Position numbers and translations under genes: made by a program. The notes under the pieces are model-generated. The model saw nothing but the letters and a program-made list of their open reading frames with translations. It was not told the origin of the DNA and made no database searches. Shown here one piece after another: positions 1-64,000 of a stretch of DNA of 64,000 nucleotides. The DNA is taken from contig JAJFIQ010000016.1 in the NCBI GenBank assembly GCA_021774785.1, positions 1-64,000 on the forward strand. Reading direction: 5' to 3'. Every line of letters begins with the position of its first letter. The first letter of the stretch is position 1. This DNA comes from Emcibacter sp. (GTDB lineage Bacteria > Pseudomonadota > Alphaproteobacteria > Sphingomonadales > Emcibacteraceae).

Positions 1-3000
1 TGGTCCAGACCTGACGGCAGGAAGGGTCCGAAATCATTAAGCAGGTTTCTGACGCCGCCGAATATCTGGGCACCATATTCCTCATTAAAACTATAACTGA
101 CGTAAACATCATGATAAGACTGGCTTCCGATTTCAAAGAAATCTTCATCTGATGACAGCAGGGTGATGTCATCAACGCCCCCGCCCTGAAAGCGCCATGT
201 ATAAGTCATTCTCAGATTGTCAAGATCCCACCCAAGACGGGCACGAAACTGATCCTTGGGCGAACCGATCTCGCCATTAAAAACCGAAATTTCGGGTCCT
301 TCCAAGCCTTCAAAAACCTGTTCATTGGAATAAGAATGATTATAGATAACATTCAGATCAAAAACACCGGGGACGGCGTCCGTATCCAGAACATAATTCA
401 GCGTAACATCAATTCCTTCAACCAGCAGGGAATTCAGATTCTCATCCCGATTGATAACTTCTATCACCTGACCATTTGAGGCATCTCTGGTCACCACATC
501 ACAAAAACGGTTATCGGGGAAGCTTGCCGCACTATAGCATAAATCAACCGTATCCTGGGTCGTAACCGTACCAATGGCTCCATTAATTTTGATACGATAA
601 TAATCCAGTATCAGTGAGAATTCCGGCAGAGCTTGCGGTGTGAACACAAAGCCCACAGTGAAGGTATCTGCGGTTTCTTCTTGCAACTGCATATTGCCGG
701 CATTGGGGCCAAACACCGAACGGGTGATGTCTTCGAATGCCAAACCGGCATTATCAGGATCAGCGAAAAATGCCTGAACACCAGAGTCTGAAAGGCAATT
801 AGTTGCAAAAGCAGCCGCATTTGGATCCGACGCGTCCAGACCACTACCATCAGAATTCAGGCCGTCACAGGGGTCAGAAAGATTGTCAAAATCCCCGCGT
901 GCCGCAGAAAAGAATTCTGTAATGCTCGGCGCACGCTGGGAACGGGAATATTGCCCGCGAATACGGAAATCGGGTACTGGCGCCCAACTACCCCCAATGT
1001 TATAGCTGTAAATGGTACCAATCGTACTATAGTCACCAACCCGCATGGCAAGCTGAACTGACAGATCGTGAAATCCGGGCTGGTCTGTTACAATAGGTAT
1101 ATCAAGTTCAGCAAAGCCTTCGATGACATTAAAATTGGCATCTATGTTGGGAATAACGGACACACTGGTCTGTTCAATTACATTGTCCGGATCACCGATC
1201 GTATTCTGGGATTCCCGGCGATATTCAAAACCAAAGGCGGTTTTTACCGTCCCGGCAGGTAATTCAAAAAGATCACCGTTCATATTACCGGAGATGATAT
1301 ATTGCTCTCTCTCCTGATGCAGGTTGCCTGTATAGCGGATATAATCTGCCATTGCCTCTGTAATGGAGCCAACACCAAAAATATCCAGCGGGATACAACC
1401 TGCGGCGCGGGCATCCGCATCTTCACACTGAAAACCGCCATTGCCGTCATCTTCGATATTTAGCGCATATTGAATGCTCTGGAAGTTTACCGCATTAAAC
1501 TGGGTCTGATCCTGTTCATACTTGCCATATGTAGCATAGCCTGTCCAATCCCAACCGCTTGCGAGGCTACCCTCAAACCCGATTGCCGTACGTAAAGTGT
1601 CCCGCTGATTTTCCTTAATGTCCATACCAACCTCAATGAAACGCCGCCGCCAGCTAACGCTGCCGCTGCGGGTTTCTTCCACGGCGAATGGGATAAAAGG
1701 ATGAGTGGAGGACATGCTACCGATATCGATGGAGTTCCCTGCTGGACCAATATCCGTGCCACTGTTGGCAAAGCGCGGTCCGTTAACGGTGGTCGTGTTA
1801 ACCCGGGTGAAATAAGCCTCGGCAAATATTGTCACATCATCTGTCATATCATAATGTGTTTTTACAGCGCCAGCGATCACCTCCACAGCCGGGGATAGGG
1901 TACGTCCGGGGCGGAGATTAAAACCGTCCAGGTTGGTTTCAAACCCAACGCTTGGCACACGCCCGTCTGGTGGGACCAGTGATTTGTCGTTAAACCAGAC
2001 GCCGTTATCATTCCAGGCATCGTCACCTTCAAAACGGCCGCCCGCGATATTTGAACTTAAATTAGCACCAAATTGTTCGTCACCACCAACAAAACCAAGT
2101 GCCTTGATAGAATCAGGTCTGGACTCGTCAGCAAAAATCGCCGTTTCATTATCATAGGTAAATCCAAGCATGATATTACCCCGGTCATCACCAAAATTCT
2201 TGCCAAAAGTCAGATCTATGGTATTTTCTATCTCTCCACTGGCGTCCGCAGTACTGTAACGATACCCGGCTTTAATGCCGTCAAAATCATCCCGCAGCAA
2301 TATATTCACCACCCCGGCAATGGCATCAGCACCATAGATAGCGGATGCCCCACCAGTGGTAACTTCAAGTCTTCTGACGAATCCTGTCGGGATAGTATTT
2401 AGGCTGACCCGTTCACCGTTGCCACTGTTTGAGACCGCCCGGCGTCCGTTAATCAGGGTTAGGGTCCGGCTGCCACCAAGGTCCCGCAGGCTGATGGTAC
2501 TTAAACCGGTGTTCTGGGTGCTAAGTCCGGTGCTTTCCGGTGACAGGCTAAATCCGACACCGGGAATTTGGGTGAGGACTTCACCAATATCAACTGTACC
2601 GCTGGAGCCTATCTCACGAAGATCAAAACTTTGCACAGGTATGATGGTATCAACATTTGAACGTCTTATCCGTGAACCGGTGACAACAACCTCTTCCACC
2701 ACAATATCATCACCAGTTTCATCTTCCGCAAAGACATCCAGGTTCGCAACATAATCTTCACTAGTCGTATAAGATATGGTCTGAATACCATCATTCTTTC
2801 TGACTGTCGCACCAATCAGAATGGTTCCCAGTTCGTTGATATGATAATTAATACCGGTATTTTCCAGCAGCAGTATGAGAGCAATTTCGGGATCATAATA
2901 ACCGGAAAGTGCCTCTACCATCATATCTTTGATGTCAGCATCCACAAAGAAAATATCCTTGCCGCTCTGAAGGCCAAATTCATTCAGTGCCGCACCGAGG

Positions 3001-3119
3001 TTCTGTGAGTTAATATTGAATTCGATCTGTGCATCCTCGGCGAATGCACCGCCCTGTGCCATGACCAGAACAGAACAACCAGCCATTGCCAATGATTTTA
3101 GTGATTTAAAACGTTTCAT
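1..3119 (-). CDS. TonB-dependent receptor with STN signalling domain (3' end beyond window)
   Basis: This is an outer-membrane TonB-gated receptor, incomplete because the gene continues past the left edge; about 1,039 codons are visible without a stop. Reading leftward from the ATG at 3119 there is a signal peptide ending near QGGAFAED. An STN (secretin/TonB short N-terminal) domain follows at about residues 30-100. Next come a plug with the VVVTGSRIRRSNVD entry and INGRRAVSNSG segment, then ASAIYGADAIAGVVNI and a long beta-barrel. An in-frame ATG lies 9 bases further upstream. The STN domain marks a receptor that signals through FecR to an ECF sigma factor, and both genes lie just upstream on the same strand. 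The large plug-barrel type is common in TonB-rich alphaproteobacteria. The substrate cannot be read from sequence; iron-siderophore, heme and carbohydrate are all possible. Confidence 0.93.
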   Translation of the reverse strand, partial: MKRFKSLKSLAMAGCSVLVMAQGGAFAEDAQIEFNINSQNLGAALNEFGLQSGKDIFFVDADIKDMMVEALSGYYDPEIALILLLENTGINYHINELGTILIGATVRKNDGIQTISYTTSEDYVANLDVFAEDETGDDIVVEEVVVTGSRIRRSNVDTIIPVQSFDLREIGSSGTVDIGEVLTQIPGVGFSLSPESTGLSTQNTGLSTISLRDLGGSRTLTLINGRRAVSNSGNGERVSLNTIPTGFVRRLEVTTGGASAIYGADAIAGVVNILLRDDFDGIKAGYRYSTADASGEIENTIDLTFGKNFGDDRGNIMLGFTYDNETAIFADESRPDSIKALGFVGGDEQFGANLSSNIAGGRFEGDDAWNDNGVWFNDKSLVPPDGRVPSVGFETNLDGFNLRPGRTLSPAVEVIAGAVKTHYDMTDDVTIFAEAYFTRVNTTTVNGPRFANSGTDIGPAGNSIDIGSMSSTHPFIPFAVEETRSGSVSWRRRFIEVGMDIKENQRDTLRTAIGFEGSLASGWDWTGYATYGKYEQDQTQFNAVNFQSIQYALNIEDDGNGGFQCEDADARAAGCIPLDIFGVGSITEAMADYIRYTGNLHQEREQYIISGNMNGDLFELPAGTVKTAFGFEYRRESQNTIGDPDNVIEQTSVSVIPNIDANFNVIEGFAELDIPIVTDQPGFHDLSVQLAMRVGDYSTIGTIYSYNIGGSWAPVPDFRIRGQYSRSQRAPSITEFFSAARGDFDNLSDPCDGLNSDGSGLDASDPNAAAFATNCLSDSGVQAFFADPDNAGLAFEDITRSVFGPNAGNMQLQEETADTFTVGFVFTPQALPEFSLILDYYRIKINGAIGTVTTQDTVDLCYSAASFPDNRFCDVVTRDASNGQVIEVINRDENLNSLLVEGIDVTLNYVLDTDAVPGVFDLNVIYNHSYSNEQVFEGLEGPEISVFNGEIGSPKDQFRARLGWDLDNLRMTYTWRFQGGGVDDITLLSSDEDFFEIGSQSYHDVYVSYSFNEEYGAQIFGGVRNLLNDFGPFLPSGLD

Positions 3120-3291
3120 GATTTCCATTTCCCTATTTTTTTGTATTAACCAAATATGGTCTTGTCAGGTATGTAGACGGGGTCAAAAGAAATATCCTCA
3201 TCAAAGCATAAAAAAATATTTTCCGGGTTTTGGAATCTAAACGTGGGGACAGAGATCTAGCGCATACGGATATCTGAGTTATTCTATTGTA

Positions 3292-4338
3292 TCATTCATT
3301 CCAGATCAACGTGATCTCATTTTCCTCGGTACGTTGAAAATCGACACTGTGCATGGTTTTCAGGGCAGAGAGAAATGACTCTGTACGACCCGTTCTGAAA
3401 ACACCATTGATTGGCAAGTCACGAAGGTGCTGGTCCTCGCTGAGGCGAATTTGATCTCTGCTATAACGATTGACTTCGATAATCGCCTGGCTGAGTGGCT
3501 TGCCATTAAAAACGATCTGTCCATCACGCCAGCTAGTTGCCTCTTCAAGATTTGCCCTGTCAACTATCCGCATGGCTTGTGCTGATGCGACCAGACGGTC
3601 GCCGGCGACAAGTTCTATTCTTTTATGGGGAATGGAGGGCTGTTTGGAATCTGAAACATCTGCAATAAATTCATCCACCGCAACGCGGCCCTCGATAAGC
3701 ACCACCTGAACGGCCTCTCCCCTGTTCAGTCTGACATCGAAAGCCGTACCAAGGGCTGTAATTCTCTGATTACCAGCCTCGACCATAAACGGCCAGGATG
3801 AGTTTTTTTCCACTTCAAACCAGGCTTGGCCGCGTATCAGGACGACCCGGCGTGCGTTTGAATTATAGTCAACTTCAATACGTGAATTTGTATTCAGAAT
3901 GATAGTTGAACCATCTGCAAGTATGGCTGTCGAACGTTCTCCGACAACGGTATCATACACCTTTATATTATTGTTGTACCCTCCCCATTGTTGTGAAGAT
4001 ATGAACATAAGGCCCGTCACAGCAATTATGAGGGAAAATCCTGCCGCAACGCGCGGAATGGCCCATCGCTGCCATATTGTCTGTACAGGTTCAGTCTGCT
4101 TCAATACCTCATCCACCAGATTTACCAGCGCCGGATGGGAAAGATGTGCATCAATTGCCGCGAGTGATTTCTCGGTCTTTTCGAAAGCTGCCACATTCGC
4201 AGGGCTTTTGGCGCACCATTTCTCAAAGTCTGCGCGCTCTTGCGGTCCACATTCAGGTAAAGCAAGACGCATCGCCCAAGTGGCTGCTGATTCTTGCGGT
4301 GATTTCTGTTTTTCTAAAGTTTTCATTTCACTCATCAT
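3292..4338 (-). CDS. FecR-family anti-sigma factor / inner-membrane signal transducer
   Basis: A 348-residue FecR homologue. The N-terminal cytoplasmic part carries the usual WAMRLALPECGPQERADFEKW region (DUF4880-like). A single membrane helix follows at about residues 94-112. The periplasmic FecR domain begins with YDTVVGERSTAILADGS and contains NTNSRIEV and RGQAWFEVEK. The C-terminal STN-interacting part is also present (GVFRTGRTESFLSAL). In known systems FecR relays receptor occupancy to the cognate sigma factor. The gene overlaps the upstream sigma gene by 11 bases, so the two are translationally coupled, and the receptor follows 172 bases downstream. Two ATGs in tandem (4338 and 4335) are equally good starts. 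Confidence 0.93.
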   Translation of the reverse strand: MMSEMKTLEKQKSPQESAATWAMRLALPECGPQERADFEKWCAKSPANVAAFEKTEKSLAAIDAHLSHPALVNLVDEVLKQTEPVQTIWQRWAIPRVAAGFSLIIAVTGLMFISSQQWGGYNNNIKVYDTVVGERSTAILADGSTIILNTNSRIEVDYNSNARRVVLIRGQAWFEVEKNSSWPFMVEAGNQRITALGTAFDVRLNRGEAVQVVLIEGRVAVDEFIADVSDSKQPSIPHKRIELVAGDRLVASAQAMRIVDRANLEEATSWRDGQIVFNGKPLSQAIIEVNRYSRDQIRLSEDQHLRDLPINGVFRTGRTESFLSALKTMHSVDFQRTEENEITLIWNE

Positions 4339-4882
4339 TCTGTCCCAAACAATTTGTCAAAGTAATAATTGCTTTTACGACATGCTTTTCAACACTGCTG
4401 ATCGATATACCAAGACGCTTTGCCACAACTTTCTGTTTCATGCCTTCAATCCGACAAAGAACAAAAACATTTCTGGTTCGTTCAGGTAGCTCATTCAGAA
4501 TCACCAGCAGTCTTTCTATAGTTTCTTTGCATTCATAGATATATTCTGGAGAAAAATCCTTTATTGCGTGGCTATTGTCATCATATTCCACATGTTTGGC
4601 GTAAAAATGGGTTTGCCGCTTACGCAAGAAGTCCTTCCAGACACCAGAAGCTGATTTCATTATATAGGCTTCAGGGTTTTCTATTTCTCCGCCGCTGGAT
4701 CTGCCGTAAAGGCGCGCAAACACATCCTGCACAAGATCGTCAACAGTTGCTTTCTGGCAGCCACGTTTTTTAAAATAACGTACTAAGGGAACAGAATAAA
4801 GTAGAATCAAGTCTTCGAGTTGTTCAGAACTCAAATTGTTATTTAACTTATTTATTGACACCTTCATACTCAATAGTCTCAC
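4328..4882 (-). CDS. FecI-type ECF RNA polymerase sigma factor
   Basis: A 184-residue sigma-70 family ECF factor. Region 2 spans about residues 25-90, with the core-binding DLVQDVFARLYGR motif. Region 4 spans about 115-170, with ELPERTRNVFVLCRIEGM and the helix-turn-helix VVAKRLGISISSVEKHV. Length and domain order fit the FecI group. It heads a sigma/FecR/receptor set on the minus strand and presumably drives transcription of the receptor gene. The start at 4882 gives an N-terminal extension of six residues before a second Met (MKVSINKL); either start is plausible. The 310-base upstream gap contains the tandem repeats listed separately. Confidence 0.93.
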   Translation of the reverse strand: MRLLSMKVSINKLNNNLSSEQLEDLILLYSVPLVRYFKKRGCQKATVDDLVQDVFARLYGRSSGGEIENPEAYIMKSASGVWKDFLRKRQTHFYAKHVEYDDNSHAIKDFSPEYIYECKETIERLLVILNELPERTRNVFVLCRIEGMKQKVVAKRLGISISSVEKHVVKAIITLTNCLGQNDE

Positions 4883-4960
4883 ATTTTTCCATAATATAAA
4901 ACAGCAAATTATAAGGCTTTTCAGGAAATTTTGCCTGAGCCCAAGGAATTTTCAGAAAAT

Positions 4961-5008
4961 CTTGCCAGAACTCAAGCTTGCCAGAACTCAAGCTTGCCAG
5001 AATTCAAG
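4961..5008. repeat. Three tandem 16-bp repeats upstream of the ECF sigma gene
   Basis: Units 4961-4976 and 4977-4992 are identical (CTTGCCAGAACTCAAG) and 4993-5008 differs at one base. A degenerate fourth copy matching about 12 of 16 positions can be seen at 4930-4945. The array sits 80-130 bases upstream of the sigma-factor start, in the 310-base gap between divergent genes (4883-5192). That gap otherwise shows only AT-rich sequence without an ORF. A regulatory role is possible but not shown. Confidence 0.85.
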
Positions 5009-5192
5009 GAAGCCAATTAATTTGTTGCTGATTACGTAGACGTGCTTGAGCAGGAAATCCTCAAAAATTTCTGATCCCAGGAATTATACAATATATTGAC
5101 TGGTCGCAAAAATTCGATAAGCTTATTCAGATAATAATACGTGATGCAATAAATCAGATTAATAATATAATTATTATTATGGGTGGATTTTA

Positions 5193-5903
5193 GTGAAATA
5201 CAGATTGATATTACCAGCTTTTCTGATATTCACATTTCTGATCATTTCTTTTTCTGGATCAGTTATGGCAACTGATACTGTATGGACAGAAAAGAAACTG
5301 GGAAAAGTCATCTTAAAAGCAGATAAGGCGGCTCAGCACAAGAAATGGTCCTATGCCATTAAATTCGGTGAACAAATGCTTGATGGCAGTAAAATTCTGG
5401 ATAAACAGAGCGATGCCAGATATGTAAACCTACTCAAAACGCTCAATGTATATTATGATAAAGCCGGACGCCTGAAGGAAGTCGGCCCACGTGTAGTGAC
5501 GGCATATATGTTATCTAAAAAACATCTCGGACCCACTCATGAAACAACATTTATGAGCCGCACCCTTTATTACAAACTTCAGATATTCAAAATGGACTAT
5601 GCAGGCGCCATCCCCCTCGTTCTGGAAAATATTGCGCTTTTGAAAGAGAACGAAAAAAACAGTGTCAGGTTAATTCACTATCTAAAGCAGCTTTATTCAC
5701 TTTATGGCCTGACAGGGGAGCTTGAAAGGGAGGAAAAGGCTCTGATTGAATTTCTGGCAATAAACAGTCGTTTTTTTGGCGATGACGATGAAGATAACAA
5801 GGTGGCAATATTAATTCTGGCTCAAAATTACTGTCGTCAAAAAGAATCCGATAAATTTAACCAACTCACAACTTCACATGGCTTAAAATATAGTTGTGGC
5901 TAG
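5193..5903 (+). CDS. Exported TPR-like protein of unknown function
   Basis: A 236-residue protein starting with GTG, with GGGTGG about 7 bases upstream as a possible ribosome-binding site. A strong signal peptide (KYRLILPAFLIFTFLIISFSG) ends near VMATD. The rest is helical with TPR-like periodicity (KWSYAIKFGEQMLDGSKIL, AGRLKEVGPRVVTAYMLSKK, LTGELEREEKALIEFLA), so it is probably a periplasmic helical-repeat protein. I do not recognise a named family. It is transcribed divergently from the sigma/FecR/receptor set and has no close partner downstream, where the decay zone begins. Confidence 0.75.
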   Translation: MKYRLILPAFLIFTFLIISFSGSVMATDTVWTEKKLGKVILKADKAAQHKKWSYAIKFGEQMLDGSKILDKQSDARYVNLLKTLNVYYDKAGRLKEVGPRVVTAYMLSKKHLGPTHETTFMSRTLYYKLQIFKMDYAGAIPLVLENIALLKENEKNSVRLIHYLKQLYSLYGLTGELEREEKALIEFLAINSRFFGDDDEDNKVAILILAQNYCRQKESDKFNQLTTSHGLKYSCG

Positions 5904-5911
5904 CGATGGGT

Positions 5912-6016
5912 ATTACCCTCCGTCTGTAGATCAAGATACTACAGCAAATATTGATATTGACGACCTAATTTTTTTCCCAGAAGGTCTGGATTTGCTTGGT
6001 AAAAGTGGAGGGTAAT
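5912..6016. repeat. 10-bp inverted repeats bounding a 105-bp segment
   Basis: ATTACCCTCC at 5912-5921 is the exact reverse complement of GGAGGGTAAT at 6007-6016. Inside lies a second small palindrome, CTGTAG...CTACAG, around 5924-5944. The segment begins 9 bases after the TPR-like gene stops. It could fold as a 3' UTR structure or be a very small miniature element. No target-site duplication was identified. Confidence 0.5.
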
Positions 6017-6311
6017 CTCTGAATTTAAGCGGTTTGATTTTAAAACTGTATAGGGCTCAAGCTGTTCGATGTCGAATGCGGATGTTGGGATTATAAAAAT
6101 CCATCAATATATTGTCCAAACATATTTTCTGCTTTCTTAAATCTGTCTTGTTTTATTTGGGTAATTATATACATTCAGATTTTACCTGCAGAACCTTAAC
6201 TCTAAGTAGGGAATGAGTTTAGCCACCTATCTTGACTAAACAGTCACCGCTATTTTCAAGCTCCTGTCAACAAAACACTGCTTCCGTAGTTGCGTGCCCC
6301 CGCAACCAAAT

Positions 6312-6348
6312 AAAAACCCAGATAACTCTTTGAGTTTGCTGGGTTTTT
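6312..6348 (+). terminator. Rho-independent terminator-like hairpin
   Basis: AAAAACCCAG (6312-6321) pairs with CTGGGTTTTT (6339-6348), with an inner AACTC/GAGTT stem and a TTT loop. It is followed by ATTTTCC. The A-rich left arm and T-rich right arm could terminate in both directions. It is more than 400 bases from the nearest upstream gene, so it may have belonged to a transcript that has been lost. Confidence 0.65.
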
Positions 6349-6378
6349 ATTTTCCTGATGCCCCAAATTTGACAGTGT

Positions 6379-6447
6379 GAATTCCCGAATGTGTAAGCTG
6401 TTTTTAGCCTATCACAGGTCTAGCACATTTAACACATTCGGGAATTC
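6379..6447. repeat. Perfect 16-bp inverted repeat immediately upstream of the integrase start
   Basis: GAATTCCCGAATGTGT (6379-6394) is the exact reverse complement of ACACATTCGGGAATTC (6432-6447). A 37-base spacer separates the arms, and the right arm ends 3 bases before the ATG at 6451. It could be an operator, a recombinase arm-binding site, or a translation-blocking hairpin. Confidence 0.8.
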
Positions 6448-6450
6448 TTT

Positions 6451-7150
6451 ATGGCTATGTCTGATACTCACAAGATTTTGGGCGATAAAGTGAGTCTTTA
6501 TCGTCGCACCAATAGTTCTAAGTGGCATTGTTCTGCCTCCATTAAGGGGCGGCAATATCGCAGCACCACAAAAGAATCGAGTCTTTCCATTGCAAAAGAT
6601 GTTGCCCAAGATTGGTATATGGAGCTTTTAAATAAAGATCGCTTTGGCGAATTGTCTTCAGGTAAGACATTTCGTGATGCAGCTAAAAAGTTTGAAGTTG
6701 AATATGAAATTATAACGCACGGCAGGCGCAGCCCAAAATGGGTGCAGGGCCATAAGGACAGAATTAGACTTCACCTTTTGCCTTGCCTTGGTAGTAAATC
6801 ATTAAAAGAAATAACTTCAGGCATTGGTCAGGAATACCGCGTTCATCGAATGACCAAGCCTGCCAACTGGCCTCAAGAAGACGGTGTTGACATCAAGCCA
6901 TGGAAACACCCTGCCCAGAATACTATCCACAATGAAATTGTGACTTTAAGCATGGTTTTAAAGGCCGCACAAGCGTTGAAATGATTGAAAAACACTATGC
7001 TGCTCATTTGAAGGATATGATTGATACTAGTTTGGTTAATGTTCGGCGGAGTAGGAAGACTAATTTAAAAGAGCTTCAATCCATCTCCACCAATTGCAAA
7101 CAGCTATATGATGTTACCGCCGAAGGAATTTACCAGAAATGGGCATGCTT
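6451..7150 (+). pseudogene. Tyrosine recombinase (phage-type integrase) with its catalytic core deleted
   Basis: The first 177 codons (6451-6984) encode an integrase N-terminus. An arm-binding-like region (LYRRTNSSKWHCSASIKGRQYRS) is followed by a SAM-like core-binding domain (KTFRDAAKKFE to GQEYRVHRM). The frame then stops at 6984. Another reading frame carries the end of an integrase, SVEMIEKHYAAHLKDMID, including the tyrosine nucleophile. The roughly 150-200 residues with the Arg...His-x-x-Arg catalytic core are missing, so a deletion must have joined the two parts at about 6955-6970. The 3' boundary given here is approximate, because the tail merges into non-homologous sequence before the truncated dsbD. 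It cannot encode an active recombinase and marks a former integrated element. Confidence 0.85.
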
Positions 7151-7231
7151 TGCCGGGGGGCATAGATTAATATTTATTGGATACATAAGGGACATCTCAC
7201 ATTGTCCTGACTCTACTTTTTTCAGCCAGTA

Positions 7232-8143
7232 TCACCAGAAGCCGCTTAATATGGCTGCCCCAATGGCCAGAAGAAAATTACGGTTGGTGGTTTCAACCTC
7301 ATCATTTTGGATTACGGCGGGCAAAGACGTTGCTGCCGGAGCTATAAAGCTATAGGCCAGCATTTTGCCATCGGGTTTATCTATACGCAGGACGCCGGAT
7401 ATATGCCCCCTCGCAGCTTTTTCCCCTGCGGGTATAGTTATGATCAGTCCTCCTTCTGCGGCAGAAAAAGTTTGGTGAGCACCGTCTCGGATTACTTTGG
7501 CCTGCTCATTAAATGTGCGGGCTGTCTCGCCTTCGGACAGCGTAATGCCGGGCATAAATATGTTAATATTTTCTTTGTCAGCCCGAAATATTGCACCGGT
7601 CAGTAGGGGCAGGGGCATTTTCGTTTTGGCGTATTTAAACAGGGCGAATTCGGCCAGATCTATCTGGCCACTTCCAATCGGAACAGTCAGGTCAAGACGA
7701 ACGGGATCTAGAACACAGCCACTGTTCGAACAGATGATTAGGTCGAGATCAAGCCTGAGTGGAATATCATTTTCTTCAGATATGTTGGAGGGTACCCGAA
7801 GTTCCTGTAACAGGATTGCCTCGCCCTCATGGACGTTGGCCGCGATGCCGTCCAGCATAAGGAGCGTCGGAGTGGGATGATGTAGCTTGCCCATGGTTAA
7901 CCCGTGGGGCAGGGCCCAGTTTAGTTTAGGCGCATAGCCGGACCCGCCGGGATTCGACCAATATATATGCCAACCTTTTTCCGGCTGAATAAGCAGGGCA
8001 AGATTGATTAATTCTCCCGGCTTGACACTTAATCCTTGAACTGCGATTCGGGCATCATAGTGGGTACCTTTTGCTATTGATCCGGCAAAGGCTGTATGCA
8101 GTGAGACCGCTAAAAATAAAATAGCAAGAAAAATACGGTACAT
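7232..8143 (-). pseudogene. DsbD/ScsB-type thiol:disulfide interchange protein, truncated at its first membrane helix
   Basis: The preferred start is the ATG at 8143, which opens a clean signal peptide (YRIFLAILFLAVSLHTAFAG). An ORF extension to 8257 has no signal character. The remainder is a DsbD-alpha-like periplasmic domain: GWHIYWSNPGGSGYAPKLNW, the ICSNSGC cysteine pair, and LYFIAPA-type beta-sandwich segments near the end. Full-length DsbD-family proteins continue with eight or so membrane helices and a thioredoxin domain. Here the frame ends after LLAIGAAILSGFW, exactly where the first helix should begin. Integrase debris follows within about 100 bases, so a deletion probably removed the rest. 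A secreted stump is conceivable, but electron transfer across the membrane is impossible. Confidence 0.82.
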
Positions 8144-8390
8144 GGAAAAATCCTTTTCGTGTTTCGGGGAGCTTCTGTCCTGCCTGGACAATAGCCAGGA
8201 GGTTAAATCTTCAACTCGCAAAAAATTATTCTGTTTTAGGCACTTTTGCCATGACAAATGTAGATGTGATTACGGTTTCCAAACAGATTATGGCGTGCAG
8301 GGTATCGATTACGGGCGTCCTGTTCGTGGTTCAAGTTATGCCGATAACGAAGTCCGTCTTTCAGCAGGAAACACCGAGTATCACCTCTTA

Positions 8391-9146
8391 TTAGAATTTG
8401 ACCTTAATGCCGTTCATTATACTTCCCGCATTGGTGCCTCCGTAAAATGTCAAATCCTGATTGCCGCCGGGGAGTGTTTCTCTTGGGCCGGCCTTGCTTT
8501 GGGGATAGCCGTTAACAATATTGTAAAATTCAATCTGGTCGTTCCACATATAATCATCACTTAGGCTGACAGTGGTGGGATTAAAGCTGTCCTGCCGACT
8601 GTCTATTTTGGCAATTAGTGGCGGTATCATATTGGCCGGAAAGATGATCGAAAATATCTTATTAGGGCCCATTGGATGGTCTGTGATCGATCCAAAGCTG
8701 TAATTTAGTTGCAACGAGCGTTGTCGGGCGGCAGGGTTGATGATTATGGTCCTGCCGGATATACCGGTGCGGCTTTTGTTCTCATTTTCATCGTTAATTG
8801 CGTGGCGGATGGAGGAAATAAATATCTGACGGCTTTTCCACGGTTCTTTATCATTGGGCGTTGCCCCGTTCAGGTTGTCAAAGGTCAGCTTTGTGGATAA
8901 AATATTGTTATTTTCTGAGTAGTTGTGAATTAATTCCTCCATGAAGGGAAAGGATAGCTGACATGGGCCGCACCAAGATGCCCTGAAGTCCAAAAGTCCA
9001 ACCTTGCCATAATCTGTAGTCAGGTTGAGTTTCTTTTCCCCGGCCATCGCCAGTGTAGTTAGTGACAGAAAGCCAAATAGCGAGATAATAAGCACAGAAA
9101 AACCCGCTCTTTGTAAGAAGACTAATTTCATGTCAAACATGCTCAC
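8391..9146 (-). pseudogene. Chimeric ORF: thioredoxin-like N-terminus fused to DUF3570-like remainder
   Basis: The 251-residue frame opens with a signal/anchor helix and a TlpA-like thioredoxin start with the redox motif WCGPC (LLDFRASWCGPCQLSFPF). After about residue 75 the thioredoxin fold breaks off. The text changes to STKLTFDNLNGATPND, which resembles the conserved start of DUF3570 proteins (consensus about KLxFDxLTGASPNGA). The rest does not continue a thioredoxin. In other proteobacteria, thioredoxin, DUF4266 and DUF3570 genes are commonly neighbours, so a deletion between the first and third gene would give this fusion. The 250 bases between it and the dsbD stump hold no recognisable gene. 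Whether the protein is made is unknown; the DUF3570 match is from memory. Confidence 0.6.
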
Positions 9147-9427
9147 TTTCCTTTTCCTTCAATCGGAGGTATTAATATTTACTGAGCAGCATTATTACTA
9201 TTCAGTATTTACGCCCACCACATCGGGTGGCATTTGATAAGACGACACAGCGAGAAAGCCCCCCCCACCGTCTGTGCCAAAAAAACAAATATTAAGAAAT
9301 AATATAACTTCAAGAGATTGCATTTCTGCGCCTGTCGTATAATTGCAGCAATATTTTGGTTGATGGGCCAGATTTGTTACGGTAATATTTTGGGAAGCGC
9401 ATATATTTATAATTCAAGGATGGCGCG
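9147..9427. promoter_or_regulatory. Divergent upstream region with a C8 tract
   Basis: This region lies between the leftward chimeric ORF and the rightward ECF sigma gene, so it should hold promoters for both directions. It contains an eight-cytosine run at about 9259-9266. The AT-rich stretch ATATTTATAATT just before the sigma start is a possible -10 region. No operator palindrome was recognised. Confidence 0.4.
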
Positions 9428-9439
9428 TTGGAGGAAGTA

Positions 9440-9970
9440 TTGAAGGTCAGCTTGCTGGAACATTATCTTGCGCAAAGGCAAGCCTTACAGAGGTTCCTCG
9501 CAGCCCGTCTTAGGGACGAACAGATTGCAGAAGATATTCTGCAGGAAATGTATCTGAAACTTGAACGCACCACGGTGGAAAACGCCATAGAAAATCCGAC
9601 AGCTTTTTTGTATCGCGTGGCCAATAATTTAGTGTTGGATTACCGCAAGGCGGCGTCCCGGCGCCGGGTCCGTGATCATAACTGGTCAGATAGTCAGGTA
9701 ACGCTGATTGGGAAGGAGCCTGTAGAGGATATACCAGATGCGGACCGAGCATTAGATGCCCGGCGTAGGTTTAACCAACTTACAGAGGGGATGAAAGGGC
9801 TTCCCCCCAAATGCCAGTCCGTTTTCATGGCCTGCAAGATTCAGGGGATGACGTATAAAGAGGCGGCGGCCCATCACGGCGTATCAGTCGGCACTGTGGA
9901 AAAGCATATCAGCAAGGCACTGAAATACCTATTGGCCTATATGGGGAGTGAACAAAATGACCATGATTAA
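9440..9970 (+). CDS. FecI-type ECF RNA polymerase sigma factor
   Basis: The chosen start is the TTG at 9440, because GGAGGAAG at 9430-9437 forms a good ribosome-binding site directly before it. The longest frame would begin at another TTG at 9428, overlapping that site. Region 2 includes EQIAEDILQEMYLKLE and NPTAFLYRVANNLVLDYRK. Region 4 has LPPKCQSVFMACKIQGMTYKEAAAH with the helix-turn-helix ending GVSVGTVEKHI. The length (about 176 residues) fits FecI-like factors. It heads the second sigma/FecR/STN-receptor set in the window, all on the plus strand. Signalling would run from the receptor at 11098 through the FecR at 10051. Confidence 0.93.
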   Translation: MKVSLLEHYLAQRQALQRFLAARLRDEQIAEDILQEMYLKLERTTVENAIENPTAFLYRVANNLVLDYRKAASRRRVRDHNWSDSQVTLIGKEPVEDIPDADRALDARRRFNQLTEGMKGLPPKCQSVFMACKIQGMTYKEAAAHHGVSVGTVEKHISKALKYLLAYMGSEQNDHD

Positions 9971-10050
9971 CTTTTTTATGGTGGTAACCCAATGGCGGCG
10001 GCGTCTAATGGTTAGGAAAGAGTATTATCGGTGGTGCCGGGAATATATAT

Positions 10051-11067
10051 ATGAATGAGAAGATAACCGATATAACATTCAAAGAAACGCAGGATGCTGC
10101 GGTTCGTTGGCATGTGCGCTTGGGCGATACGGCAGCCAGTGAAGATGATTGGCTTGCCTTTACCGCCTGGCTTGAGCAGGATGAAAGCCATCGTCTGGCC
10201 TATGATGCCGTTGAGGATATTCTGATTGACCTTGACAATTCCGATCAGGATAATATGGCTGTCCCAATTGAAAGCTCGACATCCGGTGTTATAGATGCCC
10301 GGCATCGGTGGGGTGGTGTGCGTCAGTGGGTCACCGCTGTGGCAGCATTGGCGGCAATGGTCATTCTTGTATTTGGCATGCGTGATATTTCAACACATGA
10401 GATTGCGGTACAGGAATATGCCACCGTTGTTGGAGAGCAAAAGCTTATCACCTTGGCGGATGGGTCAATGTTACGGCTTAACACCAATTCCAAAGTCAGG
10501 GTAAAATTTGAGGATAAGGTCCGTCGAACCGAACTCGTCTTTGGGCAGGTTGTTTATAGTGTGACAAAGGATCCGGCAAGACCCTTCATTGTAAGCCTTG
10601 GGGACAGTCAGGTTAATGTGGTCGGTACCGTTTTTGATATCCAGCGTTATCATAATAAGGTTAGGGTAACCGTAGCCGAAGGTGTAGTTGATGTGGTTCC
10701 CGTATCAGACTTTAAGACAATATCCCGGCGGGAGATTGTCCGGCTTCTTCCCGGGGCACAATTTGCCCATGACGGAGGAACTACAAAAACCAATGTAACG
10801 AAAGTTGATCCGGCAGTTGTCATGGCATGGGAAAATGGCTATCTTGAGTATGATGAAGCCAAACTTGTCGATGTAGTTGATGATTTAAACCGATATTTTC
10901 AAACACCAATCCGCGTCGTTGGTCTGGCCCGGGAACTGCTATTTTCCGGGGTAGTGAGAACAACCGATGAACAGGATGCATTGTTGGTCCTGTCCGAGGG
11001 GCTGCCGATTTATATTGAAAGAAGCAATGGTGTGATATTCTTAAACTCCGGCGCGAAAGGCAAATAA
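10051..11067 (+). CDS. FecR-family anti-sigma factor / inner-membrane signal transducer
   Basis: A 338-residue FecR protein. The N-terminal cytoplasmic part contains AAVRWHVRLGDTAASEDDWLAF. One membrane helix lies at about 94-112 (WVTAVAALAAMVILVFGM). The periplasmic FecR domain shows YATVVGEQKLITLADGSMLRLN and LVFGQVVYSV. The C-terminus ends in a short STN-binding part (LFSGVVRTTDEQDALLVL). It lies 80 bases after the sigma gene and 30 bases before the receptor, consistent with one transcription unit. Its partner specificity would be with the adjacent sigma and receptor rather than with the set at the left edge. Confidence 0.93.
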   Translation: MNEKITDITFKETQDAAVRWHVRLGDTAASEDDWLAFTAWLEQDESHRLAYDAVEDILIDLDNSDQDNMAVPIESSTSGVIDARHRWGGVRQWVTAVAALAAMVILVFGMRDISTHEIAVQEYATVVGEQKLITLADGSMLRLNTNSKVRVKFEDKVRRTELVFGQVVYSVTKDPARPFIVSLGDSQVNVVGTVFDIQRYHNKVRVTVAEGVVDVVPVSDFKTISRREIVRLLPGAQFAHDGGTTKTNVTKVDPAVVMAWENGYLEYDEAKLVDVVDDLNRYFQTPIRVVGLARELLFSGVVRTTDEQDALLVLSEGLPIYIERSNGVIFLNSGAKGK

Positions 11068-11097
11068 TATAGAGCCTGACAAAAAGAAGTTTATTTT

Positions 11098-13563
11098 ATG
11101 CGGTGCAGAAACACACTAATATTTCTGTTTTCTTTTGCAATATTTTTTAATTTTCTGGCGCTCAGGGCGGCGGCTAAAAATACGCATGACTATGATCTAG
11201 AAGTAAGGCCTATAGCCAAGGCATTGGTAGAGTTTGCCAAACAATCTTATATTTCCATTACCCGGCCCCGCCTGTCTTACCGGGATGGCAAAGCAAATGC
11301 CATCAAAGGGCAATATACGTTGGAGCAGGGACTGTCGCACCTTCTAAAAGGAACGAACTTTACCTATAAAATATTATCCCCCACGGCAGTTAAAGTGATC
11401 AGGATACCAAAATATCGGCCTGTGTCGGATGAGCTATCACCGTCAGATGAATATCTGGCGCCTATTATCGAGGAGATTGAGGTTTCTGCAACGCGGCGGA
11501 AGGAATTTTCCGAAAAGCTACCCTATTCTATGTCGGTCATATCCGGCGCGGCGCTGGATCGGCTGAGGGGGGGGGCTACCAATGATGCGGTCTATAAGAT
11601 TGCCGGCTTGTCAGCGACTAATCAGGGCGAAAGTCGCAATAAAATTATCATCAGAGGCCTGTCTGATGGTTCTTTTTCAGGGCGTATTCAGGCGCTGGTC
11701 AGCACATACCTTGATAATTCCCGCTTGATCTATAATGCGCCGGAACCCAGTTTCAGACTATTGGATATTGCCAGTATCGAGGTCCTTCGAGGGCCACAGG
11801 GAACTCTATATGGGTCCGGGTCGCTAGGTGGGATTTACCGGGTGGTGACCAACAAGCCTATGTATGATCGATATGAAGGTGACATTTCCACTGCATATAA
11901 GGTGACTGAAGGTGGTGCGGACTCTCAGGAATATACCGCCATGCTGAATGTACCCGTGATAGAGGGTCGTCTGGCCATACGCGGGCTTGGTTATTTTAAG
12001 GAAGATGGTGGCTATATAGATGATGTTTTTTTAGGGCTGGACAACGTGAATAATAGCGAGCTTTACGGTGGCCGTTTTGCCATTGGTCTGAATATACTGG
12101 AGTGGCTGACCTTAACGGTGGGTATTAATTTTCAACACCAGATAGATGATGATACCAATTATTATGATGAGCATTTGGGGCCGAATAAACGCGATAACTA
12201 CCTACAGGAACCACGTTATGATTTACTGAAACATGGTTATTTGACAATAGAGGCTGATTTTTCATGGGCTGATCTAGTGACAAACCTTTCCTGGCTGGAT
12301 AGGGACCTTGATAATTTCTTTGATGGCACACTGGCCGTTAGAGAGCTGTCTAACCTTCCGCAAATTCCAAGCGCCTTTGAAGACGACAGGCATATTAAAA
12401 CGATCAGCAATGAAACCCATCTCAGTTCCGAGGGAGGGGGTAAATTTGAATGGCTGGCTGGTTTCTTCCTGTCTCACCGCCGTGAAAACCTAGTGGCCAG
12501 TTTCGAGACGCCGGGGTCAGCACAGTTTGCCGGATACGGGCCGACGGATACGCTATTTCAGGAAGAATTGACAGAAAATCTTGATGAAATAGCGGTCTTT
12601 GGTGAGGCCACTTATTTCCTGACCGAACGCTTTGCTGTGACCGGGGGGCTTCGGTGGTTCCATTATAATAATACGGCGGTATCGTTTCTGGATGATGTTG
12701 GTATTGGAAATATTACCGAAGCCAAAGGCCTTCAGCGGAAAAGTGGCGTTGCGCCAAAATTTACCCTCAGTTTTTATGCCAGCGGTGACAGTTTATATTA
12801 TCTTCAGGTGGCGGAAGGTTATCGGCTCGGTGGGATTAATTTCAAGGGGCCGACGGAAATTAACTCGGATGATGACGATGATGACGGGCTCGATCAGTCT
12901 GAATTGAGTACATTTGCATCAGACAAGCTGATAAATGTTGAATTGGGATTTAAACTCCGGTTGCTTGACGGAAAGTTTCGCCTGAACGGGGCTTTTTTCT
13001 ATTCGGACTGGCAGAATATTCAATCCGACCAGTTTGATTCTGCGGGCCTGTCAATCATTGGCAATATCGGTGACGGGCGGGTCATCGGCAGTGAAATAGA
13101 AATAGCCTATAATCCTTTGCGTGCGTTACAGCTTCAGGCCACCGCCGCATGGAATTTTTCAAAACTTACCCAGGTCGACAGCTCTTTCGGGCGGGCGGTT
13201 GGAGCCGAAAAAAACAGCTCCTTTCCTGGGGCGCCGGCCTTTACGATGAATGTGGCAGGACAATATGAATATAGCCTGGGGCGGGATATGATGGCGTTTA
13301 TAGATCTGAGCTATACCTATGTGGGTGGGGCGCATCTGTTGTATGAAGCAGACGCGACACGAAAGTCTGATGCCTATCACTTGGGGACGGCACAGTTCGG
13401 GGTGAACCGGGGGTCTTGGCACATCGCTTTGCTGGTTGATAATATTTTTGATACTCAGGCAAACACATTTGCCTTTGGCAACCCCTTCAGTTTTAGCGAG
13501 ATTGACCACGTAACGCCGCTAAGACCCAGATCATTCAGTCTCCGTCTCGGCTGGGTTTATTAA
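11098..13563 (+). CDS. TonB-dependent receptor with STN signalling domain
   Basis: An 821-residue outer-membrane receptor. The signal peptide ends near LALRAAAKN and an STN domain occupies about residues 33-105 (YDLEVRPIAKALVEFAKQ). The TonB-box region follows (EEIEVSATRRKEF). The plug contains VYKIAGLSATNQG, IIIRGLSDGSF and IEVLRGPQGTLYGSGSLGG. The 22-strand-type barrel ends in aromatic FSLRLGWVY, the usual outer-membrane signature. It closes the second sigma/FecR/receptor set, and its STN domain makes it a signalling receptor. The LRGGA codons lie in a run of nine G at 11567-11575, a possible slippage site. The substrate is unknown. Confidence 0.95.
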   Translation: MRCRNTLIFLFSFAIFFNFLALRAAAKNTHDYDLEVRPIAKALVEFAKQSYISITRPRLSYRDGKANAIKGQYTLEQGLSHLLKGTNFTYKILSPTAVKVIRIPKYRPVSDELSPSDEYLAPIIEEIEVSATRRKEFSEKLPYSMSVISGAALDRLRGGATNDAVYKIAGLSATNQGESRNKIIIRGLSDGSFSGRIQALVSTYLDNSRLIYNAPEPSFRLLDIASIEVLRGPQGTLYGSGSLGGIYRVVTNKPMYDRYEGDISTAYKVTEGGADSQEYTAMLNVPVIEGRLAIRGLGYFKEDGGYIDDVFLGLDNVNNSELYGGRFAIGLNILEWLTLTVGINFQHQIDDDTNYYDEHLGPNKRDNYLQEPRYDLLKHGYLTIEADFSWADLVTNLSWLDRDLDNFFDGTLAVRELSNLPQIPSAFEDDRHIKTISNETHLSSEGGGKFEWLAGFFLSHRRENLVASFETPGSAQFAGYGPTDTLFQEELTENLDEIAVFGEATYFLTERFAVTGGLRWFHYNNTAVSFLDDVGIGNITEAKGLQRKSGVAPKFTLSFYASGDSLYYLQVAEGYRLGGINFKGPTEINSDDDDDDGLDQSELSTFASDKLINVELGFKLRLLDGKFRLNGAFFYSDWQNIQSDQFDSAGLSIIGNIGDGRVIGSEIEIAYNPLRALQLQATAAWNFSKLTQVDSSFGRAVGAEKNSSFPGAPAFTMNVAGQYEYSLGRDMMAFIDLSYTYVGGAHLLYEADATRKSDAYHLGTAQFGVNRGSWHIALLVDNIFDTQANTFAFGNPFSFSEIDHVTPLRPRSFSLRLGWVY

Positions 13564-13718
13564 ATCTGATAGTTCCGTTATGGCAGAATGAAGAAACTAC
13601 CTCAAACATGTCGAGTATGAATAAAATTAAATAAAAAATACTCTAATTAAGCGAAAACCGGCAACTCACATAATATAGCAAAACACAAAAATTCCATATA
13701 TCCCCCATCACAACTATC

Positions 13719-15800
13719 CTAAAATATTGCGCGGTAGCCGACATATATGTAATTACCTGTTGAAGTTTGCTTAATGCCGGAGAAAGTTTCTTTGCGATAT
13801 TCCCAGCCACCTTCAAATTCGAGGTAAAGCCATCTGCCAATGCGATAATCCATTTTAAGCAAAGGTCGAACAATAAATCGGGTATCATTGTCTTGCTTGT
13901 CAGATCTATAATCCATTCTTAGTCTGGGGTTAATGCGGAACTCCCGGCTAATGCGGAATCTGCTATTCAAATACAAGGAAATAGTCCTGTCGCGTTCACG
14001 GTCATTATAACGAACGCCTATGATATGGCTGTCATTTTCAAAAAACAGGCTATTACCCAATAATTGTACAGAACTATATATTTCCGTACCTGTACCTGAA
14101 TATCCTAGAACGCCACCAGACGTTTCCGTACCCGTAAGGTTTGTTGCCGTAAGGTCAACGGACAATTGATATTTTTCCCCTAATTTTTGGCTAAGGCCAA
14201 AAGTGGCTGTTTTGCTGGACGAGGTTCTGTCCGAGGCAAAGATAAAAATTTCATCATTAGTATAAATATCAAACAGGTCTGCTAAATTCTCGACACCTTG
14301 CCCCTGAATAGCGTTAGTCGTGGTTAAGAGCGGGTTTTTTCGATAATCCAGGCTCATATAAATTGTTGTGTCCTTGGAGATAAGCCAGTTTCCATTAAAC
14401 ATAACCAGATTGAGTTCTTTGAAATGGAGGTCATAATCCGCCATTGCAAACAATGACTTGCCGCCTTTGAAATATCTTACTTCGCCCCCTACGGCACGCC
14501 TGTCAAGCAAGCCCTTGTTTTTTTGTTCGATATAATATGTCGTAAAATCCCAATCCTCAGACACATTAGTAAAATCAATACTTGCCCCATAAAATTTCCG
14601 GTCTGTATTGATGTCTGTCTGACGAGAAGACTGTACTGGATATCCGTAAACAGCATTTATTTCTATATCAGAGGTTATCTCATATCCCAGATCAACACCG
14701 TCAAAACGTCCCAGAACCCCTCCGCGGCTTTTTGATTGACGACCCAGTCTGATTTTTGCCCCATGTTTATGGTCCGCAAATGAAAAATATACCCGGCTTA
14801 GCCTTTTTCGATTTTCCCTGCCTTCAAGGAAATTATTTTCATGGCTGCCTACAAACTGAAATCTGGCTTCATAATCTTGATTCCGCATGCGTATATTGAA
14901 GTCCAGGTCCGAATTCAGATTGGAAACATTGACTCTTGCACCTTCACCATTGGATTTTGTCTCATCTCTAAAATAGAATTGTGACAAGCTACCATAAACG
15001 GATGTATCCCACATATTTTTTTCATCTATAGAACCAAGTTTCGCTTCACGAAGTTTTGGCTTGGCTTTCTTTCCTGCAGTCATCAAAGCAGACAATCGCT
15101 GTTTCACCCTTATTGCATCTGCGCCTTCGGGGTAAAGTTTCAAGAAATTCTCATATTCCGCTTTGGCATGGGCAAGTTGATTATTTCTTTGACGAGCGAG
15201 GCCCAAATACTCCAATGCCTGTCGGTGGGTTATTCCCTTTGCTGACAATTCAATCTTGGTAAAAATTTTAATTGCCGTCGAATAATCCTTGGCTCTAAAT
15301 GACGCCATAGCCTCTTTTAATAAGGCCGCATGTTTCGGATTAACCACATCCGTGACGAGCCCGCCAGATTTTACACGAATGGTAATGGACCTTTGATCGC
15401 TGGCAGACTGTATTTCAAATGCGACTTGACGATTGAAAAGAAGTGTGAGAACCGGATTAACAGCATTACCACCTTCCCAGAACATTTCCTGTAGCATATC
15501 AGCTCTTGCATGGTCCCACGTAAGTTCTGACTTTTCAGATAATATCTGAATATCTCTGCCGCTAAGTCCCGTCAATGAGTTTACATTAAATTGAATGCGA
15601 ACAGTGTTCCCCTGAGCGTTAGGCACATGGCTAATATATTGTACCGGGAAATCAAAATTTATTTGAATGACTGTATCACCCATAGACTGTCGAATATCCA
15701 CATTCTCAACTACTCTGGCTTCAACAACCGCAGAGGCGGACAACAGAACGACCATAAAAGCCAGACATTTTATCATTACTCTAACATATACTTTTATCAT
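13719..15800 (-). CDS. Outer-membrane beta-barrel with N-terminal TPR region (putative conduit porin)
   Basis: The start is the ATG at 15800, which overlaps the stop of the upstream 31-heme gene as TGATG. The longest frame would use a TTG one codon earlier. After a signal peptide (ending near VVEARVV) there is a beta-rich, possibly AMIN-like domain at about 30-145. TPR-type helices follow at about 158-240 (LLKEAMASFRAKDYSTAIKIF, QLAHAKAEYENFLKLYPEGA). From about 265 to 694 the sequence alternates polar and aromatic residues, as in a transmembrane barrel, and ends in YVGYRAIF with terminal Phe. Its place at the end of the multiheme operon suggests a role like the MtrB/PioB porins that hold a cytochrome in the outer membrane. 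That is inference; the barrel is shorter than MtrB and I see no clear homology. Confidence 0.72.
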   Translation of the reverse strand: MIKVYVRVMIKCLAFMVVLLSASAVVEARVVENVDIRQSMGDTVIQINFDFPVQYISHVPNAQGNTVRIQFNVNSLTGLSGRDIQILSEKSELTWDHARADMLQEMFWEGGNAVNPVLTLLFNRQVAFEIQSASDQRSITIRVKSGGLVTDVVNPKHAALLKEAMASFRAKDYSTAIKIFTKIELSAKGITHRQALEYLGLARQRNNQLAHAKAEYENFLKLYPEGADAIRVKQRLSALMTAGKKAKPKLREAKLGSIDEKNMWDTSVYGSLSQFYFRDETKSNGEGARVNVSNLNSDLDFNIRMRNQDYEARFQFVGSHENNFLEGRENRKRLSRVYFSFADHKHGAKIRLGRQSKSRGGVLGRFDGVDLGYEITSDIEINAVYGYPVQSSRQTDINTDRKFYGASIDFTNVSEDWDFTTYYIEQKNKGLLDRRAVGGEVRYFKGGKSLFAMADYDLHFKELNLVMFNGNWLISKDTTIYMSLDYRKNPLLTTTNAIQGQGVENLADLFDIYTNDEIFIFASDRTSSSKTATFGLSQKLGEKYQLSVDLTATNLTGTETSGGVLGYSGTGTEIYSSVQLLGNSLFFENDSHIIGVRYNDRERDRTISLYLNSRFRISREFRINPRLRMDYRSDKQDNDTRFIVRPLLKMDYRIGRWLYLEFEGGWEYRKETFSGIKQTSTGNYIYVGYRAIF

Positions 15801-18241
15801 CAAAAATCGCCGTCTGTTGCTCTATGTTCACTATTCCTTCTCCTACTGATCGTCGTCATCGTACCATCGGTATAGGTATGGCAGGACCCAGCACAATCCC
15901 TTAGCTCGCTGACAGAATAAAATGTTTGTGGGCTTTCCGTTTTCTTATGTTCATCAATTTCATAATCATTGGCATGACATGCCGCACAATCCGGTTGGTA
16001 AGCAGGAAATGGCCAAGGGATAACCTGATTATTTGAAGTATGACAATCAAGACAATTCAAACGTCCAGAGCCATGATCAGGATAATTGCCCGTCATGTGG
16101 TCATACGTGGAGAAAGACCAATTTATCGTCGTATGGCATTCATCACATTCCAGGGTGGTAATAAAATGGCCATTATCTTTACCCGTAGCAATGGTTCCAT
16201 TATGACAGCTAGTACATGATCCATTCACAAGGTCATGATCAAAATTAACTGTCGTCCAATTCTGGATAACATGACACCCATCACAGTCCGCAGTCGTTGC
16301 AATATGGGTTGGGTTTTTACCCGTAGCCGTGACACCATCATGACAGCTCTGGCAGTTTCCCAGCACCTGAGCATGATCCACATTAACCGTCGTCCAGTTA
16401 GCCGTCACATGGCAATCTTCACAGACATTGGTTGTCAGTACATGGGTCGGGGTTTTGCCTTCTGCGATTATTCCATCATGGCATGTCGAACAGCTCCCCA
16501 AAACCTGACTGTGATCAACCCCCGTCGTCGGCGTCCATGCATTTAACGAATGGCAATCCTCACAAGCATCAGTTGTTAAAACATGAGTTGGGTTTTTACC
16601 GGTCGCTATCGTTCCATTATGGCATGTTGAACAGCTTCCAAGAACCTGCGTATGATCAACAGATGATACCGGTGTCCAGCCAATCACAGCATGACAATCT
16701 TCACAGACGTTTGTCGTCAGGATATGGCTTGGGTTTTTCCCACCTGCCGTTATTCCATCATGACAACTGGCACAGGTGCCGTTAATATTGTTATGATTGA
16801 AATTTGCCGGTATCCATGCATTACTGGTATGACAATCTTCACAGTCATTTGTGCTTTCCACATGGGTCGGGTTTTTTCCTTCTGAAATGGTGCCGTTATG
16901 GCAACTGAAACATGTTCCTTGAACCTGAGTGTGATCCATATTTACTGTCGTCCAGTTTGTAGATATATGGCAGTCTTCACAAATATTTGTTGTTGCAATA
17001 TGAGATAAGTTTTTACCGGTTGCAATTGTTCCGTTATGACAAGAGACGCAGTTACCCAGCACCTGAGCATGATCCACAGAAGCAGAAGCCCAATTTGTTG
17101 TCACATGGCAATCCTCGCAAATACTGGTTGATAATATATGGTCTGCTGTTTTACCTTCTGCGATTATTCCATCATGGCAACTGGCACAGGACCCCACGAC
17201 TTGGGCATGATCCACATTCACAGGCGATGTCCAGTTTGAAGAAACATGACAATCTTCACAAACACTGGTTGTTGAAATATGCGTCGGATTTTTTCCGGTC
17301 GCCGCTATTCCGTCATGGCAACTGGCACAGGTTCCCAATACCTGTGTATGATCAACTGTGGCGCTGGCCCAGCTAACGGTTGATACATGACAGTCTTCAC
17401 AAATATTTGTTGTCTGAATATGGGAAGAATTTTTACCGTCAATCATCGTATCATTATGACAGGATTGACAATTGCCGTTCACATCATCATGCGTGAATGT
17501 TGCTGGCAACCACCCATTCGTTATATGACATTCATCACAAGTATTGCTCGTAGGAAAATGGTTGGAACTTTTACCGCTGGCTACAGATCCATTATGACAG
17601 CTGAAACATGTTCCCACGACTTCATCATGATCAACACGTGGTATATTCTCCCATCCATTTACCGTATGACATGACTCGCAAAGCTGGGATGTTAAGATAT
17701 GGCTCGGGCTTTTTCCTTCTGCGACTGTTCCATTATGACAACTGACACAACTGGCCACAACACCAGTATGGTCAAAAATAGCATTTGTGAAATTCAATGT
17801 AATATGGCAATCGTCACAATTGTTGCTGCTTGGGACATGAGTAGGATTTTTCCCCGGGGCAGTTTGCCCGTTATGACAACTCTCACAAGAACCAAGAACA
17901 GACCCATGGTCCATACGGGTCAAATTCACCCAACTCGTAGAGGTGTGACAATCTTCGCATTCATTTTGAGTTTGAATATGGGTAAGGTTGCGTTCTGAAG
18001 CGCCTATATTTCCGTTCCGGTCATGACAACTGATGCATCTTTTCGGGGTTCCCAGAAAAACCCCATTAAGATGGCAACTGTCGCAATCAAGTGTTTTATG
18101 TTGCCCTTCCAGCGGAAAACCTGTTTTAAAATGATCGAAATCAGTTTTAGCAACTGCTGTTGCAGTGATCATCCCGAACACAATCAAGGCCAAGGTTATA
18201 TGTTTTTTCAATATTATGAATAAACTCATATACTGTTTCAT
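15800..18241 (-). CDS. Giant repeat multiheme c-type cytochrome (31 CxxCH plus one CxxxCH)
   Basis: This 813-residue exported protein has a signal peptide ending near TATAVAKTD. I count 31 CxxCH heme-binding motifs and one CxxxCH (CAGSCH) near the C-terminus. Motifs 3 to 28 form thirteen tandem units of about 46 residues. Each unit has the pattern CEDCH-x(4)-W-x(5)-DH-x-QV-x-G-x-C-x-SCH-xG-x(3)-GK-x-PTH-x(5). So each unit supplies two heme sites and two further conserved histidines (in DH and TH/SH), the right number for bis-histidine ligation of every heme. The first two and last few motifs are degenerate caps. It overlaps the upstream 21-heme gene by four bases (ATGA) and the downstream barrel gene by one. 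The regular array suggests an extended heme wire across or beyond the outer membrane. Confidence 0.93.
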   Translation of the reverse strand: MKQYMSLFIILKKHITLALIVFGMITATAVAKTDFDHFKTGFPLEGQHKTLDCDSCHLNGVFLGTPKRCISCHDRNGNIGASERNLTHIQTQNECEDCHTSTSWVNLTRMDHGSVLGSCESCHNGQTAPGKNPTHVPSSNNCDDCHITLNFTNAIFDHTGVVASCVSCHNGTVAEGKSPSHILTSQLCESCHTVNGWENIPRVDHDEVVGTCFSCHNGSVASGKSSNHFPTSNTCDECHITNGWLPATFTHDDVNGNCQSCHNDTMIDGKNSSHIQTTNICEDCHVSTVSWASATVDHTQVLGTCASCHDGIAATGKNPTHISTTSVCEDCHVSSNWTSPVNVDHAQVVGSCASCHDGIIAEGKTADHILSTSICEDCHVTTNWASASVDHAQVLGNCVSCHNGTIATGKNLSHIATTNICEDCHISTNWTTVNMDHTQVQGTCFSCHNGTISEGKNPTHVESTNDCEDCHTSNAWIPANFNHNNINGTCASCHDGITAGGKNPSHILTTNVCEDCHAVIGWTPVSSVDHTQVLGSCSTCHNGTIATGKNPTHVLTTDACEDCHSLNAWTPTTGVDHSQVLGSCSTCHDGIIAEGKTPTHVLTTNVCEDCHVTANWTTVNVDHAQVLGNCQSCHDGVTATGKNPTHIATTADCDGCHVIQNWTTVNFDHDLVNGSCTSCHNGTIATGKDNGHFITTLECDECHTTINWSFSTYDHMTGNYPDHGSGRLNCLDCHTSNNQVIPWPFPAYQPDCAACHANDYEIDEHKKTESPQTFYSVSELRDCAGSCHTYTDGTMTTISRRRNSEHRATDGDF

Positions 18242-19812
18242 CTACCTATCCTTATTGTCTTGAAACTTTCCGTAATGTGGCAACGCTTACACATTGTTCC
18301 AAACCTTCCTTGGTGAATGTCATCTGACCGGTGACAGTCTGCACATTCTTTTTCTAATTTTATTTTCCCTTTAACAGGATTTTTATGACAGGCATTACAG
18401 GCCAATCCTGCATGAGCCCCATCTAAATCATATTTTGTCTGCTGATCATGGTCGAACTGCCAGAATGCCCAGCCATTGGGGTTGTGACAGGTGGCACAAT
18501 CTTGTCCCAGAGCTTGCTTGTGAATGTCGTCCGCCTCATGGCAGGAAGCGCAGGCGACTTTTGCATTTTTATATTCGGACGTAATATGACACTCGTCACA
18601 GGCGGTAATGGCATGCATCCCGTTCAAAGGAAAAAGCGTCAAATCATGATCAAACTTTACTTTCTCAAGCCATTTTGTCTGCCCGTGACAGCTTCTACAA
18701 TCTTTGCCCAACTGGCCCTCGTGAACATCATCCGGTGTATGGCAATCAATACAGATACGTAGTTTCTCAGCCTTTTTTTTCTCTCCCCGATGACAGGTAA
18801 AACATTCCACATCTTTATGGGCACCATTCAGGGGAAATTTTGTATCCTTATCATGGGAGAAGCTGGATTTGGTCCAACTGGTTTCAGAATGACAGGTCTC
18901 ACATTTTAGTCCGTTGCGGCCCTTGTGAACATCCACGGGCGCGTGACAGTCGTTACATTTTTTAGAATTTTCCTGTTTTGGCGAAAGGGACGTATGACAG
19001 GCCTCGCAGGCTAGGTTCTCATGTTTTCCCTTCAGAAGAAATTTCGCGTCCTTGGCATGATTAAATTTCGCTTTCTTCCAGTCTTCTGTCTCGTGACAAC
19101 TCTCACATTTCTGGCCGAAACGTCCTTCATGGTCATCATTACCCCCGTGACAATCCACACATGTCGAAGGTGTTTTCTTGTAACGGGGATCCGGATGACA
19201 GCTCTTGCATTCGACCTTTTCATGTTTGCCTTTTAAGGGGAATTTTGTTTTACTGTGATCAAACTTCACTTTCTGCCATATGTCCGACGTATGGCATGAT
19301 TCACACTCCCGGCCCATATCTCCCTCGTGGCTGTCGTCATCTTCATGGCAGGAGAAACAATCTGTCTTGGCTTCATGAAGTTTCTTATCCTTCACATGAC
19401 ATTCATTGCAGCTCACCGAAGTATGTTTCCCGGTCAATATGAAATCCGTCATCTTGTGATTGAAAGTCTCCCGGTTAAAACCGAGGATATCCATATCCCT
19501 GCCTTCGTGATCTGTGTGACAGCTACTGCATTCAGACCCAGACACCTGAGGACTGCGTCCGTGGAATCCCGCAGCCTTCTTAATATCCTGTTCCACATTC
19601 TTATGGCAATCAATACAAAGTGTATTCTGGCGTGTCTGATCGAGCGGTGAATGACACTTTGTACATTGCTCTTTATATTTTTCATGGGCTATGCTTAACG
19701 GCCCAGGCATCACCAAGCTTTCCAGCTTATTGGTCAATTGATCAGCATATGCGGTTCCCGGGATAAGGAACAGTCCCCATAATATGCTTGCCATGGCCTG
19801 TCTAAATGTCAC
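18238..19812 (-). CDS. 21-heme c-type cytochrome built from triheme modules
   Basis: A 524-residue exported protein whose signal peptide ends near GTAYADQ. I count 21 CxxCH motifs. After the first three, the sequence consists of about six modules of roughly 66 residues. Each module has the order CxxCH, FDH...FPLxGxH, CxxCH, CxxCH, DDxHxG. Each thus contains three heme sites and three extra histidines, which fits bis-His ligation as in cytochrome c7/c3-like families. It lies between the b-type membrane protein (9-base gap) and the 31-heme gene (4-base overlap). A role carrying electrons across the periplasm is likely. The sequence is lysine- and aspartate-rich, as expected for a soluble periplasmic carrier. 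Confidence 0.93.
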   Translation of the reverse strand: MTFRQAMASILWGLFLIPGTAYADQLTNKLESLVMPGPLSIAHEKYKEQCTKCHSPLDQTRQNTLCIDCHKNVEQDIKKAAGFHGRSPQVSGSECSSCHTDHEGRDMDILGFNRETFNHKMTDFILTGKHTSVSCNECHVKDKKLHEAKTDCFSCHEDDDSHEGDMGRECESCHTSDIWQKVKFDHSKTKFPLKGKHEKVECKSCHPDPRYKKTPSTCVDCHGGNDDHEGRFGQKCESCHETEDWKKAKFNHAKDAKFLLKGKHENLACEACHTSLSPKQENSKKCNDCHAPVDVHKGRNGLKCETCHSETSWTKSSFSHDKDTKFPLNGAHKDVECFTCHRGEKKKAEKLRICIDCHTPDDVHEGQLGKDCRSCHGQTKWLEKVKFDHDLTLFPLNGMHAITACDECHITSEYKNAKVACASCHEADDIHKQALGQDCATCHNPNGWAFWQFDHDQQTKYDLDGAHAGLACNACHKNPVKGKIKLEKECADCHRSDDIHQGRFGTMCKRCHITESFKTIRIGR

Positions 19813-19821
19813 ATAAGATCC

Positions 19822-20829
19822 TTAATACCAATGCACCGCAGCTACATGAACAATGGCCGCAATCACCAACATGAAGAAAAGCGGCAAATGCAACACGTGC
19901 CAAAGCGCAAACATGCGTTCATAAAAACCGAATTCTATAAGCTTCCGGGTATGATGAAGAAAATAGCTGGACTCACGAACGATAACTTTTACTTTTGTTC
20001 TTACTTCCTTTCGGGATTGGTCTTTATTATTGGCCCGAACAAGCTTCTTAATCTTTCTGATCAAAAGCCGCGAACGAATTCCCGCGCTCATCACTCTTTC
20101 CCAGCTATGAAAGAGGCCTTTTGTGGGTGTCAGAAAATGCTCCACAAAGCTAAAGAGCTCTTTTTTTACTTCGGGATAAAGCTGTAAGAGTGCTGTTAAC
20201 TCTTGCTGATCACTCTGGAGCCTTTCTTTTAGTTGAGCTACCTCAATTTTTTTGCCGTATAATCCATGATGAATTTTTGTATAGATATACCGGCCAATCA
20301 CGCCACTTGCCGATACAATCAGCATGGAAAATAACGCCACATTACTGTTAGTGGAGCCCAAACTGAAATTTGAATGATACAGAATCAGCACCGGCCCCAG
20401 TACACCTAATATCATATGAATAGCAAACCAGACCCTCACATTTCCAATAAGCCGAAAAATACGAAATCGCTTGCGCAGGGGATAAAGCAGCAACGCAAGC
20501 ATCATGCTTCCCCCAATTATGCCAAGGGCGTAACCTGTACCCTCCTCAGCCGTAAAATACTCAAATTTCCGAAGACGGAAACCGACAAAAATGGCAAATA
20601 AGGTTAAGAGGCCAAACACATAAGGGCAGCATTTCCATAGGAAATCACTCAATTGAAATGGCGTCACGGGCTTTTCTTTTTTACCAAAATGGTTTGGTTC
20701 TTTTTCTTCCCGAGCTTTCTGAACCTGTAATTTTTCCGTCAATAGAATATCCTTAGCCTGCCTTTGTTTTTCTTTATTTCTTTTTAAGGCCTCATACTCA
20801 GGAGAGGTCGTATTTTGATTTTTCAGCAT
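19822..20829 (-). CDS. Diheme b-type cytochrome-like integral membrane protein
   Basis: A 335-residue protein with a charged cytoplasmic N-terminus (about 60 residues). Membrane helices lie near 68-85, 99-117, 132-152, 164-182 and 308-333. The third helix contains His138 and His152, and the last contains His314 and His328. Each pair is spaced by 14 residues, the arrangement that holds two stacked b hemes between two helices in cytochrome b and ferric-reductase-type proteins. Extra histidines occur at 311 and 333. A charged, helical segment (about 195-290) separates the two helices. I find no flavin or nucleotide motif, so it is probably the inner-membrane step between a cytoplasmic donor or quinol and the periplasmic 21-heme protein. 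No specific named family was recognised. Confidence 0.75.
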   Translation of the reverse strand: MLKNQNTTSPEYEALKRNKEKQRQAKDILLTEKLQVQKAREEKEPNHFGKKEKPVTPFQLSDFLWKCCPYVFGLLTLFAIFVGFRLRKFEYFTAEEGTGYALGIIGGSMMLALLLYPLRKRFRIFRLIGNVRVWFAIHMILGVLGPVLILYHSNFSLGSTNSNVALFSMLIVSASGVIGRYIYTKIHHGLYGKKIEVAQLKERLQSDQQELTALLQLYPEVKKELFSFVEHFLTPTKGLFHSWERVMSAGIRSRLLIRKIKKLVRANNKDQSRKEVRTKVKVIVRESSYFLHHTRKLIEFGFYERMFALWHVLHLPLFFMLVIAAIVHVAAVHWY

Positions 20830-20843
20830 AAATTCACCTTTCC

Positions 20844-22730
20844 TTAAAAAATGTCATTAATCCATGAATGTGAGGTTTCATATTCTTCCAAAAGCGCAAG
20901 GAGGTTTCTGTTGTTTGTATCCACAACAGTATGGGCTTTTTCACGTTTGTTATTTCGTATGCGTGGGTTGCTGCCCCGCTTCAACAATACTTCCGATACA
21001 TTATAATAGCCTCCACGCACCGCCATAATAAGCGCCGTGTCTCCGATATTATTTTTATGATCTAGGTTTTTAAATTTGGACAAATATGACACCACAGCGA
21101 CATATCCATTATCAGCCGCCAGCATGAGGGCGGTGTTGCCCTCTTTTGTCAGCCATAACACATCCGAGCCCACATCAGCCAAGTATTTAACACAGAATAA
21201 TTGTCCATTCTGCGCGGCGAGAATAAGGGCTGTCCGTCCCATGGAATCTTTCTTATAAATATCTGCTTTATGAGCAATGAGGCTTTTAATGCCAGCAGCA
21301 TTTCCATGGCGTGCCGCGACCATCAAAGCGCTCTCCCCGACAGCGTTCACAGCATTAACGTCCGCTCCACTTCTAATCAGTAATAAAATTAGATTTTCGT
21401 CTGCTTTTGCTGCCATTATTATAAGCGGGGAAATTGACGATCCATGTGCAAGTGTTACGCCCTCTTTAAGCATCAGGTCAGCAATATTCATTTTCCCGTT
21501 CAACAGTGAAAAAGCAAGCGTGGCCTCCATCATTTTCTCGCAACTAACATTATCCTTTAAAGCAGAAACTAATCTGCGTATCACATTTTCATGACCTTGT
21601 TTTGCTGCAACATAGAAAGCATGTTTCTCAATATCTCCTATGCAACTTAATCCTGCTCCAGCTTCCAGAAGTGAATAGATTATCTGAAGATGTCCCCCCT
21701 GTGCTGCCAACGCCAGAGCCGACATACCAGAATTATCTTTGATTTCCAAATCCTGCCCCTTGCTCAAGGCGGCTCTGACGGCTCCTTCATCACCGCGCCA
21801 TGCACCATACATAACAGGCGTCCAGCCACGATTCTTATTGTTGGTTATTTGTGTTTTTAACTGCTTCAGGTTCTGCACTTTTACCTGTCCATCCAACAGA
21901 CGGGCCAATTTTTTCCCGCCGGATGTCTTAATCAGACTTATCAGTTTTTTATTTTTATAACCAACGGCAATACCATATGCAGTCCGGCCTTTGGCATCGG
22001 TGACAAATATATTCGCACCCTTAGCCAATAAAAATTCTGCCATCGGCTGATCATTGCGGTAAGTTGCCAATATTAAAGGCGTGCATTTCTTTCGGTTCCG
22101 AATATTTATATCGGCTCCGGATTTTATCAGAGTTTTGACAAGTGCAAGATTATTGCTACTGGCCGCAATAAGTAATGCTGTATCCCCGTCCTCACTGCGA
22201 ATCTCAGTTTTGGCCTGACTTTTAAGTAAAAACACTGACATTTCCGAATGACCGGAGCGGACTGATTCCATAAGGGGTGTAATACCGAATTTATCCTGAT
22301 AATTTACATTCGCCCCGGCTTTTAGTATTTCTTTGGCCGTTGCCAGATCACCCTTGCGTGCCGCCTTTAACAATTGCACTTCCGGTTTTTTCTCCGTAGC
22401 TTTCAGAGACTGCGTATTTTTTTGAAGGGTAGCCAGCCTTTTCTGAGCTTTTACATGGCCCTGCGCTGCGGCTTTTATGTACCATTTTTGTGCCTCAATA
22501 TTATTCTTAGGCGTTCCTTGTCCCGCCTTATACATACCGGCAAGACGATATTGAGCATTCGAATTTCCCAGATCAGCTTGAGTAAGGAAAAGTTTAAATG
22601 CAATATCAAAATTACGATTTCGGGCCGCATACATGGCATCTTCCATAGAGGCCTGCGCCGGCAGGATAAATAGAACAGCCATTAATATGGTAACACAACT
22701 TTGTCTATAAAATGAAACAGAAAACTTCAT
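20844..22730 (-). CDS. Exported Sel1 / ankyrin-repeat protein
   Basis: A 628-residue protein with a signal peptide ending near LPAQAS. Two Sel1-like repeats come first (NSNAQYRLAGMYKAGQGTPKN, EAQKWYIKAAAQGHVKAQKRL). From about residue 120 there are a dozen or so ankyrin repeats (GITPLMESVRSGHSEMSVFLL, GDTALLIAASSNNLALVKTLI, GESALMVAARHGNAAGIKSLI). Its ATG follows directly after the TAA of the Fe-S/FAD gene, and the cytochrome-b-like gene follows after 14 bases, so it is embedded in the electron-transfer operon. It has no cofactor motif and is probably a periplasmic scaffold or assembly factor for the cytochromes. That role is inferred from position only. Confidence 0.85.
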   Translation of the reverse strand: MKFSVSFYRQSCVTILMAVLFILPAQASMEDAMYAARNRNFDIAFKLFLTQADLGNSNAQYRLAGMYKAGQGTPKNNIEAQKWYIKAAAQGHVKAQKRLATLQKNTQSLKATEKKPEVQLLKAARKGDLATAKEILKAGANVNYQDKFGITPLMESVRSGHSEMSVFLLKSQAKTEIRSEDGDTALLIAASSNNLALVKTLIKSGADINIRNRKKCTPLILATYRNDQPMAEFLLAKGANIFVTDAKGRTAYGIAVGYKNKKLISLIKTSGGKKLARLLDGQVKVQNLKQLKTQITNNKNRGWTPVMYGAWRGDEGAVRAALSKGQDLEIKDNSGMSALALAAQGGHLQIIYSLLEAGAGLSCIGDIEKHAFYVAAKQGHENVIRRLVSALKDNVSCEKMMEATLAFSLLNGKMNIADLMLKEGVTLAHGSSISPLIIMAAKADENLILLLIRSGADVNAVNAVGESALMVAARHGNAAGIKSLIAHKADIYKKDSMGRTALILAAQNGQLFCVKYLADVGSDVLWLTKEGNTALMLAADNGYVAVVSYLSKFKNLDHKNNIGDTALIMAVRGGYYNVSEVLLKRGSNPRIRNNKREKAHTVVDTNNRNLLALLEEYETSHSWINDIF

Positions 22731-24056
22731 TTATGCCACTCCGTGCTTTGTTTCAATATTAATACCAATGTCCTTCAGGAAAGCTGTTGGCAAAATTCCG
22801 CCTGCACAGACTATCACCACATCATTCCGAAGGGTGATTGGATTACCTTCCCGTTCAAGAAGTATTTCATCTGGTGAAATAGAACTAACGTTTGAAGACA
22901 GCATCACATTCAATCGCCCAGCCTGAATTTGTGCTTCGACCATATCGCGGTTTTTTTGTTTTGCCCGGCCAAAGGCCGCGCTTCGGTAAGATAAGGAAAC
23001 TGTCGTCCCTTCTACCTCTGAAATGGAGACCGCAGCTTCCAATGCACTGTCTCCGCCGCCAACCACAAGCACGTGTTGCTCAGCATATTGTTCTGGGTCG
23101 ATAAGGCGATATACCACCTTGTCCAAATCTTCTCCCGGCACATTAAGCTTTCGCGGTGTACCCCGCCGCCCAATGGCAAGTAAAATATTTTTAGCCCTAT
23201 ATTGGCTTTTCTCGGTTTGAACACAGAAAAGATCGTTGGAAGGTTCTATTTTGACCACCCGTTCACCATATTGAATCTCCAATCCGGTCTTTTCGCGAAC
23301 ATCATTCCAGAAATCCAGCAATTTTTCTTTGGTCGTTTCATACATTTTAACCTTGCCGAATATGGGTAAATTTACCGGCTGGGTCATAACAACCTTGCCC
23401 CTGGGGTAGTGAGCAACCGTGCCGCCGAAAGTTTCCTGTTCCAGCGTGACAAAAGATACTTTTTTCTCCATCGCTGCCAGAGAAGCTGAAAAACCGGACG
23501 GTCCAGCGCCAATAATGATAATATCAAGAATATCGCTCCCGTTATGGGATGTATTAGCAGGTGTCTTCCGTTCCATGATAAATTGAATAGCTTGCTTGCC
23601 CTGTTCGATGGCGTTTCTGATCAAACCCATGCCGCCCAGTTCTCCGGCTATGAAGACGCCAGAAACATTTGTTTCAAAGTTTTTCTGTACGAAAGGGATA
23701 TCTATTCCGCGTTTTTCCGTGCCGAATACAAGTTCTATGGCATCCAACGGACAGGATTTCTGGCAGGCGCCATGTCCAATGCAGTGAGTCGGTGCAATCA
23801 ATTCTGCTTTGCCACCGATTACCCCCAATACATTCTTCTCCGGGCACGCCTTAATACAGGCGGCACAACCCAAACATTTGTTGGGGTCAATCACCGGGTG
23901 AAGTGATGGTGGCTCTATCAGGCCTGCGGCCAGTTCTTCTTCCTTCCGCAGGCGGCTATTATGCTCTTTTCTAACTTTCTTAAAATAATATATGGTCAAC
24001 GCACTAACAATGATTACACCATATGCCAGCCACTTAAATTCAAAAACTAAAAACAT
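22731..24056 (-). CDS. Membrane-anchored Fe-S / FAD-dependent pyridine-nucleotide oxidoreductase
   Basis: A 441-residue protein. One N-terminal membrane helix (about 8-26) is followed by a two-cluster ferredoxin domain. The first cluster has Cys61, Cys64, Cys67 and Cys71. The second has Cys92, His95, Cys98 and Cys102, so His replaces the usual second Cys. From about residue 178 comes a thioredoxin-reductase-like fold. It has the FAD motif GAGPSGFSAS, the NAD(P) motif VVGGGDSALEAAVS and the terminal ATG-like CAGGILPTAFL. The active-site CxxC of true thioredoxin reductases is absent. It is the first gene of the multiheme operon and would feed electrons from NAD(P)H or ferredoxin into it, or receive them. 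It shares a divergent promoter region with the ccmG-like gene. Confidence 0.87.
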   Translation of the reverse strand: MFLVFEFKWLAYGVIIVSALTIYYFKKVRKEHNSRLRKEEELAAGLIEPPSLHPVIDPNKCLGCAACIKACPEKNVLGVIGGKAELIAPTHCIGHGACQKSCPLDAIELVFGTEKRGIDIPFVQKNFETNVSGVFIAGELGGMGLIRNAIEQGKQAIQFIMERKTPANTSHNGSDILDIIIIGAGPSGFSASLAAMEKKVSFVTLEQETFGGTVAHYPRGKVVMTQPVNLPIFGKVKMYETTKEKLLDFWNDVREKTGLEIQYGERVVKIEPSNDLFCVQTEKSQYRAKNILLAIGRRGTPRKLNVPGEDLDKVVYRLIDPEQYAEQHVLVVGGGDSALEAAVSISEVEGTTVSLSYRSAAFGRAKQKNRDMVEAQIQAGRLNVMLSSNVSSISPDEILLEREGNPITLRNDVVIVCAGGILPTAFLKDIGINIETKHGVA

Positions 24057-24315
24057 CCTATAGTGAATTCCCTACCTCAAAATGCACAGGACACTACAAA
24101 TGCGTCTAAATTATGACACACTTTAGTTCCAAGAGATTTAAAAGGATTCTAATTTAGTAAGTCACAGATCAAATATAATTAGCCACAAAGAAGGAAATAA
24201 AACATTATTATTGTGTAAAATTATATGGAATAATGACCCCTTAATTAAAAGAGAAAATAGATATTATGCATTCACGATTAATAACAGTATTAATATTGGT
24301 TGATATTACGGATAT
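24057..24315. promoter_or_regulatory. Divergent promoter region between multiheme operon and ccmG-like gene
   Basis: A 259-base AT-rich region between start codons pointing away from each other. It must contain promoters for the six-gene electron-transfer operon and for the ccmG/ccmI-like pair, so the two sets may be co-regulated. I looked for an FNR/Anr-type TTGAT-N4-ATCAA box and did not find one. Confidence 0.6.
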
Positions 24316-24846
24316 ATGAAAAGATATTTAATAATTATTTCTGGCCTGATATTTTGTTGGCAGATTATATGGATTTTCTCGTCTGATGACGGCCCTGTTT
24401 CAAGTGAAAAACCTGCTGCCCATATTCCAGATTTTTCCCTTCCGTCCCTGTCCGAGCCCAGCCAAAGTATCATCCGTTCGGACCTGAAAGATCAAAATAT
24501 CAGGATCATTAACTTCTTTGCCTCTTGGTGTGGCCCGTGCAGGATAGAACACCCTTTACTGCTAGAGCTAGAACAAAAAGGTCTGCCCATATTGGGTATT
24601 AATTTCCAAGACCGACAAAATTCAGCCCTGTTGTTTCTTAAAAATATTGGCAATCCATACAAATTAACCGCCTGGGATAAAACAGGAAAGCTGGGGGCCC
24701 GATGGGGTATCATGAGCATACCCCAAACCTTTGTTATTGATGAACAGGGGAAGATTCTTTATCACAAATCAGGTCGTCTGCACTCGGACGATATAACCAA
24801 CCACATTCTGCCTCTGCTACAGGGTAGTAAACCCAATAGTCTCTAA
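24316..24846 (+). CDS. ccmG: CcmG/DsbE-like thiol:disulfide oxidoreductase
   Basis: A 176-residue TlpA/ResA-family thioredoxin tethered by an N-terminal helix (YLIIISGLIFCWQIIWIF). It has the redox motif WCGPC (INFFASWCGPCRIEHP), a GxxxIPQTFVIDEQG cis-Pro loop, and a length typical of CcmG. In cytochrome c maturation System I, CcmG helps keep the apocytochrome CxxCH cysteines reduced before heme attachment. It is followed after 12 bases by a ccmI-like gene and is divergent from genes encoding at least 52 heme sites. It may be a dedicated copy for that cluster; ccmA-F and ccmH are not in this window. Confidence 0.85.
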   Translation: MKRYLIIISGLIFCWQIIWIFSSDDGPVSSEKPAAHIPDFSLPSLSEPSQSIIRSDLKDQNIRIINFFASWCGPCRIEHPLLLELEQKGLPILGINFQDRQNSALLFLKNIGNPYKLTAWDKTGKLGARWGIMSIPQTFVIDEQGKILYHKSGRLHSDDITNHILPLLQGSKPNSL

Positions 24847-24858
24847 AAGGAATTTCAC

Positions 24859-25854
24859 ATGAGTTGGCTCATTCTATTAATTGCATCTTTCATAAGTGCC
24901 GCCCTAATATTATATGCTTTATGGCCAAAAACAGATGATCATAAATTTCATAAAACTGGGGTAATTCTACTTGCCATCACCGTCATTATTCTACCTGCTG
25001 GTTTGAATTATTATAATAATATTCCCGAACAACCGGTTTCAGCTGTTCGTGAGTCCTCCTTCAATATTCCCGACATGAAAAATTCTGTATGGTCGGGTGG
25101 CTCAACGCTAGTCCAGCCTACCATTTCAAAGGACATGTCCATGTCCGGTGTCACAGCCCGGCTCGAAGAAAAACTCAGACAAAATCCCAATGATATTGAT
25201 GGCTGGATTCTGCTGGGCCGCTCCTATGCAGCACTGGACTCGTCAAATAAAGCCATTGACTTATTTCAGGAAAAAATTGACCAATATCCCGACAATATAA
25301 ATTTGCTGGTATCTTATGGTGAAACACTGACGCAGCTTAACAATGGTACAATAACGGATGAAGCCAAAGACTTGTTCCTGCAAGCCCGATCCCTGAATAA
25401 TACACATCCACGTGTAGAATATAATCTTGCCCAATATGACATGCAACATGGTCAAAATGAGCAAGCCGTTAAGCGTCTAAAAAAGCTTCTGGATTCAGCC
25501 CCAGAAAAAGCAACGTGGAAAAAACAAATTTTGGAAAGTATAACCCTTGCTGCAAATAAGGTTGACCTTGTAACAAAGCTGCCAGACCCGACGCCTGAAC
25601 AAATGAAAGCTGCAAACAACATGTCAAAAGAGGATCGTAACGCTTTTATCAGAAACATGGTGAACAGATTGGCTGATAAACTGAAAGAAAACCCCAATGA
25701 TCAACAGGGATGGCTCAGGCTTGGAAAATCATATAGTGTTTTAGAGGAGTGGCAGAAAGCCGCCCATGCCTATCAACAGGCTATGAAACTAGACCCTAAA
25801 GATGAAAAAATAAAAGAGCTTTATCACAGTGCCCTCACCCAAAAAGGAAAATAA
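24859..25854 (+). CDS. ccmI: CcmI/CycH-like cytochrome c biogenesis TPR protein
   Basis: A 331-residue protein with two N-terminal membrane helices (about 1-23 and 31-52). Two TPR blocks follow, at about 90-190 (LEEKLRQNPNDIDGWILLGRS) and 260-325 (LKENPNDQQGWLRLGKSYSVL). CcmI proteins bind the C-terminus of apocytochrome c and deliver it to the heme ligation complex. The two-helix plus TPR layout, and the ccmG-like gene 12 bases upstream, support this reading. An unrelated TPR membrane protein is the alternative. Confidence 0.8.
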   Translation: MSWLILLIASFISAALILYALWPKTDDHKFHKTGVILLAITVIILPAGLNYYNNIPEQPVSAVRESSFNIPDMKNSVWSGGSTLVQPTISKDMSMSGVTARLEEKLRQNPNDIDGWILLGRSYAALDSSNKAIDLFQEKIDQYPDNINLLVSYGETLTQLNNGTITDEAKDLFLQARSLNNTHPRVEYNLAQYDMQHGQNEQAVKRLKKLLDSAPEKATWKKQILESITLAANKVDLVTKLPDPTPEQMKAANNMSKEDRNAFIRNMVNRLADKLKENPNDQQGWLRLGKSYSVLEEWQKAAHAYQQAMKLDPKDEKIKELYHSALTQKGK

Positions 25855-25937
25855 CACAGACATCTAAATGTTCATCCGGCTTTGTTAAAGGAAGCTGAAG
25901 TTGGTCAAAGAGGTATTTATTTGCAAATACGCTATAC

Positions 25938-26150
25938 CTAAGCAAGGGCTTGGAGTTTATTCCATAGATCATCGGGTATTACAACGTCATCGTTCTCGGA
26001 CTTACTTTTCTTTGTAAGTCTTCCATCACCTGATATTCGAGCGGATGAATTGGCCTCAAACGCCGCCAGCAGCGGATCCAAACGATCAAGGAAGCCCTCG
26101 CCGTAGAAAACTGATCTCTGGTTAAAATAGAGCGTAGAAACCCGGAGAAC
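25938..26150 (-). pseudogene. 70-codon C-terminal remnant of an unidentified gene
   Basis: The 427-base gap 25855-26281 holds no intact gene, but its minus strand is open from 26150 to a stop at 25938. The translation looks protein-like (LYFNQRSVFYGEGFLDRLDP, ending VVIPDDLWNKLQALA) yet has no start codon or ribosome-binding site. An in-frame TGA lies directly upstream at 26151-26153. It is probably the tail of a deleted gene. I do not recognise the family. The rest of the gap shows nothing further. Confidence 0.4.
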
Positions 26151-26281
26151 TCACGAGTATTTTGTCACGTCATATTCTTTCCTTCCGCGGGCATTTTCGG
26201 TAAAGCTATTGATTTTTTATCTCTTCATAGCCAAGACCATATGGGTTAAATTCGGATAACAAAGTAATTTGATACAGTTAG

Positions 26282-26908
26282 TTATAGTATTAAATCCTTG
26301 GAAATATGCGGCATCCAGCCGGGGCGTTTTTTCTCAAGTGACTTAATGTCAGACAAATATGCAAGGGTTGTCTCAATATCATCCTGACCCGTCAGTAGGG
26401 TTTTTCGTTTTTCCTTTGAAATAGTGAAAGGGATATTATGGCCATCGTCCAATATTATGATTTGTGACAAGAGGTCTATGGTGAAATTAGCCTGTGCGGG
26501 TGTGCTGGCGCGGGTCATTAATTTCTCACATTCTTCACGGCCAAGGGTAATGAGTAGAATGCCATTTTTGAAGCAGTTATTATAAAAGATATCTGAGAAA
26601 CTTGTAGCTATGATACATGTAATGCCAAAATCCATTAGCGCCCATGGGGCGTGTTCACGACTGGACCCGCATCCGAAATTATCAAAGGTGATCAGTATTC
26701 CCGCATTTCGCCAGGGTGAGCGGTTGAGGATAAAATTCGGCTGTTCGTCGCCTGTTGAATTATAACGCATGTTATAAAATAAGGCTCTACCCAATCCGGT
26801 ACGGCTAATAGTTTTAAGAAAACGTCCCGGCAATATTTTATCGGTGTCTACATTGTTTAGTGGCAGGGGCGCGGCAATGCTGGTTAATTGCGTAAAAATA
26901 CGTGTCAC
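26282..26908 (-). CDS. LeuD-type small subunit of a hydro-lyase (3-isopropylmalate dehydratase family)
   Basis: A 208-residue aconitase-family swivelling-domain subunit. It has [16 protein letters not shown] near the N-terminus, the substrate-loop motif [14 protein letters not shown], and [10 protein letters not shown]. It starts at a GTG overlapping the stop of the LeuC-type gene by four bases, so the subunits are coupled. Family membership is secure. The neighbours (citryl-CoA-lyase-like, class III CoA-transferase, hydrolase, IclR regulator) are not leucine genes, and leuA and leuB are absent. A related C5-C6 branched hydroxy-acid is therefore as likely a substrate as isopropylmalate. Confidence 0.88.
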
Positions 26909-28317
26909 GGCATTGTCCTTATGTCTATGAGCATCCCATGAATAGCGGCTGCGGCAGCCATGGCAGGGGAGAGGAGATGAGTTCGTCCACCCGGACCTTG
27001 GCGGCCTTCGAAATTTCGGTTAGATGTTGATGCACAGCGTTGATTGGGGCCGAGTTGATCTTGGTTCATGCCAAGGCACATGGAGCAGCCTGATTCTCGC
27101 CATTCAAAACCCGCATCCATAAAAATTTTCTGGAGCCCCTCGCTCTCGGCCTGTGCCTTGACGGAACTGGACCCCGGAACAACCATAGCCCGGACAGTAT
27201 TTTTCACAGTCTGACCCTTGATCATCGCGGCCGCTGACCTCAAATCGTCTAAGCGGCCATTGGTACAACTACCAATGAAGACCACATCTATAGGGAGGCC
27301 TGCCAGGGGCTGGCCCGGCTTTAATCCCATATATTCCAGTGCTATTTCCATTTGGTGCTTGGCGGTGGAACTGCCTTCGCGAGCAGGGTCAGGTACGGTT
27401 CCTTCTATGGTCGTCACGGCTTCTGGTGTGGTTCCCCAGGTGACCATCGGTGCCACTTCAGAAGCATCAATGGTGACAATTGTGTCATAGTTTGCACCCT
27501 CATCCGAACGTAGGTACTGCCAGTCATTAATAGCCTGATCAAAAAGCGAACCTGTGGGCGCAAAATGTTTTTTGCGCAGATAGTTATACGTTGTCGCATC
27601 CGGTGCGATTAATCCTGCTCTGGCACCGGCTTCTGTTGACATGTTACAGACAGTCATTCGTCCCTCCATGTCCATATCTTCTATGACCGCGCCAGCATAT
27701 TCTATTACATGACCCGTGGCTCCGGCGGTTCCGATCCTATTAATGATGGCAAGAATCAGGTCTTTAGCCGTTACGCCCCGGCCGAGCGCTCCCATGATTT
27801 GAATAAGCATACAGAGGGCCGGTTTCTGGCGTAGAGTCTGGGTGGCGAGGACATGTTCTACTTCAGAAGTCCCAATGCCGAAGGCCAGAGCACCGAAGGC
27901 ACCATGTGTGGAGGTGTGGCTGTCTCCGCATACTATAGTCATGCCGGGCAGGGTCAGCCCCAGTTCAGGTCCGCTCACATGTATAATTCCATGCCATTCA
28001 CTATCTAACGGGATGTGTGGTATCTCAAATTCTATGGTGTTTTTCTCCAAGGTATCAATCTGAAGACGGCTTTCCGGGTCAGTAGGGCCTAATGCTCGGC
28101 CCAGTGTGGGGATATTGTGATCGGACACTGCGATGGCAAGGTCAGGCCGGCGGACAGTCCGCCCAGCTAAACGTAAGGCTTCGAACGCCTGGGGGCTGGT
28201 GACTTCATTTATCAGATGGAGATCAACCGATAGTATTTGTTCTTCTTCTAATGTGTGATTGACTATATGGCTGTCCCATATTTTCCGGAAAAGAGTTCGC
28301 GGCGCCTCATTGACCAT
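26905..28317 (-). CDS. LeuC-type large subunit of a hydro-lyase (3-isopropylmalate dehydratase family)
   Basis: The ATG at 28317 is preferred over the TTG at 28335, because GGAG lies upstream of it and the resulting 470 residues match the LeuC norm. The [4Fe-4S] ligands are visible as Cys351 (FIGSCTNGR), Cys411 and Cys414 ([10 protein letters not shown]). Other family motifs are [19 protein letters not shown] and DKHT-like N-terminal positions ([17 protein letters not shown]). The last has DLHLINEV where LeuC usually has DRHLIHEV. With the LeuD-type subunit it forms an isomerase/dehydratase acting on a 2- or 3-hydroxy tricarboxylate or branched dicarboxylate. The catabolic neighbours argue against assuming leucine biosynthesis. 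Confidence 0.9.
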
Positions 28318-28338
28318 TTCCTGTTTCTCCGGCAACCC

Positions 28339-29175
28339 CTAAGGGTGTTTGTCTGAATGAAATATGGGGCGATGCCTGTCCAGAAAATCAAGTAAGGCAC
28401 TATTGACTTGTGTGCTGTGACTGAGATTACAAAGATGACCTGCGTCAGAGATAATTTTTCGGCGGGAATTATGGAGGCCATAATCAAGAGTTTTCCCCAC
28501 CAGACAACGCCATTTGGTGTCAAATTCGCCATTGATTATTAAAGTGGGAATTTTAATTTCACCCAAAGATTGTGCTATCTGTGGTATTTGGCAAGGGCCA
28601 TGATCCTTAATATCCATTAGATCACGGGCCTCATAATCCTTAAGCATCTCTTCAATCAAGCTAGAGACGGCCTTATCATCACAATGCATTATCGGATGCT
28701 GTGACCAAAGTCGTCTCATTTTATCAATATCCCCAGATTTAGCCAGCGATCGGTATAATTCTATAGGTATTGTGTCTTCTTTAGTTGGTGGAATTGTAAA
28801 ACCATCAAGGGGAGCACTTATTAGGGATAATGCCCATAATTTCTCTGGAAATTGATGGGCAAAGCGCAAAGCTATACGCCCGCCTTGTGACATGCCGATC
28901 AGAGCGCTGGACGTAATATTAAGTTCTTGTTGTATTGCGAGAATATCTTTCACTTCTCTTTCTAGGTCAGGCGGAGCGGATGATTCCCCAAAACCGCGTC
29001 GGTCCAAAAGAACCACTCGGTAATTTTTAGTAAGAGCCTTGACCTGTGGGTGCCACATACGTCGGTCAAGGCTCCAGCCGTGGAGAAATATAACAGTTGG
29101 ACCTTCACCCCGTATTTCCAGTTTAATAATTTCCCCGTCTACCGGCATATCTACAATATTTAGGGCAGCTGTCAT
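28339..29175 (-). CDS. Alpha/beta-hydrolase fold protein (3-oxoadipate enol-lactonase-like)
   Basis: A 278-residue single-domain hydrolase. It has the oxyanion segment FLHGWSLDRRMW, DRRGFGESS, the nucleophile elbow GMSQGG (Ser about 99), a plausible acid in GEFDTKW, and the catalytic His in DAGHLCNL. The layout resembles PcaD-type lactonases and related C-C or ester hydrolases. It lies directly upstream of the LeuC-type gene and downstream of the VOC gene on the same strand, consistent with one catabolic operon. A lactone or thioester substrate is possible but not shown. Confidence 0.85.
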   Translation of the reverse strand: MTAALNIVDMPVDGEIIKLEIRGEGPTVIFLHGWSLDRRMWHPQVKALTKNYRVVLLDRRGFGESSAPPDLEREVKDILAIQQELNITSSALIGMSQGGRIALRFAHQFPEKLWALSLISAPLDGFTIPPTKEDTIPIELYRSLAKSGDIDKMRRLWSQHPIMHCDDKAVSSLIEEMLKDYEARDLMDIKDHGPCQIPQIAQSLGEIKIPTLIINGEFDTKWRCLVGKTLDYGLHNSRRKIISDAGHLCNLSHSTQVNSALLDFLDRHRPIFHSDKHP

Positions 29176-29227
29176 ATTTTCTCCGATTCCGCCTTGATAA
29201 GGGGTGGGCGTCCGAATCTAGGCTAAA

Positions 29228-29770
29228 TTACCGATGTGTACCATAGGTGTTATTTGAATGGTAATCACCTGCTAACCAACGTTTCAATTCACTATGGGCA
29301 TCAGAGACACGCAATTCATTGATGGCTTCAACTTCTGGAACATCTAGTGCAAATTCAACAATCATACCATCAGGATCTTTGATATAAACTGAACGGCAGT
29401 AGCCATGATCGAGCGTATAGGTTTCCGGCTCTTTAAAACCAGCTTTCGCTATGCGTCCTTCAATTTCTGAGAGGGTTTCCTCATCAACATGGAGCGCAAT
29501 ATGGATGAAAGGTGAACTGGGAATTTCAGGGCCAAATAATTTTTGATCCTCATCAGAAGCAAATTGAAAAAATGCCAGTGCGCTACCATCCTGTAGACCA
29601 AAAAAACAATGACAATAAATGCGCTCAGACCCAAATAACACGTCTTTTTCGCACCAAGTTGAAACCAGAGGAAGTCCTATGACATCTTCGTAAAAAGCAC
29701 GTGTCTTTTCAAGGTCTTTTGATACATAGGCCGTATGGTGAAGCCGACTAGGTAATTTATTTGTTGTCAT
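29228..29770 (-). CDS. VOC-superfamily protein (glyoxalase / extradiol dioxygenase fold)
   Basis: The ATG at 29770 (TTNKLPSRLHHTAYVSKDLE) is preferred to the longer frame starting at 29842, whose extra 24 residues look unrelated to the fold. The roughly 180-residue protein shows paired beta-alpha-beta-beta-beta units. Metal-ligand candidates are the His in LHHTAYVS, the His in FIHIALHVD and the Glu in GMIVEFALD. VOC proteins include glyoxalases, epimerases and ring-cleavage dioxygenases; the short single-module form does not decide between them. It belongs to the leftward catabolic operon. Confidence 0.82.
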   Translation of the reverse strand: MTTNKLPSRLHHTAYVSKDLEKTRAFYEDVIGLPLVSTWCEKDVLFGSERIYCHCFFGLQDGSALAFFQFASDEDQKLFGPEIPSSPFIHIALHVDEETLSEIEGRIAKAGFKEPETYTLDHGYCRSVYIKDPDGMIVEFALDVPEVEAINELRVSDAHSELKRWLAGDYHSNNTYGTHR

Positions 29771-30013
29771 TTTAAATATTCCATTTTTCAGGTAGAGGAA
29801 TATAACGCGCTCTACTGGTTGAATGAGTATGGTATTAATCAAGTGCCATACTGTGAAATTATGATCGCAATTTGCATCAGATTAATATAGCTGATCAAAA
29901 TTAATCAGAAAGTTATCATGGTTTATTTGTTGGGGCAAGAAGTTTTTCGAAAAAGATTTCGATATGCGAAAAACTTGTCTAAAACACTTGCTCACTGCGG
30001 ATTACAATTACTC

Positions 30014-30799
30014 TTATTCTTGTTCATCATAGGAAATTGCCGACGAGGCTTCATGAGCCATAATAAAACCAATCGGGCGCTCCGTTTCCTCCTGAAGGTG
30101 ACCAATGAGGCTAGCTGTCCGTGCAAGAAGAGAAATGCCCTTAAGGGCCTCAAGGGGAAAACCAGCATCCAGCATCACTGTAGGAATAGCACCATTGACA
30201 TTAATAGGAAGCGTTCGTCCAATTACATCTGGAATAATTTTTTGAACGGCATACAGCATTTTAATATTACTGCCAGCAATCTTCTTTTCATCGGCAAGTT
30301 TAAGCAAAAGATTACCCCTGGGGTCACCGTCAGAATGCAACGGATGACCAAACCCGGGAATAGCCTTTTTATCTTTACGTAGAGACTGCACGCCACGCAG
30401 GGCGACCTCCTCAAAATCAAGCTTCTGTTTGGTGGCGGTATCAACTAATTCACTGATAAATTTCCCACATACCTCCGCGCTGCCCAGAACGACCGTACCG
30501 CACCCTAATAATCCTGCTGAAACGGCCCCTTGAAATGCCTCTGGTGCAGCGGCATAGGTCATTCTGGCGGCCACGACACTTGGGACCAGACCATGTTCGG
30601 CTATGGCAACTAAAACAGCATCAGCAAAAAAACGCTGTAACGCTGTAGGCTTAGTTCCCGTAACTAAAAGCCAGAAATATTCCGTGAAGTCTGTTTTGCC
30701 AATTAAGTCCTTGCAAAGGTCCATTCCCCGAACGGTGATCGTCTCTGGTGTGGATGTTGAAATGGAGCTAAATGGTTGATCTTGTTTTCCAATACGCAT
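30014..30799 (-). CDS. Citryl-CoA lyase-like / short citrate synthase-family protein
   Basis: The ATG at 30799 has AGAGGT seven to eight bases upstream and is preferred to the ATG at 30817. At about 261 residues it is much shorter than citrate synthase (about 430), but it matches stand-alone citryl-CoA lyase-type proteins. It has GRTLPINVNGAIP, PGFGHPLHSDGDPRG with the catalytic-type His, and GHLQEETERPIGF near the end. Such enzymes cleave citryl- or alkylcitryl-CoA to oxaloacetate and acyl-CoA. The divergent class III CoA-transferase could make the CoA ester, and the LeuCD-type enzyme could prepare the acid. That pathway is inferred from context. Confidence 0.8.
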   Translation of the reverse strand: MRIGKQDQPFSSISTSTPETITVRGMDLCKDLIGKTDFTEYFWLLVTGTKPTALQRFFADAVLVAIAEHGLVPSVVAARMTYAAAPEAFQGAVSAGLLGCGTVVLGSAEVCGKFISELVDTATKQKLDFEEVALRGVQSLRKDKKAIPGFGHPLHSDGDPRGNLLLKLADEKKIAGSNIKMLYAVQKIIPDVIGRTLPINVNGAIPTVMLDAGFPLEALKGISLLARTASLIGHLQEETERPIGFIMAHEASSAISYDEQE

Positions 30800-30891
30800 T
30801 ATAATACCTCTCAGCATAACATAAAATTGATTAAGTTTCTGTCATAAAATCCATGTGATCAGCTATATTGTCAAGAAGTAAAATAAAAAAT

Positions 30892-30925
30892 ATTCGATAT
30901 TCGAACTTGAATTCGTATATCGAAA
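30892..30925. promoter_or_regulatory. Operator-like 34-bp element (copy A), probably for the IclR regulator
   Basis: The element contains the inverted repeat TTCGATAT (30893-30900) and ATATCGAA (30917-30924), with TCGAACTTGA between. A near-copy, 29 of 34 positions identical, lies at 33303-33336 upstream of the TonB receptor. It sits in the 251-base divergent region between the citryl-CoA-lyase-like and CoA-transferase genes. Two copies bracketing an IclR gene point to its binding site. Confidence 0.75.
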
Positions 30926-31050
30926 CATCTATATTGCATACTAGATTTCATACTAGGTAGACTATTGGGTGGGTGACACAAAAATATTTAACTCTGTCAG
31001 ATGAAGTCGTTATTAAATTTAAGTGAATGTTGAATTCAAAGGGTGATTAT

Positions 31051-32163
31051 ATGGTGAAAGTACTCAAAAACGTCAAAGTGCTGGACATGGGCACATTCAT
31101 AACGGGGCCTGCAGCAGGAATGCTTTTGGCTGACCTCGGTGCTGACGTTACCAAAATTGAGAACCCAAATGGGGGGGATCCATTCCGAGCCTTTAAAGGG
31201 GAACTTTATAGTCCGCATTTCCAAACATATAATCGGAATAAGCGTAGCATAACCCTTAATACCAAGAATAAGGAAGACTTGGATATTTTTGACAAATTGG
31301 TGGCTGAAGCAGATGTCTTTATTCAGAACTTCCGGCCGGGGGTAGCCGAACGACTGGGCATTGACGCCAAACGTCTGCAGGCAATAAACCCACAGTTAAT
31401 ATATTGCTCTATTTCAGGTTATGGTCCAACTGGACCTGACAGTGGACGCCCAGCATTTGACACTGTGGCTCAGGCGGCAAGTGGTTTTTTGCGCTTGTTG
31501 GTTAATCCAGAGCACCCAAGGGTCGTGGGCCCTGCCATAGCAGATAGTATAACCGGATTTTATGCTGCCTATGGAATATTAGGAGCTTTGTATGAGCGCA
31601 ATGAGACAAAGAAGGGGCGTTTGGTGGAGGTTTCGATGTTAGAGGCTATGTGTCATTTCAATCTTGATGATTTTACCCATTATTTTTCTGCAGATCAGGT
31701 CATGACGGCTTACAGCCGGCCACAGGTTTCACAATCCTATGTGTTTGAATGTAAGGATAAACAGTGGCTTGCCATTCATATGTCATCACCGGTTAAATTC
31801 TGGGAGGGGTTAGCAGCGGCCATTGAACAGCCTAATATGTTTGATGATTCACGTTTTTCGGATAGAGATGCGCGCATAGATAATTATGAAGGTATAGTTG
31901 AATTTTTAGCTCCTATATTCAATAAGCGAACCCGTGCTGAATGGTGCGCTACTCTGGAACAGCATGAAGTGCCTAATTCTCCTGTTTATACAACCAAGGA
32001 AGTATTGGAAACGGATCAGGCTAAGCATCTACAGTTACAGGTAGAGGCTGAACATCCGACACAAAAAACATTTCGCACTATTCGAAATCCAGTTTCTTTT
32101 GATGGGGAACGTTCATTGGAAATTATGCCGCCGCCCATGCTTGGAGAACATAATCCGGTTTAA
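31051..32163 (+). CDS. Class III (CaiB/BaiF-type) CoA-transferase
   Basis: A 370-residue CoA-transferase. The ATG at 31051 has AAAGGGTG about 6 bases upstream and is preferred over 31027. Family features are VLDMGTFITGPAAGMLLADLGADVTKIENP, NRNKRSITLN, the catalytic-Asp region SGYGPTGPDSGRPAFDTVAQAASG, and KKGRLVEVSMLEAM. Class III enzymes move CoA between carboxylic acids such as succinate, carnitine, oxalate or mesaconate. Its divergent partner is the citryl-CoA-lyase-like gene, so an (alkyl)citrate-type acid is an attractive acceptor. The actual substrates are not readable. Confidence 0.9.
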   Translation: MVKVLKNVKVLDMGTFITGPAAGMLLADLGADVTKIENPNGGDPFRAFKGELYSPHFQTYNRNKRSITLNTKNKEDLDIFDKLVAEADVFIQNFRPGVAERLGIDAKRLQAINPQLIYCSISGYGPTGPDSGRPAFDTVAQAASGFLRLLVNPEHPRVVGPAIADSITGFYAAYGILGALYERNETKKGRLVEVSMLEAMCHFNLDDFTHYFSADQVMTAYSRPQVSQSYVFECKDKQWLAIHMSSPVKFWEGLAAAIEQPNMFDDSRFSDRDARIDNYEGIVEFLAPIFNKRTRAEWCATLEQHEVPNSPVYTTKEVLETDQAKHLQLQVEAEHPTQKTFRTIRNPVSFDGERSLEIMPPPMLGEHNPV

Positions 32164-32280
32164 TTAAGCCGAGAAGCTATTTTATTATACCATTATACTG
32201 ACGATAAGATAAATATCTGGTTTGTAACTGACTATTCAGGTTATATTCTTTGTATATTTCAAGAAACAGGTAAAGTTATA

Positions 32281-33096
32281 ATGAATAAGAAGTCGCTTAA
32301 AAGCCAGGATCCAGAATTTCTTTCAACGCTTGAGCGTGGGTTATCCGTACTTCGGGCGTTTGACCAAGAGCATCCGGAAATGAAGCTCAGTGAAGTCGCG
32401 GAAATTACGGGGCTGAATCCGGCAGTTGCGAGACGGTGTTTAAATACATTGGTAAAACTTGGTTATGTGGGCTGTCATGGGCGCAATTTTCTTTTACGGC
32501 CAGAGGTTCTGACCTTTGGGGCGGCTTTTCTGGCATCCATGAACCTTGAACAGGTGGCGACGCCATATCTGAGGGCGCTGAGGGATGAAACGGGAGACAG
32601 TTCTTCTTTAGCGGTTCTATCTGGGTTAGAAATTCTTTATTTAGTGCATGTTTCAAGCAACCGCCAAATAAGGTTATCTGCCAGCCTTGGCACACGGTTT
32701 CCTATATATGCCACCTCATTGGGGCGTGTGCTCCTTGCTTATCAACCTGAAGAAGTAATAGAAGAATATCTTCTAAATGCGAACCTGGAGAAGCTGACCG
32801 AATATACAATTACGTCTAAACAAGATCTACGGGCAACTCTCCGGCAGATCCGCGTTTTAGGTTACGATTCAGCTCAAGATGAATTAGATTATGGGATTGT
32901 CTCGGTTTCGGTTCCTGTTTTTGACAGTCAACGACAAATAGCGACGGCCATTAACTGCTCTACATCAACAACAAGAGTTTCACGGGATGACCTTATCCAA
33001 ACCCGGCTCCCCCTTTTACAGCGCGCAGCTGGAGAGATAGAAAGTGCCTTTCACAGGTGGCCGTTTCTGGTTCATTCTATCAAAGGATCTCGATAA
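32281..33096 (+). CDS. IclR-family transcriptional regulator
   Basis: A 271-residue regulator. The winged helix-turn-helix at about 14-75 contains LERGLSVLRAF, LSEVAEITGLNPAVARRCL and LVKLGYV. The IclR effector domain at about 85-255 contains LEILYLVHVSS, RFPIYATSLGRVLLA and DYGIVSVSVPVFD. The N-terminal TLERGLSVLRAF resembles PcaR/PcaU/PobR-type regulators of aromatic and beta-ketoadipate catabolism. It lies between two copies of a 34-bp palindromic element, in the CoA-transferase and TonB-receptor promoters, and is the obvious candidate to bind them. Confidence 0.92.
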   Translation: MNKKSLKSQDPEFLSTLERGLSVLRAFDQEHPEMKLSEVAEITGLNPAVARRCLNTLVKLGYVGCHGRNFLLRPEVLTFGAAFLASMNLEQVATPYLRALRDETGDSSSLAVLSGLEILYLVHVSSNRQIRLSASLGTRFPIYATSLGRVLLAYQPEEVIEEYLLNANLEKLTEYTITSKQDLRATLRQIRVLGYDSAQDELDYGIVSVSVPVFDSQRQIATAINCSTSTTRVSRDDLIQTRLPLLQRAAGEIESAFHRWPFLVHSIKGSR

Positions 33097-33302
33097 ATTT
33101 ATCTCTAAGGACTTTCAAAGTAGATATTGATTTTGTAAGTCGAGCCTACGCTGCCTCCACCATTAAAATTTCTCAAAGTGTCGGGGATGCTATGTATTTC
33201 TGACATTCGCCCGTGTGCTTATCTATGATCCTTGAGGGCCAATTTGTATCGCCGTTTATTGGGGTAATATTTATATCTGTGTCTTTTGGGTATTTTTAAA
33301 AA

Positions 33303-33336
33303 ATTCGAAAATCGAACTTGACTTCGATTATCGAAA
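33303..33336. promoter_or_regulatory. Operator-like 34-bp element (copy B) upstream of the TonB receptor
   Basis: It matches copy A at 30892-30925 at 29 of 34 positions, including the central TCGAACTTGA and flanking TTCGA/TATCGAAA. It lies in the 367-base gene-free region 33097-33463, about 128 bases before the receptor start. The rest of that region shows no ORF worth calling. Confidence 0.75.
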
Positions 33337-33463
33337 AACGTAATATTGAGATGGGCTAATAATTGTTCAATTGCGTTATGTAGTATTTCGGCCGATTTAT
33401 CAGTTTGCTAAAAATGCCGAGGATTTATGTTACGTGACTAAAAAATGAAAAGGGAAGTATGTT

Positions 33464-35692
33464 ATGGGAACGGAAATATTTGGTAGAAAAGATATGTCGG
33501 GTAAGGCAAGAAGTTTCAAATTAATTACGGGTACATCATTGATAACAATGATGATGGGTTCTTCACTTGGCGCTTCTTTCGGCCATGCTCAGGGTGGGGA
33601 CGGGGATGAAAATTTTGCTTTTGATGAAATTGTGGTCGTGGCACGTAAACGTAGTGAATCTCTGCAAGATGTTCCGGTAACGGTTACGGCCTTTTCTGGC
33701 CAAGCAATACGGGATGCTGGCATTGAGAGGCCGGCGGATTTTATCGCCCTAACAGCTAATATGACCCTCGTCGAAACAAATAATGCGGGTAGTACCTTCA
33801 TTGTTCTAAGGGGGATCACTCAAAATAGAAATAGTGAACCATCTGTTGCTGTTGTGGTTGACGGTATTCAGCAAATGAGTCCGGCACAATTCAATCAGGA
33901 GCTTTTCGATATTCAACAAATTGAGGTACTTAAAGGACCCCAAGGGGCCCTTTATGGCCGCAATGCTATCGGTGGCGCGATTGTTATTACGACTGAACCG
34001 CCTGCGGATGAATTTGAAGGAAGAGTGAAGGCAGGTATCGAATCTGGTTTTGGTTATAAGGCACAATTATCTGTTGGCGGGCCTGTTTCTGATACTTTAA
34101 AATACAGGTTGTCAGCGGCCATTATTGATACGGATGGTTATATTGAAAATGAATTCCTCAATGAAAAAGCAGACCCCTACAAGGATATATCAATTCGTGG
34201 GAAACTTCTTTGGGAGCCAACGGATAATTTTTCTGCTGACCTAAGAGTTTCTTACTCGGAATTAAGAACTCAGGCTCTTTATTACAATATTGTCAGTGAT
34301 GTTAATGATGTCAGCCTGCCTGTCAGAGTAAATAACCCGGGCCAGGATGATAGAGACGTCATCTCACTTGCCTTAAAAATGCAATATGATTTAGGTGGTG
34401 CTATCCTTACCTCTGTTACGGCATATGAAAGCCTTGAGGAAATATATACGGGCGATGCCTTTGACTTTCTTCCTATTGAAGAATCATTATTCTTCAGTTT
34501 TCTTGGTTTTGATCTAAATCAGAGCCAGTTTCTAGATATGGATGCTTGGAGCCAAGATATAAAAATCAGCTCAGATACAGATGGCGACTTTAGCTGGATC
34601 GTTGGCGCCTATGCCGTTGGCACCAATCGTTATGTATCTACCGGTAATATGGTTGATACCGGTAACGGTGTATTTCCAGTATTCAGAACACCAAGTACCA
34701 ATCCTTTGAACCCACAAGCAACCTTCCTTGCTGATGAGCAGGATAACATCGCTTGGGCGGTTTATGCGGATGCCACTTATCAATTCAGTGACACTTTTGA
34801 GGTCAATGCCTCACTGCGTTATGACGAGGATAAGCGTGAGCAAACGACCTTAACGCCTGAAGGATATCTGCCCAATGTTCCCGGATTTCCTCAAGGGAAA
34901 TTTGGTGAAGTCAGAGAGAGAACATTTACCAAGCTACAGCCTAAAATTACATTTAAATATTCACCTTCTGAAAATTTAAATCTCTTTGCTGGTTTTAGTA
35001 CTGGCTTTAGAAGTGGTGGATTTAACCAAACAGGCGTTGGTGCTATTGCTTTTACAAATAGTATCCTCGGTGTTGATGATGTCTTTGAGGCAGAGGTTGC
35101 CGAAACATTTGAGGTTGGATTTAAAAGTAAATTGTTAAATGGCCGGATGATTTTAAACGGTAGTGTGTTCTCTACGACTTCTGAAAATTCATATTTCTTT
35201 TTATTCTTAGCACAGAACTCGACACAGAACTTGGGTACAGTACCAGAAGGCAAGTTGAAGGGTTTTGAAATTGAGAGCGTCTTTCGTGTAAGCGATGGGT
35301 TAGATATCAATGTTGGATTTGGTTACACGGATAGTGAAATTACTGATTTTCTTAACCCTGCCTGGATAGGCAATAAACTGCCTCAGGTTTCCGAATATAC
35401 ATTGAATGTTGGCGCACAATATACGCACCAAATCAGTGATGATGCCACGATGGTTGCCCGCGTAGATTATCAGCGCATTGGGAATACTTGGTGGGACCTT
35501 GAAAATTCAACGGTAAGAAAGCCAGTGGATTTAGTGGATGCTCGCCTATCAGTAGAATGGGACGATTGGACCGTGACCGCGTGGGCTAAAAACCTTACTG
35601 ATAAACAGTATAATGCTGAGTTCTCACCTGGTGGGTTTGTTTTCAAAGCCAAACCGCGTCGTTATGGTTTGGATATCTCACGAAGTTTCTAA
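33464..35692 (+). CDS. TonB-dependent receptor (no STN domain), substrate uptake for the catabolic island
   Basis: A 742-residue receptor. A long signal sequence ends near FGHAQGG. The TonB-box region reads EIVVVARKRSESLQDVP. The plug contains FIVLRGITQNRN, VVVDGIQQMSP and IEVLKGPQGALYGRNAIGGAI, and the barrel ends GLDISRSF. It lacks the STN domain, so it transports without sigma signalling. It shares an operator-like sequence with the divergent CoA-transferase/citryl-CoA-lyase promoter, so it probably imports the substrate of that pathway. AAGGGAAG lies about 7 bases before the ATG. Confidence 0.95.
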   Translation: MGTEIFGRKDMSGKARSFKLITGTSLITMMMGSSLGASFGHAQGGDGDENFAFDEIVVVARKRSESLQDVPVTVTAFSGQAIRDAGIERPADFIALTANMTLVETNNAGSTFIVLRGITQNRNSEPSVAVVVDGIQQMSPAQFNQELFDIQQIEVLKGPQGALYGRNAIGGAIVITTEPPADEFEGRVKAGIESGFGYKAQLSVGGPVSDTLKYRLSAAIIDTDGYIENEFLNEKADPYKDISIRGKLLWEPTDNFSADLRVSYSELRTQALYYNIVSDVNDVSLPVRVNNPGQDDRDVISLALKMQYDLGGAILTSVTAYESLEEIYTGDAFDFLPIEESLFFSFLGFDLNQSQFLDMDAWSQDIKISSDTDGDFSWIVGAYAVGTNRYVSTGNMVDTGNGVFPVFRTPSTNPLNPQATFLADEQDNIAWAVYADATYQFSDTFEVNASLRYDEDKREQTTLTPEGYLPNVPGFPQGKFGEVRERTFTKLQPKITFKYSPSENLNLFAGFSTGFRSGGFNQTGVGAIAFTNSILGVDDVFEAEVAETFEVGFKSKLLNGRMILNGSVFSTTSENSYFFLFLAQNSTQNLGTVPEGKLKGFEIESVFRVSDGLDINVGFGYTDSEITDFLNPAWIGNKLPQVSEYTLNVGAQYTHQISDDATMVARVDYQRIGNTWWDLENSTVRKPVDLVDARLSVEWDDWTVTAWAKNLTDKQYNAEFSPGGFVFKAKPRRYGLDISRSF

Positions 35693-35733
35693 ACCTATAA
35701 AAGTACAATAATATTTCCTGGAAAGGGTTGTTT

Positions 35734-36333
35734 ATGACTAAAGTTCTTGTTCTTTATCATTCAGGATATGGGCATACTGAAATTATGGCTTCTGCTGTTG
35801 CCGCTGGCGTTCGTTCTGTAGAGGGCGCAGAGGTAGTGATTAAAAGAGTGCCGGAACTGATGGATGCAGAAACTGCGGCGCAATATGGAATGAAAGTTGA
35901 TCAGGAAGCTGAAATTGCGTCCCCCGATGAGCTGGAAAACTATGATGCAATTATTTTCGGAACACCGACAAGATTTGGCAACATGTCCGCTCAAATGCGT
36001 AATTTCCTTGACCAGACGGGGGGGCTGTGGGCCAAAGGTGCTCTTATTGGAAAGGTAGGAAGTGTATTTGCCTCTACCGCAAGTCAACATGGCGGACAGG
36101 AAACGACAATAACATCTTTCCATACATCCCTATTGCATCACGGCATGCTCATAGTGGGTTTGCCCTACTCATGGCCCGGCAACTCAACTATGGATGAAAT
36201 CAGCGGTGGTACACCTTACGGTGCCACGACAATTGCAGGTGGGGACGGGTCTAGACTGCCGAGTGATAATGAACTTGAAGGCGCACGTTTCCAAGGACAG
36301 CATGTGGCACAGATTGCCGCGAAGCTTTCCTAG
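35734..36333 (+). CDS. wrbA: WrbA-type NAD(P)H:quinone oxidoreductase (flavodoxin-like)
   Basis: The ATG at 35734, preceded by GGAAAGGG, is preferred to an in-frame TTG at 35728. The 199-residue protein has the FMN-binding [13 protein letters not shown]. It also has [24 protein letters not shown] and SQHGGQETT, and the family's C-terminal [13 protein letters not shown]. WrbA reduces quinones by two electrons and so avoids semiquinone stress. It follows the receptor after 41 bases and may act on quinones from the pathway encoded upstream, or serve general defence. Confidence 0.93.
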
Positions 36334-36490
36334 TTTGAATTAATGCTGATCGAATTAAGGGAATTATGGGTTGAGGACTTTAAGTATGGCCGCTTTTTTG
36401 ATCTAGCGTGGAAACAGGAATTTTATAACCGCATACAGTGTTAGAAAAATATTCAAATACATAAGTAAATAAATATTAGGAGAGCACATC

Positions 36491-38290
36491 ATGAAGAAAA
36501 TAAAATATGTATCCACAGTAATTCCTGTGATACTGGCATCATTACTATTTTCCTGGACAAGTTGGGGAAATGATGAACTTTTGAAGATGCAGACGGACCC
36601 CAATCAGTGGGTGATGTGGGGAGGCAACTATGCGGGAAACCGTTATAGTGAGCTTGACCAAATTAATGTTAAAAATGCTTCTGAGCTGCAAGTGGCATGG
36701 ACCATGTCAACTGGTGTCCTGCGCGGTCATGAGGGTGGCCCCCTTGTCATTGGCGAGACCATGTATTTACATACCCCCTTTCCCAATAAAGTATTTGCTG
36801 TCAATCTTGCCGACCAGTCAATCATATGGTCATATGAGCCAACACAGGATTCGTCGGTAATTCCGGTGATGTGTTGTGATACGGTCTATCGTGGGCTGGC
36901 ATATGGCAAAGGAAAAATCTTCCTGCAACAGGCGGACACCACACTGGTGGCATTGGACGCCAAGACGGGCAAGAAGATCTGGTCTTTGAAGAATGGTGAT
37001 CCTAAAAAAGGCGAAACCAACACCAATGCTCCAGTGGTGATAAAAAATATGGTGATCACAGGGATCAGTGGTGGTGAATTTGGCGTGCGCGGTTATTTGA
37101 CAGCATACGATACGGAAACCGGCAAGCAATTATGGCGCGGATATAGCACCGGCCCTGATGATGAGATGTTGGTAGACCCTGAAAAAACTACACATATGTT
37201 AAAACCGGTTGGCAAGAATTCCAGCCTGAAAACCTGGAAGGGTGATCAATGGAAAATTGGCGGCGGTACCACATGGGGCTGGTATACTTATGATCCAGAT
37301 CTTAATCTGATTTATTATGGTTCAGGTAATCCCAGCACATGGAATCCGAGCCAACGTCCGGGTGACAATCGCTGGTCAATGGCGATCTGGGCCCGTGATG
37401 CCGATACCGGTATGACAAAGTGGGTTTACCAGATGACCCCTCATGATGAGTGGGATTATGACGGCGTTAATGAGATGATACTGGTAGATCAAAAAATAAA
37501 AGGTAAAATGCGCAAAACACTAGTTCATTTTGACCGCAATGGTTTTGCCTACACTATGGATCGGGTAACCGGCGAGCTTTTGGTGGCCGAAAAATTTGAT
37601 CCTGCCGTCAACTGGGCTACCCATGTTGACATGAAAACCGGACGCCCTCAGGTGGTAGCTAAATACAGTACGGACCAGAATGGTGAAGACGAAGATACGC
37701 AAGGTGTGTGTCCTGCAGCGCTTGGCTCAAAGGACCAGCAGCCCGCTGCTTATTCGCCGCGTACGGGTCTGTTTTATGTGCCTACCAATCATGTCTGTAT
37801 GAACTATGAGCCTTTTGAGGTTTCTTATGCGGCGGGCCAGCCCTATATCGGGGCGACCTTAAGCATGTTCCCGGCGCCTAACAGCCACGGTGGTTTGGGT
37901 AATTTCATAGCATGGGACGCTGATAAGGGCGAGATTGTCTGGTCATTACCTGAGGCCTTCTCTGTCTGGAGTGGTGCGTTGGCAACCGCAGGTGATGTTG
38001 TCTTTTACGGTACGCTTGAAGGCTACCTGAAAGCCATAGACGCTAAAACCGGTAAAGAGCTATATCGCTTTAAAACCCCATCGGGCATTATTGGCAATAT
38101 CAATACCTATACCTATAAAGGCAAACAATATCTGGCCGTACTCTCCGGTGTGGGTGGTTGGGCCGGAATTGGTATGGCTGCGGGACTTGAGGGTGACACC
38201 GAAGGACTTGGAGCTGTGGGTGCTTATCGTAAGTTAAGTGATTACACACAACTCGGTGGAGTTTTAACTGTCTTCACTTTGCCTAAATAA
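36491..38290 (+). CDS. xoxF: XoxF-type lanthanide-dependent PQQ alcohol dehydrogenase
   Basis: A 599-residue periplasmic quinoprotein. The signal peptide ends near WTSWGND, and AGGAG lies upstream of the ATG. The eight-bladed propeller shows repeated AxDAKTGKxxW motifs. The vicinal disulfide over PQQ is Cys128-Cys129 ([12 protein letters not shown]), followed by [13 protein letters not shown] and [17 protein letters not shown]. The catalytic Asp322 is followed by Asp324 (EWDYDGVN). An Asp two residues after the catalytic one marks lanthanide-type XoxF/PedH enzymes, whereas calcium enzymes carry Ala, Ser or Thr there. It oxidises a primary alcohol and passes electrons to a c-type cytochrome. 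The next eight genes are its usual accessory set. Methanol versus longer alcohols is not decided. Confidence 0.93.
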
Positions 38291-38295
38291 GAAAG

Positions 38296-38724
38296 ATGGT
38301 GGTTTTTTCCGTCTCTCGATACGCCAAGGCCGTGCTTTATAGCATCCCCTTTGTGCTGTTTGTAGAACAGGCCTTGGCCAATGATTTTCCAACGGTTGAC
38401 CGTGCGCTCTTCATTCAGGAGTGCATGGCGCTGGAAAATAGTCATAAATATGAAACTCTGTATGCCTGTTCCTGCAAACTGGATAAAATAGCTGCAGAAA
38501 TGAGCTATAGAGAATTCGTCGAGGCTGACAGCTATCAGCGAATGAGTAATATGCGCGGTGAACGCGGCGGACTGTTTCGCAGTGGCAACAAGCAGGCGCG
38601 GGATATACGCAAGCATTATTCCCAGATCAAGACCCGGGCCGAAGCTGCCTGTTTTCCACAACAAACCAGCCCTCATTCTGCAGCGGACAGTTCGAGAAAA
38701 ACAGACAATATACAGAAAAGATAA
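38296..38724 (+). CDS. Small exported protein of unknown function in the XoxF cluster
   Basis: A 142-residue protein five bases after xoxF. It has a signal peptide (ending near EQALANDF) and three clustered cysteines (IQECMALE, LYACSCKLD). The helical body is charged (MSYREFVEADSYQRMSNMRGE). I do not recognise a named family. The spacing shows it is co-transcribed with xoxF and the cytochrome gene, which follows with no gap. It is probably a periplasmic accessory factor. Confidence 0.75.
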   Translation: MVVFSVSRYAKAVLYSIPFVLFVEQALANDFPTVDRALFIQECMALENSHKYETLYACSCKLDKIAAEMSYREFVEADSYQRMSNMRGERGGLFRSGNKQARDIRKHYSQIKTRAEAACFPQQTSPHSAADSSRKTDNIQKR

Positions 38725-39186
38725 ATGGTAAAATATGATATGTGTATAATTCTAGAATTCGGTAAAATTATATGTCTGGTGACAACATATCTGTTTTTCA
38801 CTTGTAGTATCAGTTTGGGTTCTTCTGAGCAGAATGAGGTGCCTTATCAAGTAGTTTGTGCTGAAGATGGTGGCAAATGCAAGGTGGACAGGGGAACTTA
38901 CAAGGGATGGCGAACCTATCATTCGACCTGCCATGTCTGTCATGCGCAGGATGCTGTTGGCAGCACGTTCGCGCCCAGCCTTCTGGTTCGCCTTAAAGGT
39001 ATGGAAAGGGCAAAATTCATGGATGTGGTTATGAATGGCTTTACCGGTCAAGTTGGTGTCATGCCCGGTTGGAAGGAAGACCCGAATGTAAGCCCAAGGG
39101 TTGATGATCTCTGGCGTTATTTAAAGGCACGTTCAGATGGGGCACTGTCCGCGGGAAAACCAAAGAAACTGCCTAAGAAAAAGTAA
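38725..39186 (+). CDS. xoxG: XoxG/PedF-like cytochrome c, electron acceptor of the quinoprotein
   Basis: A 153-residue monoheme cytochrome c. An N-terminal membrane/signal helix (about 14-32) is followed by the heme site CHVCH (TYHSTCHVCHAQDAVG). A plausible axial Met lies in VGVMPGWKED, and the C-terminal helix is VDDLWRYLKARSDG. It resembles the cytochromes encoded beside XoxF and PQQ ethanol dehydrogenases. It begins immediately after the stop of the preceding gene and precedes the binding-protein gene, the standard order for these clusters. Confidence 0.87.
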   Translation: MVKYDMCIILEFGKIICLVTTYLFFTCSISLGSSEQNEVPYQVVCAEDGGKCKVDRGTYKGWRTYHSTCHVCHAQDAVGSTFAPSLLVRLKGMERAKFMDVVMNGFTGQVGVMPGWKEDPNVSPRVDDLWRYLKARSDGALSAGKPKKLPKKK

Positions 39187-39204
39187 TCTTATGGAGAGCA
39201 AGGA

Positions 39205-40053
39205 ATGTTATTAGGGCGTTGGATCTTTTTTCTGTTGTTCTTAAGTACGGGCATAGCTCGGGCAGAGGACGTATTGCGGGTCTGTTCCGATCCCAATAAT
39301 CTACCCTATTCAAATCGTGCGGAGCAGGGATTCGAAAATAAAATTGCTGAGGTCATCGCGGCTGATCTCAAGCACGACTTGGAATATACGTGGTTTCCTC
39401 AGCGTATGGGCTTTATGCGCAATAGCTTGAAATTCTGGGATGATGAACTGGGACGGTTTCGCTGTGATCTGGTGATCGGCGTGCCGGCAGGGTTCGATAT
39501 ATCCGACACCACCATGTCCTATTATCGATCCTCCTACGCCATTGTGATCAAGGCGCAGGGGCCGCTGAGCCATATCCACAGCGCGGATCAGCTTGCCGGA
39601 CTTGGCGCAGAGCAGAAACAAAATCTCCGGGTTGGCGCCTTTACGCCATCCCCATCTGTAAACTGGATAGATCGCGCCGGTTTTTTCGAAAATACGACCT
39701 ACTACAAGGTCATGACAGGTGATCCTGATTACTATCCGGGGAAAATTATCGAAGAGGAATTGATACCGGGTAAACTGGATATGGTGTTGATCTGGGGCCC
39801 CATAGCCGGTTATTTTTCTAGTATAAATTCTGATGCTGAACTGCGGGTCATTCCACTGATGAGCAGGCCGGGGATGCGCTTTGATTTTGCTATGGCCATG
39901 GGGCTTCGTCGTGGTGAGAAGGTCTGGAAGATGCGCATTGAAAAAGCCATAGCAGACAATCAGCAAGCCATCATGGATATTCTTAAAGAATATCAAGTGC
40001 CACTGATAGAGGGCAAAGGGTCAACCCTGACAGATAACAACGATGATGATTGA
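39205..40053 (+). CDS. xoxJ: XoxJ-like periplasmic binding protein (quinoprotein-associated)
   Basis: A 282-residue protein of the solute-binding-protein fold. A signal peptide ends near STGIARAED. LRVCSDPNNLPYSNRAEQGF, typical of this group, follows, then RCDLVIGVPAGFDI and LDMVLIWGPIAGYFS. This family accompanies PQQ-dependent dehydrogenases without an ABC transporter. XoxJ is thought to help activate or mature XoxF. GGAGAGCAAGG lies upstream of the ATG. Confidence 0.88.
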   Translation: MLLGRWIFFLLFLSTGIARAEDVLRVCSDPNNLPYSNRAEQGFENKIAEVIAADLKHDLEYTWFPQRMGFMRNSLKFWDDELGRFRCDLVIGVPAGFDISDTTMSYYRSSYAIVIKAQGPLSHIHSADQLAGLGAEQKQNLRVGAFTPSPSVNWIDRAGFFENTTYYKVMTGDPDYYPGKIIEEELIPGKLDMVLIWGPIAGYFSSINSDAELRVIPLMSRPGMRFDFAMAMGLRRGEKVWKMRIEKAIADNQQAIMDILKEYQVPLIEGKGSTLTDNNDDD

Positions 40054-40066
40054 GAGAAAATAGCCT

Positions 40067-40630
40067 GTGAAAATTGTTATTATCATTATCTCATTATGTT
40101 TTTCTCCTTTGTTGGTTGCGTCTGTTCTGGCGGACCAGAAACAGGTTATCAAAGAACTCGAAGATTACAGGACGGCTAACTATAAAGCCCCTGTCCCTAT
40201 GACGGTGGCGGGGGCCGGAGTAATTGATACAGCTCTGCAATTACAGGACTTTATGGCTAATAATGATGGGTCTATATTGCTGGATGTATATCCTGCGCCA
40301 CGTAAGCCGGATAATTTACCCAAGACTGGCTTATGGCTTGAACCTAAAAGGCAGACATTACCTGATGCCATATGGCTGGCAAATACCGGCATGGGTGTTT
40401 TGACGGTGAAACTTGACAAACTATTCCAACAGCAGTTGGCCCAGCTTACCGGGGGCGATAAAGACCATATTGTGATTATATTTTGTGAACCAGAATGCTG
40501 GCACTCGTGGAATGCGGCAAAACGTGCGGTATCTTATGGCTATGGCAATGTCCATTGGTACCGTCAGGGAGTAGCGGGTTGGCAAAAGGAAGGCCTTCCC
40601 GTCAGGACAAAAGAACCGGTGCGTCCATGA
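40067..40630 (+). CDS. PQQ-dependent catabolism-associated CXXCW-motif protein (rhodanese-like)
   Basis: A 187-residue exported protein starting with GTG, with its signal peptide ending near ASVLADQ. The defining motif FCEPECWHSWNAAKRAV is followed by VHWYRQGVAGWQKEGLPV, a rhodanese-like end. The family occurs only beside quinoprotein alcohol oxidation genes and its role is undefined. Its stop overlaps the next start (ATGA), so the two are coupled. Confidence 0.88.
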   Translation: MKIVIIIISLCFSPLLVASVLADQKQVIKELEDYRTANYKAPVPMTVAGAGVIDTALQLQDFMANNDGSILLDVYPAPRKPDNLPKTGLWLEPKRQTLPDAIWLANTGMGVLTVKLDKLFQQQLAQLTGGDKDHIVIIFCEPECWHSWNAAKRAVSYGYGNVHWYRQGVAGWQKEGLPVRTKEPVRP

Positions 40631-41508
40631 GATGTGCTTTCTTTGTGCTATTATTATCCTGCTTGACCTGCCTGTCCTCTGCGGCGGAGAAATTAATAAT
40701 TACAGAGGCCGCAGACAATATTTTCATATTTGAGGAAGAGGGGGAAGAGATTTTTTCCACGGAAAGGGCTATGACTTCCTCTGAACGATCAAAAAGTCTG
40801 AGCTGGCCCATAATCAAAGAAAATATTTTTGAGGGAAATCCTGAAATATTTGACGATAATATTATCAGTTTGCATACCCCGAAACGGGCCGATGATGCCG
40901 CGATCGTTCCTATAACTATACAGGCAAATATCGAGCAGAATGACGATTTTTATATTAAAAAAGTCTATCTGGTCATTGACAATAATCCCTCCCCTGTGGC
41001 TGGAACCTTCACCATGTCTAAACTGAACGGCCTTGCCAGCCTGTCAACCAGAGTCAGGGTCAATGCCTATAGTCATGTCAGAGCCATAGCGGAAACCTCG
41101 GATGGCAAGTTGCATATGGCGGTGAATTTTGTCAAAGCTACCGGCGGTTGTTCCGCCCCTGCAGCTTCTGACAGTGAACAGGTCCTGAAAAAACGTGGGA
41201 AAATGAAATTGCGGCAGAAGAAAAACCGGGACATGGTGGAAATACAGTTTATGATCAGTCATCCCAATAACAGTGGCCTGCAAATCAATCAACTTAGCCG
41301 TCACTGGATTCCGGCGGATTACGTTAACGATGTCCGGCTAACCTATAATGATGAAGCTGTTATTTCTTATACGGCAGGTATATCCATGAGTGAAGACCCC
41401 ATGATAAGATTTAATATAAAACCGGAAAAGAATGGTGAATTGTCAGCAGAAGTTAAAGATTCGCAAGGGCGTCAATTCAACCAGAGCTGGGTGATCAACG
41501 TTAAATAA
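40627..41508 (+). CDS. Quinoprotein dehydrogenase-associated SoxYZ-like carrier
   Basis: The start is the ATG at 40627, which overlaps the previous stop. The longest frame would begin at 40495, inside the CXXCW gene. The 293-residue product has a signal peptide (RCAFFVLLLSCLTCLSSAA). A SoxY-like first half carries the conserved GGCSAPA segment, and a SoxZ-like second half follows (MVEIQFMISHPNN). In thiosulfate oxidation, SoxYZ carries sulfur intermediates on a Cys. In quinoprotein clusters the fused form has an unknown role. The gene is part of the xoxF operon. Confidence 0.87.
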   Translation: MRCAFFVLLLSCLTCLSSAAEKLIITEAADNIFIFEEEGEEIFSTERAMTSSERSKSLSWPIIKENIFEGNPEIFDDNIISLHTPKRADDAAIVPITIQANIEQNDDFYIKKVYLVIDNNPSPVAGTFTMSKLNGLASLSTRVRVNAYSHVRAIAETSDGKLHMAVNFVKATGGCSAPAASDSEQVLKKRGKMKLRQKKNRDMVEIQFMISHPNNSGLQINQLSRHWIPADYVNDVRLTYNDEAVISYTAGISMSEDPMIRFNIKPEKNGELSAEVKDSQGRQFNQSWVINVK

Positions 41509-41524
41509 ATTTGGAGATACAGAT

Positions 41525-42478
41525 ATGCCCGTGATAAAAATCAACAATAGAATACTATTATGTTTATGGCTTTTTATTCCGAGCCTGGCAATGGCCGAAC
41601 CCTTCGCCTATGTACCCAATGAAAGGGCCGGGACCATCAGTATTATCAATGTTGAAAGCGACGAAGTGGTATACAGTATGAAGGCAGGCATCAAGCCCCG
41701 GGGCATTGCCGTATCACCAACCAGCGACCGAATTTATGTCAGCGATGGGGAGGCAGGCAAGCTGTTAATTATTGATACCCGTCTCAGGGAGGTGATTGCC
41801 GTGCGGCCGTTGGGCGATTCTCCCGAAGGAGTAAGTGTTTCATCTGATGGCAGGCTCATAGCCGCCGCCGTGGAGGAAGCCAACACCATTATTATTATTG
41901 ATGCGGAATCACTTGAACGGCTGGCCGAAATTTCCGTGAAGGGTGAAAATCCGGAACACGCAGTGTTCAGTCCAGATGGAAAATGGCTTTATGTCAGCGC
42001 AGAAAACACCAACAAGGTGGATGTGATTGATGTGGCAAAACGACAACAGGTTACCATGATTGAGGTCGGAGAACGACCACGGGGAATAGGGTTTTTACCG
42101 GATTCAAGCCGGGCCTATGTGGCTTCCGAGATAGCCAGTATTATCTATGTGATTGATGTCTCAACCCATAGTGTACTTAAAGCGATCGCAGGGGGTAAAT
42201 TTTCTAATGGTGTGGCAGTAAGCCCCGATGGCAAGGCGGTTTATATCTCCAATGGTAAGGACGCTACTGTGTCAGTTATCAATACTGATACCAACAAAAT
42301 CTTTGCTGTTTTACCCGTTGGGAAGCGCCCATGGAATATGGCAATCTCACCTTCGGGGTCCAAGCTTTATGTGGCCAATGGTCGTTCTGACAGTGTCTCT
42401 GTCATTGATACCAACGCACTGAAAAAACTTTATGATATTGCCGTGGAAAGTCGCCCGTGGGGAGTAGTTATAAAATGA
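41525..42478 (+). CDS. PQQ-dependent catabolism-associated YVTN beta-propeller protein
   Basis: A 317-residue exported protein with its signal peptide ending near SLAMAEP. Seven or so YVTN-type blades follow, each about 42 residues, with repeats such as GIAVSPTSDRIYVSDGEAGK and GVAVSPDGKAVYISNGKDAT. This propeller type is a standard companion of quinoprotein alcohol dehydrogenases. GGAGAT lies upstream of the ATG, and its stop overlaps the cytochrome b561-type gene by four bases. Confidence 0.9.
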   Translation: MPVIKINNRILLCLWLFIPSLAMAEPFAYVPNERAGTISIINVESDEVVYSMKAGIKPRGIAVSPTSDRIYVSDGEAGKLLIIDTRLREVIAVRPLGDSPEGVSVSSDGRLIAAAVEEANTIIIIDAESLERLAEISVKGENPEHAVFSPDGKWLYVSAENTNKVDVIDVAKRQQVTMIEVGERPRGIGFLPDSSRAYVASEIASIIYVIDVSTHSVLKAIAGGKFSNGVAVSPDGKAVYISNGKDATVSVINTDTNKIFAVLPVGKRPWNMAISPSGSKLYVANGRSDSVSVIDTNALKKLYDIAVESRPWGVVIK

Positions 42479-43008
42479 CGCCAAGTCGTTATACCAATAC
42501 GGCAGTGGCGTTGCACTGGTTACATGCCGCTCTTATCATTTTTTTGTTGGGCTGGGGCTGGTATATGGTGGAATTGCCCAAAGGTCCAGAACGTGGCTTT
42601 CCATTTTCATTGCATAAATCATTGGGCATGACGGCATTTCTTCTTGCAATTGTCCGCGCCTCGTGGCGTGCCTTTCACCCGCCCGTGCCGATTGCTTCGC
42701 CGACTTATATGGACACCATTGCTAAAAAGATACATTTGTTTTTTTACGTGTTGTTATTTTTGACTCCTGTTATGGGTTTTATGTCGGCATCCTTTACCAC
42801 ACACAAGATGAAATTTTTTGGCCAAGAAATTCCCAAGGCCGGATGGCCAGACCCGGCGATCAACGAATTTTTCAGCCAGCTTCATCAATGGTTTGGCTGG
42901 GGAATTGTTGCCTTTATCATTGGCCATGTTGGCGGCGGGGTGATCCATTCTGTAAAAGATCGTGACGTGCTGAAAAGAATGAAATTAAGGTTTTTGGTAG
43001 ACAGATAG
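42475..43008 (+). CDS. Cytochrome b561-family membrane protein
   Basis: The start is the ATG at 42475 (TPSRYTNTAVALHWLHAALI), overlapping the previous stop; the longer frame from 42457 is not needed. About 177 residues with four membrane helices carry the family's heme-b histidines: VALHWLHA, SLHKSLGM, FSQLHQWFGW and IIGHVGGG. Bacterial b561 proteins of this type exchange electrons between quinone and periplasmic donors. Here it could link alcohol oxidation to the quinone pool. Confidence 0.9.
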   Translation: MTPSRYTNTAVALHWLHAALIIFLLGWGWYMVELPKGPERGFPFSLHKSLGMTAFLLAIVRASWRAFHPPVPIASPTYMDTIAKKIHLFFYVLLFLTPVMGFMSASFTTHKMKFFGQEIPKAGWPDPAINEFFSQLHQWFGWGIVAFIIGHVGGGVIHSVKDRDVLKRMKLRFLVDR

Positions 43009-43019
43009 GGAAGTTTAGA

Positions 43020-45092
43020 GTGAATATACGTGTAAGCTATGTTGCAAGTTTATTGATCACAGCGGCTTTTGCTGGGGGGGTATGCTATGCGGATGAAGCG
43101 ACAATAGAAGAGGTTGTCTCCTCTGCCAGCCGCAGCGATAAACCGCTGTCCACGCAAAGCGGCAATCTTGCCTTGATGACAGGTGAAGAACTTTCCTTCG
43201 TCAAATCTACCCACTTCAGTGAACTTGCGGTCCGCGTGCCCGGGGTGAATTTCTCCCGTAACAATGGACAGGAATATCTGGCATCCATCCGTTCACCCAT
43301 ATTCACCGGTGCCGGGGCTTGTGGGGCCTTTTTGATGGCACAGGACGGTATTGCCCTGCGTTCTGCGGGTTTCTGCAATGTGAATGAATTATTTGAGGCC
43401 TTCACCGAGCAAGCCGAACGCATTGAAATTACCAAGGGTCCTGGGTCTGCACTATATGGCTCCAACGCTTTGCATGGCATGATCAATGTCATCACCCCAC
43501 CGGCCAATAAGGACGGTGGTAACCTGTCCATAGAGGCTGGTGCCTATGATTTTATCCGGTTTAATGTTTCACAAGGCGTGACAGGCAAAGATCAGGGTTT
43601 CAGGGCCATGGCGTCCATCACCCATGACGGCGGGTACCGGGACCAGTCCGGTTTCGATCAGCAGAAGATCAACCTGCGTCATGATTATCGGGGTGATGTC
43701 TGGACCATCTCGTCCAATCTCGCCCTGACTAATCTTGATCAGGAAACGGCAGGCTTTATCACGGGTCTTGATGCTTTTAAAGACGAGAATATTTCCAAAA
43801 GTAATCCCAACCCGGAGGCCTTCCGCAAGGCAAAGTCTCTGCGCTACTGGTCGCGCTTCTCCAGAGAAATAGCGGAAGGCATAAGATGGCAGTTCACGCC
43901 GTACGTACGTGCGTTGGATATGGAATTTTTAATGCATTTCCTGCCCGGGCAGCCATTGGAAGAAAATAGCCAGACCAGTATTGGTATACAGAACGGCTTT
44001 TATTTTAATGAGGGAAGTGACCTTGAGGTCATTGCAGGCTTCGACTTTGAATATACCCGTGGATCATTAAAGCAAACACAGGATAAGCCAACAGAAGGCT
44101 CATTGTTTCTGCGCACAACAATCCCGTCCGGCAAGCAATATGATTATGATGTGGATAGCATAATGGCGGCGGCCTTCCTTCAGGGGGACTGGGCCATAAG
44201 CGAACGATTGCATCTTCTGGGCGGAGTGCGGCTTGAATATATGCAGTATGACTATACCAATAATATGCTCAGTGGCCGAACCGATGAAAATGGCGTTGCC
44301 TGTGGTTTTGGAGGTTGCCGTTACAGCCGGCCGGAAAGCCGTAAGGATGATTTCACCGCCTTTTCCCCAAAGGTCGGGCTATTGTATAATTACAGCGTTA
44401 ATCACGATGTTTATCTGAATGTGAGCAAGAGCTTTCGGGCACCACAGGCAACGGAGCTATATCGATTACAGCGTGCGCAACAGGTGGCGGACCTAAGCAA
44501 GGTCAGTTTAAAAAGCATAGAGTTAGGCTTCAGGGGCAGTCAGGATATTGTCAGTTATAATATCTCTTTCTATGCCATGAAAAAGGATGATTACATCTTT
44601 CGGGATTCGTCCTTCTTCAATGTGGATAACGGCAAGTCCGATCATATTGGGGCCGATGTGATGGTGAAAGTCGATCTGAGCGATCACCTGAGTATTCGGG
44701 GCAACGTAAGCTTTGCTCGCCATCGTTACCGGTTTGATCTCATCAGTGGTGGTGTTAACCTGAATGGTAATGACGTCGATACCGCGCCGCGTCATTTTGG
44801 CAGCATGCAGGTTACGTGGAAACCGACCGACAGAATTAAAGCTGAACTGGAATGGGTTCACATGGGGGCTTATTATCTGGATCCGGAAAATCTGCATGAA
44901 TATGAGGGCCATGATTATCTGAACCTGCGGGCAGAATTTCAGGTCACGGACCGCTATGGCTTCTTCCTGCGGGTGACGAATTTAATCAACACCAGATATG
45001 CCGAACGGGCCGACTGGACCACCTTTACTGACGAGCGGTATTTTCCCGGAAAACCACGGTCGCTTTATGCGGGCGTCAATGTTCGGTTTTAG
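43020..45092 (+). CDS. TonB-dependent receptor of the XoxF cluster
   Basis: A 690-residue receptor starting with GTG, with its signal peptide ending near VCYADE. The TonB box reads TIEEVVSSASRSD. The plug has LAVRVPGVNFSRNN, IEITKGPGSALYGSNALHG and a Cys pair (GACGAFL, GFCNVNE). The barrel ends SLYAGVNVRF. It follows the b561-type gene after 11 bases, so it is transcribed with xoxF. A receptor in a lanthanide-enzyme operon may import a lanthanide chelate (as LutH does) or a PQQ-like cofactor; neither is shown. A seven-G run lies in the signal-peptide codons at 43074-43080. Confidence 0.93.
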   Translation: MNIRVSYVASLLITAAFAGGVCYADEATIEEVVSSASRSDKPLSTQSGNLALMTGEELSFVKSTHFSELAVRVPGVNFSRNNGQEYLASIRSPIFTGAGACGAFLMAQDGIALRSAGFCNVNELFEAFTEQAERIEITKGPGSALYGSNALHGMINVITPPANKDGGNLSIEAGAYDFIRFNVSQGVTGKDQGFRAMASITHDGGYRDQSGFDQQKINLRHDYRGDVWTISSNLALTNLDQETAGFITGLDAFKDENISKSNPNPEAFRKAKSLRYWSRFSREIAEGIRWQFTPYVRALDMEFLMHFLPGQPLEENSQTSIGIQNGFYFNEGSDLEVIAGFDFEYTRGSLKQTQDKPTEGSLFLRTTIPSGKQYDYDVDSIMAAAFLQGDWAISERLHLLGGVRLEYMQYDYTNNMLSGRTDENGVACGFGGCRYSRPESRKDDFTAFSPKVGLLYNYSVNHDVYLNVSKSFRAPQATELYRLQRAQQVADLSKVSLKSIELGFRGSQDIVSYNISFYAMKKDDYIFRDSSFFNVDNGKSDHIGADVMVKVDLSDHLSIRGNVSFARHRYRFDLISGGVNLNGNDVDTAPRHFGSMQVTWKPTDRIKAELEWVHMGAYYLDPENLHEYEGHDYLNLRAEFQVTDRYGFFLRVTNLINTRYAERADWTTFTDERYFPGKPRSLYAGVNVRF

Positions 45093-46199
45093 ATGCTGAA
45101 GGTTCTTTTGTTAACTCATATATTCTGTAGTTTTATTTTGGTATTTGTTGCGGATGTCAGAGCGGATGGCATTGAATCCCCTTTGATACAGATTGAGGTA
45201 GAAAGTGAAATTGAATTTCAGGGCACGGTTTCTAAAAATGAAAATAAAACATCTTTTTTGACCACAGAAATAGAATCCTATGCCACTCTTACTGTGATGA
45301 CGGGCTTAACTGTAGAAGCCCATATGGTATTTGAAAGGGACGATGATCTGGATGATGACCGCAGTCATTATTTTGAGGGGGCGGGTCTTTTTGCAGAGCA
45401 GTTATATATGGCTTATGAAACGCATAATCTACGCTTCTTTGCAGGTAAGTTTAATCCGGCTTTTGGAGTAGCTTGGCAAGAGGATATTGCCCTGGGTCCG
45501 TTTGGTCAGAATTTGGCGGAAGATTATTACGAGCAAACAGAACGTATCGGGGTTGGCTTAAGTTATGCGGTTGCCTCTAAAACTGTGGGTACGCATATAT
45601 TGACAGTACAAAGTTTTTTTGCTGATACAACAATTTTATCAAGGTCTTTCTTTGCAAATCGTGGACGCACGCGGAAAAGTGATGGAGGTCTTGCCAACAC
45701 AGAAGATTTATCCTCTTTTTCCATCAATTTAGATGGTAACCTCTCTATTACTGGTATGGATCTTCGTTATTCGCTTGGCTACCTGAAAAATGCATCTGGT
45801 GTTAGTGAAACCAGTAATGAACAGGGGCTTGCCATTGCATTATATGGCGGTTTTGATGTTACAGATGATATACGCTTTGAACCTATGCTGGAATATGTAA
45901 AATTCTCAAATGCTGAAGGAATAGCTCAAGACCGCAATATCATTACTTTCGGAACTACCATATGGCATAACTCGTGGAATATGGCCTTTTCTTATTCTAG
46001 ATTACATAACCATTCAAAAAAAGTCGACGTAACTGACATTAATACCGACATTTTGCAAATGTCAGTTGGATATGACCTTCAGAACGGGTTTAGGTTGGAT
46101 ATAGGCTATAAATATGAAAAAAATAAAACCAATAATGCCAATATAAATACCCAAATTTTAGGTTTCATTCTGAAGCATGAATTTGAAACTATATTTTGA
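45093..46199 (+). CDS. Outer-membrane porin-like beta-barrel protein
   Basis: A 368-residue protein starting directly after the receptor stop. The signal peptide ends near VADVRADG. The remainder alternates amphipathic strands (AEQLYMAYETHNLRFFAGKFNPAFG, MDLRYSLGYLKNAS, FRLDIGYKYEKN) and ends with an aromatic residue (HEFETIF). It carries a porin-like strand, KFNPAFGVAWQ, but no named family was recognised. It is probably the last gene of the xoxF transcription unit and forms an outer-membrane pore or uptake channel. Confidence 0.72.
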   Translation: MLKVLLLTHIFCSFILVFVADVRADGIESPLIQIEVESEIEFQGTVSKNENKTSFLTTEIESYATLTVMTGLTVEAHMVFERDDDLDDDRSHYFEGAGLFAEQLYMAYETHNLRFFAGKFNPAFGVAWQEDIALGPFGQNLAEDYYEQTERIGVGLSYAVASKTVGTHILTVQSFFADTTILSRSFFANRGRTRKSDGGLANTEDLSSFSINLDGNLSITGMDLRYSLGYLKNASGVSETSNEQGLAIALYGGFDVTDDIRFEPMLEYVKFSNAEGIAQDRNIITFGTTIWHNSWNMAFSYSRLHNHSKKVDVTDINTDILQMSVGYDLQNGFRLDIGYKYEKNKTNNANINTQILGFILKHEFETIF

Positions 46200-46435
46200 C
46201 TGGAAAAGCCCTGTTTTTATAGATTTAAGATATTCTTATCTGGATTTGGAAAATCTCCATGATTATTGAAACCTGTGGACAGAGTTTCATATCACGGACA
46301 AGAGTAATATTGTCCTAGGGTTGACAAATCTTACCGATAAAAAAATATGTTGAACGCGCCAATTTCATCAACTTCTGTGATTTAAGGGAATATGGGGAGC
46401 TTTGGGATAAACCGACCAGAAGCGGTTGCTTGTGA
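46200..46435 (+). pseudogene. Decayed C-terminus of a TonB-dependent receptor
   Basis: In the 365-base gap 46200-46564, one frame reads YLDLENLHDY, a stop, then NLWTEFHITDK and LTNLTDKK. After a frameshift in an A run near 46340 another frame reads KYVERANF. These match in order the C-terminus of the receptor encoded at 43020-45092 (YLDPENLHEY, LNLRAEFQVTDR, VTNLINTRYAERADW). There are at least one stop and one frameshift, so it cannot be functional. It is likely the tail of a second, deleted receptor. The remaining gap contains a possible weak hairpin, ATAAAGTCC/GGCTTTAT. Confidence 0.8.
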
Positions 46436-46564
46436 CCCTAAACGCATTGTAGAATTTCTTCTGGATAAGGTGTTTTCTGGATAACCGGGTAAACAATAAA
46501 GTCCAATCGCTTGCGTCAAGCTTGCTCGCAGGCTTTATTTTTACGCGGCAAGATGTATTGAAAT

Positions 46565-47398
46565 CTAGGGGCAATTCGAACCAGGCTTGGAACGCAGGTA
46601 GATGACATAATAAACAAATCCTACCAGCACACTCCCCCCCACGAGATTACCAAGAATTACCGGGGCAAGATTGCCAAAATATCCTGACCAGCTTATGGCA
46701 TCAACATTCACTCCCATATATCCGGATGCCTTCAGGAGCATCCCCATCGGGATTAAATACATATTGGCAATACTATGTTCGAACCCGGCAGCGACGAAGG
46801 CTGATATTGGAAAAATAATGGCTACGGCCTTATCAAATACACTTTGCCCGGCAAATGCCATCCAAACGGCCATGCAAACAAGAATGTTGCACAATACCCC
46901 TCTGAAGAAAGCTGTCCAGAAGGGCATAGAGCATTTGGTTGCCGCTATTTTGAGATATTGATCTGCGATCGCACCGTTGTTCATTTCATGGTGCCCGGAA
47001 TAGAACACCAGCAGGGCCAAACCGGCAGCGCCAAAAAAATTTGCACAGCAGACTATCACCCAGTTCTTCAGGAGCTTGAAGGTCGAAATCTTGCCATCAG
47101 CCCATGCCATCGCTAGCAGGTTATTACCTGTAAACAACTCTGCGCCGGCGACCACAACCAAGATCAGTCCCAGAGAAAAAGCCAAGCCACCAAGCAGCTG
47201 GCTAACAGCAAACCCCAGCGTTGCATCCGATTTAACCAGTATGAAATAGAGCGCGCCCAGCCCGATAAATACCCCGGCAAGTAGACCGAGCATTATTGTA
47301 GAGAGCAGGGAGAGTTCGGTCTTGGCAACACCGACCTTTTCCACCCGCGCGGCTATTTCCTTTGGTGAATAGGCCCTGAACCCAAAAATTTCAGACAT
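46565..47398 (-). CDS. Formate/nitrite transporter (FNT) family channel
   Basis: The start at 47398 (SEIFGFRAYSPKEIA) is preferred because AGGAGCTG lies directly before it; the longer frame from 47452 lacks one. The 277-residue protein has six membrane helices. FNT features include ELFTGNNLLAMAWADGK, NWVIVCCANFFGA, RGVLCNILVCMAVWMAF, and GFEHSIANMYLIPMGML near the second re-entrant loop. FNT proteins conduct formate, nitrite or related monovalent anions. If XoxF oxidises a C1 alcohol, formate export would make sense, but the gene is transcribed separately on the other strand. Confidence 0.93.
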   Translation of the reverse strand: MSEIFGFRAYSPKEIAARVEKVGVAKTELSLLSTIMLGLLAGVFIGLGALYFILVKSDATLGFAVSQLLGGLAFSLGLILVVVAGAELFTGNNLLAMAWADGKISTFKLLKNWVIVCCANFFGAAGLALLVFYSGHHEMNNGAIADQYLKIAATKCSMPFWTAFFRGVLCNILVCMAVWMAFAGQSVFDKAVAIIFPISAFVAAGFEHSIANMYLIPMGMLLKASGYMGVNVDAISWSGYFGNLAPVILGNLVGGSVLVGFVYYVIYLRSKPGSNCP

Positions 47399-47583
47399 AT
47401 GCAGCTCCTGATTATCTTCTTTTCCAAATTCAACTCTCATATTCAGTAACATAAGTGGGCGGTAAGATACAATGCTCAGTTAGATAGTTGGTACTGGAAA
47501 TTAAGGGGTAAGATGTGCTATGATAGGTTGTCTGAGCAAGCTGTTCTATTATTATAGGGGGTAAGTGGAAAGGCCTGGTTTTC

Positions 47584-48918
47584 ATGAAAAAAAATCTTTT
47601 ATTCGCATATATACTGGTTTTTTTATTTTCTATCGTTCGGGGTGCGGTGGCGGCCCCAGTTACGCAAATAGGTATTGACGGCCCCATCGGACCGGGGGTT
47701 TCTTCCTTTGTTGTGAGGGCTATAAATGAATCCCAACATCGGGATGTGTCGGCTATTTTGTTGACACTAGATACGCCCGGCGGTCTGGATAGTTCAATGC
47801 GTGAGATTATTCAGGCGATCCTTGATTCAGACAAACCGGTAATTTGCTTTGTGGCCCCAAGCGGTGCGCGGGCCGCAAGTGCGGGAACCTATATTCTGAT
47901 GGCCTGCCACATTGCGGCAATGGCGCCCGGCACCACAATAGGGGCGGCAACACCGGTTGCCATTGGCGGCGGCACTTTGCCGCAAGGAGAAGAGAAAGGT
48001 CAGGGGGAAAAAAGCCATCCCGGCTTGAGCGACAAGATCCTCAGCGATTCTTCGGCCTATATGCGTGCCCTTGCCAAGCTGCGGAACCGTCCCCTGGACT
48101 GGGCGGATCGTTTTGTCCGCGAAGCCGCCAGCGTTTCGGACAGTGAGGCGCTCGACTATGGTATCATTGATTACCGGGCCGTATCCGCCCGCGCCCTTCT
48201 AGCGGCGACCCATGACCGAGAGGTGAAGGTAAAGGATATGGTTTGGAAACTTGACACAGCCGTATCTGATATTGTCCAGATGGACCCCACATGGCGGGAT
48301 GAATTTCTGGCGGCAATATCTGATCCCAATATTGCCTATATTCTGCTCCTTGTCGGGATTTATGGCCTGATCTTTGAATTTTCCAATCCGGGGCTTATCC
48401 TGCCCGCCGTTGTGGGGGCCACATCGCTGATTATCGCCCTCTATGCTTTGCAATTACTGCCGGTGAATTATGCCGGACTGGCCTTGTTGGTGCTGGGGCT
48501 GAGCTTAATAACAGCCGAGGCATTCATACCATCTTTTGGTATTCTTGGTATCGGTGGAATTGTGAGCTTTGTTTTTGGATCAATCATGTTGTTTGATACT
48601 GATATTCCGGGGTTTCAGGTCTCGCCGCGCTTGATCGGCGGTCTGGCGGCGGTGAGTAGTTTTCTGGCCCTGTTATTCATTACCATGGCGGTAAGGGCCT
48701 GGCGGCGGCCTGCTGTAAGCGGTGCGGAAGGGATGATCGGGGCACCGGGGATCGTACTCGACTGGCATAAGGGAAAGGGTAACATCCGGACCCACAGCGA
48801 AGTTTGGGCAGCTATCGGCGCAGAAAATCTGACCAAGGGCACAGAAGTATGGGTGAAGGACCGTGATGGATTGATATTGGAGGTCGAAACCGAACCTTCG
48901 GATGGAGAGAAAAAATGA
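47584..48918 (+). CDS. NfeD-family membrane serine protease (ClpP class)
   Basis: A 444-residue NfeD1b-type protein. Signal peptide (ending near RGAVAAP), then a ClpP-like protease domain at about 20-225 with [11 protein letters not shown], the catalytic-Ser region [16 protein letters not shown] and a Lys in the helix after it. Membrane helices follow at about 240-370, then a C-terminal OB-fold NfeD domain ([12 protein letters not shown]). These proteases act with slipin/stomatin partners, and the slipin gene overlaps the stop by four bases. The substrate is unknown; roles in membrane quality control are proposed for the pair. Confidence 0.93.
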
Positions 48919-49721
48919 TGGAAATAGATTTTGGACAAACTATCGGAATGTATCTGCCTTTTTTGTTTTTACTAGGGTTGATCCTTTCTGCTTTCAGGGT
49001 TTTGAGGGAATATGAACGTGGCGTTATTTTTATGCTTGGTCGCTTCTGGAGGGTCAAGGGGCCGGGATTGATCATCGTCATTCCGATCATCCAGAAAATG
49101 GTGCGTGTTGACCTGCGTACCACGGTGATGGATGTTCCTGAACAGGATGTGATTTCTCGCGATAATGTTTCGGTTAAGGTTAATGCGGTGGTTTACTACC
49201 GTGTTGTGGACCCGCAGCCCGCCATTATTGAGGTTGAGGATTTTGAATATGCAACAAGTCAATTGGCACAGACGACACTGCGTTCGGTTTTGGGCCAGCA
49301 TGAGCTTGATGAAATGCTGTCCAAACGGGATATGCTTAACAAGGATATTCAGGAACTTCTGGATACCCAAACCGATGCCTGGGGTATCAAGGTTTCAAAT
49401 GTTGAACTGAAACACGTGGATCTGGACAGCAGCATGATACGTGCCATTGCCAAAGAGGCCGAGGCCGAACGCCTACGTCGAGCCAAGGTTATATCCGCCA
49501 AGGGGGAAGCTCAAGCTGCGGGTAATATTCTTGAAGCCGCAAACATCCTGAGCAATCGAAGTGAAGCCATGCAAATCCGTTATTTGGCGGCCTTGCAGGA
49601 TATTGCCAGCGAAAGAACGTCGACCATCGTTTTCCCGTTTCCCATGAAACAGCTTCAGGAATGGTTTAATTCAGATGGCGGCACGGGGGTGGATTCTCCA
49701 TTAAAACCTAGGAAAAAGTGA
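48915..49721 (+). CDS. Slipin/stomatin-like SPFH-domain membrane protein
   Basis: A 268-residue protein with an N-terminal membrane helix (about 9-27). An SPFH/Band-7 domain follows: [56 protein letters not shown] coiled-coil-like C-terminal region is rich in Ala, Glu and Lys ([25 protein letters not shown]). It starts at ATGATG overlapping the NfeD stop, so the two are co-translated. SPFH proteins form ring scaffolds in membranes, and slipins are the usual partners and substrates of NfeD proteases. Confidence 0.95.
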
Positions 49722-49877
49722 TATTAATTCTATCAATGGTTTCCTTATCCCTGTTATTTTCAAGTCTGGATATTTTGGACTTTAATTGACTCCCGTCATT
49801 TTACCCTTTGCCAAAGACTGTATATTAGCGATGGTTTATGTTTTGAATAATACCTCTTTTACATGAAAGGACTCGTT

Positions 49878-50327
49878 ATGAAAAAATATATTTTATTTGT
49901 TGGAATTTTAGCCGGTTTATCTTTGACCTCCTGCGATTATGGTCCCAAATCCTCACATGGATTTACCTTGCCCGATGGTGATGTGGTAGCGGGACAGCAG
50001 AAATTTGTGGCATATAGATGCATGGATTGCCATGAAATTGCCGAACTGAAAGCGTTGAGAACGGATATAGACCCCATAATGACGGTGCCTCTGGGTGGGA
50101 AAACAACCCGGATAGCGACCTATGGTCAACTGGTGACTTCGATTATTAACCCTTCTCACAAAATTTCACAAAAATACTTGGCCATACCGGTTGAGGAAAA
50201 TGGTCGGTCTAAAATGCGAAATTATAATGATCTTATGACAGTAGAGGATTTGATTGATATTGTGGCTTTTTTACAAGATCAATATGAATTAAAAACTTAT
50301 CCGCGAACACACTATATACCATATTAG
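49878..50327 (+). CDS. Lipoprotein c-type cytochrome
   Basis: The ATG at 49878 has AAAGGA just upstream and opens a lipoprotein signal with lipobox LTSC; the frame from 49863 is five residues longer without a benefit. The 149-residue protein has one heme site CMDCH (VAYRCMDCHEIAEL). Candidate axial methionines lie in MTVPLGG and KMRNYNDLMT, and a C-terminal helix reads VEDLIDIVAFLQDQYEL. It is a membrane-tethered monoheme cytochrome, probably on the periplasmic side. It stands alone between the slipin gene and a convergent operon, so its partner is unknown. Confidence 0.88.
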   Translation: MKKYILFVGILAGLSLTSCDYGPKSSHGFTLPDGDVVAGQQKFVAYRCMDCHEIAELKALRTDIDPIMTVPLGGKTTRIATYGQLVTSIINPSHKISQKYLAIPVEENGRSKMRNYNDLMTVEDLIDIVAFLQDQYELKTYPRTHYIPY

Positions 50328-50393
50328 AGAAGGTTGCTCTAAGGCTGAGGATGCCGTTCAGGCCTTACCCTAAGTCATAGTCAGAGAAAGACA

Positions 50394-51305
50394 TTAAATT
50401 GTTAACAGGCCCGGATTTGATTTTATGTTCATCACGGCATGGGTGATAATATTTTCAATGGAAATCCCGTTGCTTTTATGATGGATACTATTGCAAGTGA
50501 TGACGTTTTCAATGCCGGAAGTTAATAGGTTTTCATAGGCATCCCCGGCGAATATACCATGAACACCAATGCAGACCGGTGGTTTCATTCCGGCTTCTTT
50601 CAGATGCTCTGCCGTTGTAATCATGGTGCTCGCAGTTGAAATAATATCATCAATCAGAATAGGGGTATGAGTATGCCAGGTTGCCACATTGGGAATGGAA
50701 ACCTCTACATCTCTGTCACCACGGCGGATTTTTGTCAGAATTACAAATGGGGCGCCGGCTTTTTTTGCGACCTCCGAAACCCATTGTTCGCTTTCCGCAT
50801 CCGGCCCGATCAAAAGCGGACGATTAATATTCACCCTGACCCATTCTGCGATCAGGTCATTGGCGTGGATAGCTATGCTGGGTATGGAATATATTTCATT
50901 CAGTTTTTCATGGCGGTGAAGATGGGGATCGACTGTCACCAGCCAATCAACTATTTGAGACAGAAATGCGGCAAATATATCGGCGGTTACAGCTTCCCCG
51001 TCCTGAAATTTCTTGTCCTGGCGCATATAGCCAAGATAGGGTGCCACAAGGCCGATGCTTTTTGCGCCCATTTCCCGCGCCGCATGGGCAAAAAACATCA
51101 GGGCCATGATTTTCCGGTCGGGCTTGTCAAGGCCGCAGACAATGATAACATCCTGTCCCTGTACCGGGCTATTCAGCCTGACATAAGATTCCCCATCGGG
51201 AAATTGCCGAATGGTAACATCGCCGCGTTGCATATCCTTTTCGTCGGCAATGCTGTTGGCGATGGTCTCATATGCGGGAAAAGAAAAAACTATGGACATC
51301 GTCAC
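50394..51305 (-). CDS. Ribose-phosphate pyrophosphokinase (PRPP synthetase)-like protein
   Basis: A 303-residue phosphoribosyltransferase-fold protein of the PRPP synthetase family. It has FPDGESYVRL, LVAPYLGYMRQDKKFQDGE, TVDPHLHRHEK and the PRPP loop LIDDIISTASTMI. The start is GTG overlapping the phosphorylase stop by four bases; an ATG two codons later is also possible. It diverges from housekeeping Prs in the flexible-loop and regulatory regions, so it is likely a paralogue. In this operon it may convert ribose phosphate released by the phosphorylase to PRPP. A different reaction direction or substrate cannot be excluded. Confidence 0.87.
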   Translation of the reverse strand: MTMSIVFSFPAYETIANSIADEKDMQRGDVTIRQFPDGESYVRLNSPVQGQDVIIVCGLDKPDRKIMALMFFAHAAREMGAKSIGLVAPYLGYMRQDKKFQDGEAVTADIFAAFLSQIVDWLVTVDPHLHRHEKLNEIYSIPSIAIHANDLIAEWVRVNINRPLLIGPDAESEQWVSEVAKKAGAPFVILTKIRRGDRDVEVSIPNVATWHTHTPILIDDIISTASTMITTAEHLKEAGMKPPVCIGVHGIFAGDAYENLLTSGIENVITCNSIHHKSNGISIENIITHAVMNIKSNPGLLTI

Positions 51306-52813
51306 TCTTCCCCCAATTGTATGATGTGATTGCCTTCAGCAAGATAATTTAGGGTATAGGATAATGCACCCGGTGAATTGGCGTGAATGCTGTAAAGTGG
51401 CCTGCCCTTTTCCAGCCTTTCACCAAGCTTGACATGTAGATCAACGCCAGCGGCCTTTTCATAAGGGGCACCGGCAAGTTTGGCAATTTTGGCAATTTTC
51501 CGATTATCTATGACCATAACTGTTCCAGCATGTTTGGCCTGAATGGTGTGTTTATGCTGGGATACCGGAATGTCCCTCATGCCGCCTTGAGCGTCACATA
51601 TGGCCTGAAATTTCTTCCAGGCCCGACCATTTTCAAGAATTTCCCGCGCAATTATGCTACCCTGTCCCTCTGCCACATCCGGTGAAAACTCAAGGATATA
51701 TCCCGCCAGCGTTATCGCCCTGTCTCGCAAGTCGCCGGGGGCTGTTTTGTCACCCCGTAAAACTGCCACCAGATCCCGGGCCTCAAGTGCCGGACCAATG
51801 CCGCGCCCGATCGGGGAGGTGCCGTCACTGACGTATGTCTTTACATAAAAATCAAGTTCACGGGCCACCGTCGTCAGATAATTTTCCAGCATTTTAGCCG
51901 TTTTAATATCACGAATTTTTGCCGTGGGACCAACGGGAATATCGATCAGTATATGGTTTGAACCTGCGGAAATCTTCTTGGAAATTACGGAGGCGACAAG
52001 CTGTCCTTCACTATCCAGATCCAAAGCCTTTTCCACCTGAATCAGAAGACTATCTGCCGGGCTGAGGTCTATGGACCCGCCGCCAACGATACAGCCGTTC
52101 TCCTGTTCCACAACCCGTCGCATGGCTTTTATATTTAATTCCACCGGGGCGAGGACTTCCATGGTATCCGCTGTTCCCGCAGGTGAGGTTATGGCGCGGG
52201 AAGATGTTTTGGGAATGGTCAGGCCATAGGCGGCAACGATGGAAACAATGATCGGGGTAGTTCTGTTCCCCGGTAGACCCCCAACGCAATGTTTGTCGAC
52301 AATAAGGTCTGACCCCCAGTTAATACTCTCCCCCACATCAATCATGGCGCGGGTCAGGCTAACAATTTCCCGATTATTCATGCGGCCCCCGGCACAGGCG
52401 CTGAGGAAGGCGGCGATATGGATATGGGAATAACGTCCGGCAGCAATATCCTCAATAATGTTATGTATATTGTCAGCCGAAAGACTGTTGCCGTAAATTT
52501 TTGACCTGACATGGCTGAGGGAAGAAACCTGTTTGGCATGGGTCACGGTGATCCGGTCTTTTTCCTGAGCACCCAGCATATCCCAGGCATATTCCGATAA
52601 GCTGGCATGGCCTTTTTTCAGCATATCCGACTTGATGATATGCAGGGTGGCAATGACGAAGCGGCTGTTTAGTGTAACTCGGACACGGGCAGGGGCCGTT
52701 AAGCCTTCGGACCGGCAGACATGGCAGTCCTCGCGCATATAGATGACGGCTTCCTTGTAGCTGTCAATCCCTAGTCGGCTGAGATATAAAGTATTATCCT
52801 GCGGTGTCATCAC
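51302..52813 (-). CDS. Thymidine/AMP phosphorylase-family protein (long, archaeal-type)
   Basis: A 503-residue nucleoside/nucleotide phosphorylase. Its N-terminal extension of about 85 residues before the catalytic part is typical of AMP phosphorylases and absent from classical DeoA (about 440). Family motifs include VDKHCVGGLPGNRTTPI, TSPAGTADTMEVL, GGGSIDLSPAD and DGTSPIGRGIGPALEARD. AMP phosphorylases release the base and ribose-1,5-bisphosphate from NMPs. Starts are GTG and ATG in tandem at 52813. It overlaps both neighbours by four bases in a three-gene operon. NMP versus nucleoside preference cannot be settled from sequence. Confidence 0.88.
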   Translation of the reverse strand: MMTPQDNTLYLSRLGIDSYKEAVIYMREDCHVCRSEGLTAPARVRVTLNSRFVIATLHIIKSDMLKKGHASLSEYAWDMLGAQEKDRITVTHAKQVSSLSHVRSKIYGNSLSADNIHNIIEDIAAGRYSHIHIAAFLSACAGGRMNNREIVSLTRAMIDVGESINWGSDLIVDKHCVGGLPGNRTTPIIVSIVAAYGLTIPKTSSRAITSPAGTADTMEVLAPVELNIKAMRRVVEQENGCIVGGGSIDLSPADSLLIQVEKALDLDSEGQLVASVISKKISAGSNHILIDIPVGPTAKIRDIKTAKMLENYLTTVARELDFYVKTYVSDGTSPIGRGIGPALEARDLVAVLRGDKTAPGDLRDRAITLAGYILEFSPDVAEGQGSIIAREILENGRAWKKFQAICDAQGGMRDIPVSQHKHTIQAKHAGTVMVIDNRKIAKIAKLAGAPYEKAAGVDLHVKLGERLEKGRPLYSIHANSPGALSYTLNYLAEGNHIIQLGEE

Positions 52814-54165
52814 AGTTCCTCACGATGCAGATATTTGGGGATATGGACATTCCAGCCGAATTTATCCCTAATTTTGTCTTTGAGAGACTGGGACGCCTCA
52901 ACTTCGCCGTGGGTGATGAAAATTTTATCGGGTGCTGTTTCAATGTAGCTGAGCCAATCCAGTATTTCCTGATAATCCGCATGGGCCGATGTATTGTCCA
53001 TACATTCTATGCGTGCCCGGACTGACCACATCTGTCCATGTATTTTAATTTCCTTTTCCCCTCTGAGAATACGGTCACCTCTTGTGCCGCCAGCCTGAAA
53101 ACCGGTAAACAGAATAGTATTCTTTCTATCGCTAATATAATTTTTCAGGTGATGCAAAATTCTGCCCCCTGTTGCCATGCCACTGGCTGAAATAATTACG
53201 GAAGGCATCTTCTGTCTGCCCAATGCCTTCGATTGTTCAACGGTTTTTGTATATGTAGCAATATTGCACACTTCGGCGCATTCTTTTTCTGACAACCGGT
53301 GATCATTGTGATGCCGATGCATCAGTTTGGTGGCATTAATCGCCATGGGGCTATCAAGAAAAATGGGGACATTTGGAATTTTCCCCTTTTGTTTTAGCGC
53401 ATGGATATAATAAAGAAGATTTTGGGTTCGCCCAACGGCAAAGGCCGGAATTATGACCGTGCCGCCTTTTGCCGCCGTCGTTGTGATGATCTCTTCTATG
53501 GTTTCCAGAGGGTCTGATTGACCATGAAGCCTGTTGCCATAGGTTGATTCGATCACCAGATAGTCCGTTTGCTTAAAATGTTCCGGCTCCATCATGACCG
53601 GATCACCCGGGCGGCCCAGATCGCCTGAAAAAACAATAGTTTTCTGGCCATTGTCTATTTGAACAAACGAGGCCCCCAATATATGACCTGAGTGTTTCAG
53701 CTTAAATCTCAGACCATTATCCATCTTGATAAAATTACCAAATTTCACCGGATGAAAAAGTTCAAGTGCCGTCCGGGCATCTTTCTGATTGTAAAGTGGT
53801 TTGGCCGGTGTATGGCGGGTGTAGCCGTATTTATTGGCTCGCCGGGCATCTTCTTCCTGAAGATAGCCACTATCAGGTAATAAAATCGCGCAAAGATCAT
53901 AGGTTGCCTCGGAACAGTAAATTTTGCCGCGAAACCCCTGTTTAACCAAGAGAGGTATATATCCGCTGTGATCAATATGGGCGTGGGTTAATACAACCGC
54001 ATCCAGAGTTGCAGGATCAAGGGGAAGTTTGGCCCAGTTCCGCAGCCGTAACGCCTTATGTCCTTGAAATAAACCGCAATCAATCAGTATTTTACTGTTG
54101 CCTTCTTCCAGCAGATATTTTGAACCCGTTACCGTTTCCGTGGCCCCCAGAAAGCTTAACCTCAT
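52810..54165 (-). CDS. Beta-CASP metallo-beta-lactamase-fold RNase
   Basis: A 451-residue protein of the CPSF/Ysh1-like beta-CASP group. The zinc site motif is His61-x-His63-x-Asp65-His66 (LTHAHIDHSGYI), followed by a His in KHSGHILGAS and Asp in FSGDLGRPG. The beta-CASP region has ESTYGNRLHG, VIIPAFAVGRTQNLLY, SASGMATGGRILHHL and the final THGEVEAS. These enzymes are usually RNA endo/exonucleases. As the first gene of an operon with a nucleotide phosphorylase and a PRPP synthetase, it could supply nucleotides from RNA for salvage. Confidence 0.93.
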   Translation of the reverse strand: MRLSFLGATETVTGSKYLLEEGNSKILIDCGLFQGHKALRLRNWAKLPLDPATLDAVVLTHAHIDHSGYIPLLVKQGFRGKIYCSEATYDLCAILLPDSGYLQEEDARRANKYGYTRHTPAKPLYNQKDARTALELFHPVKFGNFIKMDNGLRFKLKHSGHILGASFVQIDNGQKTIVFSGDLGRPGDPVMMEPEHFKQTDYLVIESTYGNRLHGQSDPLETIEEIITTTAAKGGTVIIPAFAVGRTQNLLYYIHALKQKGKIPNVPIFLDSPMAINATKLMHRHHNDHRLSEKECAEVCNIATYTKTVEQSKALGRQKMPSVIISASGMATGGRILHHLKNYISDRKNTILFTGFQAGGTRGDRILRGEKEIKIHGQMWSVRARIECMDNTSAHADYQEILDWLSYIETAPDKIFITHGEVEASQSLKDKIRDKFGWNVHIPKYLHREEL

Positions 54166-54360
54166 TATGACTCCTTACATAAATGCCTGTCAAAACCGAA
54201 CTAAAACCAGAACCTGTTAATTATGTAGCATAATTATCCGGCGTTTGACTAAATTTTCCGCTTTATTAAATCCTTGCCGGATAGAAGTTGCTTGATGTGA
54301 GGGATTGACGATATAGTTGATAATATCACTTTTAAGTTTTACATGTAAGAAGAGATCTTT

Positions 54361-54390
54361 ATGTCAACAGTACAGCCCCCCTGTTTGTGA
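54361..54390 (+). other. Nine-codon leader ORF or frameshifted true start of the cation ATPase
   Basis: The ATG at 54361 has AAGAAGAG upstream, the best ribosome-binding site near the ATPase. It reads nine codons (STVQPPCL after Met) and stops at 54388-54390, overlapping the GTG used by the ATPase. Six cytosines lie at 54376-54381. One more C would fuse this start in frame with the ATPase. Confidence 0.5.
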
Positions 54391-57113
54391 CCATGGTGAA
54401 TTTCCATCCAAACGACACCGTAAAGAACCAGAACGGGGATCAAAACTGGTATGCAATTTCGGTTGAGGCCGCACTGGAGAGCTGTAAGGGTAACCAGGAC
54501 GGCCTGTCGACCAAGGAAGCCAATGAGCGGCTGGCGGCATATGGGCCAAATTTGTTACCAACTCACAAGCCGCGTAGTGCCCTGATGCGGTTTTTAACAC
54601 AATTTAATAATGTCCTGCTCTATGTCCTGCTCGGTGCAGCTGTTGTGACAATATTTCTTGGTCATTGGATTGATACGGGTGTTATCGTTGGCGTGGTGAT
54701 CATTAACGCTATCTTCGGATTTATTCAGGAAGGCAAGGCGGAGAAAGCGCTGGAGGCCATACGCGTTATGCTGTCACCGCAGGCCCGCGTGAAGCGCGAT
54801 GATCACGCCCTGACGGTTCCCGCTGAAACTTTGGTGCCAGGGGATATTGTATTGCTCCAATCCGGCGAAAGGGTACCTGCCGACCTTCGTCTGCTAGAGA
54901 CCAGAAGTCTTCAAATTCAGGAATCGGTTTTGACAGGTGAGTCAGAGGCCGTGGAGAAAGCAACCGAACAGGTGGCACAGGAAACGGAGTTGGGGGACCG
55001 CACCCCCATGGCTTATGCTGGAACTCTTGTGACTTACGGCAAGGGAATTGGGATCGTCGTTGAGACAGCGGACCGTACAGAGATTGGCCGGATCAGTTTA
55101 ATGCTGGTAAAAGTACAAAGTCTCACCACGCCCCTGCTACGTCAAATAGGCGTATTCAGCCATTGGCTTACACTGGCAATCCTGATCGTTGCCGCAGCCA
55201 CTTTCACATTCGGCCTGTTGGTTCAGGATTATTCGCTCAACGAAATGTTCATGGTAGCCGTTGGTCTCGCCGTTGCGGCCATTCCCGAAGGTCTGCCACC
55301 TGTTATGACGATCACGCTGGCGATCGGTGTTATCCGCATGGCCCGGCGCAATGCCATCATACGCAGACTTCCTGCCGTTGAGACACTGGGTGCTGTTACG
55401 GTCATCTGTTCCGATAAAACCGGCACCCTGACCCGTAATGAACTGATGGTCCAGGCAATCATTACCGCGCGTCAGCGTTATACGGTAACGGGCAGTGGTT
55501 ATGAGCCTGAGGGAGAGTTCCAAATAGATGGTAACCCGATTTTGGCCAGTCAATATCCTGATCTCTTTGCTGCCAGCCAAGCGGCAATTCTGTGCAATGA
55601 CGGGGAGTTGAACGAGCGGGAGGGTATCTGGGCCCTGCAGGGAAATCCGACCGATGGCGCTTTATTGGCGGTTGGGATGAAAGCGAAGTTTGATATGGCC
55701 TTCGTGCGGCAGTCGCAACCGCGAACCGACCTTATCCCTTTTGAATCCGTTCATAAGTTCATGGCAACCCTTCATCACGATCATGAGGGACAGGGGTGTA
55801 TCTATGTTAAAGGCGCTCCGGAGCGAATAATTGAAATGTGTGCCTTTCAGCGCAATGATGGCGAGGATGTGGCGCTGGACAGTGATTATTGGCTTGAACA
55901 GATCGAGGCTATGGCGTCAAAAGCGCAGCGAGTCATTGCCATCGCCTGTCGTTCAACCAAACCCGAACATCTTAACCTGAGTTTCAATGATGTTGAAACA
56001 GGACTAACCATGATTGCCATGTTTGGCCTGATGGATCCGCCCCGTCGAGACGCCATTGAAGCCGTCAGAAAATGTCAGAATGCCGGTATTCAGGTCAAGA
56101 TGATTACAGGGGATCATGCAACCACTGCTCGTGCGATTGCGGAACTTTTCGGTCTTGGCAGGGACCACCGTGTTTTAACCGGGAAAGAACTGGATGCGAT
56201 GTCGGATGAGGGTTTTACTGCAGCGGCCAGTGATGCTGATATATTTGCCCGGACGACCCCGGAGCATAAACTGCGGCTGATCACTGCGCTCCAGGCCACG
56301 GGCCATGTTGTGGCGATGACCGGGGACGGCGTTAATGACGCGCCCGCTCTCAAGCGCGCTGATATTGGCATTGCCATGGGCCGTAAGGGTACGGAGGCTG
56401 CCAAAGAAGCGGCTGAGATGGTTCTCACCGATGACAATTTTGCGGCCATCATGCATGCTGTGGAGGAGGGACGAACTGTCTTTGACAATTTGAAGAAGAG
56501 CATTCTGGTTCTTCTTCCCACAAGTGTTGGTGAGGCATTGACTATCCTCGTTGCTGTCCTGCTCGCTCAGGCGTTGCCCATCACACCAGTGCAAATTTTG
56601 TGGGTTAATATGATTACGGCGGTCACGCTGGGCATCGCTCTCGCCTTTGAACCCACAGAAGCGGGGGTTATGGTGCGTCCTCCGCGCTCCCCCGATACGC
56701 CGATCTTGTCAGCCTTCCTCATATGGCGGATCATATTTGTATCCATATTACTCTCAGCCGGAACTTTTGGTCTGTTCAAGTGGGAATTGGCCTTTGGTGC
56801 CAACTTAGAGGTTGCCCGGACGGTCGCGGTCAACACACTTGTCGCAGGCGAGATCGCATATCTGTTCAATTGCCGCAGGATCACTGACAAGTCGTGGACA
56901 TGGGATGGTCTGTTCGGCAGCCGCCCAGTATTAATCGCCGTAGCTCTTGTTATCGGGTTTCAGATTCTCTTCACCTATTTGCCGGTCATGCAGATGCTTT
57001 TCCTCACCACAGCCATTGGTTTTGAAGCCTGGGGTCGAATTATCCTGTTCGCTCTCTGCCTTTTTATCCTTGTGGAGATAGAAAAGACGGTGGCTCGGCG
57101 TCACTTAAAGTAA
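54387..57113 (+). CDS. P2-type cation-transporting P-type ATPase
   Basis: A 908-residue P-type ATPase. The N-terminal cation-ATPase domain is [15 protein letters not shown]. The actuator TGES motif is [11 protein letters not shown], and helix 4 carries [14 protein letters not shown]. The phosphorylated Asp343 lies in [13 protein letters not shown]. The nucleotide domain has [11 protein letters not shown]. The hinge is [22 protein letters not shown], and C-terminal helices 5-10 have [17 protein letters not shown]. The PEGLP helix 4 fits the Ca2+/Mn2+/Na+-type P2 family. The starts at 54387 (GTG) and 54393 (ATG) have poor ribosome-binding sites, whereas an ATG at 54361 has a good one but is out of frame (see separate entry). 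The last nine bases overlap a convergent gene. Confidence 0.93.
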
Positions 57114-57563
57114 GGTTAAGTTCTTTACATAATATTCCGAGAGTCCAGACGCAGGCATATTGGTCAGGTTTTTTGCATGATGGAGCGTAATTTTATGTTG
57201 CCCCTCAGGTGACAGGTTATGCCGTATGACATGATAAACCTCATCCGGGGCAATCACCACCATCGTATCATATTTTGACTGGGTATTTACCTCGCTGAGA
57301 AAGCTAGCCAGCTTTTTTAGGAAGGCAAGGCTTGCTTGTTGCTTGAAGCTGGCAGGGTCTTCAACAGAATAACGAACTTTTGAGGCGAAACCCTGTCCAT
57401 GGCCGGGTCTTTCTGCTTTCAGGTCACGCTCATGTTTTCGGGCATCCTGTTCATCAAGCGAGATAATTTCCTGCAGACTTTTATGTTCCGGAATCCATTC
57501 AAATATCTTTGCCTTGGCACTATCAGCAGTTAGAATCCAGGTTCTTTTTTTATGCAGCGGCAT
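57105..57563 (-). CDS. Host-attachment-family protein (baeRF-like)
   Basis: A 152-residue protein of the Host_attach/bacterial-archaeal release-factor-like group. It shows WILTADSAKAKIFEW near the start, DARKHERDLKAERPGHGQGFASKV in the middle, FLKKLASFLSEV, and MVVIAPDEVYHVIRHNL. Proteins of this family were named from plant-associated bacteria, but the fold is related to eRF1/Pelota domains and function is uncertain. It is convergent with the ATPase gene and overlaps it by nine bases. The neighbouring RNase and nucleotide genes hint at an RNA or stress role. Confidence 0.88.
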   Translation of the reverse strand: MPLHKKRTWILTADSAKAKIFEWIPEHKSLQEIISLDEQDARKHERDLKAERPGHGQGFASKVRYSVEDPASFKQQASLAFLKKLASFLSEVNTQSKYDTMVVIAPDEVYHVIRHNLSPEGQHKITLHHAKNLTNMPASGLSEYYVKNLTLL

Positions 57564-57615
57564 GGTGGTGGTCTCCTATTATGTTCATATACTCATTGAA
57601 CCATATCATATTTGA

Positions 57616-57810
57616 TCATTTTATATGACCAGGGTCAAGTGTCGAGATTTCCTTCTGCCCCCTGTTTGCGGGGACTTTACCCAAGGTTTGAATTCTGGCA
57701 GATATTGCGGTTAACAGCAAGTATAGCGATGCTAACCCCAAGGTCAGATAGCCGATAAAATAAGAAAATGCTGAAATAGAGGGAGTTATAATATTTATAT
57801 CAGATATCCA
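57616..57810 (-). pseudogene. Possible 64-codon membrane-protein fossil without a start codon
   Basis: In the 377-base gap 57564-57940 the minus strand is open from 57810 to a TGA at 57616-57618. It encodes a hydrophobic stretch (AFSYFIGYLTLGLASLYLLL) followed by a polar tail ending LDPGHIK. There is no ATG or GTG in frame and a TAA lies directly upstream. It may be the remnant of a small membrane protein, or start at a rare codon. Nothing else was found in this gap. Confidence 0.35.
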
Positions 57811-57940
57811 TTATCACTTTAACGGAGAAAGGCACCGCGTAAATAGATAAATACTAAAGGAATTTCATTCAGAATCTATGTCTGAATGCCGCTCAATTAT
57901 GGCATAAAACATAAGTGACTAAGCGTAATTTTGTGGCGGT

Positions 57941-58726
57941 TCAGATTCCTTTGACAACGCCTACTTCTATCAGATTTATGTCGGCTTCCTGGATGATTTT
58001 TTTGAAGCTTTTTGAACTTATGTGATCTGTAACAAAAGTATCAACTTGAGAGATGTGCCCAATACGCACAGGAGCTGTACGGGTGAATTTTGTACTGTCT
58101 GCTGCCAGTATAACATGATGAGCATTCTGGATTATTTTTTGTAATACTTGAACTTCCCTAAAGTCGAAATCCAACAAACTGCCGTCTTCGTCAATGGCGG
58201 ATACACTTATGATAGCATAATCGACTTTGAACTGATTTAGCGAAACGGACGCAGATTCCCCAATTATGCCACCATCGGATGAACGAACCACACCACTGGC
58301 AATGATAACTTCAAATTTGGGGTGGACACGCATAATATTTGCCACATTGATGTTATTTGTAATGATCAAGAGGTTATTATGGCTTTCCAAAGCTGTTGCA
58401 ACCGCTTCTGTTGTCGTGCCAATCGTTAACAATATAGAGCTTTTTTCTGGGATAAGACCGGCAATTTCTTTAGCAATTCTATATTTTTTATCTGCGGAAA
58501 TCAGACGTCTTGTCTCATGTTCCATATTTGTTGTGCCGGAATAAGGAATGGCCCCCCCATGAATACGTTGTATGAGGCGTTTCTGAGATAAATCATTTAA
58601 ATTCTTGCGAATAGTCTGCGGGGTAACTGAAAAATATGTCGTTAATTCCTCTACAGTTACTTTTCGTTTATTATTCACCAGCTCTAAAATTTTTTCGTGG
58701 CGATCTGTTAACGGCATGTTTTTCAT
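57941..58726 (-). CDS. glpR: GlpR-like DeoR-family repressor of glycerol-3-phosphate genes
   Basis: A 261-residue DeoR-family regulator. The N-terminal helix-turn-helix is TDRHEKILELVNNKRKVTVEELTTYF then VTPQTIRKNLNDL. The sugar-phosphate isomerase-like effector domain has the family pattern IHGGAIPYSGTTN, LLTIGTTTEAVATAL, IIASGVVRSSDGGIIG and LAADSTKFTRTAPVRIG. It is divergent from glpD, which is followed by glpQ and glpT. Glycerol-3-phosphate is the expected inducer. A second in-frame ATG (PLTDRHEK) lies three codons downstream. Confidence 0.93.
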   Translation of the reverse strand: MKNMPLTDRHEKILELVNNKRKVTVEELTTYFSVTPQTIRKNLNDLSQKRLIQRIHGGAIPYSGTTNMEHETRRLISADKKYRIAKEIAGLIPEKSSILLTIGTTTEAVATALESHNNLLIITNNINVANIMRVHPKFEVIIASGVVRSSDGGIIGESASVSLNQFKVDYAIISVSAIDEDGSLLDFDFREVQVLQKIIQNAHHVILAADSTKFTRTAPVRIGHISQVDTFVTDHISSKSFKKIIQEADINLIEVGVVKGI

Positions 58727-58884
58727 TAATATATTTGTTTTTCAGATAAAATTTTTCGTATTTCAGGGGTCAATGTAACACAAACACGGGTAAAAATTAA
58801 AAAAAATTATCACAGGGATATATTTTGATAAGGCGCTTTTATACAGGAAAATATTTTCGTTTATATAGATAGTTTCTAGTTTGA

Positions 58885-58916
58885 CTTTCATTTTGCTTTC
58901 ATTTAGCTTCATTTCG
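58885..58916. repeat. Three near-repeats with 11-bp period in the glpR-glpD promoter region
   Basis: CTTTCATTTTG (58885-58895), CTTTCATTTAG (58896-58906) and CTTCATTTCG (58907-58916) follow each other directly, one helical turn apart. They end in TTTCGAAC, about 40 bases before glpD. DeoR/GlpR-family operators often contain TTTCG/CGAAA-type half-sites. This is a plausible GlpR binding array in the 228-base divergent region 58727-58954. Confidence 0.6.
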
Positions 58917-58954
58917 AACATAATAAGAAATAAAGACAAATAAGGCAAAAATAA

Positions 58955-60517
58955 TTGGAAGACTTTTCTGATATCTTAATTATTGGTGGGGGTGTTAATG
59001 GTTGCGGTATAGCCCGAGATGCTGCGGGCCGTGGTTTAAAGGTTACGTTATGTGAACAGGGTGATCTTGGTCAGGGAACATCGTCGTCCAGTTCAAAGTT
59101 AATTCATGGCGGGCTTCGATATCTTGAATATTATGAGTTTCGCCTTGTTCGAAAAGCGCTTGAAGAACGTGAAGTACTTTTACGGGCCGCACCGCATATT
59201 GTCCATCCACTGCGGTTTCTCCTACCATATCATAAGGCCCTTAGGCCGGCATGGTTCATCCGTCTGGGATTATTTTTCTATGATCATCTGGGGGGGCGAA
59301 AGTTATTACCGGCTACAAAGACCATTCAATTGCGCAATAGCCTTTATGGGGAAGCGCTAAGGGATAAATTTCATAAGGCCTTTGAATATTCAGATTGTTT
59401 CGTTGATGATGCGAGGCTTGTTGTTTTAAATGCCATGTCCGCACGGGACAAAGGAGCGCAGATTTATAGCCGCTGTAAGGTACTCTCAGCGCGACGTGAA
59501 AAAGAATGCTGGACGATTGAGGTGTATGATGTGGCGACAGGAGCCAAGCGCACGCTACATTCTAAATTTTTGATAAATGCTGCAGGGCCGTGGGTTTCTG
59601 ACATTATTGAAAATAAAATTCAGGTGGAAAAACAGGTTACTGAAAGAGAGAATGACAAATCCAAAGTTAAGTTGCGACTGGTAAAGGGTAGCCATATTAT
59701 AGTTCCCCGAATATATGATCACGATAGAGCCTATACTTTTCAGGGGGGCGATGGCAGGGTTGTCTTTTCCATACCCTATCAGGAAGATTTTACGCTCATT
59801 GGTACAACTGATGTGGATTATGAAGGTGACTTGAGTAGGGTGAAAATTTCTCAGGATGAAATTAGGTATCTTTGTGATTTTGTTGGGGAGTATTTTGATG
59901 CGCCTCTATCGCCAGAGGATGTGGTTTGGCAATATGCTGGTGTTCGCCCGCTTTTTGATGATGGCACCACTTCAGCGCAGAATACTACACGTGATTATAT
60001 ATTGGATATTGAGGGCGGTTTGAATGATCATGCTGGTCTGCTGAATGTCATAGGGGGAAAAATCACGACTTATCGGGTTTTGGCGGAGGATGTGCTTGAA
60101 AAAATAAAAGATTTTTTTCCGAGCATGAAGGGGGAATGGACATCTTCTCAAACCTTGCCCGGTGGCGATATTGATGGGGCGGGTATAGAGGCAGAATCTG
60201 CCAGCATACATGTTAAACATCCCGGTCTTGATAAAAAATATATTGACCGCCTTGTCAAAAGCTATGGTAGCCTAGCAAGTAGTATCTTAAACGGGCATCA
60301 GAAAATGGAGGCATTGGGCCAACATTTTGGTGGCGGTTTGTATGAGGCAGAAGTGATTTATCTGATAGAGAATGAGTGGGCCAAGACGGCGGAAGATATT
60401 TTGTGGCGCCGAAGCAAGCTTGGCCTGCGTTTAAGTAATGCTGAAACTGAAAGCTTGGATTTATGGATTAAATATTACAATAAATCCAGAAATAGCGAAA
60501 ATAGGATGTTTAAATAA
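58955..60517 (+). CDS. glpD: Aerobic glycerol-3-phosphate dehydrogenase
   Basis: A 520-residue FAD enzyme starting with TTG, with AAGG about 12 bases upstream. The FAD-binding DILIIGGGVNGCGIARDAAGRG is followed by the GlpD signature GTSSSSSKLIHGGLRYLEYYEF. Then come LVKGSHIIVPR and IPYQEDFTLIGTTDVDY, and the cap ends GGKITTYRVLAEDVLEKI. It oxidises sn-glycerol-3-phosphate to dihydroxyacetone phosphate at the inner face of the membrane and reduces ubiquinone. It is first in glpD-glpQ-glpT and divergent from glpR. No glycerol kinase or facilitator lies here, so phosphodiesters seem the main source. Confidence 0.96.
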   Translation: MEDFSDILIIGGGVNGCGIARDAAGRGLKVTLCEQGDLGQGTSSSSSKLIHGGLRYLEYYEFRLVRKALEEREVLLRAAPHIVHPLRFLLPYHKALRPAWFIRLGLFFYDHLGGRKLLPATKTIQLRNSLYGEALRDKFHKAFEYSDCFVDDARLVVLNAMSARDKGAQIYSRCKVLSARREKECWTIEVYDVATGAKRTLHSKFLINAAGPWVSDIIENKIQVEKQVTERENDKSKVKLRLVKGSHIIVPRIYDHDRAYTFQGGDGRVVFSIPYQEDFTLIGTTDVDYEGDLSRVKISQDEIRYLCDFVGEYFDAPLSPEDVVWQYAGVRPLFDDGTTSAQNTTRDYILDIEGGLNDHAGLLNVIGGKITTYRVLAEDVLEKIKDFFPSMKGEWTSSQTLPGGDIDGAGIEAESASIHVKHPGLDKKYIDRLVKSYGSLASSILNGHQKMEALGQHFGGGLYEAEVIYLIENEWAKTAEDILWRRSKLGLRLSNAETESLDLWIKYYNKSRNSENRMFK

Positions 60518-60531
60518 CAGGGTGTGCAATT

Positions 60532-61593
60532 ATGAATTTTAATAAATTATTCCGATTTTTTGGTCGCCTGATAATGATCGGGTTTTGCTCAATTTTTCTG
60601 ATTAATTCCGCACTGTCTTATGGCGGGAATCAGGATGATAAGAAAATAGTTGTCGCGCATAGAGGGGCTAGCGGATATTTGCCAGAACATACGATTGCCG
60701 CTAAGGCCATGGCTTATGGTATGGGGGCGGATTATGTGGAGCAGGATCTTGTGATGACCCGCGATAACCGGATCATAGTCCTTCACGATCACCATCTGGA
60801 TCAGGTGACAAATGTACGGGATATATTCCCTGACCGCGCCCGTAAAGATGGTAAATATTATGTCATTGACTTTACGCTTTCCGAGCTTTCCGAGCTTTCA
60901 ATAATCGAACGATTTGGCATGGTGGACGGGCAACAGGTGCCATATTTTAAAGACCGTTTTCCCTTGAGAAAATCAAAATTCAAAATTCACACATTTGAAG
61001 ATGAAATAGAGCTTGTAAAGGGGCTGAACAAGTCTACGGGGAAAAATATCGGTATTTACCCGGAAATCAAAAGTGCCGCTTTCCACATGCAGGAAGGCAA
61101 GGATATTTCGCGGGCGGTCCTAAAGATTCTCAAAACCTATGGCTATACCAATAAGGCGGATAAGGTCTATCTTCAGTCTTTTGAACCCCTTGAATTAAAG
61201 CGCATTCATGATGAGTTGCTGCCCGAAATGGCTATGGATATAAAACTGGTTCAGCTTTTATGGCCTGCGGATGATGGTGAATGGGTTAAAAAGTCCGGTG
61301 CCATGGCGGCGGTCGCCAAATATGCTGACGGCATCGGGCCGAAAATGTCGATGATTATCAGCACGGAATCTGTTGTGGGTGATATTAAGGCAACCGGGCT
61401 TGTATCCCGCGCACATGCGGCAGGGCTAGAAGTTCACCCCTATACTTTTCGTTTTGAGCCGGATGAGATTCCGGCCTATGCGGAAAATTATACAGACCTG
61501 TTGAATATATTTTTATTCCAGATTGGCGTTGACGGTGTCTTCACAGATTTCACGGATAAAACCGTGCAATTCTTAAAAGCATACGACAGGTAA
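60532..61593 (+). CDS. glpQ: Periplasmic glycerophosphodiester phosphodiesterase
   Basis: A 353-residue GDPD. The signal peptide ends near INSALSYGG. The catalytic core has AHRGASGYLPEHT, DYVEQDLVMTRDNRIIVLHDHHLDQVTN with the metal-binding Glu-x-Asp and catalytic His pair, and YPEIKSAAFHMQEG. It ends GVDGVFTDFTDKTVQFL. It releases glycerol-3-phosphate from deacylated phospholipids in the periplasm, and GlpT encoded 29 bases downstream would import it. The gene begins 14 bases after glpD. Confidence 0.95.
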   Translation: MNFNKLFRFFGRLIMIGFCSIFLINSALSYGGNQDDKKIVVAHRGASGYLPEHTIAAKAMAYGMGADYVEQDLVMTRDNRIIVLHDHHLDQVTNVRDIFPDRARKDGKYYVIDFTLSELSELSIIERFGMVDGQQVPYFKDRFPLRKSKFKIHTFEDEIELVKGLNKSTGKNIGIYPEIKSAAFHMQEGKDISRAVLKILKTYGYTNKADKVYLQSFEPLELKRIHDELLPEMAMDIKLVQLLWPADDGEWVKKSGAMAAVAKYADGIGPKMSMIISTESVVGDIKATGLVSRAHAAGLEVHPYTFRFEPDEIPAYAENYTDLLNIFLFQIGVDGVFTDFTDKTVQFLKAYDR

Positions 61594-61622
61594 TTGCTAA
61601 ACAGCAAAGGAGGGCGAGTAAA

Positions 61623-62984
61623 ATGATTGGATTTTTAAAACCAGCGGCGCATTGTGAACGACTTCCCGAAGACGAGGTGGCACATACCTATACCCGTCTG
61701 CGCTGGCAGGTTTTTATTGGCATTTTTGTGGGCTATGCCGGCTATTATCTGGTGCGGAAAAATTTTAGCCTTGCCATGCCGCATCTCATTGAAGAAGGCT
61801 ACACAAAAGCCGAATTGGGTCTGGCACTTTCCGGCGTTGCCATTGCTTACGGTCTGTCTAAATTCTTTATGGGCAGTATTTCAGACCGAAGTAATGCCCG
61901 TATTTTTATGCCCCTTGGGCTTGCGGTTTCGGCCCTGATCTTGATTGCCATGGGCACTCTTCCCTTTGCCACCAGTACGGTTGGGATCATGTTCGCCCTT
62001 TTGTTACTTAATGGTTGGTTTCAGGGTATGGGCTGGCCGCCCAGCGGACGGGTGATGGTTCATTGGTTTTCGCCCAGTGAACGGGGAACCAAAATGGCCC
62101 TGTGGAATGTAGCCCATAATGTTGGCGGCGGCCTTGTCGGGCCGATTGCTATTCTGGGTGTGGCGCTTTTTGCGGACTGGCATGCGATTTTATATTTTCA
62201 TGGTTTATTTGCCCTAGCGGTGGCGGTCATTATTTTTCTCATGGTGCGGGATACGCCCCAATCACAGGGGCTGCCCAGCATTGAGAAATATCACAATGAT
62301 TACCCCAAGGCATTTGACTATAGCACCAACCATGAGACTGAATTTTCAGCAAAAGAAATCTTCTTTAAATATGTTCTGAACAATAAACTTTTATGGATGA
62401 TCGCGGTGGCCAATGCCTTTGTTTATTTGGTGCGATACGGGGTTCTTGACTGGGCGCCAACTTATCTCAGTGAAGTGAAAGATTTTTCTTTTGACGACAG
62501 CAGTTGGGCCTATGCCATGTATGAATGGGCGGGAATTCCCGGTACACTAATATGTGGCTGGTTATCGGATGCGGCCTTTAAAGGGCACCGGGCACCGGCG
62601 GCTATTCTTTTCATGCTGCTGACCATGATCTGTGTGGTTGTTTATTGGCTCAATCCTGCGGGTAATCCCGGCGTGGATATTGCCATGCTGATCGGTATTG
62701 GCTTCTTCATCTATGGGCCGGTGATGTTAATCGGGCTTCATGCTCTTGACCTTGCACCCAAGAAAGCCGCCGGAACAGCAGCGGGCTTTACCGGCCTATT
62801 CGGTTATGTGGGTGGGGCGATGACGGCAAATATTGTGATCGGCCTTGTGGTTGATAAATGGGGCTGGGATGCGGGTTTTGAAATGATTGTTGCGGCCTGT
62901 GTTTTATCTATACTGCTTCTGGCCATGACTTGGAAAGCCGAAAAGAACTCACATGTTGCGCCTGTGCCTGAGGGAGTGGTTTAA
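61623..62984 (+). CDS. glpT: Glycerol-3-phosphate:phosphate antiporter (MFS)
   Basis: A 453-residue organophosphate:phosphate antiporter of the MFS with 12 predicted helices. Conserved features are RLRWQVFIGIFVGYAGYYLVRKNFSLAMP, YGLSKFFMGSISDRSNAR with the MFS loop motif, and GWFQGMGWPPSGRVMVHWF. Further on is WNVAHNVGGGLVGPIA. Arg residues in helix 1 and near helix 7 correspond to the substrate-binding arginines of GlpT. GGAGGG lies 8 bases upstream. It completes the uptake route GlpQ, GlpT, GlpD. Confidence 0.95.
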   Translation: MIGFLKPAAHCERLPEDEVAHTYTRLRWQVFIGIFVGYAGYYLVRKNFSLAMPHLIEEGYTKAELGLALSGVAIAYGLSKFFMGSISDRSNARIFMPLGLAVSALILIAMGTLPFATSTVGIMFALLLLNGWFQGMGWPPSGRVMVHWFSPSERGTKMALWNVAHNVGGGLVGPIAILGVALFADWHAILYFHGLFALAVAVIIFLMVRDTPQSQGLPSIEKYHNDYPKAFDYSTNHETEFSAKEIFFKYVLNNKLLWMIAVANAFVYLVRYGVLDWAPTYLSEVKDFSFDDSSWAYAMYEWAGIPGTLICGWLSDAAFKGHRAPAAILFMLLTMICVVVYWLNPAGNPGVDIAMLIGIGFFIYGPVMLIGLHALDLAPKKAAGTAAGFTGLFGYVGGAMTANIVIGLVVDKWGWDAGFEMIVAACVLSILLLAMTWKAEKNSHVAPVPEGVV

Positions 62985-63496
62985 AATGATGCTGATATTA
63001 GTGGGTGTACAAAAGCTGTGAATGTCGCCCTCTTTTAAATTTAATAGATGTCGCGCATGGGGAACAAATCATGACTTATCTGAACTTTTTCCTAATTTAT
63101 ATTTTTTGGCGACGAAGGCTGACATTAATTATGATCGCCTTGCTTCCTGGAAGTAATTCTAATGAGTAAGGCATTGTCCATATTTACCACGGGTCACAAA
63201 AGGACCTGCTAAAATATTCATAAGATATTACGATATTAGCTGATAAATAATTTAAATCTGTATGAGGTTTCCCTATTCATTGAGCCTGATAAACGTATAT
63301 TTTTTTATCATAATCAAAAGTTTATTTAAGAAACAAATATACCAAAATAATAAATATAATAAAATATTGGTATATTTGTAACATTAATGTTATAACTCTG
63401 TAACTAAAATGAAACATTAAAAATGTCTAACAAACAGGATTTGAGTGCAAAGCTACTAGAAACTAAAAACTATTAATATTTTAAAGGGAAAATATA
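62985..63496. other. 512-base AT-rich upstream region of the last receptor
   Basis: No gene is convincing. A 32-codon frame at 63071-63169 (ATG; hydrophobic IYIF and MIALL segments) has GGGGAAC upstream and could be a small membrane peptide, but is too short to support. From about 63220 the sequence becomes very AT-rich, as expected for promoter sequence before the receptor at 63497. AAAGGGAA at 63483-63490 is the receptor's ribosome-binding site. Confidence 0.5.
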
Positions 63497-64000
63497 ATGT
63501 TAAAGAAAAGAAAAATCTTAAACTACACAGCGTTATCGACGACACTAATTAGTGTCGCGATGCTGGGTAGCGCAGGAAATGCATATGCTGAAGAGGCCGC
63601 GGCTGAAGAAGGCCTGCGCACGCTGGATGAAATAATCGTTACAGCGAGCCGCAGGTCGGAAGGCTTGCAGACTGTAGCGATAACAGTTGAGGCCATGAGT
63701 GGCACAAAGATCAAAGAGATGGGCGTCGACAGTTTTGATGATTATATCTCCTTATTGCCGGGTGTTAGTGGCGATGGTCAGGGGCCGGGCAAAAAAGATA
63801 TTTATATGCGCGGCACAAACTCTGGCCGTACAGCGGTCCGACTTGCCGGTATTGGTGGTGAGCCAGGGGTTGCCGTATATCTCGACGAAGCACCAATCTC
63901 GACCGCAGGACGTAATGTGGACTTATATGCGGTCGACATGTCACGGATCGAAGTATTGAAAGGACCACAGGGTACTTTGTTTGGATCCAGTTCTCAGGCG
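63497..64000 (+). CDS. TonB-dependent receptor (N-terminal part; continues beyond window)
   Basis: The first 168 codons of a receptor. The signal peptide ends near AGNAYAEEA. The TonB-box region reads LDEIIVTASRRSEGLQTV, and the plug has ISLLPGVSGDGQGPGKKDIYMRG, YLDEAPISTAG and IEVLKGPQGTLFGSSSQA. No STN domain precedes the plug. The type matches the 33464 receptor more than the signalling ones. Its position after glpT, with its own long promoter region, suggests an independent unit. The substrate is unknown. Confidence 0.93.
   Translation, partial: MLKKRKILNYTALSTTLISVAMLGSAGNAYAEEAAAEEGLRTLDEIIVTASRRSEGLQTVAITVEAMSGTKIKEMGVDSFDDYISLLPGVSGDGQGPGKKDIYMRGTNSGRTAVRLAGIGGEPGVAVYLDEAPISTAGRNVDLYAVDMSRIEVLKGPQGTLFGSSSQA

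Follow-up and report, generated by a model that had tools for sequence, protein, structure and literature searches.

The window, by which we mean the whole 64,000-nucleotide stretch of Emcibacter sp. DNA that was analysed, carries a six-gene operon that very probably encodes a porin-cytochrome conduit of the PCC3 type, an assignment made from published motifs, heme numbers and gene set. The first gene encodes a flavin/iron-sulfur protein that is missing from the four-gene definition of PCC3 and looks to be a new partner enzyme of this system. We consider it likely that this flavoprotein is a functional partner of the conduit, and our preferred reading, which we hold with rather less assurance, is a PCC3-type trans-envelope conduit with a cytoplasmic partner of the NAD(P)H dehydrogenase type.

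Organisation of the operon

All six reading frames are open on the minus strand from 24056 to 13719, and successive genes, in the order of transcription, are separated by 0, 14, 9, -4 and -4 bases, in agreement with the preliminary description of a co-directional operon linked by overlaps or gaps of at most 14 bases. The features are as follows.

22731..24056, minus strand: flavoprotein, 441 aa; N-terminal anchor, ferredoxin domain and FAD/NAD(P) disulfide-reductase-type module; predicted cytoplasmic
20844..22730, minus strand: Sel1/ankyrin-repeat protein, 628 aa; signal-like N-terminus, exported-looking
19822..20829, minus strand: PCC3-type inner-membrane protein (IMP), 335 aa; five predicted transmembrane helices, PCC3 motifs
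18238..19812, minus strand: 21-heme cytochrome c, 524 aa; 25.0 aa per heme; predicted periplasmic
15800..18241, minus strand: 31-heme cytochrome c (plus one CX3CH), 813 aa; 26.2 aa per heme
13719..15803, minus strand: outer-membrane protein (putative porin of the set), 694 aa; N-terminal beta domain, TPR-like helices, predicted C-terminal strands
24057..24315, no strand: divergent intergenic region, A+T-rich, separating the operon from genes for cytochrome c maturation
24316..24846, plus strand: thioredoxin-like protein, divergent neighbour; Pfam Redoxin (CcmG-like is our own label)
24859..25854, plus strand: CcmH/CycH-type TPR protein, cytochrome c maturation; PF23914, 98.5 bits

Pfam returned the domain contents that had first been given (Fer4 and Pyr_redox; Sel1 and ankyrin; Cytochrome_C7/Cytochrom_c3_2 repeats in both cytochromes). 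The six-gene order is present in the window and in six further loci (L004, L005, L006, L007, L021 and L022), a recurrence that rules out an assembly accident, and L004-L007 have the same thioredoxin-like and CcmH/CycH-type neighbours in the same position. The operon promoter would be expected within 24057..24315; scans for promoters and terminators gave counts close to those predicted by chance (25 against 26.3, and 11 against 10.1). Among the loci read, the Sel1/ankyrin gene is confined to f1 and f4, two families belonging to the same order, and it is a local addition to the conduit set.

Probable assignment to PCC3

PCC3 was predicted by He et al. in 2017 as a porin-cytochrome conduit of four components: an outer-membrane barrel, an extracellular and a periplasmic multiheme cytochrome, and a five-helix IMP (PMC5566968). 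That IMP is described as having about 300 residues, with SGXXG in helix 4 and a WX3HX13H in each of helices 3 and 5; the medians given are 21 hemes for the periplasmic cytochrome, 34 for the extracellular one and 26 residues per heme (PMC5566968). Four of the operon genes fit this set, and the SGXXG and two WX3HX13H motifs, the heme numbers and the residues per heme agree; the operon differs in that its conduit genes are preceded by those for the flavoprotein and the Sel1/ankyrin protein. The words 'FAD', 'ankyrin' and 'Sel1' are absent from the main text of PMC5566968 as accessible, in which the PCC3 section names four genes.

The reading of the operon as an inner-membrane-to-surface conduit is supported. 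The condition named as refuting it, shared gene order with a known system serving another role, was checked, and the synteny found is with PCC3, for which the same function has been proposed. The statement that no part is recognisably Mtr, Pio or OmcS is supported, but the operon very probably belongs to an already described type. Nor is it unexpected in this class, contrary to what had been supposed, since the recorded carriers of PCC3 span Alpha-, Beta- and Gammaproteobacteria and include an Erythrobacter sp. (PMC5566968). Examples are Slit_0867-0870 and Slit_1446-1449 of Sideroxydans lithotrophicus ES-1 (PMC5566968). The function of PCC3 has been termed unverified in print (PMC12442390). 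The term 'PCC3' does not occur in the main text of PMC11475568, and in a literature search on Emcibacter and extracellular electron transfer the one listed paper with the name Emcibacter has it only inside a reference.

The multiheme cytochromes and the predicted outer-membrane protein

The heme counts first reported are confirmed: the 18238-19812 protein has 21 CXXCH motifs and the 15800-18241 protein has 31, with a further CX3CH at residue 783 that accounts for the figure '31/32'. Shuffled sequences of the same composition gave means of 0.28 and 0.40 with a maximum of 3 (500 shuffles), and the counts therefore lie far above chance. The 25.0 and 26.2 residues per heme both fall within the PCC3 range of 22 to 39. 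The 21-heme protein has a signal-like N-terminus and is predicted to be periplasmic; the 31-heme protein, built on a 23/24-residue heme repeat, is predicted to be extracellular by analogy with PCC3.

In working plan (a barrel with periplasmic and surface multiheme cytochromes) the set resembles MtrCAB, MtoAB and PioAB; however, its cytochromes carry 21 and 31 hemes rather than 10. Membership of the Mtr/Mto/Pio/DmsE group is rejected on heme number and on NCBIfam scores far under the cut-offs, the best being 111.3 of 192.2 bits required for TIGR03508 (MtrA/DmsE-type decaheme) and 42.5 of 209.3 for TIGR03507 (OmcA/MtrC). One MtrC/MtrF domain model, Pfam PF22113 (domains II/IV), passes, with 35.4 bits on the 21-heme protein against a cut-off of 30; its best stretch covers 30 residues, none passes singly, and what it matches is a short generic heme stretch. 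A NapC-type protein also scores 29.8 with this model, which is therefore not specific. The profile of the 21-heme protein finds MtrF as its best PDB match (E 7.4e-7, residues 346-430).

The 694-aa protein ends in Phe and is predicted to be the outer-membrane barrel porin of PCC3 that stands beside the cytochromes. AlphaFold2 predicts for it a beta domain at the N-terminus, TPR-like helices and, towards the C-terminus, 22 strands, in a model whose confidence is low (mean pLDDT 59.2, pTM 0.41). HMM searches with this protein, the 'TPR-beta-barrel' of the preliminary description, gave TPR and BamD-type matches, all of them sub-threshold. The best 50 Foldseek rows for the barrel model are all outer-membrane proteins (E 3.6e-5 to 9e-4, TM-scores merely 0.13-0.42); these are generic outer-membrane barrels, and a more specific identity by fold was rejected. 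The barrel profile matched 32 PDB rows, through a TPR-type segment, and no solved structure of MtrB type was among them.

The large number of hemes would also suit an electron store (capacitor) or a periplasmic redox buffer that does not reach the surface; storage is among the roles raised in a Gallionellaceae pangenome paper (PMC10734462), and the surface location of the 31-heme protein is a prediction by analogy with PCC3. However, a barrel-type protein is present in all ten relatives whose contigs extend past the surface-type cytochrome (L004-L007, L021, L022, L040, L042, L043 and L058), and we consider storage very improbable.

The inner-membrane protein

The motif residues of the IMP are W134/H138/H152, S175-G176-x-x-G179 and W310/H314/H328, and both WX3HX13H motifs and SGXXG are invariant in all 16 aligned sequences. 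The structure model (mean pLDDT 67.4) places helices at 60-85, 94-113, 131-152, 160-187 and at the end of 273-334. The earlier label of a b-type membrane protein is borne out as far as the five modelled helices and four conserved histidines go; from these residues we infer that two b hemes are bound. A loop of about 120 residues is predicted to be cytoplasmic, and the charge distribution would place this loop, the IMP N-terminus and the body of the flavoprotein on that side of the membrane.

He et al. compared the IMP motifs with those of NADPH oxidase and the ferric reductase (FRD) family (PMC5566968). By analogy, the operon shares with them the HX13H motifs of helices 3 and 5, together with a flavin dehydrogenase partner predicted to lie on the cytoplasmic side. 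It departs from those enzymes in having its flavin component on a protein of its own, which is of a different flavoprotein type. Homology of the IMP to NOX/FRD did not survive scrutiny beyond the motifs, with no convincing match in Pfam, PDB profile or fold searches, and we count this motif-only likeness against our preferred reading. No Pfam or NCBIfam model reaches its cut-off with the IMP. The ferric-reductase domain PF01794 is absent from the 22 Pfam families matched by 16 IMP members at E up to 10, in a search whose HMMER filters drop most weak matches; the weak matches include DUF6713 (9/16, best E 0.0053), DUF4405 (8/16, best E 0.016) and cytochrome b561, PF01292 (2/16, best E 3.8). Foldseek gave no match at E <= 0.001, the VIA rows being mostly generic helical bundles, and a plasmid search with the IMP gave four weak partial matches at no more than 30.5% identity.

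The flavoprotein and its association with the conduit

The flavoprotein has a membrane anchor at residues 2-20 and two ferredoxin sites, C61-x2-C64-x2-C67-x3-C71 and C92-x2-H95-x2-C98-x3-C102. It stays below the cut-off in each of the best 25 of 116 NCBIfam families matched, and its substrate is therefore not identifiable by homology. The best score is to the YpdA bacillithiol reductase family (TIGR04018, 171.4 of 339.9 bits required), which shares the FAD and NAD(P) module; in the PDB, the top match is 7a7b, a Bdr/YpdA structure (E 6.6e-34). Unlike YpdA and other thioredoxin-reductase-like flavoproteins, the operon's protein adds an N-terminal anchor and a ferredoxin domain. The C-terminal FAD motif seems to be shifted ahead of the FAD Rossmann fold. 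A rotated sequence scored 174.0 bits against YpdA (162.9 without the moved segment, 171.4 for the native full length) and 84.0 against thioredoxin reductase (76.4 and 82, respectively); five segment shuffles gave 162.3-168.1 and 75.6-76.6 bits, and with one of the five the YpdA match was lengthened as well, reaching position 299 of 316. The modest score margin is suggestive of circular permutation.

The flavoprotein is found (E <= 1e-80) in 16 of 18 genomes selected for carrying the IMP; the two others (G012 and G015) have an orphan IMP gene and no 21-heme cytochrome. It is also present in the genome of L008, giving 17/17 genomes in which the IMP lies beside multiheme cytochromes. In samples of 398 genomes from the phylum and 385 from the class, both of which take in the window's own genome, IMP and flavoprotein occur together in the same six and the same four genomes, respectively, and neither gene is seen without the other. 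The two genes are on different contigs in 4/17 genomes (L039, L041, L056 and L008), which we count against our preferred reading. The gene trees unite the six Emcibacteraceae-type rows in a single supported group, with no resolution at deeper nodes.

A distant cluster, L023, combines a FAD/cNMP/Fer4 protein, an IMP-like protein and a 10-heme cytochrome, a pairing that we count in favour of our preferred reading, and looks like one of the PCC4 or 'other multiheme cytochrome c' clusters, which resemble the operon in joining multiheme cytochromes, a five-helix HX13H IMP and another redox protein. PCC4 is described as having three periplasmic multiheme cytochromes and no extracellular one (PMC5566968).

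The flavoprotein could instead supply reductant for heme attachment, and would then travel with the locus because so heavy a heme load calls for dedicated maturation. The locus has ccm genes next to it in at least 10 of 17 cases, and the ccm row of L040, L057 and L058 ends with the flavoprotein gene. However, both in the window and in six relatives this gene heads the conduit operon, the window's protein has no CXXC outside its ferredoxin sites, and no ccm gene was recognised beside it in L021, L022, L042 and L043 (by BLAST with the window's two ccm proteins only). We judge a role in maturation rather than in the conduit to be improbable.

Proposed electron path and its direction

In our preferred reading, a conduit coupled to a cytoplasmic dehydrogenase, NAD(P)H (or ferredoxin) would exchange electrons with the FAD/Fe-S flavoprotein anchored at the inner face of the inner membrane. 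Electrons would then pass through the two b hemes of the five-helix IMP to the 21-heme periplasmic cytochrome and, by way of the TPR-containing outer-membrane barrel, to the 31-heme cytochrome at the surface. The wire would thus count about 52 hemes between the inside of the cell and its surface. Run outward, it would act like an NADPH oxidase whose acceptor lies outside the cell. That the cytoplasmic carrier is NAD(P)H or ferredoxin, and not quinone alone, we put at an even chance, and the same balance applies to a net flow that is outward. Net flow may more often be outward because inward transfer from Fe(II)-like donors to NAD(P)+ would be uphill chemically and would run against the membrane potential.

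The opposite direction is somewhat less probable: Fe(II), minerals or other cells would feed the surface cytochromes and, through the IMP, the quinone pool, with the flavoprotein as an assembly factor, a regulator or a side branch. This matches the model of He et al., who proposed the quinone pool as the inner partner (PMC5566968), a proposal that we count against our preferred reading. PCC3 is complete in 26 genomes and partial in 11 among the Gallionellaceae iron oxidisers (PMC10734462), the IMP of PCC3 copy 2 in Sideroxydans CL21 increases with iron-oxidation activity (PMC12442390), and the window's own genome has a one-heme cytochrome-barrel gene reminiscent of Cyc2. Uptake leaves the constant presence of the flavoprotein unexplained, however, and no RuBisCO was found in the genome, so that Calvin-cycle lithoautotrophy is not supported. 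Both PCC3 clusters of ES-1 are lower with Fe(II) than with thiosulfate (PMC8788666), which speaks against uptake and which we also count against the dehydrogenase-coupled conduit, as we do the low to middle percentiles, or lack of detection, of PCC3 proteins on magnetite (PMC12016527).

More generally, we offer as a tentative proposal, which we would not yet call probable, that PCC3 is a five-component NAD(P)H-coupled conduit bypassing the quinone pool rather than a four-component quinone-coupled one, its overlooked flavoprotein being obligate, circularly permuted, thioredoxin-reductase-like and fused to a membrane-anchored ferredoxin domain with His for the second Cys of the second cluster site.

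PCC3 is reported from several classes of Proteobacteria, including iron oxidisers, and the papers cited here give it neither a tested function nor a cytoplasmic partner. The operon is a single compact co-directional unit suited to heterologous expression, and the flavoprotein is a better marker of complete PCC3 systems than the low-complexity cytochromes. Its co-occurrence with the cytochrome-linked IMP in all genomes sampled makes the source or sink of PCC3 electrons, NAD(P)H or quinone, directly testable. If the five-component proposal is true, PCC3 would be an NADPH-oxidase-like machine with a reach beyond the cell, driving electrons directly from the cytoplasm by way of two b hemes into the wire of about 52.

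Operon and cytochromes

The source genome (3.5 Mb in 28 contigs; the window is bases 1-64000 of contig C8) has six ORFs on the minus strand that encode, in transcription order, a flavoprotein (441 aa), a Sel1/ankyrin protein (628 aa), a membrane protein (335 aa), cytochromes c of 21 and 31 hemes, and a TPR/barrel protein (694 aa).

24056 to 13719, minus strand: six-gene operon
22731-24056, minus strand: flavoprotein, first gene of the operon
19822-20829, minus strand: inner-membrane protein (IMP) with five predicted helices
9428-13563, opposite strand, beside the operon 3' end: ECF sigma factor, FecR-type anti-sigma factor and TonB-dependent receptor

The preliminary description had read here a co-directional six-gene set with 21-heme and 31/32-heme cytochromes, and both points hold: the intergenic gaps, in transcription order, are 0, 14, 9, -4 and -4 bases, and the CXXCH motifs number 21 in one cytochrome and 31 (plus one CX3CH) in the other, against shuffled-sequence means of 0.28 and 0.40 and a maximum of 3 in 500 shuffles. 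The 31-heme protein has a heme repeat of 23/24 residues in 26 of 30 spacings. Bis-histidine ligation of all hemes is possible in both cytochromes, because spare histidines outnumber the hemes in each sequence (22 for 21 hemes, 35 for 31 hemes). Nine Cytochrome_C7 matches occur in the genome, eight in the operon and one in a NapC-type gene. The predicted model of the barrel protein has 22 strands at low confidence (pLDDT 59.2), and its Foldseek relatives are outer-membrane proteins only, among the 50 matches listed.

The neighbouring ECF sigma/FecR/TonB-receptor set is a regulatory trio of the iron-siderophore type; no TonB-dependent receptor of such a trio was seen beside the operon in the relatives' loci L004 or L005.

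Relationship to known conduits

In its section on PCC3, He et al. 2017 (PMC5566968) defined this porin-cytochrome conduit type by a barrel, two multiheme cytochromes, one extracellular with a median of 34 hemes and one periplasmic with a median of 21, and an IMP of five helices, of which helix 4 carries SGXXG and helices 3 and 5 each carry WX3HX13H; the median number of residues per heme is 26. The window IMP carries these motifs as W134/H138/H152, S175-G176-x-x-G179 and W310/H314/H328, invariant in 16/16 aligned sequences, and the residues per heme are 25.0 (21-heme) and 26.2 (31-heme). As both the motifs and the heme density agree, we conclude from sequence that a PCC3 set makes up four of the operon's six genes. 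The logic of a complete conduit, as proposed earlier, stands; the view that its parts belong to no recognised type does not.

Membership of Mtr/Mto/Pio is rejected by the NCBIfam models, in agreement with the earlier statement that no part is recognisably Mtr or Pio, but the 21-heme protein passes the Pfam model of MtrC/MtrF domain II/IV (35.4 vs 30 bits). The best solved relative of its profile is MtrF (E 7.4e-7, 85 residues). We read both matches as common heme-repeat sequence.

Relatives and distribution

A check of other genomes for the six-gene order found it in six loci besides the window (L004, L005, L006, L007, L021 and L022; seven in all), L021 and L022 coming from another family of the same order; L003 and L008 are broken off at contig ends. 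Distant relatives (L039-L043, L056-L058) have the IMP, a periplasmic cytochrome and a surface-type cytochrome, with the barrel where the contig extends far enough; no ankyrin gene was seen in them. Across these 17 loci with an IMP beside cytochromes (the window, L003-L008, L021, L022 and the distant relatives), the periplasmic-type cytochrome has 21 hemes in 12 and 24 in five (L040-L043, L058), whereas the heme number of complete surface-type genes varies widely. Genes for cytochrome c maturation (ccm) adjoin at least 10 of the 17 (window, L004-L008, L040, L056-L058).

Heme numbers of surface-type cytochromes
31: window, L004, L005
19: L006, L007
33: L021, L022
27: L040
49: L058
11 + 13, two genes flanking the barrel gene: L043 (genome G399), 11937-16474
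34: L042, ORF of uncertain start

The spread is patchy, with 7/24 genomes in the window's family (its own counted, two of them having orphan IMP genes) and 11/296 in the order sample. The Sel1/ankyrin protein looks exported and is ~32% identical in L021/L022, the remaining five parts ~44-62%; it is probably a lineage-specific periplasmic accessory. Lone PCC3 IMP genes occur at L019 (genome G012, 7644-8663), with the motif residues kept and between genes that flank the operon region on either side in L004, and at L020 (genome G015, 151-1185), with an internal stop; in both, the rest of the operon looks lost.

Two further loci carry other redox genes:

L023 (genome G034), 6570-11645: 814-aa fusion (Pyr_redox, two cNMP-binding stretches, Fer4), IMP-like protein, and 10-heme cytochrome whose N-terminus is YscD-type (FHA-like)
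L023, 1494-5600, near that cluster: 1368-aa protein with 10 CXXCH and LVIVD repeats
L044 (source genome, C11:947000-963000), 4467-7918: four-part redox cluster encoding a 377-aa protein, a monoheme cytochrome, the flavoprotein of a flavocytochrome c sulfide dehydrogenase (PF21706, PF09242) and a tetraheme cytochrome of NapC/NirT type

The first may be related to the three-part module of the operon (flavoprotein/IMP/cytochrome) but lack its porin. The 377-aa protein of L044 has a single CXXCH in its N-terminal part and ends in a barrel-like region, an architecture that is Cyc2-like as judged by eye; it had no Pfam match and no NCBIfam match near a cut-off.

The probable flavoprotein partner

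The PCC3 section of PMC5566968 names four genes, whereas here a flavoprotein is the first gene of the operon; none of the terms FAD, pyridine nucleotide, ankyrin or Sel1 appears in that paper's main text. In the flavoprotein an N-terminal anchor is followed by a ferredoxin domain and then by an FAD/NAD(P) module. It was found (E <= 1e-80) in 16 of 18 genomes picked for the IMP, the window's own included. The other two, G012 and G015 (88% and 77% complete), keep only the lone IMP gene, and neither the flavoprotein at this threshold nor the 21-heme cytochrome was found in them. The genome of L008 also has the flavoprotein and, with the 16, completes the genomes of the 17 loci; in four (L039, L041, L056, L008) it lies on a different contig from the IMP. 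In a 398-genome phylum sample the IMP (E <= 1e-20) and the flavoprotein (E <= 1e-80) occur in the identical six genomes, and in a 385-genome class sample in the identical four (5/397 and 3/384 without the window's own genome; G184 is common to both samples). The naive chance of identical phylum-sample sets, 1.2e-11 with the window's genome left out, is descriptive only because the genomes are related. In the open-licence literature we found no further microbial PCC3 paper beyond those cited here, and PCC3, multiheme and 4Fe-4S were found together in one paper only, where 4Fe-4S stands in an unrelated table row.

The second ferredoxin site (residues 92-102) reads C-x2-H-x2-C-x3-C in 12/12 sequences checked, a count that leaves out L003 (cut before the site) and the genomes of L008, L039, L041 and L056. 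Two-cluster ferredoxins usually have Cys in place of this His, and the sequence makes a His-ligated cluster possible. In L042, L043 and L057 the second Cys of the first site is missing. A segment, ETNVSGVFIAGELGG..., is similar to the FAD motif at the C-terminus of thioredoxin reductases and sits before the FAD Rossmann fold; when it is moved to the end, the YpdA match still begins at profile position 1 but ends at 311 of 316 rather than at 265. The rotated protein scores 174.0, above all five shuffled controls by a modest margin (best 168.1), and one control also stretched the match, to position 299.

Proposed mechanism and direction

The charge distribution, with 25 K+R in the ~120-residue loop between helices 4 and 5, suggests that this loop and the IMP N-terminus are cytoplasmic, as the flavoprotein body would be; this orientation would place H152 and H328 towards the periplasm, and H138 and H314 towards the cytoplasm. 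From the parts and their observed association we infer a route in which electrons would start at NAD(P)H or ferredoxin, pass to the FAD and then the Fe-S of the flavoprotein, continue to two putative b hemes of the IMP and the 21 c hemes, and reach the 31 c hemes through the barrel.

We lean towards net outward flow, because NAD(P)+ reduction by Fe(II)-like electrons would be uphill both chemically and electrically and because no RuBisCO match was found in the source genome. Contrary evidence comes from PCC3 in iron oxidation: Gallionellaceae iron oxidisers have complete PCC3 in 26 genomes and partial PCC3 in 11 (PMC10734462), and in Sideroxydans CL21 one of the PCC3 copies has an IMP that is up with iron-oxidising activity (PMC12442390). 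Two results speak against a role in iron oxidation: both PCC3 clusters of ES-1 are down with Fe(II) (PMC8788666), and in a magnetite proteome PCC3 proteins rank no higher than low to middle percentiles, with the 28-heme protein at 0 (PMC12016527). PCC3 itself is called functionally unverified in PMC12442390. We regard the operon as a variant of a known, functionally unproven conduit type, whose interest lies in its constant flavoprotein partner.
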